Source: Isoetes taiwanensis (taxonomy: Eukaryota > Streptophyta > Lycopodiopsida > Isoetales > Isoetaceae). Taken from it: 64,000 bases of DNA. The number at the start of each line of letters is the position of its first letter. Positions within the stretch are counted from its first letter, which is position 1. Below the pieces are notes generated by a model. That model did not search any database and was not told the origin of the DNA. It saw nothing but the letters and a program-made list of their open reading frames with translations. The stretch spans positions 248,001 to 312,000 of the forward strand of contig JAJEKV010000138.1 in the NCBI GenBank assembly GCA_021234155.1, written 5' to 3'. Below, piece by piece: positions 1 through 64,000 of this stretch. The position numbers and the translations under genes are program-made.

Positions 1-828
1 TTAAAGTTCTTCATGGACTGGTGCTGACCAATCTTGGCAGAAGGCCTTCATCTGGAGAAAGGAGGTATTAAATTTGAAAGGGGTATTCTTGCCACTGAAA
101 CCAGATTTCAAATCCCTAGTATCAAGGAAATGTGGCTGATGATTAGAAATGGTATTGGCAATATCTCCAGTCACTATACAATTATTCAGCCAGCTAGCAG
201 AATTATGGATATAAAACCTATCCAGCATACAGAAGGTTCTTTGATCACCTTTTCTCTTCTTGCTCCACGAGAATTTGGTATTCGAAGAGGGAACTTGCAC
301 TAAATTCTGATTAGCCAACCATCCCTTCTAAGAGTACCTCTCATTTTTAAACATATTGATCTTATTGCCTAATTTCATATCACTATGGGGGGTATTGTTA
401 AAGTCTCCAGTGACCATCCAATTATCAATATGATGCTGTAAACTCATCAAGTTATCAATTTCAGTCCACATAGGCTCTCTTTCGTAAGAGTCAGTAGAGG
501 CATAAATGTTTATGAATGCCATCTGGCAGTCCTTAATGAGTAAAATAACACACAACCATCTATTGGAAGGGCTAATATAGGTACTAACCAACTTCTGGTT
601 ATACCAGAAGGTGGCCAGGCCACCCTTAGTACCATCTGCAGGGATATAACAAGCGGCCATACCAGGTCTGATCCATTCACCCAAATTAGCTGAGTCAAGA
701 ATTGGAAGTCTATGTTCTTGTATCATAATAATATCAGCCCTGAAGTCTCTGACTGAGGCAATAAAATGCCTTCTCTTGATGGGCCCATTAACGCCCCTCA
801 AGTTCCAAGTTAGGATCCTCATAGGCAA
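1..828 (-). pseudogene. L1 ORF2, AP-endonuclease domain (partial, in-frame stop)
   Basis: The minus frame starting at 828 opens with ILTWNLRGVNG, then IIMIQEHRLP, GGLATFWYN, INIYAS and VTGDFNNTPHSD. These are the ordered motifs of the exonuclease-endonuclease-phosphatase fold that nicks target DNA for L1 insertion. An in-frame TAG at 328-330 interrupts it, and the same frame continues below 328 with FSWSKKR and MLDRFYI, matching SWTDKR and HDRYYL of LINE A. The domain is thus colinear across the stop, which points to simple decay. The reverse transcriptase would lie beyond the left edge. Confidence 0.85.
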
Positions 829-860
829 AGGAAGAAGAAAAGAGGGGGGAGGGCAGCCAA

Positions 861-1133
861 TTAGTAATTAAGTTTCCTTAACCCATGAGGTGAGGATTTA
901 CTTCTAATATTATATATATGGGAGACACTCTCCTCATTGGCAAGGGACTTAGATGGTGTCCTACCTTTCGTCCTCTTCTTAATAGATCTCAGAGAGATAT
1001 TAGAGATATTATGTAAGGGGCTACAGCTAAGATCTTCCTCTGAATCAGGAACAATTAAGTCCAATTGCACTGAATCAATGGTATTATTTAAAGCATCTAG
1101 GTTCTGCTGCAGGGCGAGTAAACCTCACTCAAT
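861..1133 (-). pseudogene. L1 ORF1 C-terminal remnant
   Basis: An open frame on the minus strand gives an acidic and then basic tail (VPDSEEDLSC, IKKRTKGRTPSKS) and stops at 861, 33 bases before the ORF2 start at 828. In LINE A the ORF1 tail is likewise basic and serine-rich and abuts ORF2. I identify it by position and composition rather than by a conserved domain, because the DUF4283 region is missing from this truncated copy. Confidence 0.55.
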
Positions 1134-1140
1134 ATTACAG

Positions 1141-1197
1141 ACCTCAACGCAATGTTTCAAATAGTCGCAAATTCTCTGATGCCTAGCTTGCTGCTTG
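1141..1197 (-). pseudogene. Kinase-like gene, 3' fragment left of the hAT insertion
   Basis: Read on the minus strand from the hAT boundary, the bases give KQQARHQRICDYLKHCVEV and then a stop. The hAT-borne kinase copy near 6410-6470 reads EQQGKHRRMCDYLKHCVES. Together with 13874-14806 this shows that the hAT landed inside a kinase-family gene. The frame continues exactly from the codons at 13881 once one copy of the 8-bp target duplication is removed. Confidence 0.75.
1190..1197. repeat. Left target-site duplication of the hAT element
   Basis: The eight bases GCTGCTTG lie immediately before CAGGGATAGG and are repeated exactly after the right terminus at 13874-13881. Eight-base duplications are the known signature of hAT transposition. 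Confidence 0.92.
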
Positions 1198-1300
1198 CAG
1201 GGATAGGTTCTATACGTACAAAATTAAAATTTCTGACGTATAAAGTTAAAAAATACGTATTTTTTAATAAAATACGTATTTAACGTATAAATACCTCGCC
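1198..1300 (+). repeat. hAT left terminus (inverted repeat plus AT-rich end)
   Basis: The outer inverted repeat is about 19 bp. It is followed by an AT-rich stretch with repeated ACGTAT motifs and then a CCTCGCCGG box. A diverged second copy of this whole ~100-bp end starts at 1674. Confidence 0.85.
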
Positions 1301-2130
1301 GGCCGGAAAAAAAATCTTCGCCAAGACTGAAAACCTTCGCCGGAAAGCCGTGCGCTGCGAAAATTTTTTGCACGAAATAGAAAGAATCGCTGCGAAAGGA
1401 CAGTTCCCGACATTCACAGACGCCGAAAGCTTCGCGGATAGCCGCGTCGCGAAAATTTTTTCACAGACGCTATCCATTCATTTCGCGACGAAAAGCAGCT
1501 GGTGTTCGAAAAAAAAAAATCGGCAAAAAATACTCAAGAAATAACAATTCGGCGTCGGAAGATTTTCGCGAAAAACAACTAAATCGCGTCTGACGAAAAA
1601 AGTCCGCGTGACTGTGTGGCGTTGTTTTTCGACGTCTGTGAAAAATTTTGGTTTTCAAGGCGACTGTGTTCCGTGGATAGGTTCTATACGCACAAAATTA
1701 AAATTCCCGGACGTATAAAGTCAAAAATAACGTATTTTTAATAAAATACGATTTAACGATAAAACCTCGCCGTGGGAAAAAAAATTTCACAGTCTGAAAG
1801 CTTCGCGAAGCGTCTGTGAAAAAACTTTCGTCTGACGCTCAAACATCTAATTTTGGCGCCGCATAAAAGTCTGGTCGACTTTTCGCGACGCCGGTAAACC
1901 CCACAGCGCTGAAAGTTTTTTTCGCACAGACGCTTTGAACTATTTCAGCGTGCACGCCAAACCGGCGATGTTCGCGTCTGATTTGGTTTTACGCCACAGA
2001 CGCTGAAAAGTTTCAGCGTCGAATCGGGTTTTCAGCGACGTGAAATTTTTATATATTCGGTGGGCGTGGATTGATTTTTGCGCGCCAAACAAGGTATTTC
2101 CTCGCCTAACCTTGCAATTTGCCACCCAAA
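1301..2130. repeat. Left subterminal repeat region of the hAT
   Basis: Short motifs recur in both orientations: CACAGACGC/GCGTCTGTG near 1416, 1462, 1630, 1809, 1924 and 1995, and TTCGCGACG/CGCGAAAATTTT. The right subterminal region (13215-13860) has the same vocabulary. In hAT elements such as Ac, arrays of short subterminal motifs are transposase-binding sites, and I infer the same role here. Short reading frames in this stretch are by-products of the repeats. Confidence 0.7.
1674..1775 (+). repeat. Internal copy of the hAT left end
   Basis: The bases from GGATAGGTTCTATACGC through the ACGTATTTTTAATAAAATACG tract to the CCTCGCCG box repeat the outer terminus with scattered changes, about 475 bp further in. 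A matching internal copy lies at the right end (about 13540-13672). The element therefore has duplicated ends on both sides. Confidence 0.8.
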
Positions 2131-3621
2131 ACCTTTTTTTTTTTTTTTTTTTTTTTTCTTAGTTTTAGGTTTTTTTTGTTGTTTTTGATAGGTAGGCGGG
2201 GTTAGGGTCCTTGATTAGGCCCTCTTTGTTGCCCCCAATGTAAGGGCGTAACGATGGTGAGTGCCTTGTTAATGTGGGCTGAGCTTGGCCTATTTTAGAA
2301 AAAAAAAATAATAATAATAATTTAAGCAAATAAAAAAAATAATAATTTAAGCAAGTAAAAAAAAAAAAAAAAACCAAAAAGAAAAGAAATTGGTTGCCTT
2401 CCTTAAACAACAATTTGAGAGGGCTTTTTAGGGTTGTGTGTTGCCAAAGCATAGGCATGCCCCTTGCCCGGTATTGTCAAGCATTTATTTGCGCCATGCC
2501 GAGGGTGGGTGGCTTCTTTGAAGCTTAAGGCAACTAGGGTCTCCCTTTAGTAAGAGTATAACCCTCACCGACGCCGTTGTTGGCCTTGGTCACGTGATTG
2601 TCGAAAGGTGTGCGTTGTACTTTTATTAAGGGTTAGGAGAATGTTTTATCAATTCACACCCTAGTTCACGATGGTGTTGTTGATGAAAGTCCGACACTAA
2701 TATAGGGCTGGCGTATGTTTTGATAAGCATTGATTGGTCTCGTCTTTTGAAAAAAGCGTGACCTAGGACAAGTGCAATGCATTTAAAACTTGCTAGCCTT
2801 GCATTTTGGAAGTATTTGGGCTATAGATCATAAATCGTGTTTTGGTCCTTTTATTTGTTACCCTATCCTTGGCCTTGCACATACATACTCATGTTAGGGT
2901 CTTAGTGTAGGAAGCATAAAATTAGTGTTTTGTTTTGGTTAAAGTGAGTTGATTTACCCTCATGTGCTAAGCACTAAATTGAAAGTTTTATCTTTGCTTG
3001 ACTTGTAGGTGTTCTTTGTTGTCGATTCGTATTATCAGCGAGTCGCATTTTGCTAGCCCCGCTAGACAATCCCTTAAAACAAGAAGTATGACTTGAAGAG
3101 AGAGCGGAAGTTAACTTGCAACCAAATGTGGCATTAGTGTCTCGGATAGAGCATAAACCGGTAGAGGCATTGGCGTCTCAAACACGTGCTCTGGAGCCGC
3201 AAACCCGGTCATCTTCTGCAAAGACCGCCACAGCGTGAAAAAAGTAGACCACAACAAGCGTGGTCTACTTTGAGACCAGATTTCATGAACCGGTTGTGTA
3301 ATCGTGCAATGCCTCATTTCGAGGATTTGGAATTGATTACTAGCGGTGAGGAAGGATGGCTAGACTACCATGCAGGGCTGGTAAAAGATGCTTAGAGAGA
3401 GGGCTTTTAAGCTTCGAATGATGGAGCTAGACCACTGAAAAGAGTGAGCAAGAGAGGTATACATGGATAGTGGGTAATATTAGCCGCACTACCGCAATAT
3501 GATCACGAAGTTGCAAATTTGAGTAGTCATCGCTGAGGCTAGAGTTGAAAGAAAAAGCCAAAGCACATGGAATGCGGCGTGGACCAACAGAAAGTTGAAG
3601 AAAGAGGCCCATCAACCCCCA
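2131..3621. other. hAT interior without a recognised gene
   Basis: It contains an 18-base T run near 2140, A-rich runs near 2300-2370, and otherwise ordinary mixed sequence. A frame at 3186-3395 (ending GEEGWLDYHAGLVKDA) has protein-like composition but I do not recognise it. It may be further captured host sequence. Confidence 0.5.
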
Positions 3622-3754
3622 TCTATCTTATATTATAAAAAGTTTTAGTATGTCTTCAATCAAACCCTAATTTAGATAGTTGAGATCGTCGATAGCATTG
3701 AAGGCGAGATTTATCGTGACAACTTCTCACCACGTGATTGGCCATGCTCGATCT

Positions 3755-5312
3755 CTTAAGAGGAAAGGGAAAATGGCGAGAAAAGGGCAAAAGTGAGAGG
3801 CAAAAGGCACGGGTAAAAGGGAAAGATTTAGGAGAAGGAAAAAGGAAAGGAAAAAAGAGCACGAAAAAGGAAAGAAAAAGAAAGGGAGAAAATGGAAGGA
3901 AAAAAGGACACTATGAAAAAGGAAAAGGGGAAAGGGTAAGGACAGAATAAAGGGAAAAGAAAAGGGAAGGGAGGAAAAGGAAGAAAAATAGGGCAACGGG
4001 AAAAAGGTGAAGACGGAAAGGGTGACGGAAGGGAAAAAGGGGAAGATAAGAATGATGTAGAGAAGGAAAAAAGGGCATGGAAAAATAGAAAGGGAAGGAA
4101 AAAGGAGGCAAAAAAGGGAAAAGGGCATGAGGAAAAGGGAGAGGGAAATGAGAGAGGAAGGAGAAAGTGGCACGAGAAGAGGAAAAGGGTGAGGAAAGGA
4201 AAAAAAGAAAGGCAAAAAGAGATGGAAAAAGAGAAAAGGGAAAAGCGAAAAGCAAAAAGAGAACAGAAAACATGGAATAGGAAAAGAGGAAAAGGGAAAA
4301 GGGGAAGAGGGTGGGAAAAGGAGGAAAAAGGGCATGTGAAAAAGGTGGAAAAAATGGAATGGAAAAAAGGTGTGGGAAAATGGAAAGGAAAAAGAGAGAA
4401 GGAAAAAAAAAAAGGGTGGAAAGGAAAAAGGAAAAGGGCATGGAAAAAGAGAAAAGGATGAAAAAAAGAAGGAACAGGAAAAAGGAAATGGGAGGCGAAA
4501 GGGGAAAAAAAAAGAACACGAGGAATAAGGAGGGAAAATGGAAAAGAGGAAGGGAAAAAGGGCACAGAAAAAACTGGAAGAGGGAAAGGGTGAGCAAAGG
4601 GTAAAAATAAAGGGAAAAAGAGCATAGGGAAAGGGAAAAGAAAAAGAAAAAAGGGGAAGAGGGTAAGGCGGAAGAAAAGGCAAGTAAAAAGAAGTGGAGA
4701 AAAAGGAATGGAAAAATACATGGGAAAAAGGAAAAAGGAAAAAGGAAAAAGGAAAAAGGAAAGGGAAAGAGAAAAGGAAGGGGGGAAGGAAAGAGGAAAA
4801 GGGCACGGGAAAAAAGGAAAGGGTGGGGAAATGATGAAAAAAGAAGGAAAGGGAAAAAGAAAAAGGGAGGCGGAAAGGGGGGAAGGAAAGGAAAAAAGGC
4901 ATGAGAAAAAAGGAAGAAGAAAATGGGAAAAAAGAGACATGAGATAAAGAAGAAGAGGGTGAGGAGAGGAAGAAAAACATAAAAAAAAGGTGGGGAAAAG
5001 GGAATGCAAAAAGGGCATAAGAAAAGGGAAGGGAAAAGAGAAAAGCAAAAGGAATGGGAAAAGGAAAGGGAAAAAAGAGCATGAGAAAAATGGGAAGGGT
5101 GGAGAAAGGTGAAAAGGGAAGGAAAAAAGCCGTCAAAAAAGGGAAAGGGAAAGGGAAAAATGAGAAGGAGAAAAGGAAGGAAAAGAGGAGGGAGAAGAGG
5201 GTAAAAAAGAAAAGAAAAAAAGAGAGAGAGAAGGAGAAAAGTAAATGTGCAAGAAAAATAAGAAAAGGGAAAAAAGAAAGTGTGTAAGAAAATGAGGAAA
5301 AAAGGATAGGGA
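3755..5312 (+). repeat. 1.55-kb purine-only tract (degenerate GGAAAA-type minisatellite)
   Basis: The plus strand is almost entirely A and G, built from GGAAAAGG/GGGAAAAAGG blocks. They are punctuated by GGGCATG, GGGCACG or GCATGAG boxes roughly every 40-60 bp or multiples (for example near 3807, 3857, 4121, 4170, 4331, 4436, 4800, 4888 and 5078). Long minus-strand frames here (up to 533 codons of F, S, P and L) are products of the CT-rich complement and not genes. Purine-purine-pyrimidine tracts of this kind can form triplexes. Confidence 0.85.
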
Positions 5313-5413
5313 AGGTTATCAAATGCACAAAAACCTCTTATAGCCTAGATATGATGAACTTGGTTAATGAGTCTGAGCTGAATAGGTTTCCATCCACAAA
5401 TGTTCCCAACATT

Positions 5414-5432
5414 TGCCCAGCAACGCTGGGCA
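5414..5432 (+). other. Helitron 3'-terminal hairpin
   Basis: An 8-bp perfect stem (TGCCCAGC/GCTGGGCA) with a 3-base loop lies 6 bases before the terminal CTAG. The identical hairpin occurs at 34252-34270 in the second Helitron, so both belong to one family. Confidence 0.88.
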
Positions 5433-5442
5433 CCATTACTAG

Positions 5443-6643
5443 TCTTGTTAAGAAAGTGTTGGCGCAAACCATAAAAGCCAAACGTCCTGGTGAGACAGAT
5501 AGGGAGTGGGAAGCTCGTAGAAGAGCAGATGCCAAGACTACTTGGTTTGCCATGGTAGATTCATCACAAATAATAAATAGACAACGAATTGGTTCTGGTT
5601 CATATGGTGCAGTGTATAAGTGCAATATTTTAGGGTCTAGTTTTATTAAAGATGAACCTTATTGTGTAAAACTTCAACATAATAATTTTCAGCATAGTAC
5701 AGAACCCAATAAGTTAGTGGAAGCTATCTTTGAAGAACATGAGGGAGTCAGGAATGCAAGTTAGGCGGGTGTATAATCTTTGCATTGGTAGCACACAACC
5801 GCCCTAGAAAGACAAGGCTTAATTTTCCCTTTTTGGAATGGAGGTTCGTTGGCAACCTTCTTTACAAGTCATGGGTCCAATGCCTTTTGCAGAGCTTGCA
5901 TTTAAGAAGTTGGGAGCTGTCCCCGAGTTGAGGCGGACTTGAGGTGCTTGAGGAGCCTTGAGAAAGAAAAGAATTATTTGTTGCCTCTAGGGTTGGGGAC
6001 TTAGCAATGTCATTCTCAGAGCGGGCTCACGAAAAGCTCCATCAAGAAAGATATTTGCATATGGACTTGCATCGGGCAATATATTGCTCCATTTTGATTA
6101 TGGAAAGGAGAAGGGATGTATTAATCCTCGCCGTGTACATTGGCATTTGTGATTGGGGTGAATCGGGTTGATCCACGAGGCGGTGGAGGTAAAGCGATGG
6201 CATTACAAAGGGTATGGATGGCGAAGGTAAGAAAAGAATTGAGATGGAAAGGGCGGGGCATCCATATATGCATGATGATCTTTTTTTTTGGTAGTGGCTC
6301 AAGGCGGTGCACGCAAGGGTTGACTTTGATTTACAGGGGGCAGGCGTACATTGTCTACTACTTAGCGACTTTGCTAGTAAGTACTCCTACATGGAGTCAA
6401 TAGGAAACTTGGAGCAACAAGGCAAGCATCGGAGAATGTGCGACTATTTGAAACATTGCGTTGAGTCGCCAATGAGGGACAAAAACACGAAAATTTGATA
6501 TGGCCCAGCTACTTGACACAATGCGGGCGATTTTCATTGCTCTCAATTCCGTGCACGAGGCCACAATTGGAATCAGATTGGATTCTTCAACTTGGCGTGG
6601 TGGCGACGATGCATTAGACCATTTTGGTCCTAGTCACGCCTAG
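5443..6643 (+). pseudogene. Captured kinase-like gene copy within the hAT
   Basis: Coding similarity to the minus-strand copy at 13874-14806 begins exactly after the Helitron end (TSLVKKVLAQTIKAKRPGE). It contains a glycine-rich loop RIGSGSYGAVYKCN with the ATP-site lysine in CVKLQ, then a broken catalytic loop LHMDLH near 6060, and a magnesium loop CDWGE near 6155 (DWG in place of DFG). It continues through SYMESIGNLEQQ to a tail FDMAQLLDTMRAIF...FGPSHA with a stop at 6641-6643. At least four frameshifts or stops occur. The paralogue lacks the glycine loop, so this copy is nearer the ancestral form at its N-terminus. It is a protein-kinase-like fold of unknown substrate. The frame at 5351-5764 is a chimaera of Helitron end and kinase and should not be read as a gene start. 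Confidence 0.8.
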
Positions 6644-7940
6644 CGTGCATATTCACTTACATTCAAACATCCTTGTATTACATAATATTCCAACTAAATT
6701 CATTAAATGAAACATTATTGTGCGATGCTACATGAAAGATTATTGTCTATGTGTGTTGTGTAGCTTAGTTTTCCTTTTCGTGTTTTTGTGTTATTTATTC
6801 TATGCTTTTTTATATGTCGCGACTAACTTAACATTATAAAGACAAGAAGTCAAAGCACACCTATACAAGTCGATCGATTGCACTGTAGAAGTCAAGAAGT
6901 CCAAATTATGTCCCACGAGCGGGGCGAAGAATTGAATCGACACCACGGAATGTCGGTCGTCCACGGCCGGAGGAGGATCGGCATGGATTTTCGGTTCCCT
7001 CTAATTTGAGGACCCCTCTACTCGGTCTCCTTGGCATCAAGGGTTGGAGAACGAGCTTGAGATGTAAATTTGCTTTCGGCAAATGGAGAGCAAAAAGACA
7101 TGCAAGGGCGAATGAGTTTTCACTGGAGAGAGTTAAGAAAGGTTGCGTCGCGATGGATGAAGTTTCAAAGAGGGATAATTGCACCATCAGAGGTGCATAA
7201 TGTAGCTGGCGGGCAGGGGGCTATTGTCCAAGTGGAGCGGGACTACGACGATGTAATCACAAATTTGGACAAGAATGAGTTTGAAAGTGAGTGGCCTAGT
7301 AGGCGGGGTAAGTATAAGGCTCCGCGAGTGCAAGAATCTTTGTGGTTCGAGCAAAAGCACTTTCGGCGTCATGTCAAGTGAAGGGACATTTACCCCCAGC
7401 GGTGAGTTTAGTAAGAGTTTTTCTTGCGTTACAAGTATACCTCTGAGCTTGTGAAGGAAGTGCCCGTAAATTATGGGAGTAGGGAAATGGAGGCAAGGAA
7501 GCGGTAGTGGCGATTACGAAGAGGGTCAAGCTATCGGAAGATGGCGAGAGTGGGCCACATGGTGAGCCCATCACCATTACATACCTTGTTGCTTTTGGCT
7601 ATCCAACTTTTTGGAGGTGACGGGGGTAATTGTTTGGAGCCGTGAATGACCTTGTGGATATCCGGGCCCAACTAGAGAATGAGAGAAGTCGGAACCGACA
7701 CTTTTACGAGGAGAATATTCGCGAAGGACCGGAGTGCCGATGGGTATGATAAGATGGCCGCTGAATTAGAGGGCTAAGCGGCAACTAGCGGCATTAAAGG
7801 GAGGCAACGGTCCCAGAGAAAAACAACGAGCACTGCGCGAATTTGACCAAATCGTTAGACTCGACCCTTTTAGGGTGACTTCGGGCGGTCGATATCCTAT
7901 CTCCCTCGCGAGTATTTGTATGAGAGTCGATTGGGAAGAG
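6644..7940 (+). other. hAT interior; possible further captured coding sequence
   Basis: From 6660 to 6900 it is AT-rich with no gene. Around 6906-7380 a plus-strand reading (GRMSFHWRELRKVASRWMKF, then VERDYDDVITNLDKNEF and ESLWFEQKHFRRHVK) has protein-like composition, but I cannot name it. CAG and CTG triplets are scarce across this whole stretch, so apparent frameshifts here should be treated with caution. Confidence 0.35.
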
Positions 7941-8267
7941 CTAAAGGTTGTTGATTCTGAGACATTGCCAATTTTGTGGTGACAACGACCGCAGTGAGCT
8001 GGTACACTCTAGGGTGTGGGCATCGTATGCACATGCGATGTGTTCTTGATTGGATGTTGCAAAGCCGCTTCGTCCAACCTTGCAAGGCCGGATGGATTTT
8101 TCACGAGTTACAATATGCCATATTTAATATGCAAGGTCGCATGCCCGGCGTTGCCACATTTGACCTTTCGCGGGAGGGATGGGCGGATGCACACTTTTCA
8201 AACCTTTCGCGAGATGGAATTGTGGAGGGGGTGGAGGAGCAGCGTGAAGGAGAGCAGTGCGGACATT
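7941..8267 (+). pseudogene. RING-H2-like zinc-finger fragment (captured)
   Basis: One frame reads CQFCGDNDRSELVHS (C-x2-C), and the adjacent frame reads CGHRMHMRCVLDWM, which has the C-x-H-x2-H-x2-C core of RING-H2 fingers with the hydrophobic/tryptophan pattern typical after it. The last pair is degenerate (QPCKAG in place of CP-x-C). A frameshift between the two halves breaks it. RING-H2 proteins are usually E3 ubiquitin ligases. Here it is a fragment inside a transposon and is unlikely to work. The tail to 8267 is unassigned. Confidence 0.5.
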
Positions 8268-8558
8268 AACCAGTTCTTACCACCACCTCCGGGGCGCGGG
8301 GTGATTATATTGATCCAAATGACCAATGAAAATGAGATATTACTGTTTAGACATGCCAAATTTTGACTGTATCATTTTGTGAATGGCGGGTATAATGACG
8401 TTATTTCAAACAAGGTGTAATGATGTTATCAAAGGATCGAGTAGTGCTCATAGTAAAAGCATCGAGACTTCCAAATCGCTCTTTCGTTTTCTGTTTGACG
8501 AGTAAAGGCATTGAGACTTCCCAATCTCTTTTATCCTGGCTTAGTCTCTTTTGTTTGT

Positions 8559-8816
8559 CACCAGGCCTTATATTCTCAGTGGCAAACAATATAGACTTCT
8601 CGAAATTCTTGTTACCTCCTTTAGAAGGAGCGAGCTTTGCTCTCACTCTCTTTTGCGTGTCTCTGTGTCAATGTATCTTAGATACTTTGCTAGGTTATAT
8701 TACACAAAGACGCGCAAAATGGGGGTCGGAGCAGAAATCGTTCGTTCTAGAGGAGGTTACAAGGCTTTTGAGTACTCTATTTTTATTGTGGCCACGGAGG
8801 ATATAAGGCCTAGTGG
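8559..8816. repeat. Foldback 1 of 7 (arms about 120 bp)
   Basis: The left arm starts CCAGGCCTTATATTCTC and the right arm ends GAGGATATAAGGCCTAGTGG. Reading the right arm in reverse complement matches the left arm with mismatches and small gaps over roughly 120 bp, including TTGTTACCTCCTTTAGAA against TTGTAACCTCCTCTAGAA. The loop is near ATCTTAGATACTTTGC. Confidence 0.8.
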
Positions 8817-8877
8817 TTGCTTGCGCATTACGTGTGTTCATTAGATGTTAGTGATTGAAGCAAGCTTTGACTCTGAA

Positions 8878-9003
8878 TTCAAGCATCGAGACTTCCCGTT
8901 TTTCTTTCCCAGGCTCTTTGGGCAATGTAGCTTAGTTTACATGCTAAGTTCCATTGTCCAAAGACCCGGGAAGCTAAAGATTGGGGCGTCTCGATGCCTG
9001 AAC
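8878..9003. repeat. Foldback 2 of 7 (type A, first copy)
   Basis: The arms are about 50 bp: TTCAAGCATCGAGACTTCCC ... CTCTTTGGGCAATG pairs with CATTGTCCAAAGACC ... GTCTCGATGCCTGAAC around the loop TAGCTTAGTTTACATGCTAAG. A second copy of this foldback lies at 9562-9687, and the upstream sequence GATGTTAGTGATTGA is shared too. Confidence 0.85.
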
Positions 9004-9182
9004 CAGTCGAGGCGTCGGAGGTGAGCGCACTCTAATTTCAAGCCAAAGTGGTGCACAGGCGTTGTCCATCTATCACGATTGGTACATTGGGCACCAAATC
9101 ATGGAACATCCTAACTCCTTCTATTGATGGAGAACCTTGAGCATCACTATGACTTGAAATTGGAGGACGCGTCACGTTAACT

Positions 9183-9356
9183 TTGGTACGCCAAATCGCC
9201 ATTTGGATGCCATCTGGACCTATAATTTGTACCTCCATTCCTTTGGGTGGCACATGCCATGCAAACCCATTTGGGTATTCAGCGCATGTGCCACCCAGAG
9301 GAATAGAGTACAGATTATAGGTCTGGATAGCATTCAAAGCCCAATTTGGTGTACGA
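9183..9356. repeat. Foldback 3 of 7 (type B, first copy)
   Basis: The left arm (GCCAAATCGCCATTTGGATG ... GGGTGGCACATGC) pairs with the right arm (GCATGTGCCACCCAGAGG ... CAAAGCCCAATTTGG) over about 67 bp with scattered mismatches. The loop is near CATGCAAACCCATTTGGG. It is repeated at 9735-9896. Confidence 0.85.
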
Positions 9357-9366
9357 AGTGTCTTCA

Positions 9367-9506
9367 ACTTCGCTCACCCGGCTTAGTCTCTTTTCGTTTT
9401 CTGTTTTGTGTATCTAATTTGCCCCCTAGGATGACATCGCTCACTCAGGTGGCGAATTAGATACGCCAAGCAGGAAACTCGAAAAGGGAGTAAGCCAAGA
9501 GCGCAA
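9367..9506. repeat. Foldback 4 of 7
   Basis: The left arm GGCTTAGTCTCTTTTCGTTT ... GTATCTAATTTGCC pairs with GGCGAATTAGATACGCC ... AAAAGGGAGTAAGCC, about 50 bp per arm. It shares the CTTAGTCTCTTTT motif with the stretch just before foldback 1. Confidence 0.8.
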
Positions 9507-9561
9507 CCCTCTTGAATGGAGCGTGATCCTTCGGGATAATTGGATGTTAGTGATTGATGAG

Positions 9562-9687
9562 TTCAAGCATCGAGACTTCCCAATCTTTCTTTCCCCTCCT
9601 CTTTGGGTAATGTAGCTTAGTTTACATGCTAAGTTCCATTGTTCAAAGAGGGGTGAAAGCAAGGGTTGGGAAGTCTCGATGCTTGTA
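9562..9687. repeat. Foldback 5 of 7 (type A, second copy)
   Basis: This is the best-paired type A copy. AAGCATCGAGACTTCCCAA at the left arm is matched exactly by TTGGGAAGTCTCGATGCTT at the right arm, the stem continues for about 50 bp, and the loop is the same as in foldback 2. Compensating differences between the two type A copies should be examined. Confidence 0.87.
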
Positions 9688-9734
9688 CTCAGGTCTCTTT
9701 CATCCTGGCCTGGAGCGTGATCCTCTTGAATGGT

Positions 9735-9896
9735 TGCCAAATCGCCATTTGGATGCCATCTGGACCTATAATTTGTACCTCCATTCCTTTGGGTGGCACA
9801 TGCCATGCAAACCCATTTGGGTATTCAGAGCATGTGCCACCCAGAGGAATAGAGTACAGATTATAGGTCCAGATAGCATTCAAAGCCCAATTTGGC
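9735..9896. repeat. Foldback 6 of 7 (type B, second copy)
   Basis: It is nearly identical to 9190-9350. The outer pair is GCCAAATCG/CCAATTTGGC and the inner pair GGGTGGCACATGC/GCATGTGCCACCC. The order A-B-(foldback 4)-A-B shows that the cluster grew partly by duplication of an A+B unit. Confidence 0.85.
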
Positions 9897-9918
9897 ATAC
9901 CGAAGTTATTCCCGACTT

Positions 9919-10107
9919 GGGTACCGAAGTACCTTGTGAACCTTCTGATGGATCAGATTCGTCCGGGCTGGTCCGAGGCTGTTTGGCCCCTTCACATGCG
10001 TAGATTACTTCTCATCAGCAAGATTCTGGCGCATGCGAAGAGGCAAGCAACAACGGAGGTCGAGACGGGTCTGATCCAACGAAGGTTTTCAGGGCACTGC
10101 GGTTACT
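9919..10107. repeat. Foldback 7 of 7
   Basis: The left arm (GTACCTTGTGAACCTTCTGA, GGATCAGATTCGTC ... CCTTCACATGCG) pairs with the right arm (CGCATGCGAAGAGG ... GGGTCTGATCC, GAAGGTTTTCAGGGCAC) over about 75 bp, less perfectly than the others. The loop is near TAGATTACTTCTCATCAGC. Confidence 0.7.
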
Positions 10108-10284
10108 CATGAAAGAAACATAGAAAGAAACATAGAAAGAACTATCATACATTAACGAAACATTTGTGACAAAAAATTATAACCAAAAACTTCTTTTTTT
10201 ATTAATAGTGCCAGGGGCGGTTACAATAGTATGAAAATCCTCAAGACCAATTACAGCGGTGAAGATACTCATCACATCATTTTT

Positions 10285-12873
10285 CTAGGCATCGCCTTCT
10301 TCATCAGTTTCATCATTTGCAGTTCCATCCTCTTCTTGCTGGGAACCTAGGTTCAACCTCCGATGACCCTTTCCTTTAGTGAAACGTCCTCGAGGCGATG
10401 TTTTTCCTAGCCCGTTCTCGTTTGTCAAGGTAAAGCGCAAAGGTGAGTCCGTTGGATCACGTAAGCCAGTCACGTCATCAACTGCATTGCTCGAACCTGG
10501 CCTTTCTGTATCAGACTCCTCGGTATCCTCGCTGTCGGCTGATCCGTCTGAGAATATGGCTTGGTCTATATCATCTTCGTCATCAACGAAGGGTAATGCG
10601 TTGAATGTCTTCATCAACATGGCTTGCGGCATTTATTGCAAGCATCTCGCCCTCACCTTGTCTTGAAGCTGTCCTCTTCCACTTGGAAATGCATCCATGA
10701 AAGGAAATCGTAGCTTATCGATTGCGGATGTACCTTTATTACGATTCAATAGCCGCCCAGTTTGAGAAGTTGTATACAAGTTTGTCGCCTTCTTATGTAG
10801 CAAGCGATTGCGGGTGACACTTTGTGTATGTACTTATAGGCACTCCAATTCCTCTCACTTGCACTATTGGAAGATACCAAAGAGAGGATAGTCATTGCAA
10901 TTGCACGCAAGGTGTCATTAACTTGCCCATGGGCTTGCCACCATGCATATGATTCCATATTTGGTTCCTTCTTATGACTCTCCGGTCGTCGTGAAGCTCT
11001 TCATCCGCCCACCTTCCACTCGGGTTACGGTATTGATTAACTTCGGCAATGAAAAGCTTGTAGTCCGGAAATTTGTTGGGATAGAACATTTTGCAACCTT
11101 CTTCAACGACCCCATCACTTCTTTATCTGTATGCTGGTCCATATCGTGGTTGTGTGGGTCTAAGGCATGCGCGGCGCCATGAAGATCACTGTATGACTTC
11201 TTCCATCGTTCATTGAAGTCTCTGAGTAGTGCTGCGCGCTTAGCATTGTCAAATGGCGCATTGGGACCATCACGTTCTAGGAAGGATTGAATGGAGTGCC
11301 AACACCTCCAGACCTTTCCAGTGCTTGCCTTCGAAGAATCAAGGGTTTTGATGGCATGACAAACAGGTTGCATGCACCTCACAACATTTTTTACACCTTT
11401 CCAAAATGTCTCCCGCCCAAGCATTTTCGAGGGCGGCAGCGACTTCTTTGTCGGTGTTTAGCGGCATTTTTCCCCTTTACGCCTTCTTTTCCCAATCAAA
11501 AAACTCTGTATGATTAAAGGTTGAGATAATCCAATCACGACACTTCAGCACTCTTTCAAGACAGATATAATTGGAACCAAACCGAGTTTGCCCAGGATTC
11601 ATGAGTGCTAGGCTCTTCTGACGCAATGACTTGTAAATGGCATAAATTGCCGGCTTCTTTGTGATGAATTTTACAAGCCGACGCGCTTTCTGAATGGGAT
11701 CTTTGAACCACGTGTGCTGTGAGAACCAGTCCTTCAGCAATAGGTTCAGGCAATGGCATTGGCAACTAGTAGCATGCAACCCTGGAAATTGGCCTCCCAG
11801 TAATTGACCCGCTAGCTTGCAATTAGACGCGTTATCCATTACAACTTGAAATATTCTCTTCGGTCCAAAACTCTCTATCACGGCCTTTGTTTTCTGAAAA
11901 AATCCAATCTCCGGTCACTTGGTCAGTTTTGGTTTCTACGGTTTTCAAAAATACTTCACCCCACGGATACACGATCATGAAATTAATAAGATGGTCCTTG
12001 TTTACATTGCTCCAACCATCGGTCACTAATGAAGGCGGCGGCGCTTGGTCCTACGACACAACTTCATCTCCACCCTCTCAACCATTTTTCCATGTATTTC
12101 ATCAACCATCTTATTGTTTGCATGCTTGTATGAAGGCGGTCTAAAAGCGGTCCCTGCTTTGGCAACTTCTTGGAAGGCTTCTTTCATTGCTTTATGCTCG
12201 AATATGTGGAGACGGCCCCCAGTATAGAAATGCCTCTACAACCTTGGTTGTGTCTTCTTCAATTGCTCGATGTTAAGCAATGATCAACCCTCTGTTGCTT
12301 CGATACGTCTTTCCACTATTTCAATTGTCTCTATCATTTCTCTGTTCTCCGTGCTTGTACCTATTGACCCTAGTCCAGCCCTCGTCGGTATCTTTGTCCC
12401 AGCAGGGTGGTATAGTTATCTTCGATGCCTTACGCCCGCCCCCACGCTCTTGAGTATTCGTAACTTCGTCTTTTCTCATATTATTCTTCGTTTTGCGTAT
12501 CCCATCCGGTCGAGACAATCTCGATGGCATCCTTTCGCAAGTCGGCGGATGCGATACAAGTTCGCGACACCGGCGTCTCGTTTCACGTAAGATGTGAGCT
12601 CGAATTCTTGTTCGAGAACCATTTACCGATGTGTATCCACAAAACACACATTCCCTTTCGTTTGCGCCAAACTCTTTCACAAACTCCCATTACGGGCCTC
12701 TTTTTAGACCCCGCAACTCGATCATCGGCGACCATGTGCACGAGTTCGCCGCGTCCCCGCGGCCCGCGGGGCACACGCGGTCCTCGCACCTCTAGAGGTA
12801 GATGCATGACCATTTTGCTGCACCTCGAGGTAGATGCATGACCGGTAGCCACCATTGCTCGGACCGGTGACAA
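10285..12873 (-). pseudogene. hAT transposase (BED finger, DUF659 and hAT C-terminal domain), broken
   Basis: Minus-strand fragments in order give a BED-like zinc finger (ECVFCGYTSVNGSRTRIRAH, near 12650), the central catalytic region with FQVVMDNASNCKLAGQL and CHCLNLLLKDW (11881-11720), and the hAT dimerisation domain (SNSASERNWSAYKYIHK, near 10870). An acidic tail follows (DDEDDIDQ) and a basic end, stopping at 10285. This is the DUF659-type plant hAT transposase, which cuts at the CAGGG ends. The reading needs several frame changes, and some codons have become stops, so it is broken as given. The upstream part before the BED finger (12680-12873) is low in complexity and uncertain. Confidence 0.85.
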
Positions 12874-13214
12874 TGTCTCTTAATCGACTCCTTGATTACC
12901 ACGAACTAAAGGAAGGCGATATATGCAAAGGAGCAAGCTCACAATGCATATGTTACGTCGGCGTTAAATCCGCGCGAAGAATCAAGGGGGTTGACGGGAC
13001 CCTATAGGATATTCTATGGAGGCGGATGCCAACCCAAGGTCGAAAACCGGGGACGGAGTAAACTCACGTTCGATTATCCAACGCAACGTCGGTGTGAAAA
13101 GCGACACCTCAAAGGCAAACCGTTTCCCAAGGAGTATTTTGACTCAACTGGCGGTCAACGTTCGAGGTGAATTCTAGGGCTAATCCGTTTTTCTTAAATA
13201 TACTATTAACGATT
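12874..13214. other. hAT interior between transposase and right subterminal region
   Basis: No gene or repeat is recognised. By position it would hold the transposase promoter and leader (transcription towards lower coordinates), but I see no convincing TATA element. Confidence 0.4.
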
Positions 13215-13770
13215 GCCACAAAACAGGTCAAACAAAGGGCGCGCCAAATATTTTTTGCTTAGTAAATCGGGCAAAAGCAATTTAGAAAAATTTTTCGCGA
13301 CGCGAAAGGAACAAAAACCGCGTGCGCGAAAATATTTTCGCGTGCGTGAAGATTATGTTTGGCGTCGCGAAGTTCAAAATATTTGGCGTCGCGAAAAATT
13401 TTAACGCCGCGTGCGAAAAATTCAGCGTCACAGCGGTGGCGTTGTTTTCGGCGTCGCGAAAAAAAATTGGTTTCGGCGTCTGTAGCTGTAATCTTCAGCG
13501 TGCAGAAATTTTTTCAGCGTGCAGCGGTTTTGTTGCTTTAAGCGTCTGCGAAAATTTTCGACAGCCGGAATTGTTTTTCCTCCCGTATTTTTTGCGTTTT
13601 ATCACGGCAAATTTGTGCCGTATCATTCAATTCATCATTATTAAGGTATAAAGCGCGTGGCGTATTGAACCTATCCCTTGGCGGTTACGAAGGTTTTGGC
13701 GTCTGCGAAAAATTTTTAGCGTCAGCGATATAGTTGTTTTCAGCGTGCGAAAATCTTAAAAGCCGGAATT
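13215..13770. repeat. Right subterminal repeat region and internal right-end copy
   Basis: TTCGCGACGC, GCGTCGCGAA, GCGTCTGCG and TTCAGCGT motifs recur, mirroring 1301-2130. An internal copy of the right end, from GCCGGAATTGTTTTT through GCGTATTGAACCTATCC, lies at about 13560-13672 and is repeated as the true terminus. Confidence 0.7.
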
Positions 13771-13873
13771 GTTTTTTGCCGTATTTTTTGCGTTTTATAC
13801 GGCAAATTTGTGCCGTATCATACAATTCATACGTATTCCGTATAAAACGTACAGCGTATTGAACCTATCCCTG
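13771..13873 (-). repeat. hAT right terminus
   Basis: GTATTTTTTGCGTTTTATACGG is followed by CGTATTGAACCTATCCCTG, the inverted complement of the left 19 bp with one or two mismatches. It is directly followed by GCTGCTTG. Confidence 0.88.
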
Positions 13874-13881
13874 GCTGCTTG
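13874..13881. repeat. Right target-site duplication of the hAT element
   Basis: GCTGCTTG is identical to 1190-1197. In the minus strand it lies within codons reading SVKQ of the kinase-like gene. Confidence 0.92.
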
Positions 13882-14806
13882 ACGCTTCCTATCGACTCGA
13901 TATAGGAGCGCTCACTAGCAAAATCAGCCAAGTAATACACAATATACGCTGCCCCGTGCAAGTCAAAGCCAACCCTTGTAGCCACCATCTCTGAGCCATT
14001 ACCATAATAAAGATCATCGTGCATATATGGATGTCTCGCCCTTTTAATCTCAATTCTTTTCTTACCCTCGCCATCCAAACCCTTGTAATGCCATCGCTTC
14101 ACTTCCACTGTCTTGTCCATCAGCCTAAGTTCACCTCAATCACAAATGCCAATATAAACAGCCTGAGGATCAATGCATCCCTTCTCCTTTCCATACCCAA
14201 AATGAAGCAGCACATTGCTCGGATGCAAGTCCATATGCAAAATACCTTTCTTGATGAAGTTTTTGCAGGCTGCTGCAGAATGACATAGCCAATTTCCCAA
14301 CCCTGGAGGCAACAAATAACTCTTTCCTTCTGCGTTCCTCAAGGCGCATCAAGTTGGTCTCAACTCTGGGGACATCTTTTAACTTTTTAAACGTAAGTTC
14401 AGCAAAAGCATTGCACCCATGGAAAAAGCTTGCCAAAGTACCTCCATCCCAAAAAGGAAAATTTAAGCCCCGCCTCTCTAAGGCGGTAGTGCTACCAATG
14501 CAACATATTATACATCCATGCCTAACCTGCATCCCAGACTCCCTCATGTTTTTCAACATAGCTTTCACTAATTGTCACTAACATATTAGGATCTGTACCT
14601 GGTTGAAAATTATTGTTCTGAAACTTTACGCAAAATGGTTCATCCTTAATAAAACTAGAACCCAAAATATTGCATTTATGCACCGTCCCTACTTTTGCAA
14701 ACCAGGTTGCCTTAGCATCCGCTCTTCTCTGAGCTTCCCACTCCATATCCGTCTCACCAGGACGTTTGGCTCTTATTGTTTGCGCCAACACTTTCTTAAC
14801 AAGATG
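13874..14806 (-). pseudogene. Kinase-like gene, main part, interrupted by the hAT
   Basis: The minus strand reads LVKKVLAQTIRAKRPGETD, then CNILGSSFIKDEPFCVKFQ (the ATP-site lysine), GLGNWLCHSAAACKNF, the catalytic loop ILHMDLHPSNVLLHFG (H-x-D-L-x3-N) and the metal loop region YIGICD. It continues through HPYMHDDLYYGNGSEMVATR to YIESIGSVKQ at the hAT junction. Compared with the copy at 5443-6643 it lacks about 16 codons carrying the glycine-rich loop, and the W of DWG is a TGA stop, so it is dead. Frame changes occur near 14340-14520. After the hAT it resumes at 1197. The kinase fold is clear but the subfamily is unknown to me. Confidence 0.8.
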
Positions 14807-14873
14807 AGGGGGCTAGGGTCCATTCGCACCTACCGTTAAGTTAGGTTAAGTTAAAAAAATTTAACTACCTGAT
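14807..14873. repeat. TTAAGTTA-rich stretch, left part
   Basis: TTAAGTTAGGTTAAGTT and TTTAACTACC motifs occur here and again at 25288-25520 (AGTTAAGTCTCC, CTTAACTTAACC, TTAAGTTAGTAGTTAA). The two parts were contiguous before LINE A inserted. It may be a subterminal-repeat-rich DNA element, but I could not define its ends. Confidence 0.5.
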
Positions 14874-14889
14874 GAAACTTAACTACAAC
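14874..14889. repeat. Left target-site duplication of LINE A
   Basis: GAAACTTAACTACAAC is repeated exactly at 25272-25287, directly after the A-rich 3' tail. Sixteen bases is typical of L1 insertions. Confidence 0.9.
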
Positions 14890-15849
14890 ATGCATTTCCC
14901 GCGGGTATGCCCAAATGAAGGGGAGGTCAAGAACTGGATAACCAAATCCCAGCACATTCCTATTCTGTCTATTCTCAAGCTGGATAAAAAGTCCTATCAA
15001 ATTGTTTGCAGAGATGAGGTCTGTGTTAAACAAATTTTAAGAAGAAAGCTGGACTTCATTAACAATGCTCCTTTTTATATTATGAATTGGTCCCCTTTCT
15101 TCATCCCTGGCTCGGAGAAGGAAATTCAAACGTCTACTTGGCTATCTTTCCCGAATCTCCCTCCGGCCTTTTGGACTCGGTCCCATCTGTATACTCTCTG
15201 TGAACCTTTAGGGGAGGTCCTCGAAATTAATATTCCCCAAACTAACTTCCCTACGGTTTGTATCGCCAAGAAAATAACTTCTGATTGGAAAAAAAAGATA
15301 AAGATCAGAGTCAAGGCTGATGAGTTCATGGACCTCACCATTAATTACTCCAAATGGCCAATTCATGAACCTGCCTGTGACCCAGTGACTGCCCCGAAGC
15401 TTAAGCAGGTATGGGCCCCCAAGGTCAATGCTAAAGATAACTCAGGGGTGGAAGGGAGCAAGGCGGAATCTGTTAAGAGCTTGGAGACCCAGATTACCAC
15501 TAATCAGGGCAACATTGATGAACTTCTACCCAAGGTGGAAATTCACGAAGATATGGTGGTCCTCATCAAGAATGTCAACCTGGCTGTCAGAGTTGACTCA
15601 GGCAAGTTTATATTCTCTATCCCTGATTTTTCTAACCCCGCTCAGAAAGCAGATGATAAGGCTTCACGGACGGAAAATCAGGATATTGGGAACACCCGAC
15701 TCTCAGAAGACAAGGTATGGACAATAGTGAACAGAAAAAAGGGCGGAGGTAAGAAGAAGTTAAGTTTTAGCCCTAGCAGATCTAGTCCAAGAAAATTGAC
15801 CATCCAAGCGGGGTTGGTTTTGAGGGGAAGTATAGGGTTTAATGGATAG
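14890..15849 (+). CDS. LINE A ORF1, DUF4283 nucleic-acid-binding protein (5'-truncated)
   Basis: The open frame reads RVCPNEGEVKNWITKSQHIP, YQIVCRDEVCVKQILRR, WSPFFIPGSEKEIQ, LPPAFWTRSHLYTLCEPLGE and IRVKADEFMDL. This is the DUF4283 domain found in ORF1 of plant L1 elements, which coats the RNA. A lysine- and serine-rich tail (NRKKGGGKKKLSFSPSRSS) ends at TAG 15847-15849. An ATG lies at the very start of the element (14890), but the true N-terminus was probably lost by 5' truncation, since the target duplication abuts mid-domain. The upstream ATG at 14872 belongs to flanking DNA. No CCHC knuckle is visible. ORF2 begins inside its last codons. Confidence 0.85.
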   Translation: MHFPRVCPNEGEVKNWITKSQHIPILSILKLDKKSYQIVCRDEVCVKQILRRKLDFINNAPFYIMNWSPFFIPGSEKEIQTSTWLSFPNLPPAFWTRSHLYTLCEPLGEVLEINIPQTNFPTVCIAKKITSDWKKKIKIRVKADEFMDLTINYSKWPIHEPACDPVTAPKLKQVWAPKVNAKDNSGVEGSKAESVKSLETQITTNQGNIDELLPKVEIHEDMVVLIKNVNLAVRVDSGKFIFSIPDFSNPAQKADDKASRTENQDIGNTRLSEDKVWTIVNRKKGGGKKKLSFSPSRSSPRKLTIQAGLVLRGSIGFNG

Positions 15850-17820
15850 AGACATTAAATGTATTACCTGGAATCTCCAGGGTATTAACAATAACATTAA
15901 AAGGGAAAGATTGAAGGTTTGTCTATCATCTCTCAACCCTGACTTTTTGTTTATTCAGGAGCATAAATTACATGACTCTGATCATGAAAAAACCATTAGT
16001 AAAACTCTTCCTCCTAATTATAGTATTTGGTCTATTCCTGCTAATGATACCTCTGCAGGTATTGCTATTGCTTGGAAGAACTATTTAAATATTTCTGACT
16101 CTTATATGATCAACAGCAGGAATGGAAGGTGGCAGATACTCTTGTGTACCATTTATAGGATTAGACTAGCTTTGATAAATATCTATGCCTTTAACAATCC
16201 CACTGAGAGAGTGGAAGTTTGGACAGGAGTAAAAAATAGTCTGGATAATATTGAGTATGATGAATGTATTCTGGGTGGAGATCTCAACATGGTTACCAAT
16301 AGTTTCATGAGGAACAAGAATTTTAAACCTCTAAGCAGGAAGGAAAAGGAAGCTTGGCTGGAACTTACAAGTTGCCACAACTTAAACTTAGCCAGAACCA
16401 AGTCTGGAGCCTACAGTTGGACTGATAAGAGAATTGATCCCACTTTATGCCTTCATGATAGATATTATCTATCTGAAAATTTGTGGAACCACAGTAACAG
16501 GGTCATTAATTTGGAAGGATACACTCTCTCGGATCACTATCCCCAGCAGTTATGCATCACGGCTACCAATCAGTATAAGAAAAAGAGGAAGACTTATTTC
16601 AAACTTAATACCAGTCTGCTGGATCATGATGAATTTATGGATAGATTACAAGAGGTCCTAGTTAGGTTTCCCAAGCCCACAGGCCAATCGGGATGGATGT
16701 TCTGGTGGATTCAAGTTGCCAAGGCAATCAAGAACTGGCTCAAGGAATGGGGGAAACAGGTACATCGTGATAAACTCTCCTCCTTGCAGAAATTAAGAGA
16801 TAGCCTGCCCAATGCTCCTGAGGAGGAAAAAAATAACATCAGAGTGGAAATTGAGAAGGAAGAGATCAAGATTGCTGAAGGGTGGAGGCTCAAAGCAAAG
16901 ATAAGAGAAATCAAGGATGATGAAAGATGCAGCTCTAAATACTTCTTTGTAAAAGCCAAGGGCAAAATTAAAAAGAACCACATCTTTGAGATAAGGGTGG
17001 GGGATGAAGACATCACAAATGAGGATCAGATTAAAATTGCTGCAGCTAACCACTTCAAGAATATCATGGGTACCAATCAAGATAGCACCCAGGAGAATAT
17101 GAATAGATTCATTAACCTCCAAGCAAAGGTTAATATGGAGGAGAATTCCAGCATTGAGAAGCCTTTCTCCAATGATGAGTTATTTCATATTGCAAAAGAA
17201 ATGGAAAAGGGTAAAAGTCCAGGCCCTGATGGGCTCCCAGTGGAATTTTTTATCAAAACATGGCCAATTTTAGGGGATTGCTTCACTAATTTAGCTAATG
17301 AGTTCAGGATTGTAAAATGCTTGGATGCAAGAATCAACACGAGCTTTATCACGCTCATCCCTAAAACTGATATGCCCACCTCCTTCTCGGATTATAGGCC
17401 TATTTCTCTAACCAATGTGATTTATAAGATTATTTCAGGTACAATTGCCAGAAGGCTTAAGGGTGTGCTGGAGAGAATCATAAGTACTTCCCAAGCTGCC
17501 TACTTAAAGGACAGATTCATCCTTGACAATGTTGTCACAGCTATGTTGGGTCTGAATTGGGCCAAGAATACCAAACAAGATGTTGCTCTTATCAAGCTGG
17601 ATATCACCAAAGCCTTCGACACGGTAAGTTGGGGCTTCTTATTTAAATGTTGCAGGGCATTAGGTTTCTCGGACGCTCATAACTCGGGATTCCGGTGTCA
17701 GATTCAGGTGTTCTTGGGCTTGTTGAAAAGCTTATCGAACGAGCTTTCCGTCGGTGTATGATTTGTATGGTGTTTCCTCTGTTTTAGTCGCCGGAATCCA
17801 CCTGACAGTCCCGGCCCTCT

Positions 17821-18926
17821 ATGGCGACCCCTGACAGCATGCATGCGCTGAAGAAAAGAGCCCGCAATTTGGATACCTCGTCCCCATCAGAGCAGGTATC
17901 ACAGGCTGAGGCAATCAGGGTTGTACAGGAACAGGCCGGTTCCCTCCAGGCTAAGCTGGCAAGCTTGGAGGCATCACGGGACCATCTGCGGGGGCTGCGC
18001 TCGCTCAAGCGGCTTCTCCAGCGAGGAGGCGAATTTCCCTTGTGGAAGTTCGCTCGGGGATTATGATTGCGGGGAGCCCAAAAGGCTAATGACCAGATAA
18101 GAGGGGAGATACAAGCAACAACGCGGCTAGTCCGCGGAGATGGGGCACCGCTTGGATAAGGTCCACCGGCGGTGGATGGAAGACATGGCGCAAGCACGGG
18201 CCGACATGAAGGGGTTCTGCAGCCAGATTGTACAAGTCACAAGCATGGCTGGTCGGATAGATGCTAAGGAAAAGGATGTGGAAGCGGTGCGGGGCAGGCT
18301 CCAATTCCTTGATGAAGCAAAGGCAGACAGGCAGGAGATGTCAGGAAGATGCTTACATATAGAGAACCATATGGCCCACTTCATCGCAAGAGATCACGGG
18401 ACCTCGAATGGAGGTGCAACGAGTCCGGAGTGCACCACAGTCATCTGCACCAGCACCCCCTATACCAGAGGCCGAGGTGGCTCAGGGAATTAGGCGGGTA
18501 CTTCGTGAGGAGCAAGACATCCAGGCACGCCGCCTCAACCTTATTGTGCGGGGATTGCCGGAGGAGCAAGGCGAGGATTTGCCAAGTAAGCTTACCACCC
18601 TGGTACTTGCAAAGCTCCAATTACAGTATTTGGTTATCAAGAGTCCAATCAGGATTGGAGGACCGAGCATGAGACCTCGGCTAGTTAAGTTTGCAGTCTT
18701 GGATTGGGAGGCAAAATCTTTGTTGTTGCACCGCACCAGTCACTTGAAAGGTACGTCCATATACCTGGATCTGGATCTCACGCCACTGCAACAACGGGAA
18801 AGAAGCCAAGAGTTGGTCAAGATAAGAGAGATTCGACAAGCTGGAGGGGCTGCTGGTTTGGTTAATGGCAAGATGAAGGTATATGTGCCTCCTCGTCCGA
18901 CGATTCGCGAGGCGGCATTCCCCTGA
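17821..18926 (+). pseudogene. LINE B ORF1, coiled-coil/RNA-binding protein
   Basis: The ATG at 17821 opens MATPDSMHALKKRARNLDTS, then a heptad-like helix (SEQVSQAEAIRVVQEQAGSL). After frame shifts near 18066 and 18450 it continues with ARRLNLIVRGLPEEQGEDLP, VIKSPIRIGGPSMRPRLVKF and LTPLQQRERSQELVKIREIR. The order coiled coil, RNP-like beta strand (LIVRGLPE) and C-terminal basic domain with a PLQQRER motif is that of the L1 ORF1p (transposase-22-like) family, which trimerises and binds RNA. It stops at 18924-18926. At least two frameshifts make it non-functional as given. Confidence 0.75.
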
Positions 18927-19114
18927 AACAAATTGCGTCGCGAGGGCGAAGCCGGTCCGGGAACATCAGGCGGACGAGGCGAGGAGAGGGCGGATTGAGG
19001 CCTTCCACAAGCTGCGGTGCATCCATCGAGGGGTCCCATCGGCAGGCTGCCGAGTTATTCCAACCCTGGCCGTCCTCCTCGGGCACTCTCGGATGGGTCC
19101 ACGACCCACGGTCG

Positions 19115-22100
19115 GCATAGGGAAAGTGTCTTCGCATTGTTTCATGGAATTGTAGGGGCTTCCCATGGCAGAAGGGCAGTGGCTTGAATGGGATCGCGAC
19201 AGACATGGACATCGTCTTCCCGGGGAGACATGGGAGTATGAAGGGCATCGATTGCCGGACATTCGAGGATATCGGCATTTCTCACTTGCTAATGGCGCCA
19301 TGGCGATGGCGAATGCGGTGGAGTGGCTTGCTACTTTAGGGGCATTTAGCATGCAAGATCACACTTGAAGTCGATGCATTTAACCGCTACATGTGGGTAA
19401 TGGTATTAGAACTGGTCATGTCCCATTGTTTCTTGCTAGTTTGCTACATTCCCCATGCGGGCTCTAAGTTCTACGGTACATGATGCGGAACCACGGATGT
19501 CGGATGCCGTATAGGGAAGCGTATGATGGCATAGACCGCTATAGGCAATGAGGGACATGTGTTTTTGCTAGGAGATTTCAATGCTAAATGCGGCCGATTT
19601 GCGGTCGGTGACCTTCAAGGTGGCGCTAATGCTGATCCGCTTTGGCTTGAGACGGCCGCTATTCAAACATACACGGCACTCCCGGGATATGGTGGCTAGA
19701 CCATTTGGCGGGCAGCTGGTCCAGCTCTGCCGTGTTTTGACATGGTAATTTGTAATGGTATGCGGCGATGGCCACACTCGGGGGTGTTACTTGCGGGAGT
19801 GATAGGCGGGGATGGGGAGCTAGTGTGTTGGATTACCTTCGCTCGGTAGCGAGCACTTGATATGGTTACACACTTCTCCATTGGCACAAGCCGCGAGGGG
19901 GATGAGGAGGCTTTGTCGGATCACTACCCGCTTTATGTCCGCTGAATTGGGAGCACTCAATAGTGGAGACACCGCAAGGGGGCGTGGAGGGTTACCATAC
20001 ATCCCACGCTATCGAGCGAGGGGCCGGTATGAATGTGTTGGTGCGGGAGTTCTGAGGGGTTTGATAGCTTTACACCTTTGCAAGGCGGTGTGTGCATGGT
20101 GGTGAGGGCCTTGCCGGTACTTTGGGGGCTTCCTTTGCGGTGAAGGGCCCTCCAAGGAGGGACACCGCGCATTTTCCTGAGAACCCGTGGTTTGATGCTG
20201 ATTGCAAGGCTCTAAAGAGCCAGATGCACTTGGTCATAGATCCACAATTGCGACCCACAGGCCCCGCAAGACTATAAGCTCTTCCTAAAAGCCAAGAAGG
20301 GGAGATACATGGCGTAAAACCCGGGGGCGCTTTGTTTGATATGCTCATGGCGAGCCAAAAGCTTTTTGGCGTAAGGTATTATACCAGAAGCGCCAGGTGG
20401 CTGGTAATGTAAGTGTGGAGCAATGGATGCACCGCTTGCAGGAGTTATATGACCCCCCAGGAGCTAATGCCAGGGTCCCGGATCAGGTAGGAGAGGTGCT
20501 GCGGCTCACGGGGAGGATGTCCAGCAGGGTCTCGGGCATCCTGGCGAATGGCAAGGCAAAGGATTTTCTGAGGGGCTGCAGTAGAAAGTTGTTGAAATGG
20601 GGTGGCCCATCGTGGTAGGGCCCCGGCCGGTAATCATCAACCGGGCTCGGCGAGGGGCTCCCCGGAGTGGATGGTTAGTAAGGTTGTTCTGTGCATAAAG
20701 CTGGTAATAAGGATGAGCCGGGAATTACGGGATGATTATGGTAAGCTCATTTGTTTGCAAAGCTCTGGCGGTGGTGGAGAAGAAACTCACTAAGTGGGCG
20801 AGGAGGCGAGGGGGTGCGGCAATTGGCCAGCGGGGCTTTTCGCCCGGCTCACTCCACGACCGACCATATCTTCACTTTGAGAGTGTTGATGGAGGCAAAG
20901 CGGAATCTTGCGGCGGAGGACTTGTATTCTTTGCTTTGTAGATTTTAAAGGCGCATATGATACCGTCCCCGGAGACATCTTTGTGGCGAGGTTGCAAGAC
21001 TTGCGAGTTCCACGGGGAGTTTGCGTAATGGGGTGCACCCGGCTTTATGATGGGATTCATGCTGCGCCTTGCCTTATGAAGATCGTGGGTAGCTAGCACT
21101 ATGGGAGTTAAGCGGGGGCTGCTCCAACGCTTTTGGGTTGTACATTGATAGCTTGGAGGCGTGGATGCGCAACATGGGGAGCCAGGGGTGCAATTATCCG
21201 AGGCGACCTCGTGAGCGGTTGCTATATCGCGGATGATGTAGCTTTGCTATCCCACGGCCAGCGGTATGCAGCGGCATTTGGATGCCCTCGGTGGGTTACG
21301 TGGGGCAGCGGGAATGACAAGTGAACTTGCACAAAACTAAGCTTCGCGATCCTCGTCCTCGCAACACCCTATCCAGGAGTTATATTACGAGGGGGCCGGG
21401 GAAGTGGAGATGGTGCGGAGCTTCAAGTATCACGGGAATTGATTTCACTACTAAACATCTTTGTGGGATGAGTGTGTGGAGAGGAGAGCCGGTGCGGGCT
21501 GGAAGGCTTTATATCGCGATTGCAAAAGCAAAAGCGTGTTGCCGGATAGATCTCTGTGATCGGGCAAGGAGAGCACACTTGTTTAGGGCTTTGGTCGAGC
21601 CGGTCTTTGCTATATGGGGTGGAGGTTTGGGGTTTGAGTTAGCAAAAACACGTGGGATAGGTTGGAAAGGGTGCGAAAGCTTTCTTGACATATAGCTTGG
21701 GAGTGAAGGACACCGCCGTATCGATTTTTGTTGTATGAGGCGGGGTTACGGCCTTCTGACGATACGCTATCTTGTGAGACATCTTACTTGCTTCCATAAG
21801 GTGGATGGGATGGATGAGCATCGCTTGCCCCCCACAGGCCGTGTTGTTAACGCAGGCCCCCGGTGAAGAGGGTATGGTACGAGCATCTTTATGAGGGATG
21901 GTTTAGGAGGTGGTCTATGGATTACCAACGGATGGTGGCACTTTGGCGCATTCGATCGCTTGAGAATGGGCAATTGGATGTGGGCTATGCTTTGCCACCA
22001 CCGTGGGATGCCTCTACTCTTGCAAAGCCCAAGGCGAGCACTATCACGCTCAGTTAATCCCGGCCTTGAGCATGGACCCCATCGGTGCATTTGAAAGCAC

Positions 22101-22370
22101 ACATCTCTGTGAAGAAAGCGGAGAGCTATTGCTGCCATAAGGGCGGGTTCCCATTACCTCGAGGAATTGAAGCAGTCATTTGGGGGTGAATGGCGGCACG
22201 GGATCCCGAGGGGAGGAGAGGATATGTCGGTGTTGTGAGATGCACGTGATAGAGGATGAGCACCATGCCCTCCGGCGGTGCCCGGCAAAGATATGCCCAT
22301 GTCCGGCGGTGCATCGCGATCTTAGATGCTCGACACACCGCTACATCGATTACTCGCATCACCGATGGTA
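19115..22370 (+). pseudogene. LINE B ORF2, endonuclease/reverse transcriptase, decayed
   Basis: Fragments in order: an endonuclease motif VFLLGDFNAKCGRF near 19560; the SDHYPLYV end of the endonuclease near 19920; PRNAWFDEDC-like WFDADCK near 20190; reverse transcriptase RPAHSTTDHIFTLRVLMEAK near 20840; AYDTVPGDIF near 20955 (motif A); and IADDVALLSHG near 21230 (YxDD box). The C-terminal zinc motif CRCCEMHVIEDEHHALRRCP lies near 22217. Its neighbour at 46827-49700 has the same order with better-preserved sequence. Frames change every 100-300 bases. Part of this may be consensus error, because CAG and CTG look scarce in parts such as 19390-19730. Confidence 0.75.
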
Positions 22371-22436
22371 GCCTTGGCCCGGGAGCTTACATCCTGCAGA
22401 TTTCGGCCGTCGGACTTGCTCTTGAGGGGGCATGGT

Positions 22437-22636
22437 ATTTGAGAGCCTCTTTGTTAGGGGTTTTCCTCCCAAGTGGGGGTTTTTTCATCCCGGTAGTAGG
22501 GTTCTCTTTGTCTGATTACATTGTTTGTTTTGGTGTTGGGGTTTTGGCTTTTTGCACATTTCTCTGCATGTCTCAGTCTCATAGGCCTCGGCCTCCGTGG
22601 ACGTTAAAATAAACTTCCTTCCTTCCTTCCTTCCTT
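22437..22636 (+). other. LINE B conserved 3' UTR and tetranucleotide tail
   Basis: The stretch holds GGGGTTTTCCTCCC...GGGGGTTTTTTCATCCC, resembling the paired GGTTTTTCCC/AACC and GGGTTTTTCAACCC boxes of the other copies. It is followed by the CATAGGCC...GGCCTC box, GTGGACGTTAAAA and a (CTTC) repeat. I infer a structured 3' end recognised by the LINE reverse transcriptase. Confidence 0.7.
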
Positions 22637-24155
22637 TTCAAAGCTATACTTTCAAATTCCAGATCTTCTGTTTTAATTAATGGAGAATGTTGCCCCTTTT
22701 TCCCCCTGCAAAGAGGGGTAAAACAGGGATGCCCACTAGCTCCATTCCTATTCCTTATTATTATGGAGGCTCTTCATGGTAAGCTAGAAGAAGCAAAGAG
22801 ATCTAATATGATCCAAGGCCTCACCCTCCCTGAGAATGGGGAGATGGATCAACTTTTAAATGGACATTTTGCAGATGATACTTTCCTCCTAGTTTCGATG
22901 GACAATAGATCGCTTATCAATACTCAAAGCATCTTGGAAGAATTTGGAGTAGCCTCGGGGTGCAAGATCAATCCTCTCAAATCCAAAGTGGTTGCGGGGA
23001 TCAGGTAAAGGGAGAGCAAAGCTGCTCTCCTAGGGTGTAAAGTATATCCTTCCCACTAATGCTTCCAAGATTTTAGGAATTCCCTTAGTCCTTAAAGGTA
23101 GTCCTTCCGATATATGGTCCGATATTATTGAGAAATTTCAAAGGAAAGTGGACAGCCTAAACTCCAAACATATTTCTAAGCGAGAAGGGGCCATAATTGC
23201 AAATTTTGTCATTTCTTCCTCTCATGTTTACGGTCATCTGTCATTCTTGCTCCTAAGAAAGTAACCTCCAAACTTGAGCATTATCGGGAGATTCTTATCA
23301 CGTAGGCGAAAGAAGATCTTTGGACTCTGTGGCTATGGAGGAATGTTGTAAAGGCGGAGGTGCAGGGGGTCTAGGTGTCATAAACATAGAAAAGCGGGGG
23401 ATTGCTCTTGCAGCTAAGTATATCGTACAAGGCAGACCTATGATCGATCAAACACCCGGTTTCTATTATCACAAGGCATTACTTAAGCAGATGTCTTTCT
23501 TATGGGTGGAGGAAGCTAAATTTAGTGTTGCCTCATGCTATATTCTTTCCAATCAAAGTTCCAAACTCTATCCCTGGCATAATCAAGAAATGGATCAGAG
23601 CATGGAATCTAGTTAAAGGCATGTTTTCCTGGAAAGAGGGGTTATCCATGGATCAATCTATTTTTTGGAATCCGGCTCTCCTTACTAATAATGCCTCCTT
23701 ATGTTTAGCATGCCATTTTCCGGAGCAGGCCAGAATTTGGGGGAGCAAAGGAATCCATTTCATCAGAGATATATATGATGACCAAGGTATCATCCCCTTT
23801 CATCTTTCGGCCCTGGAGGGGGAAGGGGAGGAAAGCGGAAATCTTTGTATAATAATATATGCACATCGCTCTCTCAGGGGACTTGGTCAAATGATGAGGA
23901 TAACTGGAATTATAATGGTATCACGGGTTTCAAGGTTAAGAATGCTTACAGATACCTGATGAGAGATCAGAAGCTTTCCATTCATAGCAAGTGGCAGACA
24001 GATGAAGTGAGATGCATTAAGAATTTAAAATTCATGTGGTCGAGTCCTATCCCCCCAAAAGTGAAGTCTTTTATGTGGCAACTTTGGCATAGAGCTCTGG
24101 CCACCAATCATAAAAGATATAGGGTTCATATGACAGATTCGGATGTCTGCCCCAG

Positions 24156-24161
<6 letters not shown>

Positions 24162-24193
<32 letters not shown>

Positions 24194-24428
24194 TAAGAAA
24201 TTTTTGATTAATATGAAAATGGTACACGACCTTCTTGTGGGCTCCACAATAGGCCAGATAGGAAGTATACAATGCTCTTGGTCACCAGATAGACAGAATT
24301 GTCACGAGAAATACAAGCAGCCATCAAACTGAAAAACTGCTTTAAGATAATATCCATGTACTATGGTCACAGTCCTCAACCTCTTCTACGTCCCTGCAAG
24401 ATGATATCCTCCTCATTACAAAGAAGCA
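24162..24428 (-). mobile_element. Antisense L1 3'-end fragment in the LINE A zinc knuckle
   Basis: It starts with a run of about 28 T on the plus strand (poly-A in antisense). On the minus strand it ends CATATTAATCAAAAATTTCT TACCCTC before poly-A, like a plant L1 3' UTR. CAGATGTAT flanks it on both sides (24153-24161 and 24429-24437). Removing it restores the reading CPRCISHREDEEHLFKDC. It is too short to hold coding sequence and could alternatively be a SINE sharing an L1 tail. Confidence 0.82.
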
Positions 24429-25271
24429 CAGATGTATCAGTCACAGGGAAGATGAAGAACACCTCTTTAAAGATTGTCTCTGGTCGGAATGGGTCCTTGA
24501 GCTTGCTTCTAATATCTTTGTATATAACCTTATCATGGCTGACCCGTTGGAGTTCTTTTTGCCGAATAATCCTATCGATTGGAGGATCTATATCCTTCTC
24601 TGGCGTATCTGGAAGGGGAGGAACAATTTTATCTTTAACTGCGAGATAACTCACCCGGAGGCAATCATCAAACAAGTTCAATACGACATCAGATGGATTT
24701 CAGCCATTTTATAGACTCAATTCTAATTTGTATTCTTCTCATATTTCAGGTATTATCTTCATCTTTGGTGCGCCAAACTCAAATGGAAGAAGATTGATGC
24801 ACGGATACTAATCAGCAATGGATCAAAGTGTTCGGCCCTCCCAATCTCTACAACCATGAGGAGCCATGCCTTTGTAATCTTTGTTGTGTCGAGAATCCAA
24901 ATGCTAGAAGAGATTTGCTTTGTGAGGCAAAAGACGATAAGGGGCGGCTCAATATGGCTTAAGCGAGAATCCTGTATGTGCCCATTACGTGTACTATCGG
25001 TCATGGTCGAAGAGAGGCGGCAAATCCGGAAATCCAACCTCGAGGTCTTACTTTTTAGTGGACATCCATGTATGCAGACGATACAGAGTTCAGATAACAT
25101 GCTCCAGGCTATTTTGAATATATTCCATAAACACATACATTATAGGGTTAAACTTCCCTCTAAAAAGTTTCTTCTTTTTACCTTAAACAGGGTTATACTT
25201 CCCTTCAAAAAGGATCTTTTGTTAACTTATACTTTATAATTAATATATAAACTCGCCTTCAATCAAAAAAA

Positions 25272-25287
25272 GAAACTTAACTACAAC
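25272..25287. repeat. Right target-site duplication of LINE A
   Basis: GAAACTTAACTACAAC is identical to 14874-14889 and follows the A tail at 25265-25271. Confidence 0.9.
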
Positions 25288-27115
25288 AACTACATTCACA
25301 CTAAAAATAGTTAAGTCTCCGTTAAATAACTTAACTTAACCAAGATAAGTTAAATACTTTCACACCAAACACAATTAAGTCAAAAAATTTAACCTAACTG
25401 CTAGTTGTTCAGACATGGTCTTGTTAAGTTAGTAGTTAACCAAAATGTCTTCAGACAAGCTTTAGTTAAGTTACAATGTTAACTTGACTGAAACATGTTC
25501 ACACCAATCTAGTTAAGTTTACTGTTTTTTGTCGCTTCTCGCATTATTTGAAGTTGACCAATAGCAAATTAGAGATTTTTTGTTTTAAGCTGGAGCTGGA
25601 GCCAATGTTGGTTTCATTGCATTTCAGTCAGTAAATCCAAAATTTTAAATTCTGATGTTAAGGTTATAACGTGCTACTATTCCATAAAGAGAAAAACCAT
25701 CGAGTAGTTGAATGAAGAGCTCTGGCATTTTATTTCATTTTATTAGCTTTCTGCATGGCTTCTACAGCCCCAACAATCTGATAGTGCGTGAACTTGGCTA
25801 TAAATATTAAACATCCAAGTCAGCAAAATTACTTGTCATATGCATGAAATTGCCATAATATCCTGACCACAAAGCTACTTACTGCCTTCATCATAGTTCA
25901 ATTCTCCATATGTTGTAGTGCCTGGAGAAATGCCATGAGTTGTTATACCGTATTCAGATGTGCCAATAGCATAGTCATAATCTTCCTAGAAATGTCCCAA
26001 TAACTAGGCCAAATTCCTTATGGTAAACTAATTAAGGGTGAAGGACGAAGCTCAAAAAGAAACCAAAGGGTACATTATAAGGGCTTCCTGTAAAGACTGC
26101 ACTAAGACAGCGAGCATATCAAAAGAATATCCCCAATACAGTCCCTCTTGTTTTGGTTGAGATTTTGGAATCACAATATATTACCTACATGCAACATATG
26201 ATCTCCAACAAATAAGAGCCAAAAGAATACAAGCATAGATTCTGATACTGGAGCAATCTGCCAAAATTTGAACAAAGGGAAATGGCTAAATACGGTCGAG
26301 ACACAAAATGCAGGAAATAAAGGTCTTGAACAGCACATCAATAACAAGCAAGAGAAGACAACATGACACAGTTGAACATTGGATCGTGCCTCTATCTTCT
26401 TAGAATTATCATGATACCTGCAATGAGACGTTAAAAAGGGGGGAAGACTCCTTTTTTGTCCCTTTAGCTCATGTTGTACAAATTTATGATCAAAAGTGGT
26501 TGCATTATTAAAGAGAATAACTTTATATTAACAACAATAGCATCGAGAGAAGACATCTTTCAATTTTAACATTCTTGTCTCACTTGGTTTATAATCGCAA
26601 ATTGTTTTTGCTTTGAATCAAGTTAAGGCAATTCATTAGAGTATTGTGATTTTTGCTTTGTCTTAATTCTAGAAAGTGTCATTGGTTAAGTGTCATTGAA
26701 CATGGCAAAGTGGACTTACGATTATTGGATAAACCTTTTAGACCCAAGACATAACTTCTATGGGTATTTTAGTCCACCAACAAAGCAAATTGCATGAAAA
26801 TTTCCCATGATGAATTTATCAAAGATTTGAAAATAAAATAAAATAAAATAAGAATCCAAGGTCATGCAATGTTTGCTTACCAATTTTTCAATCCATGTGT
26901 AGCTTTGATACAGAGCCTCTTTTTTAAGAATGAATAAATGAATGTATTTTTATGATCCATGGAGATTAATTGGCCTATGGGACCCAGTCAATGAGGACAA
27001 CCTCTCATACTAAAAAACAGAAAAAGCTTGGCAGTAATAAGAATGATAAATTGTACAATGATATACTAGAATATATTTCAATGTTGTGTCAGAAGACATA
27101 TCTGAGTGGGCATAT
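25288..27115. other. Non-coding stretch; TTAAGTTA-rich at the left, then AT-rich
   Basis: 25288-25520 continues the TTAAGTTA/TTAACTTAA repeats interrupted by LINE A. The rest is AT-rich with an AAAAT microsatellite near 26829 and no coding signal that I can support. Confidence 0.5.
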
Positions 27116-27119
27116 ACAT

Positions 27120-28530
27120 GATCTTTTGAAGTTATGGTCATAGTAACCCCACTGAGGCCATATCTAATAGCACATGTAGCAGCTAGTTAGGCGGGACTAA
27201 CTCAACAGAGCATGCTCGGATATTATCGAATGCTGGATAATTCTAAAGGGCATAACATTCATCTTCAACGACTCCTAGTTGGCAACACTGACAGAGCCGG
27301 TCCTCCCGTGCATTCCAAATCTATCTGCATGTCTCACTGCGGAGGCAATGCGCCCTGTGCGAATAGAAGCTATCAGTCTGCGCTTCCTTATGGGCAAATG
27401 TGCACGCAGGCATGATTGATTTGATTTGCTGCTAGTAGTGTACCTATTCCAGGGCACCCGTATCTCAAAGTTTGCTATGGAAGGAAGCATCGGTAGTGCT
27501 TATGTTGATCTTCAGTTTGGACCTGAATATACTTGTCCTCCTACACATTCCATCGGGAGAACCACTGAGAACATTTCTCCTTCTAACAGATTTTAAGACG
27601 TGGCGAACCCAGTGCCACGGCATAATCAAGATCGGGGAGATGAACATCACCCATACCAACCACCTTCTGAAAGTAGATGATGTGTGGCAGTCCAATGCGG
27701 CTATTTGAAGATGCAAGAAATCTGTTTCTTGCAGGAGGATCTGATATGGAACTATGGACTTTACCCCCAAGTGCCTGAGCTAGGAAGTCTTTCTACACTC
27801 CACCTGGTGGTGAGGGATAATACTGGGCCCCAAACCTCAGTCTTGTACAGGAGAAACAGGCTCTACCAAAGCCCTGAACAAGTGCGATTGATGATTCCAG
27901 TCATATAGCTCCAATCCGGGGTCATGTGTAGCTAGATGGACATGCCTCGGTATGTAGTAGAAGGAAACTCCGCACCCAAATACTTATAGGTGGATGCCAT
28001 CTCCACATTTTGGCCCTAGTAAATGAAGGAGGGCAGCGTTGGCTAGGATGAGACGAGCAGCACCTTTGTCTTGACCAAGTTAACTTGCATGCCAGTGGAA
28101 AGACAAAAAGTATCCATGGCATTCAAATGGCGTTGCATGTCATCTGGGGTGTAGGCTAAGAGGTCCACATCGTCAACGTATATAAGCTGCCTAATTATGT
28201 AATGCACGAGATTCCGCTCCCTTGTATTCAACAAGCCAACTTTCCAGTGATCAATATATAGGTCAAACAACATTGGAGAGAGTGGGTATCATTGGTGGAC
28301 TCCAATACTACTGATGATAGGTTGACTTGATGGTGTCAATTGACCTGGGCATGTCTCATACAATCTGTATATGGCATTTTGCAAATCTATGGGGGCCCCT
28401 AATTGCCTCAATCTGTCCGCACAACTTGTCGCGAGATTTCGTAAAGATTCCTTTTTTTTCAAAAAAAGGATAAATTGAGGCATTTTAAAAAAAAAAGGAC
28501 ATAAAACAGTATTTTTAACCCCCCCCAAAA
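27120..28530 (-). mobile_element. LINE B fragment (reverse-transcriptase to zinc-motif part)
   Basis: Minus-strand fragments read ADRLRQLGAPIDLQNAIYRL, HYIIRQLIYVDDVDLLAYTP (YVDD in the YxDD box), GMQVNLVKTKVLLVSS, VPYQILLQETDFLHLQ and finally CQCCQLGVVEDE near 27285. All align in order with the plus-strand copy at 28771-30500, which lies head-to-head with it. Stops and frameshifts are frequent, and both ends are truncated. No 3' microsatellite is visible at its 3' (left) end. Confidence 0.8.
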
Positions 28531-28770
28531 AAAAGCCCCTTTTTTTTGTGCGAAGAAAGAATTGACTGTATCAAAATGACACTTTTTCATGAATTAGAAA
28601 TTTCCCCAAGTATATGTTTTTGAGAGAACTCCAGTTTTAAGAGAACGTAACATTTAACCGAAACTAGAAGTGAAGTAGTTACTGAAATTGTAGTATATTC
28701 AAAAATTGAAGATAAAATCTAGATATTCACATGCAAAATTTATAGTATTTTTAAAATACTCAGTTATGCA

Positions 28771-30500
28771 CAAAAGTGTGAGGAGTGCCGAGAGTCTATA
28801 TTGTTGCTTCGTGAATTTTGCGAATGCGTTTGACATTGTGCCTCGGGAAAAACTATGAGCAAGATTGCGATAGCTGGGGGTTCCTGTAGATTTGCAGAAT
28901 GCAGTGTACAGGCTATATGAAAGATGCTCGGGTCGGTTGCAGCCGACAAGCCAACCATTTGATATTAGTATTGGGGTTCGTCAGGGATGCCCTCTCGCCC
29001 CAACATTGTTTGGGCTTTACATTGATCAATTAGAGAGCTAGCTTGCTGATAATGGGGGCGATGGAGCTCACCTTCTGCACCAGATCATCAGGCAGTTAAT
29101 ATATGCTGATCATGTGGACCTCCTAGCTTACATACCAGCAGACATGCAACGACATCTCGATACCCTGGACACATTCTGCCAAGGGACTGATATACGCGTC
29201 AACCTGGCCAAGACTAAGGTGGTTCTCATATCATCCTCACGTCAGCGAGGATCCCCTCCTTCAGTTATCGAGGGCAGAATGTGGAAGTGGCATCCACATA
29301 CAAATATTTGGGAGTGGAGTTCCCTTCTACTATGCACTGGGACACATCCATATGGCTACGAGTGACGGCGGGCTGGAAGGCACTATATGCAATGCAAAAC
29401 AATAGTCCTAGAGCAGAGTTGTATGATTGGGCCCATCAGTCACACCTGTTCAAGGTCTTAGTAGACCCTGTCCTTTTATCACGGGGTTGAAGTATAGGGC
29501 CCGATGAGTATCCTTCGCTACTTGGAATGACTTGGAGCAGGTGCATAAAGCCTTCTTGGAATGAGCACTAGGGGTGAAGTCCACGGTCCCATATCAAATT
29601 CTCTTGCGAGGGAGAGGGGTTCTTGCCTCTTCAGAGGGCAGCCCTTGATCGCCATATTGTTTATTTTCAGAAGGTGGTCAATATGGACGATGCTCGTCTC
29701 CCTAACCTAGCTTATATCATGGCGCAGCGCTTCAAGGCCTGCTGGAGGGAAAAGAGAGCGCAATGGTTGGCTAGATGGAATGTGCAGGAGCACAGGTGCA
29801 TACATGTGCAAACAGAGGCAGATTGCCATAGCTTGAGGCAATATCTTGACGCTTACTTCCTCAGCAAGCTTTGGGATGCCAGTGCCCTTGAACAGGTCAA
29901 GACAACACACTACCAGCGCCACATAATCCCACATTGGAACGAGGCCCGCAATGTTATCTGCGTACCCACTTGCCTATGAAAAGGCGAGACTCATTGCCTC
30001 CATTCGCACAGGGGCACACCATCTTCGAATTGAGACGGGCAGATGGATTGGTGAGCCACGCCAGGACAGGCTCTGTCAATGCTGCCAAATGGGAGTCATT
30101 GAGGATGAATCTCATACCCTTCAAAGCTGCCCAGCGTATAATCAAATCCAGACGCGCTATGTTGAGTTGGTCAGGCCTGGTCAGCTGCTACATGTGACAT
30201 TGAGCACGACTTCCATACGGGTGCTGGGATCATACCTTCAGGATGTTATGGACATGCGAGATCAGCTATGTCCTCGGGCACACAGTTGACATGTATATAT
30301 ACATTTATTTCATGATGATGTATACTTGTATAGTTTGACAACATTCTTATTACTGCCACAGTTTTTCCCTCGAAAACCCTTCGGGGCGGGAGTTTTTCAA
30401 CCCAGACAGTAATAAGTTTGCTGCGCTCCTTCTGGGTCCCATAGGCCGACTGGTCTCAGTGGACGATAAAAATCATTCTATTCTATTCCATTCTATTCTT
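28771..30500 (+). mobile_element. LINE B fragment, unit 1 (reverse transcriptase to 3' tail)
   Basis: It begins near motif A (NFANAFDIVP, first D changed to N), then GVRQGCPLAPTLFGLYIDQL, LIYADHVDLLAYIPADMQRH (the YxDD box is YADH), LAKTKVVLISSS, VPYQIL and the zinc motif CQCCQMGVIEDESHTLQSCP near 30080. It ends with the conserved 3' UTR (30331-30470) and an ATTCT pentanucleotide tail. The catalytic aspartate changes and frame breaks mean it is dead. It is duplicated at 37707-39432. Confidence 0.87.
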
Positions 30501-30908
30501 TAACCATTAACCATGATATATGAATCCCCATGATAGATTTAGCGTTTCTCAACAATTCCAACATCGGCCTTTGTACAACTTGATGTTATCTCAGTATTTT
30601 CACTATGATTGTGCTCTGTATAAGATGATCACTATCCTTTATATGCATAAATGTTGAATACCCAAGTCTGATAAAACAATATATGATGACCTATAATATT
30701 ATGATTCCAGCAACATGTTTATTTCCATCTCAGTGATGATGATGTTGTTCCCTTCTACCTGTTATTATGGTCCACGTGCATGATGATGCTTTATTCCACC
30801 CACTGGATGTTGTTATTATTAGTTCTCTACCCGTTGGCTCGTTTTGTGTTCTTTGCGAGTCCCTTATGAGCATGTTCTAAAGAATCATCCTACAAAACTT
30901 ATATAATA
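30501..30908. other. Flank of the duplicated unit up to the Helitron
   Basis: It is AT-rich with no gene. It is repeated at 36816-37228, 39433-39840 and 42377-42796, always between a LINE B tail and a secreted-protein gene copy. It therefore belongs to the ancestral tandem unit and may carry distal promoter sequence. Confidence 0.6.
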
Positions 30909-31148
30909 TCCTATATTATAATGTTTTGCTGTAATTCCTGGATTTGGATCCAGCCCTAGATCCTAGGGCCACAAATGACCTGGCTATATCGAAGGGTCCA
31001 AATTTTTGTCTTTTTTTTTTGGCTCGACTCTGTTTTTACCATTAGGCTTATTTCTTCCAAACTTACCTTTCTAGGGTTTCTTTATGGCAGAGCAGCGGGC
31101 TTTGAGGTGCTCCCAAAATTTTATCTCTTCCTCTTCCGTTGCAATATG

Positions 31149-32860
31149 TCCATGGCGATCTACACGAAGGTGCTCCTGCTCTTGGTCCTGCTATAATTTT
31201 TCTCTGTGAAAAAGACCATTGGTTTCGGGCTTACTCCAAATCCTAATGCTGCTTCAGTTGTTATCAGTCATGTCAGGTTAGAGCTCTGCGTTATGGCTAT
31301 GGCCGTCACTTCTTATGGCGAAAACAGGTGGACGTTTTGTAGTCTTCAAAGGAACAATCCTCTTCAACAGCGATGTGAGCTCCTTCATTATTGTATATTT
31401 TCTTTTCCGGGCTTGGATCGCTTGCTCCACAGTCCAAACATCAAATCCTTCAGCAGTAAATGGTGAGCTATATGAGACACAGAGTTCGTTGTGTGCTTAA
31501 GGTAATCTTGCCAGATGGTCATGGTGAGACAGATGGTCATGCTGCTAAGTTTCTAGGCTATTCTTCTTAAACCCATATGGCTTGCCATCAATACTGTATC
31601 AATCCTGTTCTTATATGCAACTGTATGTGCTGCATATTTGTTGAGATCAAGTCAAACGTTCAGGTAGCCTCCAGTATTACATTGCATATAATGTGGTATT
31701 GTTTGTTTTAGGATAAAATACATTTGCTACAGGCCGTTGTAATCTAAGAGCTTTCTTGATTGTTGTAAATGCAGGGATATGGAATTGACAGCAGTGAAAT
31801 CACAATGTATTCTATCTCAATATTGATTGTGACAGATCCAGGAATATGGCAGAAAAATATCTTATGAGTCATGCAACCTGGTAAATTCTTGAGAAGTAGC
31901 TCTTATAGCATTCATTTTAGTAATGCGAATATCGCTATATGGATTTTGCAGGAGTGTTGGAGGGTGAGCCTTTGTTTGAGCATCAGATGTTCTCATTTAC
32001 CACATCCAAGAATTGCCAATAGGGCATGGGCACAACCGACAGGCAATGTTAAGCAGGCTCAAGGACCATTCATACAATATGTGGAAGTCGCATGCGTTTT
32101 AGATGGCAATCATACTACGAAGCAGATCATTGTACCAATTCGGGAGACAACTTGGTAAGTGTGCATTGTTTCAAATTTCTATCTCTTTTCCTCCTTTAGA
32201 TGCTTCAGATGCAGGGTTTATGCTTATTCATATAATCAGCTTTGTCGAATGGCAAATGGAGAACATTAAGATATATTTCTGAGAATTTTGTAGCAGAATG
32301 AGACGTTTTGCACATGGTCTTACGACTGGGATGAATGAGCTACTCTGTGAAATGCATGGATAATGTAGTTCAACTAAGGCAACTTTTTAAATTTGACATG
32401 CCTTAACTTATAAAATATAGCTTGGTGATGAGTTCTATTGTATCTTGAGAGCTGAAATGAGTGTTGTTTGCTATGCCAGTCAAACTGTTGAAGCCATTTG
32501 CTGTAGAAGATGTTAAACTTTGAAAAATTATCAGTATTTGTGTATGGGATTCAAATCTTAAAAGCTCAATGGTTTATAGTTTCTTACATTTCTCTGTAAA
32601 AGGGCAATGAAAATAGAAAACTCTATGGTGGTCTGATTCTACGAATATTTCTTCCTGTTCCAACTTCCAGTTGTTTGATTAATCATGACTCCTCTGCAGT
32701 TAAAGCAGAGCTCTAACTAAAATTGCATGTTTATATGATTTTCAGCAGTAACTACTTCCATTGTGGATGGACAATTGACCAGCATGATCTACAGGTAGAA
32801 GATCCTCTCAATTCAAATATTGTGATGCACGTTTTGGCAAAGGTAATAAGTTTTGCAAGG
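31149..32860 (+). pseudogene. Split host-gene fragment captured by the Helitron (unrecognised)
   Basis: Exon-like blocks with splice-like borders: YGIDSSEITMYSISILIVTD near 31776-31850, QPTGNVKQAQGPFIQYVEVA extending to IIVPIRETTW|GTAAGT (ending about 32154), and AG|SNYFHCGWTIDQHDLQVEDP...VMHVLAKV near 32750-32845. An earlier open stretch (MSMAIYTKVLLLLVLL, 31148) may be unrelated. I do not recognise the source gene. Gene-fragment capture with introns is usual for plant Helitrons. Confidence 0.4.
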
Positions 32861-33620
32861 CATTCAAATTATCAGGCTTAACCTTAGGGATTGATTTATG
32901 CTATCCTTATAGCAAATTTATTATTGCCCTGCAATTCAAAGCTGGCAAGCACAAGTACATATGCAGGTTAGTGTTTTGTAACAGTTGGTTGTTGTTTTGG
33001 AGAACAACCAACTCCAAGACCAGCCAAGATTGTCGTGAACATGAACCATGAACCGGGAGAAAAACCCTACATAGATGCTCCAAAACCACTCCTTTAAAAG
33101 AGAAGTTTTCTGCTACTTTTCCTCTGCCTGATCTCATCATATAGATTTGCGTCAAGGAAGAAACACGTGATATAAAAAGTAGCAAAGAAAAACCTCACTT
33201 GAACTGTTGTTGGCGACTTCTACTGCATTTTTTCTGGCTTGAATAAGGACAAAATGAAACGCCTCTGTCTGAGATGGCCTTATTTTCGTCAAATGCTGCC
33301 AAAAGCAGTGCCATAATATGCCATTCCTTGAAGATTGCATGCCATCCCTTGACAATTGTAAGGGACGGGATGACTCCAGCAGATGGAAACGCCTTTGCAC
33401 CTCAACATCATCCACTAAAGTAAATACTAAATAGATAAGATAAATATTTTAACGTCGCACGAAGTTCCTTTACAATTTTAACTACAAATTTCCTTTACAA
33501 ATTTCTCACACTTCTAGGCTGTGGTATAAATTGTTTACAAACAACTAACACAAACAACTAATAGATTTTTAACATTGCCTGCCTATTATTCCCTAGAAAA
33601 TCTAAATGGTTAATGTATAT

Positions 33621-33844
33621 GTCTTTTTATTTCAAGTCATTTTTTCGTTATCCTTATGTTATGTGAGATTTTCTAGGGAATAACATGGTTATTCCCTAGA
33701 AAATCTCACATAACATAAGGATAACGATACATGTTTATTCCCTAGAAAATCTCACATAACATAAGGATAACGATACATGTTATTCCCTAGAAAATCTCAC
33801 ATAACATAAGAGGATAACGAAAAAAATGCTTGAAATAAAAAGAC
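33621..33844. repeat. Foldback with two internal tandem units, inside the Helitron
   Basis: The 5' arm GTCTTTTTATTTCAAGTCAT...AGATTTTCTAGGGAATAAC is inverted at the 3' end (GTTATTCCCTAGAAAATCT...TGAAATAAAAAGAC), about 65 bp per arm. Between the arms are two direct copies of an approximately 49-bp unit made of the same sequence (TTATTCCCTAGAAAATCTC...AGGATAACGATACATG). Confidence 0.85.
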
Positions 33845-34345
33845 ATAAGATAATGGAAAAACGACTTGAAATAAAAATAAATACTTAGTGGTCAATATAC
33901 GTGATTAATTCCTCTAGCTTGAACATTGATATCTACAGCCCTTCATTAGTGCTTAAAGGCATTGACATATGTACCTACATAAATTAAGAGTCAATATTGG
34001 CAGACAACCTACGTATACCCCATCTAGAGACTTAAGGGTCAATATTGGCACACAACCTGCATATACCACATCTAGAGACTAACATTCTTATTGTCTTGAA
34101 CACATACAATTGCTATCCTCTAGACTAACATTCTTACTGTCTTGAACACATGCAACTGAATACCGTACATCATCATGCCACATCTTCCATCTTCGACGTT
34201 CTTGGAATGACCAAATTTGAAAAAAGGAACCAAAACATTTATAGGAACTTATGCCCAGCAACGCTGGGCACCCTTACTAGTAAGATAAGATGGTTGAAGC
34301 TAACTAAAAGTGACATATGAGAAAAGAAAGCATTAAGTCAAGAAA

Positions 34346-34385
34346 GAGCATATAAGGTACCATGCGAGCATATAAGGTACCATGC
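34346..34385 (+). promoter_or_regulatory. Tandem 20-bp repeat upstream of secreted-protein gene copy 1
   Basis: GAGCATATAAGGTACCATGC occurs twice in a row, about 205-245 bases before the start codon. It is kept in all four copies of this promoter (also near 37303, 39907 and 42850). It may be a doubled transcription-factor site. Confidence 0.45.
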
Positions 34386-34533
34386 GTTGGAATACCGAAA
34401 AGGATGGTACTCCTAATTTTATTCAAGAGTCTATATAACCACCAGAGTTGTGAGACTTTATAGTCCCAAACCTTGACCCTTGCACTCTACTATATAATTC
34501 ATGTGCAGTCGTATACCATTCGTGTATAAGGGC

Positions 34534-34540
34534 TATAAAA
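34534..34540 (+). promoter_or_regulatory. TATA box of secreted-protein gene copy 1
   Basis: TATAAAA lies 50 bases before the start codon at 34590, a normal spacing for a short plant 5' UTR. Copy 2 has the same at 40094-40100. In copy 3 and the stub it has become CTATAGAA. Confidence 0.55.
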
Positions 34541-34589
34541 GCACACATATATAACCTAGCTACAATAGTTACCAATAATAGTGTACAAG

Positions 34590-35364
34590 ATGCAGTTGTT
34601 TAAGATCATTGGCATAATTGGTTTTTGCATAGTTGTTGCATTGGTGAGTGAGAAATCTCTCCTCCTCCTCTTTTTCTTTTTCTAGTAAGGAGTTTCTTTA
34701 AGAAAAAGCAATGATTTCTATGTAGGTATCGGGGATACACGGAAGAGGGAGTAAGTATACAATATATATTCATATTTCTCTAGCTAGCATTTATCTATAT
34801 TTGAGTATATTTAAGTGTATTCAATAGCATGCAATATAATTAACATATCTACATATCTCTGTATTTACTTGCTTAATATTTATAATTTGATGCTGCTTTG
34901 GTGATGTATTTTAGTTGCTGAGTTAGGAAATGCCAAACAACGCAAAGCCTTCAGTGCCATAGTAGAAAAATGGACAGATGATTCATTGCAGAAAGGGCTA
35001 GGGCAGGTAGAATTTTTGGAACTTTGCATATTCTATGAAATCTAACCAGTAGTTTCTAAATGCCACAATTTTGCAGACAACATTAATAAAGCTTCAAGCA
35101 AAAGATAGCCCCGATGGAAAGGATTGGAGAATTGATCAGCAAGAGAATGGTGCATTTTGTCGAAATGTGAATGGCATTAACCATTACTATTACAACTTGG
35201 CTGTGCAATCCCAATCATTTGTCTTTGCAGGAGTTTTGCTTCCAGTCGAAGTGAAAGTTGGTAGGCAAATAATTCAACAAAGCTTTTCTCAGAGCCAGCA
35301 GCTCCTTGAGACAGTAAAGATCGCAGCTCCAACAACGGATAATTGCAAGCCCAAAAATAAGTAA
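34590..35364 (+). CDS. Unknown small secreted protein, copy 1 (four exons)
   Basis: Exons 34590-34643, 34726-34750, 34915-35006 and 35077-35364 join in frame with GT...AG borders to give 152 residues. The second exon is a 25-base microexon. The N-terminus MQLFKIIGIIGFCIVVAL is a clear signal-peptide-like hydrophobic stretch, followed by a mature domain with AFSAIVEKWTDDSLQKGLGQ, DGKDWRIDQQENGAFCRN, NHYYYNLAVQSQSFVFAG and VEVKVGRQIIQQSFSQSQQL. There are two cysteines outside the signal, one in FCRNV and one in DNCK. I do not recognise the family. Copy 2 encodes an identical protein. Location next to LINE B copies and inside a recent tandem duplication suggests a small multicopy family. Introns were predicted by eye. 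Confidence 0.72.
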
Positions 35365-36715
35365 AGCATATGAAGCTAATAGCCTCTCTTTTTTACTCCT
35401 GATAATGTGTTACCACTTCATATTACAAGACCCCCCTCCCCCCCTTTTTTGGGCCAAAATATGGAAATCCAATAATTTATGGCTATTGGCTTTATGTGGT
35501 TGTTTATCTTTGTTTTTTCTAGTTTTGGCCAAAGTCCAGAAAGTCAATAACCCGAGGTCGTTGGTTAATGTCATATAAATCATAGTTTTGTGGCCATTGG
35601 TTAATGACATATAAATAATAGTTCAGTAGCCTCTCTTTTCTACTCTTAATAACGTGTTACCACTTTAAATTACGAGACCCCCTTTTTTTTTTCTTTTTTC
35701 ATAGGCAAAATTGAGAAAGCCACTGGCTGTTTGTTTTATGATGTTCTTCATGTGAGATCTTGCTTTTTCTAGTTTTGGCCTTAAGATTCTTACTAGAGAC
35801 TAAAAAGAGTGCATTATTTCTTAAGCTTAATATTAATTGAGAAATTACATAAGTTCAACAGTAGCCTGTGATGGCTACCTTTTTAGGTCCTTTTTTTATG
35901 AGGTACTTTTATAAAGCAGACGATGTTGCATGCAGTGTTCACTAACACTAAAATTGATGCCTCCCATAAAAATCTTTGATTTTTATCGCAAATGGTGGCA
36001 CCCTTAATTTGGCTACTTACTAGACTTGTGGACGTCATTTCCAATGGTGAAGATTGTAGATATTAAACTTTCTAGATGCATATGAAACATCTTGAGGGCA
36101 TGGTGCCCTAGAAGATTCAAGACATAATAACATTTGAGAGTTAATCGTGGTAATATGAGCACATAAATATAATTTATGCTTTTTAGCAGGCTTGCCTAAC
36201 CTCCCTTACAACAATTCCTGGATTTTACGCCTCTTCACATGTCAGCACACATCAGCTTAATTAATTTTCCGCAGTTAAATGATCTAATTTCCAATCGTAT
36301 GGTCATGAAAATTTCAAAAACCAACCCTGAGTATGCCGAAGCTTTGATTCGCGCTCCATATTCTCTTGAAATTACGTACTTGTTTGAGTTCATGTTTCTT
36401 TCTAGAGACACTAAAATCTGCGGCTTCTTCAAACCTATAGGAAAAGCGTACTAGTTGAAGCCAAGGCAGGATAATGACAATGAAACTTATAACTAGTTTT
36501 TTTCTAGAGCCTGTGATGTGTCCACTAGGTCTTCTGAACCATCTCCACCTGCTGGCTACACTCTGGATCATAGCCGCTGCTATGGCTTCAACAATAGTCA
36601 AGTACCTAGTTCATCAGGTTGTGATACCTAATTCATCAGGTTGTGATACAAATTCCAGACTAATGTCATGCCACTGGAAAAAAAACTGGATCCAGGATTC
36701 ATGCATGTATTTTTA
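35365..36715. other. Downstream region of gene copy 1 (repeated at 40928-42277)
   Basis: It begins with the 3' UTR, then C- and T-runs near 35430 and 35685. Near 36500-36650 there is a protein-like plus-strand reading (PAGYTLDHSRCYGFNNSQ) with a 20-base direct repeat (TTCATCAGGTTGTGATAC) at its end, which I cannot name. Differences from unit 2 fall mostly on CAG or CTG. Confidence 0.5.
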
Positions 36716-36815
36716 ACCCGGACAGTAATAAGTTTGCTGTGCTCCTTCTGGGTCCCATAGGCCGATTGGTCTAAGTGGACGATAAAAATCATTCTATTCT
36801 ATTCCATTCTATCCT
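36716..36815 (+). mobile_element. LINE B 3'-end fragment (about 100 bp)
   Basis: AACCCGGACAGTAATAAG, then GGGTCCCATAGGCCGATTGG, GTGGACGATAAAA and an ATTCT tail, the terminal part of the LINE B 3' UTR only. It is repeated at 42278-42376. Confidence 0.8.
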
Positions 36816-37532
36816 TAACCATTAACCATGATATATGAATCCCCATGATAGATTTAGCGTTTCTCAACAATTCCAACATCGGCCTTTGTACAACTTGATA
36901 TTGTCTCAATTATTTTCACTATGATTGTGCTCGTATAAGATGATCACTATCCTTTATATGCATAAATGTTGAATACCCAAGTCTCGATAAAACAATATAT
37001 GATGACCTATAATATTATGATTCCAAGCAACATGTTTATTTCCATCTCGGTGATGATGATGTTGTTCCCTTCTACCTGTTATTATGGTCCACATGCATGA
37101 TGATGCTTTATTCCACCCACTGGATGTTGTTATTATTAGTTCTCTACCCTTTGGCTAGTTTTGTGTTCTTTGAGAGTCCCTTACGAGAATGTTCTAAAGA
37201 ATCATCCTACAAAGCTTATATAAGATAAGATAAGATGTTTGAAGCTAACTAAAAGTGACATATGAGAAAAGAAAGCATTAAGTCAAGAAAGAGCATATAA
37301 GGTACCATGCGAGCATATAAGGTACCATGCGTTGGAATACCGAAAAGGATGGTACTCCTAATTTTATTCAAGAGTCTATATAACCACTAGAGTTGTGAGA
37401 CTTTATAGTCCCAAACCTTGATCCTTGCACTCTACTATATAATTCATGCCGCCGTATAACATTCGTGTATAAGGGCTATAGAAGCACACATATATAACCT
37501 AGCTACAATAATTACCAATAATAGTCTACAAG
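36816..37532. other. Flank and promoter of the truncated gene copy
   Basis: The flank matches 42377-43091 and, further back, 30501-30908 plus 34281-34589. In the stretch 36890-37060 nearly all differences from 42460-42620 fall on CAG or CTG triplets. Confidence 0.55.
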
Positions 37533-37610
37533 ATGCAGTTGTTTAAGATCATTGGCATAATTGGTTTTTGCATAGTTGTTGCACTGATGAGTGACAAATC
37601 TCCTCTTCCT
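37533..37610 (+). pseudogene. Secreted-protein gene stub (exon 1 only)
   Basis: Exon 1 (37533-37586) encodes the same signal peptide, but the splice donor is ATGAGT in place of GTGAGT, as in copy 3. The copy ends at the tandem-duplication junction at 37610, 24 bases into the first intron. It is the truncated counterpart of copy 3. Confidence 0.88.
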
Positions 37611-37706
37611 GAATATACTGAAATTGTAGTATATTCAAAAATTGAAGATAAAATCTAGATATTCACATGCAAAATTTATAGTATTTTTAAAATACTCAGT
37701 TATGCG

Positions 37707-39432
37707 CAAAAGTGTGAGGAGTGCCGAGAGTCTATATTGTTGCTTCGTGAATTTTGCGAATGCGTTTGACATTGTGCCTCGGGAAAAACTATGAGCAAGA
37801 TTGCGATAGCTGGGGGTTCCTGTAGATTTGCAGAATGCAGTGTACAGGCTATATGAAAGATGCTCGGGTCGGTTGCAGCCGACAAGCCAACCATTTGATA
37901 TTAGTATTGGGGTTCGTCAGGGATGCCCTCTCTCCCCAACATTGTTTGGGCTTTACATTGATCAATTAGAGAGCTAGCTTGCTGATAATGGGGGCGATGG
38001 AGCTCACCTTCTGCACCAGATCATCAGGCAGTTAATATATGCTGATCATGTGGACCTCCTAGCTTACATACCAGCAGACATGCAACGACATCTCGATACC
38101 CTGGACACATTCTGCCAAGGGACTGATATACGCGTCAACCTGGCCAAGACTAAGGTGGTTCTCATATCATCCTCACGTCAGCGAGGATCCCCTCCTTCAG
38201 TTATCGAGGGCAGAATGTGGAAGTGGCATCCACATACAAATATTTGGGAGTGGAGTTCCCTTCTACTATGCACTGGGACACATCCATATGGCTACGAGTG
38301 ACGGCGGGCTGGAAGGCACTATATGCAATGCAAAACAATAGTCCTAGAGCAGAGTTGTATGATTGGGCCCATCAGTCACACCTGTTCAAGGTCTTAGTAG
38401 ACCCTGTCCTTTTATACGGGGTTGAAGTATAGGGCCCAGTAGTATCCTTCGCTACTTGGAATGACTTGGAGCAGGTGCATAAAGCCTTCTTGGAATGAGC
38501 ACTAGGGGTGAAGTCCACAGTCCCATATCAAATTCTACTGCAGGAGACAGGGTTCTTGCCTCTTCAGAGGGCAGCCCTTGATCGCCATATTGTTTATTTT
38601 CAGAAGGTGGTCAATATGGACGATGCTCGTCTCCCTAACCTAGCTTATATCATGGCGCAGCGCTTCAAGGCCTGCTGGAGGGAAAAGAGAGCGCAATGGT
38701 TGGCTAGATGGAATGTGCAGGAGCACAGGTGCATACATGTGCAAACAGAGGCAGATTGCCATAGCTTGAGGCAATATCTTGACGCTTACTTCCTCAGCAA
38801 GCTTTGGGATGCCAGTGCCCTTGAACAGGTCAAGACAACACACTACCAGCGCCACATAATCCCACATTGGAACGAGGCCCGCAATGTTATCTGCGTACCC
38901 ACTTGCCTATGAAAAGGCGAGACTCATTGCCTCCATTCGCACAGGGGCACACCATCTTGGTGGGGAGGCGGGATGGATGGATTGTGAGCCACGCCGGGGC
39001 GGGTGCTCTCGTCAATGCCGCCAAATGGGAGTCATTGAGGATGAATCTCATACCCTTCAAAGCGCCCGGTATAATCAAATCGAGGCGCTATGTTGAGTTT
39101 GGTGGGGCCGGTCGGTTTGCTACATGTGACATTGAGCACGACTTCCATACGGGTGCTGGGATCATACCTTCAGGATGTTATGGACATGCGAGATCAGCTA
39201 TGTCCTCGGGCACACAGTTGACATGTATATATACATTTATTTCATGATGATGTATACTTGTATAGTTTGACAACATTCTTATTACTGCCACAGTTTTTCC
39301 CTCGAAAACCCTTCGGGGCGGGAGTTTTTCAACCCAGACAGTAATAAGTTTGCTGCGCTCCTTCTGGGTCCCATAGGCCGACTGGTCTCAGTGGACGATA
39401 AAAATCATTCTATTCTATTCCATTCTATTCTT
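37707..39432 (+). mobile_element. LINE B fragment, unit 2
   Basis: It is nearly identical to 28771-30500 (same YADH box and the same stop after LDIDQLES). A patch at 38959-39120 differs heavily from unit 1, but only around CAG and CTG triplets. In the other direction unit 1 has such a patch at 29604-29630, where unit 2 reads ACTGCAGGAGACAGGG. Confidence 0.87.
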
Positions 39433-39840
39433 TAACCATTAACCATGATATATGAATCCCCATGATAGATTTAGCGTTTCTCAACAATTCCAACATCGGC
39501 CTTTGTACAACTTGATGTTATCTCAGTATTTTCACTATGATTGTGCTCTGTATAAGATGATCACTATCCTTTATATGCATAAATGTTGAATACCCAAGTC
39601 TGATAAAACAATATATGATGACCTATAATATTATGATTCCAGCAACATGTTTATTTCCATCTCAGTGATGATGATGTTGTTCCCTTCTACCTGTTATTAT
39701 GGTCCACGTGCATGATGATGCTTTATTCCACCCACTAAATGTTGTTATTATTAGTTCTCTACCCGTTGGCTCGTTTTGCGTTCTTTGCGAGTCCCTTATG
39801 AGCATGTTCTAAAGAATCATCCTACAAAACTTATATAATA
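39433..39840. other. Flank of unit 2, ending at the Helitron empty site
   Basis: It is AT-rich and non-coding. It runs directly into TAAGATAAGATGGTTGAAGC at 39841 without the Helitron present in unit 1. Confidence 0.6.
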
Positions 39841-40149
39841 TAAGATAAGATGGTTGAAGCTAACTAAAAGTGACATATGAGAAAAGAAAGCATTAAGTCA
39901 AGAAAGAGCATATAAGGTACCATGCGAGCATATAAGGTACCATGCGTTGGAATACCGAAAAGGATGGTACTCCTAATTTTATTCAAGAGTCTATATAACC
40001 ACCAGAGTTGTGAGACTTTATAGTCCCAAACCTTGACCCTTGCACTCTACTATATAATTCATATGCGGTCGTATACCATTCGTGTATAAGGGCTATAAAA
40101 GCACACATATATAACCTAGCTACAATAGTTACCAATAATAGTGTACAAG

Positions 40150-40927
40150 ATGCAGTTGTTTAAGATCATTGGCATAATTGGTTTTTGCATAGTTGTTGCA
40201 TTGGTGAGTGAGAAATCTCTCCTCCTCCTCTTTTTCTTTTTCTAGTAAGGAGTTTCTTTAAGAAAAAGCAATGATTTCTATGTAGGTATCGGGGATACAT
40301 GGAAGAGGGAGTAAGTATACAATATATATTCATATTTCTCTAGCTAGCATTTATCTATATTTGAGTATATTTAAGTGTATTCAATAGCATGCAATATAAT
40401 TAACATATCTACATATCTCTGTATTTACTTGCTTAATAATATTTATAATTTGATGCTGCTTTGGTGATGTATTTTAGTTGCTGAGTTAGGAAATGCCAAA
40501 CAACGCAAAGCCTTCAGTGCCATAGTAGAAAAATGGACAGATGATTCATTGCAGAAAGGGCTAGGGCAGGTAGAATTTTTGGAACTTTGCATATTCTATG
40601 AAATCTAACCAGTAGTTTCTAAATGCCACAATTTTGCAGACAACATTAATAAAGCTTCAAGCAAAAGATAGCCCCGATGGAAAGGATTGGAGAATTGATC
40701 AGCAAGAGAATGGTGCATTTTGTCGAAATGTGAATGGCATTAACCATTACTATTACAACTTGGCTGTGCAATCCCAATCATTTGTCTTTGCAGGAGTTTT
40801 GCTTCCAGTCGAAGTGAAAGTTGGTAGGCAAATAATTCAACAAAGCTTTTCTCAGAGCCAGCAGCTCCTTGAGACAGTAAAGATCGCAGCTCCAACAACG
40901 GATAATTGCAAGCCCAAAAATAAGTAA
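40150..40927 (+). CDS. Unknown small secreted protein, copy 2 (four exons)
   Basis: Exons 40150-40203, 40286-40310, 40478-40569 and 40640-40927 give 152 residues identical to copy 1; the one exon difference I saw is silent (CAC to CAT in the microexon). TATA box at 40094-40100 and the tandem 20-bp repeat upstream are intact, and all three introns have GT...AG. The promoter-proximal region is uninterrupted, whereas copy 1 has a Helitron ending 309 bases before its start. If only one copy is expressed normally, this is the better candidate. Function unknown. Confidence 0.75.
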
Positions 40928-42277
40928 AGCATATGAAGCTAATAGCCTCTCTTTTTTACTCCTGATAATGTGTTACCACTTCATATTACAAGACCCCCCC
41001 TCCCCCCCGTTTTTGGGGCAAAATATGGAAATCCAATAATTTATGGCTATTGGCTTTATGTGGTTGTTTATCTTTGTTTTTTCTAGTTTTGGCCAAAGTC
41101 CAGAAAGTCAATAACCCGAGGTCGTTGGTTAATGTCATATAAATCATAGTTTTGTGGCCATTGGTTAATGACATATAAATAATAGTTCAGTAGCCTCTCT
41201 TTTCTACTCTTAATAACGTGTTACCACTTTAAATTACGAGACCCCCTTTTTTTTCTTTTTTCATAGGCAAAATTGAGAAAGCCACTGGTTGTTTGTTTTA
41301 TGATGTTCTTCATGTGAGATCTTGCTTTTTCTAGTTTTGGCCTTAAGATTCTTACTAGAGACTAAAAAGAGTGCATTATTTCTTAAGCTTAATATTAATT
41401 GAGAAATTACATAAGTTCAACAGTAGCATGTGATGGCTACCTTTTTAGGTCCTTTTTTTATAAGGTACTTTTATAAAGCAGACGATGTTGCATGCAGTGT
41501 TCACTAACACTAAAATTGATGCCTCCCATAAAAATGCTGATTTACTGCAACTGGTGGCACCCTTAATTTGGCTACTTACTAGACTTGTGACGTCATTTCC
41601 AATGGCTGAAGATTGTAGATATTAAACTTTCTAGATACTGCATATGAAACATCTTGAGGGCATGGTGCCCTAGAAGATTCAAGACATAATAACATGCAGA
41701 GTTAATCTGTGGTAATATGAGCACATAAATATAATTTGTGCTTTTTAGCAGGCTTGCCTAACCTCCCTTACAACAATTCCTGGATTTTACGCCTCTTCAC
41801 ATGTCAGCACACATCAGCTTAATTAATTTTCCGCAGTTAAATGATCTAATTTCCAATCGTATGGTCATGAAAATTTCAAAAACCAACCCTGAGTATGCCG
41901 AAGCTTTGATTCGCGCTCCATATTCTCTTGAAATTACGTACTTGTTTGAGTTCATGTTTCTTTCTAGAGACACTAAAATCTGCGGCTTCTTCAGCCTATA
42001 GGAAAAGCGTACTAGTTGAAGCCAAGGCAGGATAATGACAATGAAACTTATAACTAGTTTTTTTCTAGAGCCTGTGATGTGTCCACTAGGTCTTCTGAAC
42101 CATCTCCACCTGCTGGCTACACTCTGGATCATAGCCGCTGCTATGGCTTCAACAATAGTCAAGTACCTAGTTCATCAGGTTGTGATACCTAATTCATCAG
42201 GTTGTGATACAAATTCCAGACTAATGTCATGCCACTGGAAAAAAAACTGGATCCAGGATTCATGCATGTATTTTTAA
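40928..42277. other. Downstream region of gene copy 2
   Basis: It is the counterpart of 35365-36715, with the same features. Around 41530-41710 it keeps CTG and CAG triplets that are altered in unit 1. No supported gene. Confidence 0.5.
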
Positions 42278-42376
42278 CCCGGACAGTAATAAGTTTGCTG
42301 TGCTCCTTCTGGGTCCCATAGGCCGATTGGTCTAAGTGGACGATAAAAATCATTCTATTCTATTCCATTCTATCCT
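42278..42376 (+). mobile_element. LINE B 3'-end fragment (about 100 bp), unit 2
   Basis: Near-identical to 36716-36815; copied by the tandem duplication rather than by a second insertion. Confidence 0.8.
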
Positions 42377-43091
42377 TAACCATTAACCATGATATATGAA
42401 TCCCCATGATAGATTTAGCGTTTCTCAACAATTCCAACATCGGCCTTTGTACAACTTGATATTGTCTCAGTATTTTCACTATGATTGTGCTCTGTATAAG
42501 ATGATCACTATCCTTTATATGCATAAATGTTGAATACCCAAGTCTGATAAAACAATATATGATGACCTATAATATTATGATTCCAGCAACATGTTTATTT
42601 CCATCTCAGTGATGATGATGTTGTTCCCTTCTACCTGTTATTATGGTCCACATGCATGATGATGCTTTATTCCACCCACTGGATGTTGTTATTATTAGTT
42701 CTCTACCCTTTGGCTAGTTTTGTGTTCTTTGAGAGTCCCTTACGAGAATGTTCTAAAGAATCATCCTACAAAGCTTATATAAGATAAGATAAGATGTTTG
42801 AAGCTAACGAAAAGTGACATATGAGAAAAGAAAGCATTAAGTCAAGAAAGAGCATATAAGGTACCATGCGAGCATATAAGGTACCATGCGTTGGAATACC
42901 GAAAAGGATGGTACTCCTAATTTTATTCAAGAGTCTATATAACCACTAGAGTTGTGAGACTTTATAGTCCCAAACCTTGATCCTTGCACTCTACTATATA
43001 ATTCATGCCGCCGTATAACATTCGTGTATAAGGGCTATAGAAGCACACATATATAACCTAGCTACAATAATTACCAATAATAGTGTACAAG
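42377..43091. other. Flank and decayed promoter of gene copy 3
   Basis: The tandem 20-bp repeat is present, but the TATA box has become CTATAGAA. No other feature. Confidence 0.5.
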
Positions 43092-43872
43092 ATGCAGTTG
43101 TTTAAGATCATTGGCATAATTGGTTTTTGCATAGTTGTTGCACTGATGAGTGACAAATCTCCTCTTCCTCCTCCTCCTCTTTTTCTTTTTTCTAGTAAGG
43201 AGTTTCTTTAAGAAAAAGCAATGATTTCTATGTAGGTATCGGGGATACACGGAAGAGGGAGTAAGTATACAATATATATTCTTATTTCTCTAGCTAGCAT
43301 TTATCTATATTTGAGTATATTTAAGTGTATTCAATAGCATGTAATATAATTAACATATCTACATATCTTTGTATTTACTTGCTTAATATTTATAATTTGA
43401 TGCTGCTTTGGTGATGTATTTTAGTATCAGTTAAGAAATGCCAAACAGCGCAAAGCCTTCAGTGCCATGGTAGAAAAATGGACATATGATTCATTGCAGA
43501 AAGGGCTAGGGCAGGTAGAATTTTTGGAACTTTGCATATTCTATGAAATCTGACCAGTATTTTCTAAATGCCACAATTTTGTAGACAACATTAATAAAGC
43601 TTCAAGCAAAAGATAGCCCCGATGGAAAGGATTGGAGAATTGATCAGCAAGAGAATGGTGCATTATGTCGAAATGTGAATGGCATTAACCATTACTATTA
43701 CAACTTGGTTGTGCAATCCCAATTATTTGTTTTTGCAGAAGTTTTGCTTCCAGTCGAAGTGAAAGTTGGTAGGCAAATAATTCAACAAAGCTTTTCTCAG
43801 AGCTAGCAGCTCCTTGAGACAGTAAAGATTGGAGCTCCAACAACGGATAATTGCAAGCCCAAAAATAAGTAA
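43092..43872 (+). pseudogene. Secreted-protein gene copy 3, decayed
   Basis: It has the four-exon layout (43092-43145, 43236-43260, 43425-43514, 43585-43872). Lesions: the intron 1 donor GT is AT; exon 3 starts with a 2-base deletion that shifts the frame; and a TAG at 43804-43806 interrupts exon 4 in SFSQS*QLLE. The TATA box is also changed. The donor mutation is shared with the stub at 37533 and so predates the duplication. The exon 3 deletion touches a CTG and could be a consensus error, but the other lesions do not depend on it. Confidence 0.85.
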
Positions 43873-46219
43873 AGCATATGAAGCTAATAGCCTCTCTTTT
43901 TTACTCCCGATAATGTGTTACCACTTCATATTACAAGACCCCCTCCCCCCTTTTTTTGGGCCAAAATCCAGAAATCCAATAATTTATGGCCATTGGCTTT
44001 ATGTGGTTGTTTATCTTTGTTTTTTCTAGTTTTGGCCAAAGTCCAGAAAGTCAATAACACGTGGTCGTTGGTTAATGTCATATAAATCATAGTTCTGTGG
44101 CCATTGGTTAATGACATATAAATAATAGTTCAATAGCTTCTCTTTTTTACTCTTAATAACGTGTTATTACTTTAAATTACAAGACCCCCTTTTTTTTCTT
44201 TTTTCATAGGCAAAATTGAGAAAGCCACTGGCTGTTTGTTTTATGTTGTTCTTCATGCGAGATCTCGCTTTATCTAGTTTTGGCCTTAAGATTCTTACTA
44301 GAGACTAAAAAGAGTGCATTATTTCTTAAGCTTAATATTAATTGAGAAATTACATAAGTTCAAACAGTAGCTGGTGATGGCTGCCTTTTTAGGTCCTTTT
44401 TTATAAGGTACTTTTATAAAGCAGACGATGTTGCATGCAGTGTTCACTAACACTAAAATTGATGCCTCCCATAAAAATGTTGATTTATTATATGCAACTG
44501 GTGGCACCCTTAATTTGGCTACTTACTAGACTTGTGACGTCATTTCCAATGGCTGAAGATTGTCACGATTAGAGTTCTTTGATCCAAAGGCGCCAACAAA
44601 TATCCGGTTCTTCATATGTCTTAGAAATTAGCAAATTTCTTTTGTTTAATTAGCGGAGATAGTAGCGAAAAAGGGATACTGTATTCGAACAGGTGAAACC
44701 CTTTTTGTATTCTGGAATACACTTGCGATTCCGGAATAACGAAACGGAAAAAAATATCGATCCTTTTTTTTATTCTGGAATATACATCCTATTCTGGAAT
44801 AGTGAAAGGGAAATACAAAGCAACATCAACTAAGTTTTTTGGCATTTTCTATTTATTTTAATAACCTTAAGAGTTTTGTTTTCTTTTGTTTTATGGGGAT
44901 ACGAAAGCATGATAACGGTTAACGAAATTAGCCATCTATCATGGTTTGTTTACAGTCATGTCTGATAAAGCCTGATAACAGAAGTTGTGGTGTCAGAAAA
45001 CTGTCACAAAGGTGAACGATGAAGTTCATGAACATGCCCCAGTGGAAATTATGAGTTTTTTCCTTCCCTATTCCTTTTGTATGCAATTGTACATGGTGAT
45101 CTGCAGGGTTTCTTAATTGTACATGGTGATCTACATAATTTCCTAATTCGGTACTGCAGTGCCTTAGACACACTCCTCCTCAAGCTAAGTTTCTCGAAAA
45201 TGGCCAACATAAGCTTGAATGTGAGTTTTTCCTTTGAATTTTAACTCTGATCTTGTTTTGACTCTGCTCTCTTTAGACTGATTGATTTTGTCTCCAAAAA
45301 TGCTAGGCTTACTTTTTTGCGAGTTTCAAACACATGTTGCTGACCTCATTCAACAGGTTTCTTGCTTACCAAGGGCATTCTAAATTAGGTAGAAATGTTG
45401 GATTCTTTGCAACAGAGTGCCCTTAAAGGGCATGTGAAACAGGCTCTGGGTGCATGGGGCAATGTTGGTTTCGCCTACCTATCTGGTAAAGTTGTGGTAT
45501 ATGCAAATACTGCAGTCAGCACAAGCATTCTGTGGAGTTCCAGATGCAAATATAGGTAAGGTTTATCTGGTTAAACATGTTTATCCGTTTCTTACTTGCT
45601 TGTTTGCAGGTTGATTGTGTCGCTAGGACGAAAAGGAAGTTAGGCAGCTTACACATAAAATGGCCAGTAGTAGCTTTGCCTAAGAAGTTTATGATGCACA
45701 ATGGAAGTGCCTGGCATCCAATTCAAGTTGTTTCTTGTACCTATCTGGTAAAGTTGTGGTATATCCAATTCAAAGTTGTTTTTCCTACCTATCTGGCAAC
45801 TTGTAGAAAAATTCTCTATCGTTAACGTCTCTTGTAAATTTGGTACGGCCTCTTAAACTCTATTTGCTTTTATAATAAGTTCGTTTCTAATCATGAAATT
45901 TATAGCTTTTGGTGCACTTTGCCACATGTCTGAGATGGCTGGAATAAAGTAAGCATGTTGCCTTGTTTTGATATTATCACTCTGTGTATACTAGTTCATA
46001 ATTACGTTTTCTGGAACAACTGCATTGTTTTGGAACTATGTACTCTAGCATAGTGCTTGTTGTTCCTATCATTTTGCCTTTGTGCATTTACATAGGGATA
46101 AGATCATTGATTGATCATTTCGATAAATACTAATTTGTTTTTACTGCAATTTGAGTGCCAAACATTCATCTCACTTGTTTTGATAATATGAAATAGTATT
46201 GTATTTCAGCTTTTTTGGC
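43873..46219. other. Non-coding stretch with a weak exon-like block
   Basis: Up to about 44560 it matches the downstream region of copies 1 and 2, then diverges. Near 44700-44830, TATTCTGGAATA-type palindromic motifs recur four times (see also 50047-50199). Around 45390-45556 an open frame ending AGG|GTAAGG reads MLDSLQQSALKGHVKQALGA and continues to YANTAVSTSIL; it may be an exon, but I cannot name it. Confidence 0.4.
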
Positions 46220-46826
46220 AAGAGGGGATAGAATCAAACTAGCATGGAAAAAAGGTCCACCCCTATAATACAAGAATCTAATTTATGTACAGAAAGAAAT
46301 GCAGAAACATTTACTAACATGATGTATTAAGAATATTATGTCTGCGCACAAATCAATATAAGGTTATCTTTTTTTGTAAACGCATAAATCATATGATAGT
46401 TCCGTTTTAACAAATAGGCTGTATAAATAAGCTTTTGAATAACATGTACCCATGTTTAGCAACACTATCATCTGCAAAGATAGTGTTTTTGATAACTAGA
46501 TATATTTTCTTTGGTTTAGAGCATGGAAAGAGGGGATAGAATTAAACTAGCATGGAAAAAAGGTCCACCCCCTATAATACAAGAATCTAATTTATGTACA
46601 GAAAGAAATGCACAAGCATTTACTGACATGATGTATTAAGAATATTGTGTCTGCGCACAAATCAATATAAGGTTTATCTTTTTTTGTAAACGCATAAATC
46701 ATATGATAGTTCCGTTTTAACAAATAGGCTGTATAAATAAGCTTTTGAATAACATTTACCCATGTTTAGCAACACTATCATTTGCAAAGATAGTGTTTTT
46801 GATAACTAGATATATTTTCTTTGGTT
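46220..46826 (+). repeat. Direct repeat of about 300 bp, two copies
   Basis: 46220-46516 and 46528-46826 match from AAGAGGGGATAGAAT to ATATTTTCTTTGGTT with few differences, offset about 308-310 bases. The second copy ends exactly at the left end of the LINE B insertion. Confidence 0.88.
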
Positions 46827-49528
46827 GTGTGAAGTCTTTGAGATGGTACTTTGTAATGGCTTAGAGCAATGGCCACACTCTAAAGGTATTACATGCAGAC
46901 AGGATAGGCAGGGTGGTGGTACTAGTGTTGTTGATTATGTCATTTCTCAAGTGCAAGCCTTGGATCTCATTTCAGACTTTCGAACTGGCACAAGGCATAG
47001 AGATGAGGAGATAAAATCTGATCACTATCCACTTTATTTGTCATTAAAGTGGCAGCTTCCACCTCTTCAACCCATTGCTATCCAGGCTCCTTCCCCTCGC
47101 ATTCGCTTGACTTATTCTAGATCTTTTGAATATGAACACACATTAGCTCCTGCGCTTGCAGGTATTTTGGATTACCCAACTCTTCAAGAGCGTAATGCAG
47201 CATTTGCTGATGCTTTGCTTACTTCTACTGTCTCTTGCTTTGCTACACGCACTTCTGGTGTTGCTCATGCTCGTAGGAAATCCTTTCCTAGAAATGCCTG
47301 GTTTGATGAAGACTGCAAGCAGCCTTAAAAACAATTGCGAACGATAATTGAGTCAGATATGCGACATAATGCCATTCAGAATTATAAGTCTGTTTTGAAA
47401 CGCAAGAAGGCACGCTTTGTTGCTGAGCATCAGAAGCAAATGTTTGAATTACTGCTACGTGAGCCTCGGACCTTCTGGCGCAAAATATTATATCGACCAC
47501 CTCCTACTCTTGGACATATTTCTATGCAGCAATGGGATGAGCGATTGATCCACTTATATGATCATCCTGGGGTCCTTAATTCTGTACCTCCTTTGGTAGG
47601 TGATATTCTTCAATTCACAGAGGAAGAAGTCAAAGAAGGACTGCGACATCTATCTAATGGCAAGTCTCCTGATCTTCAAGGTTTGCAAAGCGAATTGCTT
47701 AAATGGGGGTCCGCTATTGCTTCCAATCATCACTACTCTTTTAAATCAAGCTTTGCAAGAAGGCTTGCCGTAAACTTGGGTTTGTCGGTAAGGTTGTACC
47801 AATTTACAAAGCGGTGATAAGCATGACCCTTCTAATTATCGCATGATCATGGTAAGTTCCATATTTTCAAAGCTCTTAGCCGGTCTTCGAGAAGCGGTTG
47901 ACATCATGGGCGTAACATACCCGGGTGTGTGCGTCTTTGTAGGACAAAGCGGGCTTTTCGTCCATGTCATTCTACAATAGACCATATTTTCACATTGCGA
48001 TGCTTATTGAACATAGTCGAAGTCCAAAAAACAAGACCTCTATATATGCTTTGTGGATTTTACTTACGCTTTTGATACGATTACCACGCGAGCTTCTTTG
48101 GCGGCGGCTGCGTGCACTTGGGGTTCCATAAGATCTTCAAAAATGCAGTTTATCGGCTCTATGAAAAGGGTTTTGCTAAATTTCAAAGCATCGGTACTCA
48201 AATCACTAGCAATATTGGAGTTCGTCGGGGTTGCCCTTTATCTCCTACACTCTTTGGCTTGTACATTGATCAATTGGAAGAATGGCTTGATAATCATGGC
48301 GGTAGCAGTCCACATTTGGCAACACTATATCATTAGGCAACTTATGTATGCTGATGATGTTTCACTACCGCACATACATTTGCTAGTATGCGGCAACATT
48401 TACATGCTCTGCCACGGTTTTTGTGAGAACACAGGTTTGCGTGTTAATCTCCGAAAGACCAAGCTTTTGGTAGTTCAATCTTCTCGTCACAATGTTCCCC
48501 CTATGCACTATGCTAGCCGCGAAGTTGAAGTTGTAGATAGCTACAAGTATCTTGGTCTAGAATTCTGTAAGAACACACTTTGGGAACAGTGTATTACCAA
48601 GCGGGTGGCTGTTGGATGGAGAGCACTCTATGCAATGCAAAACAATTGTTTTCAGTGAGAAATTCATGATTGGCCACGGAAAGCCCACTTGTTTGGGCTT
48701 TGGTAGAAACTTTTTTTTCTTGTATGGTTCGAAGTGTGGGGGCACGCCATTAGTGCTAGTGCTTGGGAGAGCTTGGAGCGGGTGCAAAAGTCCTTTCTCA
48801 CTTACATCCTCGGATTTAAAACAACGGTGCCCTATGCTATTCTTTTACAAGAGACAGGTTTTTGGCCTCTTCAACATTCTGCCATGAAGCACTATCTCCA
48901 CTATATCGCAAGGTGCACCACATGGATGATGTTAGGTATCCCGTTCTTGCACTTGTCATGGTGAATCTCCTCGGCGTTTGAAACGATGTTGGAAAGAGCA
49001 TTGCACTACATGGTTTTGCGGTTTGCGGTGCAACCAGAGACCTTTGCGATGCTTGCCGGTTCTAATCTCGAGCTTTTGCAACAATATCTCAATGGTCATT
49101 TTTCTCAAAAGATATGGGACCTTGATTACTTTGGCCCAAGTGGCGGTCATTATCATGCACACATAAATCTCACCTTGGCAACAGGGCCCCAAGCTTATTT
49201 GCTTGCTTCATTGTCCAGGAACAAGCTTGTAGCTATTGCATCAATTCGCACGGGGTCCCACAGGCTACGGATTGAGACAGGTAGATGGGAGCGGCCGCAA
49301 TTGCCGCGAGAAGCGAGACTATGTGCCTGTTGCCAGTTACAGGTTATTGAAGATGAAAGCCATACTATTCTGAGTTGCCCTGCTTTTGAGATAGTCCGGA
49401 ATCATTTTTTGACCTTAGCATTCCATTCCACGCTTCCACAACTTCTCAGAGCACCATTTGTGCATGACTTGGCATTATACATACTTGAGGTTCTAGATAA
49501 ACATCTGCAATTACTGAGCCCTCAGTAG
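46827..49528 (+). pseudogene. LINE B ORF2, best-preserved copy (endonuclease end to zinc motif)
   Basis: Endonuclease end: VDYVISQVQALDLIS and SDHYPLYLSL. Linker: FPRNAWFDEDCKQ then a TAA. Reverse transcriptase: FTEEEVKEGLRHLSNGKSPD, DFTYAFDTI (motif A, 48053), GVRRGCPLSPTLFGLYIDQL (48215), LMYADDVSL (intact YADD, 48345), LRVNLRKTKLLVVQSS and YKYLGLEF. The C-terminus has the zinc motif CACCQLQVIEDESHTILSCP (near 49330) and stops at 49526-49528. Frames change at least five times, and 47818-48050 is poorly readable, so it is non-functional as given. It is the reference for reading the other LINE B copies. Confidence 0.85.
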
Positions 49529-49700
49529 TCATTATCTCTGCTTGTCTAGTATCATCATTACTGCAAAGGTTTTTCCCTTGAAAACCTTTCGAGGCAGGGG
49601 TTTTTTAATCCTAGTAGTAATGATTGTACTAGCCCATTGTATGGGTCCCATGACCTATTGGTCTCCGTGGACGTTAAAAAAACTATTCTATTCTATTCTA
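46827..49700 (+). mobile_element. LINE B copy with 7-bp target duplication
   Basis: It is 5'-truncated inside the endonuclease and ends with GGGTCCCATGACCTATTGG, GTGGACGTTAAAAAAA and a (TTCTA)n tail. TTTGGTT stands directly before it (46820-46826) and directly after the tail (49701-49707), consistent with a short target duplication. Confidence 0.87.
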
Positions 49701-49707
49701 TTTGGTT

Positions 49708-50696
49708 GAGCCTAAACTTAAGAGGCATCCCAATTGGCAACATACAAACCTTCACGATAAGTTTCAGAAAATACAAAATTGATAGCCAGACATTTAACAA
49801 AATAATAATGGGTACAACCATTAACAAGATAAGAATGAGTACAACCTTGCTCTCAGTATTGCTGTTGTGAGTGCAGTAGCCTTTGTAAGAAGTGCAGCGA
49901 CCTTTGTAAGAAGTGCAATAATTATCTAGGCTAAGACATTATTATTGCAAGTTGTTGCCTCAAATTTCATATTAAACAAGATCTGGCATGTCGGTGACAA
50001 ATTAAATACAAGGTATGGTATTGATGATTCGAAATATGACTCCTTATTTGTATTCTGGAATAGATAAGAGTGCATGCTTGTATTCCAGAATACAATAAGA
50101 GTGCACGTTTGTATTCCGGAATACAATAAGAGTGCTTTTATTTGCGGAATAGCATAAGAGTGTGCAAGGTTCTATTATGGAATAGCATAAGTGTGCAGGG
50201 ACAACCTCTTTCAGATCTTGCACTTCTGTTTAATGTTCATAATTTAACCTATGATTTATTACAAATTAAACCTCTTTTTGTCGTGAGTTCATAATAACCT
50301 CGTGGAAAAAAAATAAAAAATGTAGTTGAAATAGCATATTCTAACTCATAATCATCTTAATGCTTTGAACTTAACCCCTAGAATTGCCGTTTCAAGTGTT
50401 TGATATGTTGACGCAACGGTAAAAAAAATGGGGCCAAAATAGCACATATTAATTAATTTGTAATCACTATGATTTCTAGACTTGACCCACAAAATGGCCA
50501 TTTCAAATAATTAATATGTTTTTTAAAAGGGAATCTTCAATTGGGAGTGCTACAACACTCCCGTTTAATATACAACCTTGTTAATCAAAGGGTATCACCA
50601 TTGGTGCCTACTGGAGACCTGATTGACATTAGCTCATATTGATTGTACAAAAGAATACTAGTAGAACTCTAAAACATACTAATGCAGCATCACCTA
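49708..50696. other. Non-coding stretch containing a minisatellite
   Basis: No gene recognised apart from the repeat at 50047-50199. Confidence 0.5.
50047..50199 (+). repeat. Minisatellite, five units of about 30 bp with a palindromic core
   Basis: Units follow TTGTATTCCGGAATAC, AATAAGAGTGCACG, with the core palindrome GTATTCYRGAATAC. The last two units are diverged. The same core is scattered at 44716-44810. Unlike a CRISPR array, there are no unique spacers. Confidence 0.8.
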
Positions 50697-53161
50697 ATAT
50701 TCTTTTCTTTTTCTTTTTCTTTTTCCCTTTTTTTTTTGGGAATGGCAGCAATTTTGTATTAGAAAGAGTAGCACAAAATCAATCCTATCACAAAAGAGTA
50801 GCTGGGCATACCCAACTGCAGACTCCTCATTAGAGGGAAGAAAAAAACTTAAGAAAAAACCATGTTTTGAAATATGACAATCAAAATTTGAAGACGATGT
50901 ATCAGGAACTGAACTGTTTATCAATTAAACTTGATAGCTAAAGCAGTTTTCAAAAGTCAAGAACCCCGTCCAAGATGATGACAAAAAAGCGTCCTGGGTG
51001 TGTTCGAACATAATCCTGTCCAGTTCTGCAGGTCTCTGGTCCAGAAGAATCCAATAGATGTAAGATCCAAGTGTCCCTGCAGTTCTGAAGAATATGCAGC
51101 TTCTCCTCAAAGTATTTTTTGATCTCCATATTAAGAAACCAAATGTCCTTGTCTTTCGAAATTTTTTCCAGCATCTTGCATCCTGTGACTTCCGATTTGT
51201 CCCAGTGTAAGCATTCAATAACCTGTTGTGGGGAGAGCATCATCGTGCTAGGATCAACTTCATGTGCATGCCCACCCTCATTGTGCTTCCTCACCAGATA
51301 ATCTGCGTAAAGAAGTTTCAAGACTGTTAAAGAATAGATTGAAGAACTGAAATAGCCCTGAAAAATAAACCACAATGTTCTAATTAGTATCATATTGAGC
51401 TCCCTTTTGAACTTTGTGAGCCATGGCTGTTTCTGCAAGCAGACATTGGAAAGATGCCTTGAGCTCATTCAGATTGGGCATGGAAAGGGATATGGCTACT
51501 TTGTTTCTATATTTCCAGATAGCCCAGCAGCATAAGATTCTGATAGTGCCTTCAAATTTTGAGTGGGAATTCAGGAAGTTGAATAGCCCATCATCATCTG
51601 AAGGAGTATCACCTGTTAAGGGTCGGATCCAGCCCCCTAAGTGATTCAGCCAAGAGCAAGTGAAAATGGATGTTTCAACTGCCCCACAACTCAAAGGGCA
51701 TAATTTAGAGACCTTTTCTTTATATTGAGCAAGATATTCATTAGTCTTGAGACTCTTGTTAAGGACAAGCCATCTGAACACAATAATCTTGTTGGCACAA
51801 TATAATTGCCAACCTTTGAAAATATTTGCTATGATGCTTCTGCTTGAATATGGCCATTGAAGTGCAGCTTTGCGTACCGGGTCCTCTAGCAAAAATTTAT
51901 AGACTGTTGAAACCTTGTAACCACGGCCATTACAATGCCAGTTTATTCCCTCATTTACCTGATACAGGCCAATGTTTTGTTGAGAGAGTTGCTGCATGAT
52001 TCTATTGCTTGTTCCTGATGTCTATAGTGTGGAGGGTTGCCAGATTTCATCAAAATCATGTTGCATTATTCTACCAATGGTATGCAGATCAGCCTGGACC
52101 CAATCTTCGTATTTCTGTGGATGCTTGAGGGCTAAGCAACCATCATCCTCTGAGGCTAGGTCTTGATGCCAGAAGAATTCAAAGTTGTTTGAGGTCTCTT
52201 CCAAGGGTAAGGCTTTAAAACATCTGATGCTTGATTCCAAGCTTCTATTATCCTTTTCATGATCTTAGAAGTGCCTGAAGCAGGCTGGAGATGAAAGAAG
52301 GCTGGGTCTGGGAGTTGATATGGCAATGAAAAAGCGCCCAATAGCACTTGTGGAAGATTGAATCCAATATATGACCAACTTCAAAGCAGGGAAGGAGGCT
52401 GCAAATAGTGCCCTCCATACCAGTTTTGCAGCCAAAGCCTGGGCTTGCAAGAAGAGATCTTTACAGCCCAGGCCACCCTGCTTCTTAGGGAGTGTCAAGG
52501 TTTCCCAAGGAACCATTCTTGCACCCTGCCAAATGAAGTTTCTCATGGCTACTTCTAGATCTTTGTATGTCTGTTTGTCAGTTATTACGGCAGAGGAGAA
52601 GTAAACATGTGTGCTAGCAATGCTCACGATTTCCACTCTACGTGCAAGAGACAAGGAGTTGGAATATTGTTGGATTTTCTTTTTTGTTCTATTCACAATC
52701 GGCTCCCACAGCCCTGGGAGGTTCATATTGATTGCAAGTGGCAGTCCCAATAGTTTGGTTGCAGTAGTATGTTCTGTGACTATGATATCACAAAGGGAGA
52801 GAATATATCAGTGTCCATGACAATGGAGCATTTACAAAGGTGTCATGAGCATATTGCATTAGTGATAGTTCCCCTAACTGTTTGGCAGACTTAAGCATTT
52901 AATGGTCCCTTTTGCCTGAAGAGCCAAGGTGGCTTTCATGACCAGTTCAGCTACGATAAGGAAGAGATAGGGTGCCAATGGGCAACCTTGCCTTACCCCT
53001 CTTCTGCACTCAAAGAATTTCGTGGGGGCTCCATTTACCAGGACTGCTGAACAACCTGCTTCACTGAACCCACATAAAAAGATGAAAACATCCCATGAAG
53101 ATGCATTAAAGAACAAATATGTAGAATAAATTTGTTTGACCCTTAGAATAATAGTGTTCAT
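50697..53161 (-). mobile_element. LINE C: 5'-truncated, degenerate L1
   Basis: Minus strand: reverse transcriptase motif RRGVRQGCPLAPYLFLIVAE (near 53000), LMQYAHDTFVN (YxDD box as YAHD, near 52850), GLPLAINMNLPGLWEPIV, NSLSLARRVEIVSI, FIWQGARMVPWETLTLPKKQ, and the zinc-binding region KIIVFRWLVLNKSLKTNEYL followed by LCPLSCGAVETSIFTCSW. The T-rich run at 50696-50740 is its A-rich 3' tail in antisense. A deletion brings the YxDD box close to motif B. No target duplication was found. Confidence 0.85.
51380..52750 (-). pseudogene. LINE C ORF2 C-terminal part (thumb and zf-RVT region)
   Basis: Two main open pieces, 52750-52265 and 51997-51380, carry the post-polymerase segment typical of plant L1 ORF2 (QGARMVPWETL, KKQGGLGCKDLFLQ) and the zf-RVT region with LCPLSCGAVET...FTCSWLNHL. 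Stops and frame changes separate them. The piece below 51380 to 50925 continues in another frame. Confidence 0.75.
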
Positions 53162-56007
53162 ATCTCATATACCGGTTCATAAACACTCTCTTCTTCTTTG
53201 ACTTTAGCCCTCACTTGCGAGTGTAAATAGATTGTGTTCTCTAAGTATCGAGTAAAGGCATTTTTTGTGAAAATCCTTGACATAAGACAAAGCAGGCATA
53301 AAAAACTAGGAGTTATTGGTCTCCTAAATTTTCGGTCACAATCCTTATTTCTCGGTTCGAATTTTTATTTGCCAGCAAACAAATTGCGGGGTTTCCTTCA
53401 AAATTCGGCAAATAATCTTGAGTTTATATTCAAAATCCGATGGAGTATGACACCTACCAGCAAATTATCTGGTTAGAGCTATTGGGGATTTCGAAGCCAG
53501 AGACAAAGCATAATGCTCTAGACACATGACTATTACGTTAGTAGGCCACTGCCAACTTTGCCAGCAATCTCCCACTCCTAGAGGGGGGCTTGTAATTAAC
53601 TAAACTGTTCCACTCAAGGGAGGGTCGTAGTACTTGGTCCATTTGCATTTGCTCCATCGCAAGCCTACAATAAGCATGAAGATATCAATGCATTCTCTTT
53701 TGTTGCCTTTGCTTCTCTTGGTAGTATATTGCCAACGTATAATTTGAGGCATCTGACACTATTAATGGGATGTTTTTATCTTGTCTTCTGGACCATTGAT
53801 CTGAGGAATATTCTCAAATCAATGGCCCCTAATTTTTTCTGCGTCCACCCCACAAAAATTTCAAAGGTGCAAAACAGACCAATGGTTGGCGCCACAGAAA
53901 TGGAAAATATGCGAAACCATTAAAGTCCCGGCTATGGACTACCGGAATGAATGCTCTATTTGTGCCACTAAATCGAAGCCACCGATGGGCTTCAGGGGAT
54001 GCTTTACCTTGACTACCAGATTGGCTTCAGAGCCACAAATCAAAGCTCAAGAATCAGGATTATAAATCAGGGCTCAAATCAGCGTTGCGACAGAACCAGC
54101 TAAGCCGGAATCATGCTGCAGGAATTTTGGCGTAGGAGGATTTTGGCTCGCATTTTATTGGAGGCTCCTCTTTTGCCCATCCCGATTTCTCCTTTAAGCT
54201 CGAAATAAGCGAAACCGGCGGCATGCAATGGCCAATTGCTGCTTCACTCTGACAGCATCTTCAGAGAAAATATCTACCATTTTTAATCACTCTGACAAAG
54301 TTGCCATCTTATTTGCTGCGTACTGTACAAATTCCTACACCAGTAACAAACGAAATGAGGAATTGATCCGGAAAAGGGATTAGGGGCCGGAAGTGGATAT
54401 GTGGAGCGCCGGAGTGGTACTGTATGTGCTGCTGAGCATTGCTGTATGTGCTGTATGTGTTGAGTGGTACTGTATGTGCTGCTGCCGCTTCATTGCATGA
54501 GGAATTTGTGCCATTTTCTGTACAAGCCGGCCTGTCTGCCTAGATGCCCTGTGCCTCTCCTCCGCTGCCCTTGCCAAAAAAAGAAGGGAGCATCCCTTCT
54601 TATCCACGCCCTAAAAAAAGGGCGCCAATTTTTTTTTCTATTCTTCTTTTCCAAAGATAATTTATCTAAGAACCCAAAAAAGCAACATGACCTCTAAATG
54701 ACATTAAGCTCCTCAAACATGGCAATATATACGGTTTCTTATACAATACAATACCAGAATCATAGTTCTTACCATTGCGAGAATACCCTCCCGCAATACC
54801 AAACGGATTGGGCAAACTTATTTGCCAACGTTTTTATACCTCACATTGCATGAGTACACAACTTCATTAACAATGCATGGGTCCACAACTTCTATATACC
54901 CATCTGGCTATGGAAGAATGGTTAGAAAAACCAAGTGTCATGGCCCCATTTCCTTTGGTTCTAAAAGAATGGTCATAAAACAAAGAGTCGTGGTATGCTA
55001 AATCATTTCTTTCTGAACATTAAAACACACTTTTTCAGGCTGAAGACTGAATAACGCATTATAAAAAAAAAAACCACCACCTTGCTTGCCAATATTTTAA
55101 TCTTCAAAAAAAGCACTCGATGGTACTCTGACATGAAGACAATTCTAACTAGTCTGCTACAGCCTTTGCTGAATCTTCCCCTGCATGCCTATATTTAGAA
55201 TTCCAATGTGTCAGCCAAATCTACTACTCCTTGCAACTTACACAACAGTCCATTTGAATCTAAATGCGCATCTCACCAGTAATTGAATACTTAGAAAAAA
55301 TAACTTTTTGAATCAAAAATTATTTTTTTGAATCAGTTCTCTTGGATCGTTCTTCTTGTTCATGATACTTTTGAATCAAATCAAGTCACCAAAAATGATA
55401 AGTTCAAAATCTGTCTGAACCTGAATCAAGTGCTTCCAAAAATCTGCACCGTGTGCATGAACATCACCAAAATACTTTGAACCAGAAAATAAGTTTCACA
55501 TATGTCCAAACCTGAATCAAAGGCTTCCAAAAATTTGGACCATACAAAACCATGTGCCACACCCATAATCTGAATCAGAATTAGACTTTTGATGAATTCA
55601 TGTACCAAATAAACATGTTTCATAATTCCATATTGATTTCAATCTGTAATAATGAACATAGCCACCCCAAATTAAGGGCATCACAGCAAACAAACAACCC
55701 CATTTTAGGGAGGTAGAGCAAAATTTTATAGAAGGAATACAACTTATTCCAGTCTATAATACAGCAGTTAGGCAATGACAAAAACCTATGATGATGAGTC
55801 TTTCCCCACCTCAAATAATAGTTAGACGAGTTCTAAGAAAGAAAGAAATTGAGAAGGCAGTGTTTATGATCAAGTCAGAAAGAAATAAATTGGTCAATAT
55901 AGACGGGTAGCAATGTTAAGGAACTCCTCGTGTTTAGATGCAGAACTCCAGATCTTCCCCCAAAATTTAAGAACAAATAAGTAAACGAAAACTAAGGGGA
56001 CTTGATT
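53162..56007. other. Non-coding stretch
   Basis: No gene recognised. A GGTACTGTATGTGCTGCTG direct repeat occurs at about 54415 and 54464. 55300-55620 is rich in GAATCAAA-type words. The rest is unremarkable. Confidence 0.5.
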
Positions 56008-56483
56008 TCAATATCTGCACCCAGGTATGACCATTTCGAAAAAGCTAAGCCCTTCCAATCCCAAAGCACGTTTCACACTGAAGTCCTTGATCTGCTTCGC
56101 CTTTTCATTGCAACAGAAAGGCGCTCCTTGCAAAGTCTCTTGCCAATCATTTGAACCGGCGCCACAACTCGATTCGCCGCAATGCGAAATCGTTTGATCG
56201 GATCTAGTCCCCATAAAAGAAGGCACAGAGGATCTGGCATCCTGCAAGAAAGAAAACAAATCTGAGACCCCATTTCACTTTTTTACGATCTTACAGAAAA
56301 CCAACAAAGAGAAATCCATTTCTAAAGAAAGAAAGCAAAGAAAATCAGATTTTGATGACAAACCTGGAAAGAAAGAGGGGAATCATCGGCGTAATGGGGA
56401 TGATTTCTGGCTAACTCGAGCCCACAGCAAGCAGTTCCTACAGCAGCCGCGCCGGAAGCCATGATCTGCCTTACGTACGCCAT
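56008..56483 (-). CDS. Possible two-exon host gene, 117 residues, unknown function
   Basis: Exon 1 is 56483-56364 and exon 2 is 56241-56008, with a 122-base GT...AG intron (donor CAG|GTTTGT, acceptor TTGCAG|GAT with a T-rich tract before it). The joined frame is open from ATG at 56483 (MAYVRQIMASGAAAVGTACC) to TGA at 56008-56010 (FFEMVIPGCRY); a second in-frame ATG at 56462 is an alternative start. The N-terminal part is Ala/Gly-rich, the middle has several cysteines (ISHCGESSCGAGS, APFCCNEKAK), and no domain is recognised. It is not part of any mobile element I can see. It could be the first exons of a longer gene. Confidence 0.5.
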
Positions 56484-56655
56484 AGCCGCTGCAGAAGTCC
56501 GAAATGTCCTACCGGAGCGCGCCGCCCACGTTTTAAGAGAAAGAACACGCTTAACGGGGAAGAAACGAAGCCCCTTTTAAGGGAGCTTTGGTACAGGCCT
56601 TTGAGACACGTCTTAGTGTCTCAAATAAGTGGTCCCTTCCTTTCTATAGTAACAC

Positions 56656-56711
56656 GGAACGTTAAATACATGTGGTATAGGTTGGAACGTTAAATACATG
56701 TGGTATAGGTT
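56656..56711 (+). repeat. Tandem 28-bp duplication
   Basis: GGAACGTTAAATACATGTGG followed by TATAGGTT occurs twice without a gap, perfectly. It lies about 170 bases upstream of the two-exon gene on the minus strand. Confidence 0.9.
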
Positions 56712-57943
56712 GCAAATGTGCACCCCTAGTCCTTCACAACTAGGGAGCGCCGTATATATTGGACGCCGTCATGTTATAGCCACGAGTATATCGGTGGTAT
56801 ATCCGTGTCTTTGACATGTCATAGCCATGCCCAAAAAAATTACACCGCGTCTTTGTGGACTTAGCAGATCTTTTGCCATTTAAGGCTGGCTATAACATGC
56901 CCACGTCTGACATTTACCGCGATGGACTAGCAACCACATACACCATTCTCCACGCACATGCATCTCTCGTAGACTAGTTGATCTCTAATGGACATTAAAA
57001 ATATTTTGTTCCGCCTCCTCCATATCCACATATGCAGACCACGTCTCTGTCTCTGTCCCTTGGCCTTACCTTTTTCGAACATGCCACAGTGGCTCTACCC
57101 TTCACCTTACCTTTTCCAACTTGCCACACTTAACTTGCACAAAATAGTTCATCAACATTCCATGAAATCTCCCACTTGATACACTTGATTCCCAGCCCCC
57201 ACCACCTGCTCATCTTGCCAATCTTTCTTAGACCTCCCATTCCATGATTGAGCATCAAGGAACCTCTCTGGACCCCTCATTCAGATTTCTTCCAGGAGAA
57301 TTTAGGGTGGTGAGATGCTTGCCCTACCAGAGTAAGCAACACCACATAGTATGTTCCCTGGGACCCATTATGTTTCTTGGCCTTAAATAAGATATTGCTG
57401 GACATGTGCATCTCGCAAATTAGTTCTGACTTCTTTTGCCTAGCGAATGAAGCATGCCAAGTCACTTAAGCTTTCATGACAGTCAATTGCGTATACCATT
57501 CACAGACGATACTTACATCGTTACTAATCTGATACTTGCAATCATGCTTCAAGTGGAGAATATGTGTGATTCTTTTTAATTGTGCACCACAATGTGTGAA
57601 ATGAGGGGAAAAAATATTATAATGTAGTGGATGTTAACAGTTTCAATAAAGAATCTTCACATAAGGTAGAAATGCCATTTTCTTATCTCAAGAAAAAATT
57701 GTTCTCCCGTAGATTTTAAACCTTTCTATAGATCTATGTGTAAGTTTTTTAATGCATAATTCTACTTTGAAAGCAAATGGGCAAGTTGCCTTCCCAATCT
57801 TAGCATTAATCTAAAAAATATCATCTCATACCTCATCTCAAATCTAAGATACTTCATATATTCTTATATATAACTTTTTGTACAATTGTTTCTTCGTGGT
57901 TCCTTCCAGACGCAATGTAAGGTATTAATTTATTACAAAAATT

Positions 57944-58115
57944 TACTACGGCGGCCAATGCCGCCATGAACATATTTTTGGTTCCAAACATGTGGGGTAG
58001 GACCCACCATTAATGTCTAAGCGTTTTTTATTTTCTACAAGAAAATTAGCATGGCGGCCAAAGCCACCACGAACATTTCTTTGGTTCCAAACATATGGGA
58101 TTGGACCTACTAACC
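57944..58115 (+). repeat. Diverged direct repeat, two units about 100 bases apart
   Basis: GGCGGCCAATGCCGCCATGAAC ATATTTTTGGTTCCAAACAT and GGCGGCCAAAGCCACCACGAAC ATTTCTTTGGTTCCAAACAT share most positions over about 65 bp. Confidence 0.7.
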
Positions 58116-58251
58116 ATAGTTACCGGGAACCAAGTTCCCAACTTCGTTCTCGAGGGTCCAGAGTTCCCTAAGTTCTCACTTTAGTTCCCAGTAGAAAAGG
58201 GAATATACCTCGGATATACTCAAAGGATCCCTCGAATATACTCGAATATCC

Positions 58252-58293
58252 CGTTCCCATTACGTTCCCGTTCTCGTTCTCGTTCCCGTTCCT
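58252..58293 (+). repeat. Short hexanucleotide repeat (GTTCCC/GTTCTC)n
   Basis: About six degenerate units in a row: CGTTCCCGTTCTCGTTCTCG. The preceding 100 bases also have GAATATAC words repeated. Confidence 0.75.
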
Positions 58294-59537
58294 AGTAGCT
58301 ATGCTACTAACGCTTACCATTTTGATAATGCAATGCCTGCTTAATAAAATGGTGTGATGTCAAGCTTGATAATAATTTGAAACTGGCAAAGATTGGAGGC
58401 TAGGCATTAAAATTTATAAATGTATCTACAAAATAACTCAAACGATCCAAGTACCATTTCAAAAAAGATGAGCACCTAAATTGCAAGATGCCGCCATATT
58501 GCTAGCGAGGACTATTATAGGAGGAAGGAAGCAAGCGTTCCAATGGTATAATTCCATTTTGAACTTAGTGAGTGAGCATGGTAGATAATAGCAAAGTCCC
58601 CCGAAAATCAAAATAAAAAAGGCAAGCACTTCTAAATAGGTATGCATGCCATTGATGCTAGATAATGGCAATCAAAACTCAAGATGATGGAAACAAATGA
58701 AGAGAATGTAAACCAAGTTGAAATTGAATTTGAACATGTACACTTGTGGCTTGTAGATCCAAAGATGATGAATTGCCAAAAGAGAGAAAAAACTAGCATT
58801 TCCATGTGTATTTATTGTTGCAGAATGTTCATTATGTATGTAAGTCCAAATCTGAAAGAATTGGCAACAATAAGGTGGTGCAACTGTAGAAAAGATATGG
58901 AGTTACGTAAGATTGTCAATGGGTTTTGAAGGGTATTGGTATGTTTTTTGGTACAATTGCTGACGCGGGACATGCACTTTTGGAATTGAGACAGAAGAAG
59001 AAAGCTAACCTTGGTTGATTAGAGCGTGGAGCTTGGCCAATATAGATGGCGATGAAGTATGGCCACATTGATGCTACAATAGCATATGGATGGCGCATCC
59101 CAGAGGCCAGTTCAACAAATCCAACATGCAGAGCCGGATTCAAGATTCATATAAGCTTCCAAAGACATTCACACACATAGTCAAGGTCAATTTTTGCATG
59201 CATATATATTTCCGTATGCACAGCCTCCATGGTGTTGCCCGTTTTGGCAAGGGGTTTAAATCCCCATGCTCTTGTAGGCATAGTCATTTCAGGCTTGATT
59301 ATTCTTGCAGAATGAGCATGGAAAAAACTGGATATGGAGGGCAAACCTAAGAACGCAAATTCTTGAGAAGATGTGATTCTGGCTTATTTCTTACTTGATT
59401 TTAACCTGGTGTAAGAAGTAAAAGATCCTTTTGTGGCATTTCACACAGATTCTTGAAGGGCAGAGCAAGCACCATTTCTGGGTGAGAGGAGAGATGCAAA
59501 GGGTTATTTCTGCAAGGGTCCTTTCAACTTCCTCTTG

Positions 59538-59633
59538 GTTTGTTGTGCTCTCTCTTTTGGGTCCCATAGGTGGATTGGTCTCTGTGGATGATAAAATTCT
59601 ATTCTATTTTATTCTATTCTATTTTTTATACAT
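59538..59633 (+). mobile_element. LINE B 3'-end fragment
   Basis: GTTGTGCTC, TTTTGGGTCCCATAGGTGGA, CTGTGGATGATAAAA and an ATTCT-type tail match the last ~100 bases of LINE B. It is strongly 5'-truncated. Confidence 0.75.
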
Positions 59634-59801
59634 TTCAAGTTCGGTAATGAATTAGAAAATTCTTTTTTTTTTTAAGCAAAAAGAGAGGTGGAAGGGGCCG
59701 ATTTGTGTGTTTCTGCAACAACCCTTTTGAGTACGAAAGGGGTTTCTTGAAAGAAGGCTTACAACTTTTACTTCAACAGGCCAGTGAGTTCTCAACTTTG
59801 G

Positions 59802-61339
59802 TGTGACGTTCCACATATTTATATGCCTTTTTAAGTATAAATACATGGCACGTCACTATGAATAATTAATGGCACATCAATTATTCATAAGCCGTTAATA
59901 ATTAATCATTAAAGTGGAAACCTAACCCAAAACCCTAATTCGAATTTAGGGCTTAACCTAATTAAAAAGGGCTAAAATACCAAATTAGTTAATATTAGCC
60001 AACCCAGAGCTGCCACCTGGCCCAAATCTATTGGGCAAGGGAGAGTTACTAACTTGGGACCCAAATTGGAGTTTTGTACCCCATTTGCCCCAATTCGAAT
60101 TGGGGGAGGTTGGTGGAGGAGGAGCTGCTGTTCCACCATATTCCAGCCGGAAGGATGGAGCACCCGAGCGATAGTGGACCTAGCTATGATCCCGGTTAGT
60201 ATGTAGATAGCTTGGATTCCTAGATAGTCATAGGACTGACCCTTGTATGCTCAGAAGGTAGCTAGGGTTAACCCTTGTATGAATAGATGTATGGTTAATC
60301 TCTATTTTATGTTCTATTTGAAGCTATGGATGGATGGATGTATAGGGATAGCTTTCTTTCTGTTCCTCCTGTGTTGTATGGATAAAAGGGGGGTAGAGCC
60401 CTAAAGGCCCTCTAGAAGTAGAGATGTTCCTAGATAGAACCCTTAAAACCCAGTAAATGCGGCCTGTGCACAAGAACCTACCTGGCTGTGGATGCTATGA
60501 TGTGGTTCAGCACCAGACAACGAGTTCAGCGCGGCTACGGGACTCCTAACAGTGTGCTAAACTTATAGCCGATCACCGTGCGTGGGCCGGGTATGGGTCT
60601 GACACTCTCTGGGCCGGAGGGCGTGAGTCATAGATGGCCGTCCTGGGCTCGAACGGGTTGGTGAGCTGACCTTTAGATTTAGGGGAGTAAGTCGGGTACG
60701 GATGCGGGGGTCGCTGATGCGGCACGTGTTCTCTAGCACACCCAGGGATCCGTCATACTCGGGGAGGAGACGCCTCTCTGACCTGCCTCATCGGACCGGA
60801 GAGATGTAACCCGGAGTAGTCCCGAAGGGTGATTCCTTTGGATTGCATCTCCGGAGGACTACAAGCACGTCATAGCATGATTCAGCCTATCTGCAAAGTG
60901 TGCACAGGAGGGGCGGATGGAGTGGACTACCTTAGCCATTGTCTTATGCCAGCCAACGCCATGTTATATCTCTGTCTGTTGTTATCTTGAGGCCCTGACC
61001 GTCAGTCATCCCCATGGAGTCTGAGCCCTGGGTAGAGCCCTTAGTTATGGTGTATTTCCTTTGTTATGTTGGTATTCTGTTGTTAATATACCGATGATGA
61101 TGGGCCACCCTTCGTGGTGGTATATTACTTATTAATATTGTTGCTAGGTGCTAACATGTATGTACGCTTCCGCTATATAGGATTCCCATAGAAGGCCCGT
61201 GTCCTTCACCCGAACACTTGGCCATCACAAGTGGTCCGAGTCAGACGGAGGGCCTTCCCGTGGTGATGAATTCGCCATGGGAGGGGAATTTCCCGTATTT
61301 ATACGATGGGAGCATCGTATGGATTCGGGGAGCATCACA
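59802..61339 (+). repeat. 5' LTR
   Basis: Bounded by TGTGA and TCACA. A GGATAAAAGG TATA-like element lies near 60380. The GC-rich block 60480-60900 contrasts with its AT-rich ends. Only one LTR is visible, so the boundaries rest on the terminal inverted repeat and the adjacent primer site. Confidence 0.65.
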
Positions 61340-61340
61340 G

Positions 61341-61356
61341 TAGTATCAGAGCCATG
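61341..61356 (+). promoter_or_regulatory. Primer-binding site, initiator tRNA-Met-like
   Basis: TAGTATCAGAGCCATG resembles the plant primer site TGGTATCAGAGC, complementary to the 3' end of initiator tRNA-Met, with one mismatch at its second base. It lies 1 base after the LTR end. Confidence 0.75.
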
Positions 61357-64000
61357 ATTTTGGTGGACCAAAATTGTCGCACTGGCCATGTCTAACTTGT
61401 TAGACCGTTAGATAGTAGGGGACCTCCAACGTAGGAAAGTTACACCAAACCCATAAGTAGGATGAGTTTTAGCCTAAGTATGCGAGGATTGAGCTAGTTA
61501 AGAAGGGAAAAAAATTTCCAAATATTAAGATGAAGTTATGTTCAGTTTTGGCAGGATGCAGTCCCTTTCTTCCGGAGGCCATAACTTTCTCTAGGTAACT
61601 CGGATTGCGGCGATTTTTGCTCCAGCGCGTCCGGCACGGTCCAAACACCCTAGGGGAAGCAAAAGGTCAAGGAAGGGGCCCAAAACACCAACAGCGGCAC
61701 CGCTCGGGTTTGGATGCTCCAAAATCACGAGATAAACTCATAACCGGACCGACGCCACTCCGTATAAAATGGGTATTTCCACCGTATAAAATGGGTATCT
61801 TAGACCTTATTCGACATTATATAAGTAATATTTTATAGACATGATTATAATTAACGTTGTCCCTCTCTAGTGTCTAAACTTTGACTCATCTCATTTCCCA
61901 GAGAAAGGATCTCTTTTCGCCCAACCAACTAGGGACTGCCATGCAGCACCCCTCTAGACCATGGGTTTGGATTTCTTTGATCCTACTACCCTTCAATATT
62001 TCTTCAACTTTAGTATTACTTTGTGCCAAACTTCACCGCCTATATGGCTGTGATTAATTATTTGCGCTACCCATGTCAAACTGACAGCGGTCTACCCTCT
62101 TTTGGAGTTGTTCTCCCGTACGTTCCAATGGCCTCCAACCATTGTTGACTAGTCACCTCCTTCTAGGGTATTTAGATATGGTCCGGGCAAAATATTTCCA
62201 AGCATTATTTTAATGCCTAATCGTCCCTAAGTTCCGCAAATGAACTTACATATTCTAAGGGATTATGTGAAGATCCCAGGGGACCGTACCACCCAAAGAC
62301 CCCTCAAGATAGGCCTCCTCTATTACGAGATCTTGTGTGCAAGTCTCTGCGGATCCTCATGGACGCTGCTAATGTGGTATGATGTATAGATACTATCTAA
62401 CTATTTATCTATCCATTAAAAAGGTTCTTGGTGAATTCAATTCACCTCGTTGTCCTAGGACATGGAAGTCTTCTTCCCTAAGCCATGCACCAAATCTTTA
62501 GAGAGTTTTTCAGCTCTTGCTGCCTTTCAAGCCTCAAGTCTACCTTTGCATGTTAGCAAAGACCACCCTTCATGTTAGGTAATAACCTTCCTATCCCGGT
62601 CGCTAAATATCATTAATAAGGGTCCTTCATTCCTTCTCTTCTTCAATATGTTTTCTACGTCTATGGCCGAATTCCAGTATTTTGGCCCTTACGCCTGGTA
62701 CAACGTACGCAATTCACCCTTTGGCTGTGACCTTTATTCAGCAGAGTCAACAATCCATTGTGGCTTCTAAGCCGCTATTATATGTTTTCTATATTGTTAA
62801 CCCACCTATCATTGGGGGTTATGATTCAACGTTGTCCTACATCCTATTAGTCATTATATTTCTCTGGCATGATGTTATGACGCTATTGTGGCATTCCAAA
62901 TGACTTTGCATCCTCATTTAAGCCATAGTCATGGGCTAAGAGCGGTGAGCCTTCGTATAAATCGTAAATTACCTGGAGTCATCAAGGTGCCTACCTGGTA
63001 TTTTGTGAGTCTTCCTACAATACCGACATTTGGTATAACCTGGACTTGTATCCATGTTCGAGTCCTGTATATTCTAACTTACACCTCCATGTAACCCATG
63101 CTCTTCACCTCTGCCTGATCCAGATATGGATCATGTGGGAAAGATAGTCTTAAGTGTCTCTGCAACACACATTTGAACTTCTAGCAGGTAACTGCTATTT
63201 GATACCTATCCTGGAATTGTACTATTGTACTATTCAACCCCATCATCTTGAGCTTCATTCTATTGGCCGTTGACATTTATTTCAAGTGCCAACTACCAGA
63301 TCATACCCTAGCATGCAACGGATTGACGGTCCTTTGTACATTTCGAACATATCTCCAGACCCTTCATCAGTACCTTTGGGGTACACTCATCTTTCTCTCC
63401 TTGTGTCGCCACTTAGACTACCTCTCCAAGATGTTTATCGTATGTGTACCTAGTATGTACATAATAAACATATATCCACATCCCACAATGCTAGAGCTCT
63501 GCTCTAACTTAGCTAAAGTATAATCGTGGTAGTTCTTTGAAACAAAACCCATTGCCTATGTACCTTTATGATGTGACTGTGCCACCTACTTTCCAAAAGG
63601 ACAGGGGCCAACTCTATGTTGGACTTGCATATGCTGCCTATATTTTGACAGGGTCTCTAGCTATTTCAACCATTCCCTTAGTGCCTTACGATACTTTAAC
63701 CCCGTACATAAACTATGATTCCCCCACGGGATTATGCCATAATTCCAAAAGCTACTACCCCACATGAGGAGCTTATCTAAAGGCTTCTTTCACTAGGGAT
63801 CCTTTGTGTCCTCAATATCAACCACGCTTAGTCACAACCTATTTTTCTTAAGTTATCATGTGCACTCCAGCTTCTGAGCAGCTTCAAATGCTGTCGTCTT
63901 TGGCTCCCTCATAATGAAGTGGAGGCACTAAACCCTCTTGGTCTCTTAATAGGAAAACCCAATGTTTCAATCTTCGTTAGTAACCGCCATGTAGTTATCC

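Follow-up and report, generated by a model that had tools for sequence, protein, structure and literature searches.

The window analysed here, a 64,000-nucleotide stretch of Isoetes taiwanensis DNA, contains a complete hAT transposon that carries an array of eight long imperfect hairpins. The array is real, common to many copies of the element and unusual, and a function for it is plausible. We tentatively favour, at somewhat short of an even chance, the reading that the hairpins are transposon-borne long-hairpin or proto-microRNA precursors, which would be made as plus strand RNA, diced and active in trans.

Anatomy and folding of the hairpin array

Inverted-repeat detection and folding resolved positions 8559-10100 into eight long imperfect hairpins, H1 to H8, all assigned to the plus strand. 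An earlier reading based on the sequence alone (the sequence-only reading) had counted seven foldbacks; these are real and fold beyond shuffled sequences, but H3 (9020-9175; inverted repeat I10) had been overlooked. Each segment was folded, as that reading had proposed, and compared with 100 dinucleotide shuffles per hairpin. The native energy lay below the best shuffle in all eight cases, with z values from -6.8 for H8 (9917-10100) to -19.4 for H1 (8559-8815). The z values of H2 (8873-9003), H3, H4 (9178-9362), H5 (9378-9500), H6 (9558-9692) and H7 (9735-9908) were -11.9, -7.1, -15.4, -11.8, -17.8 and -17.9, respectively. The fold energy of H1 was -146.1 kcal/mol on the plus strand and -113.6 kcal/mol on the minus strand, and that of H5 was -66.7 versus -46.0 kcal/mol. 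Two types had been seen to occur twice, and the comparison bore this out: H4 and H7 (type A) were 97% identical over 165 nt and H2 and H6 (type B) 83% identical over 103 nt. H6 forms a tandem pair in many copies of the array.

The arms measured approximately 60-125 nt, with mismatches scattered along the stems and terminal loops of 4-8 nt in the hairpin consensus, in agreement with the arms of about 50-120 bp, scattered mismatches and short loops described earlier. As DNA the arms were 23-35% divergent, and Watson-Crick pairing was found at 65-77% of positions on average. The array occupies approximately 1.5-2.2 kb and comprises eight or more stems of at least six different sequences. One-sided cassette remnants precede H1 on the plus strand (8452-8559; direct repeats D3, D4 and D6). 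They consist of the start of an H2/H6 arm, present twice (8452-8497 and 8501-8546), and of the beginning of a first H5 that has been lost (8535-8559), at which position H5 was found in a number of other copies.

The carrier hAT element

The element carrying the array spans 1198-13873 (12.7 kb). It is bordered by the target site duplication GCTGCTTG, identical at 8 of 8 positions, and 13 of the first 14 bases of its ends are alike. The placement of the cluster inside a hAT transposon was thus confirmed by an 8-bp target duplication, short terminal inverted repeats and a transposase with both a DUF659 and a hAT C-terminal dimerisation domain, each above its curated cut-off in the consensus ORFs. 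These transposase gene pieces lie on the minus strand at 10316-12879 (DUF659, 1.2e-17; Dimer_Tnp_hAT, 2e-09) and, like the kinase-like and RING-like ORFs below, were read from the consensus of 21 copies. The N-terminal transposase piece gave no match in the Pfam search and appeared BED-like by eye. Three relatives of the transposase were obtained in the protein search, the one from Taxus chinensis being 32% identical; a closer relative, P0001 (803 aa), showed 60% identity over 41% of the query.

The kinase copy and the RING fragment noticed near the cluster both lie inside the element, and their domain assignments held only in part. The kinase-like stretch (5443-6640, plus strand), whose consensus ORF at 6005-6640 encodes 213 aa, matched Pkinase at 3.3e-05 and 23.8 bits, under the curated cut-off of 31.7. 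Directly before the array is a coiled-coil-like and RING-H2-like stretch with consensus ORFs (7676-8326, plus strand; the coiled coil was called by eye), which scored above the cut-off for zf-C3HC4 (23.3 vs 21 bits) and below that for zf-RING_2 (25.7 vs 27.3 bits). The window's hAT copy was inserted into a second kinase-like copy (14804-13874 plus 1197-1143), to which the inner kinase-like sequence at 5443-6422 is 76% identical.

The array therefore sits between convergent frames, with the RING-like side on the plus strand and the transposase side on the minus strand. An AATAAA at 10198-10203 on the minus strand probably serves the transposase gene as its 3' end signal. Its position suggests that the transposase message would end before the array, which would then lie outside that message.

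Two further structural details of the element were recorded. A Helitron-like insertion at 3622-5442 has a TC start after A, an end hairpin (GCCCAGC..GCTGGGC) and CTAG before T; it is filled by a purine-rich tract of more than 1 kb, is missing from the 20 long copies described below, and its 3' hairpin recurs at 34253. The element ends also look doubled (1198-1700 and 13506-13873): GGATAGGTTCTATACG appears again near 1675, and 13506-13678 is an 83% repeat of 13710-13872 at the element end.

Copies of the array in the genome

The genome searched comprised 1,110 contigs with a total of 1,658,258,908 bases. With the array as query, a DNA search gave 1,424 candidate places, 40 of which were scored. 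The 40 copies compared were 20 long pieces, 19 shorter ones and the window's own copy; all of them were recruited by the array query, and this tally is blind to hAT copies without the array. A hairpin was counted in a copy when 60% or more of a window hairpin was matched there. By this measure 33 of the 40 copies had at least eight hairpins, with a range of 3-11 (3, 5, 7 and 11 hairpins in one copy each, 6 in four, 8 in 13, 9 in 12 and 10 in seven). One basic hairpin order was kept across the copies, with duplications and losses. The fullest common order was H5-H1-H2-H3-H4-H5-H6-H6-H7-H8, of which the window is without the first H5 and one H6.

In all 20 long copies the array had the same hAT context on both sides, the Helitron-like block at 3622-5442 being found in the window only. 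The search for further copies, which the sequence-only reading had proposed, thus agrees with its idea of a mobile element carrying the cluster, and the conclusion that the foldbacks have moved with the hAT element is supported. In a tree of 21 copies the tips were long and the inner branches short. In two of the copies (L026 and L038) type A was repeated at the array end, giving three H7-like units besides H4. Near 1,897,000 of contig C1069, four adjacent type-A matches were observed in one 288-codon open frame.

Strand bias of the arm mismatches

Neutral decay of the arms is expected to produce equal numbers of G:U and A:C mismatches on the plus strand. In the arms of the eight window hairpins, 51 G:U and 24 A:C mismatches were counted (p=0.0024). 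The consensus of six independent hairpins gave 43 versus 16 (p=0.0006) with H6 and H7 representing their types, and 43 versus 21 (p=0.008) with H2 and H4 in their place. The control, a single inverted pair formed by kinase-like sequence in the window, gave 46 versus 53 (Fisher p=0.0016 against 43:16 and 0.010 against 43:21). Variants in the rest of the element were strand-symmetric (759:765). Neither type A (H4/H7) nor the H2 consensus showed the bias.

Folding of the consensus sequences was better on the plus strand for H1, H3, H5, H6 and H8, and about equal on the two strands for H2, H4 and H7. Among single copies the plus strand folded better in 36/36 cases for H1, 35/36 for H2, 37/38 for H3, 40/49 for H5, 48/48 for H6 and 35/37 for H8. 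Type A mostly folded better on the minus strand, the plus strand energy being lower in only 9/32 cases for H4 and 6/43 for H7. A G:U bias among recent variants was dropped as evidence: with 21 copies, variants present in at least three copies were G:U-forming in 38 cases and A:C-forming in 17, and with 40 copies the difference was no longer significant (63:51 for variants in at least three copies and 73:55 for private variants).

Tests of possible retention of stem structure

Together with the mismatch counts, two further tests, one of energy cost and one of divergence, gave a mixed picture. For each variant, the energy cost was set against that of an identical change placed elsewhere in matching base context. 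Private variants came to 2.09 kcal/mol, where 2.25 was expected (n=384, permutation P 0.08), and those found in two copies 2.09 against 2.23 kcal/mol (n=160). For variants in at least three copies, some of which may be mis-polarised, the cost was 1.35 against 1.99 kcal/mol (n=303; 0/2000 permutations as low), and it was lower than expected in all eight hairpins. Variants in 5-8 copies cost 1.39 against 2.28 kcal/mol (n=84), and those in at least three copies at less than 20% frequency 1.72 against 2.20 kcal/mol (n=200; permutation P 0.0015, paired 0.055, rank 0.044). Private variants thus reflect neutral decay after insertion, while shared variants are less disruptive than chance, which suggests that structure was kept in the lineages that transposed. 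The plus and minus strands were spared alike, so that this test is by itself no proof of an RNA. We consider past selection for plus strand pairing in transposing lineages probable, most clearly for H1 and H6.

Other tests were less informative about the stems. CG/CHG decay was 0.106/0.124 in the array versus 0.129/0.149 in the rest of the element (21 copies), with no excess in the array, as would be expected if the inverted repeats attracted no additional methylation. Variants in at least three copies gave a relative N/S of 0.66-0.87 in the transposase pieces, indicating mild constraint throughout the copies compared. Covarying pairs were few (0-5 per hairpin family) and uninformative. A relocated-substitution test gave a very strong effect, but it counted related copies repeatedly and segment ends may be misaligned, and it was set aside. 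An early hint that the array was the best-conserved part of the element failed once base context was allowed for.

The serious rival to a functional reading is an array of palindromes with no present function, in which inverted duplications of captured sequence were duplicated or shrunk and copied passively by transposition. We regard this as a real possibility, though short of likely. With base context allowed for, most hairpins diverge like the rest of the element, at 0.60-1.33 of expectation for the hairpins, 0.96-1.39 for transposase parts, 0.90 for the kinase-like and 0.77 for the RING-like stretch. The variation in size from 3 to 11 hairpins, the tandem occurrence of type A, the neutral look of private variants and the lack of a significant difference between recent G:U-forming and A:C-forming variants are equally in keeping with passive copying. 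What such copying accounts for poorly is the G:U excess of the consensus, absent from the control inverted pair, together with the sparing of stems by shared variants and the fact that hairpins of the copies retain on average 74-107% of the consensus plus strand fold energy.

The strips flanking the array diverged little, with 0.43 of the expected divergence at 8381-8554 and 0.56 at 10110-10290; they are possibly promoter or 3' end signals. Such strips would also suit a role in cis, with the hairpins as 3' ends, readthrough blockers or stabilisers between the convergent RING-like gene and transposase, and so would the location of the array between convergent frames, with the probable poly(A) signal of the transposase a short way past it. 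This explanation appears unlikely to us, since one stem would be enough and at least eight stems of at least six sequences over approximately 1.5-2.2 kb far exceed the need of a terminator; moreover, no AATAAA was found on the plus strand between 8200 and 10500. Activity of the foldbacks as DNA, either as cruciforms or as binding sites in transposition or chromatin, would agree with the equal sparing of both strands in the per-variant test. It is nevertheless very improbable: hAT transposases bind at element ends, the array is internal and kilobases from those ends, and we know of no DNA-level reason for a G:U excess on one strand.

Whether the hairpins occur apart from one another bears on a last explanation. 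A peptide search with type A gave 1,081 candidates, of which 150 were scored and eight, mostly distant or isolated ones, were fetched. Other array hairpins were present at all eight, indicating that the hairpins travel as an array. The transposase-side flank was found at six of the eight; at one further match (L048) a short colinear flank piece scored above 200/200 shuffles, and L050 had no flank match. Independent MITEs that each landed separately in the element, the case which the sequence-only reading had set against itself, would account for the foldback shape only and are scarcely credible, given that all eight fetched type-A matches (of 150 scored) accompany other array hairpins, with a flank clear at six and weak at one, and that the hairpins keep one basic order across copies.

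MicroRNA and long-hairpin siRNA features

A plant MIRNA foldback is shorter than 300 nt and holds a 21-nt duplex with at most five mismatches. The eight hairpins are 123-257 nt long and each contains 35-84 such windows of 21 nt, which bears out the plant-precursor geometry that had been pointed out from the sequence. In a MIRNA gene, conservation is expected to be focused on the miRNA/miRNA* duplex while the loop diverges. Here several conserved blocks were found per hairpin, with no single favoured 21-nt duplex, and loop divergence was below 0.25 of expectation in seven of the eight hairpins, the loops being only 4-8 nt long. None of 25 Rfam matches over 8300-10300 reached its gathering score, the best being MIR5380 with 62.6 bits against 150, in accordance with the earlier remark that no arm matched a familiar microRNA. 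Known microRNA families were rejected as candidates, the sub-threshold matches mirroring shape.

The earlier interpretation as microRNA precursors or young hairpin loci thus stands as to geometry, and is not borne out by a favoured duplex, a diverging loop or an Rfam family. The stem shape, as modelled by folding, allows microRNA and long-hairpin siRNA alike. Long imperfect stems, as in a long-hairpin siRNA locus or proto-microRNA, are present according to the folds and z values, and precursors of this kind fit the array better than finished microRNA genes.

The origin of the arms was sought in several ways. No match to the arms was found outside the array in the element or the window, so copying from these was rejected as their source; small RNAs from the arms are therefore not expected to target the element's transposase. 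The arms carry open frames, but those tried had no family in Pfam and only PDB matches at E 0.69-0.98, none of them a credible relative, and no protein origin was found for the arms in these searches. Among the genome matches to one arm frame (150 of 1,081 scored), the eight fetched were all hairpin copies, and no parent or target gene was found.

Putative mechanism

Under the preferred reading, as precursors of long-hairpin siRNAs or proto-microRNAs, the hAT family would make, or until recently would have made, one plus strand RNA in which some eight to eleven long imperfect hairpins form. The stems of this RNA would be substrates for a Dicer-like enzyme of the host and yield 21-24-nt long-hairpin siRNAs or proto-microRNAs. 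These small RNAs might act in trans against transcripts, of the host or of rival transposons, that are related to the arms, and the element would benefit if some of the targets belonged to silencing. G:U pairs let the arms, diverged as DNA, pair better as plus strand RNA.

By analogy with transgenes, the G:U design may also be a self-protection from methylation. According to PMC9263138, perfect inverted-repeat transgenes attract methylation and self-silence, which is prevented by C-to-T changes leaving G:U pairs or by approximately 25% changes. The 65-77% Watson-Crick pairing of the array arms falls in the range of about 25% change that blocks transgene methylation in that study. As in those G:U hairpins, the arms would be too different for DNA methylation and be paired as RNA via G:U; unlike those engineered single constructs, the array is natural and has transversion mismatches too. 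An extended version of the mechanism, in which a modular, evolving array arms the hAT element against several host or rival genes, with cassettes gained, duplicated and lost and with G:U pairs keeping RNA stems while breaking methylation-prone palindromes, seems doubtful to us.

Comparison with known systems

To our knowledge, few transposons carry a small-RNA source directed against host silencing, and each has one hairpin or fragment. In Drosophila, a transposon (TART-A) reportedly targets the piRNA machinery, in a study on TART-A and nxf2 (PMC7785250); judged by the title of that study, the likeness is that of a transposon set against silencing machinery. TART-A is said to be a retroelement acting in the piRNA pathway, unlike the hAT array described here. 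By their titles and the starts of their abstracts, none of the open-licence PubMed Central papers retrieved for this comparison dealt with a transposon bearing several hairpins in a row.

The array may be kin in kind to the rice CACTA/miR820 system, with many hairpins instead of one. According to PMC3459959, a rice CACTA transposon carries pre-miR820, which probably derived from OsDRM2 and is aimed at it; Nipponbare has five CACTA copies with the foldback, and a BB genome has 18 or more. In both systems a foldback lies inside a DNA transposon and multiplied with it. In the rice case small RNA is produced and the likely parent and target, OsDRM2, is identified, whereas here the carrier is a hAT family, in which an element mostly has 8-10 hairpins representing six or more sequences, the putative source of small RNAs.

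Plant polycistronic microRNA clusters also have several close foldbacks on one strand, but those in PMC2812943 are reported as functional host clusters of MIR genes, while the row described here is mobile and putative. Transposon-derived hairpin siRNA and microRNA genes resemble the array in that foldbacks arise in transposon sequence (PMC3086885). Those genes are described as homologous to transposons, some being two inverted transposon copies, in contrast to the present arms, which match nothing else in the element.

If the preferred reading is true, a hAT family with a row of at least eight different hairpins, present dozens of times, would amount to a multi-target construct made by nature. 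Two questions could then be put to a direct test: how widely small RNAs serve transposons as weapons, and whether plant hairpin precursors contain G:U pairs in order to avoid self-silencing, an avoidance suggested for microRNA genes in PMC9263138.

Other features of the window

Repeated blocks were observed at 28700-44000, with ORFs at 28702 and 37638 that begin alike and have reverse-transcriptase-like neighbours by eye, and further repeated-block ORFs at 35053, 40616 and 43585. The same 20-bp tandem unit occurs at 34346, 37291, 39906 and 42850. These blocks suggest large duplications. Approximately 1 kb from the outer kinase-like copy, a 641-aa open frame at 15836-17758 resembles an L1-type LINE endonuclease and reverse transcriptase by eye.
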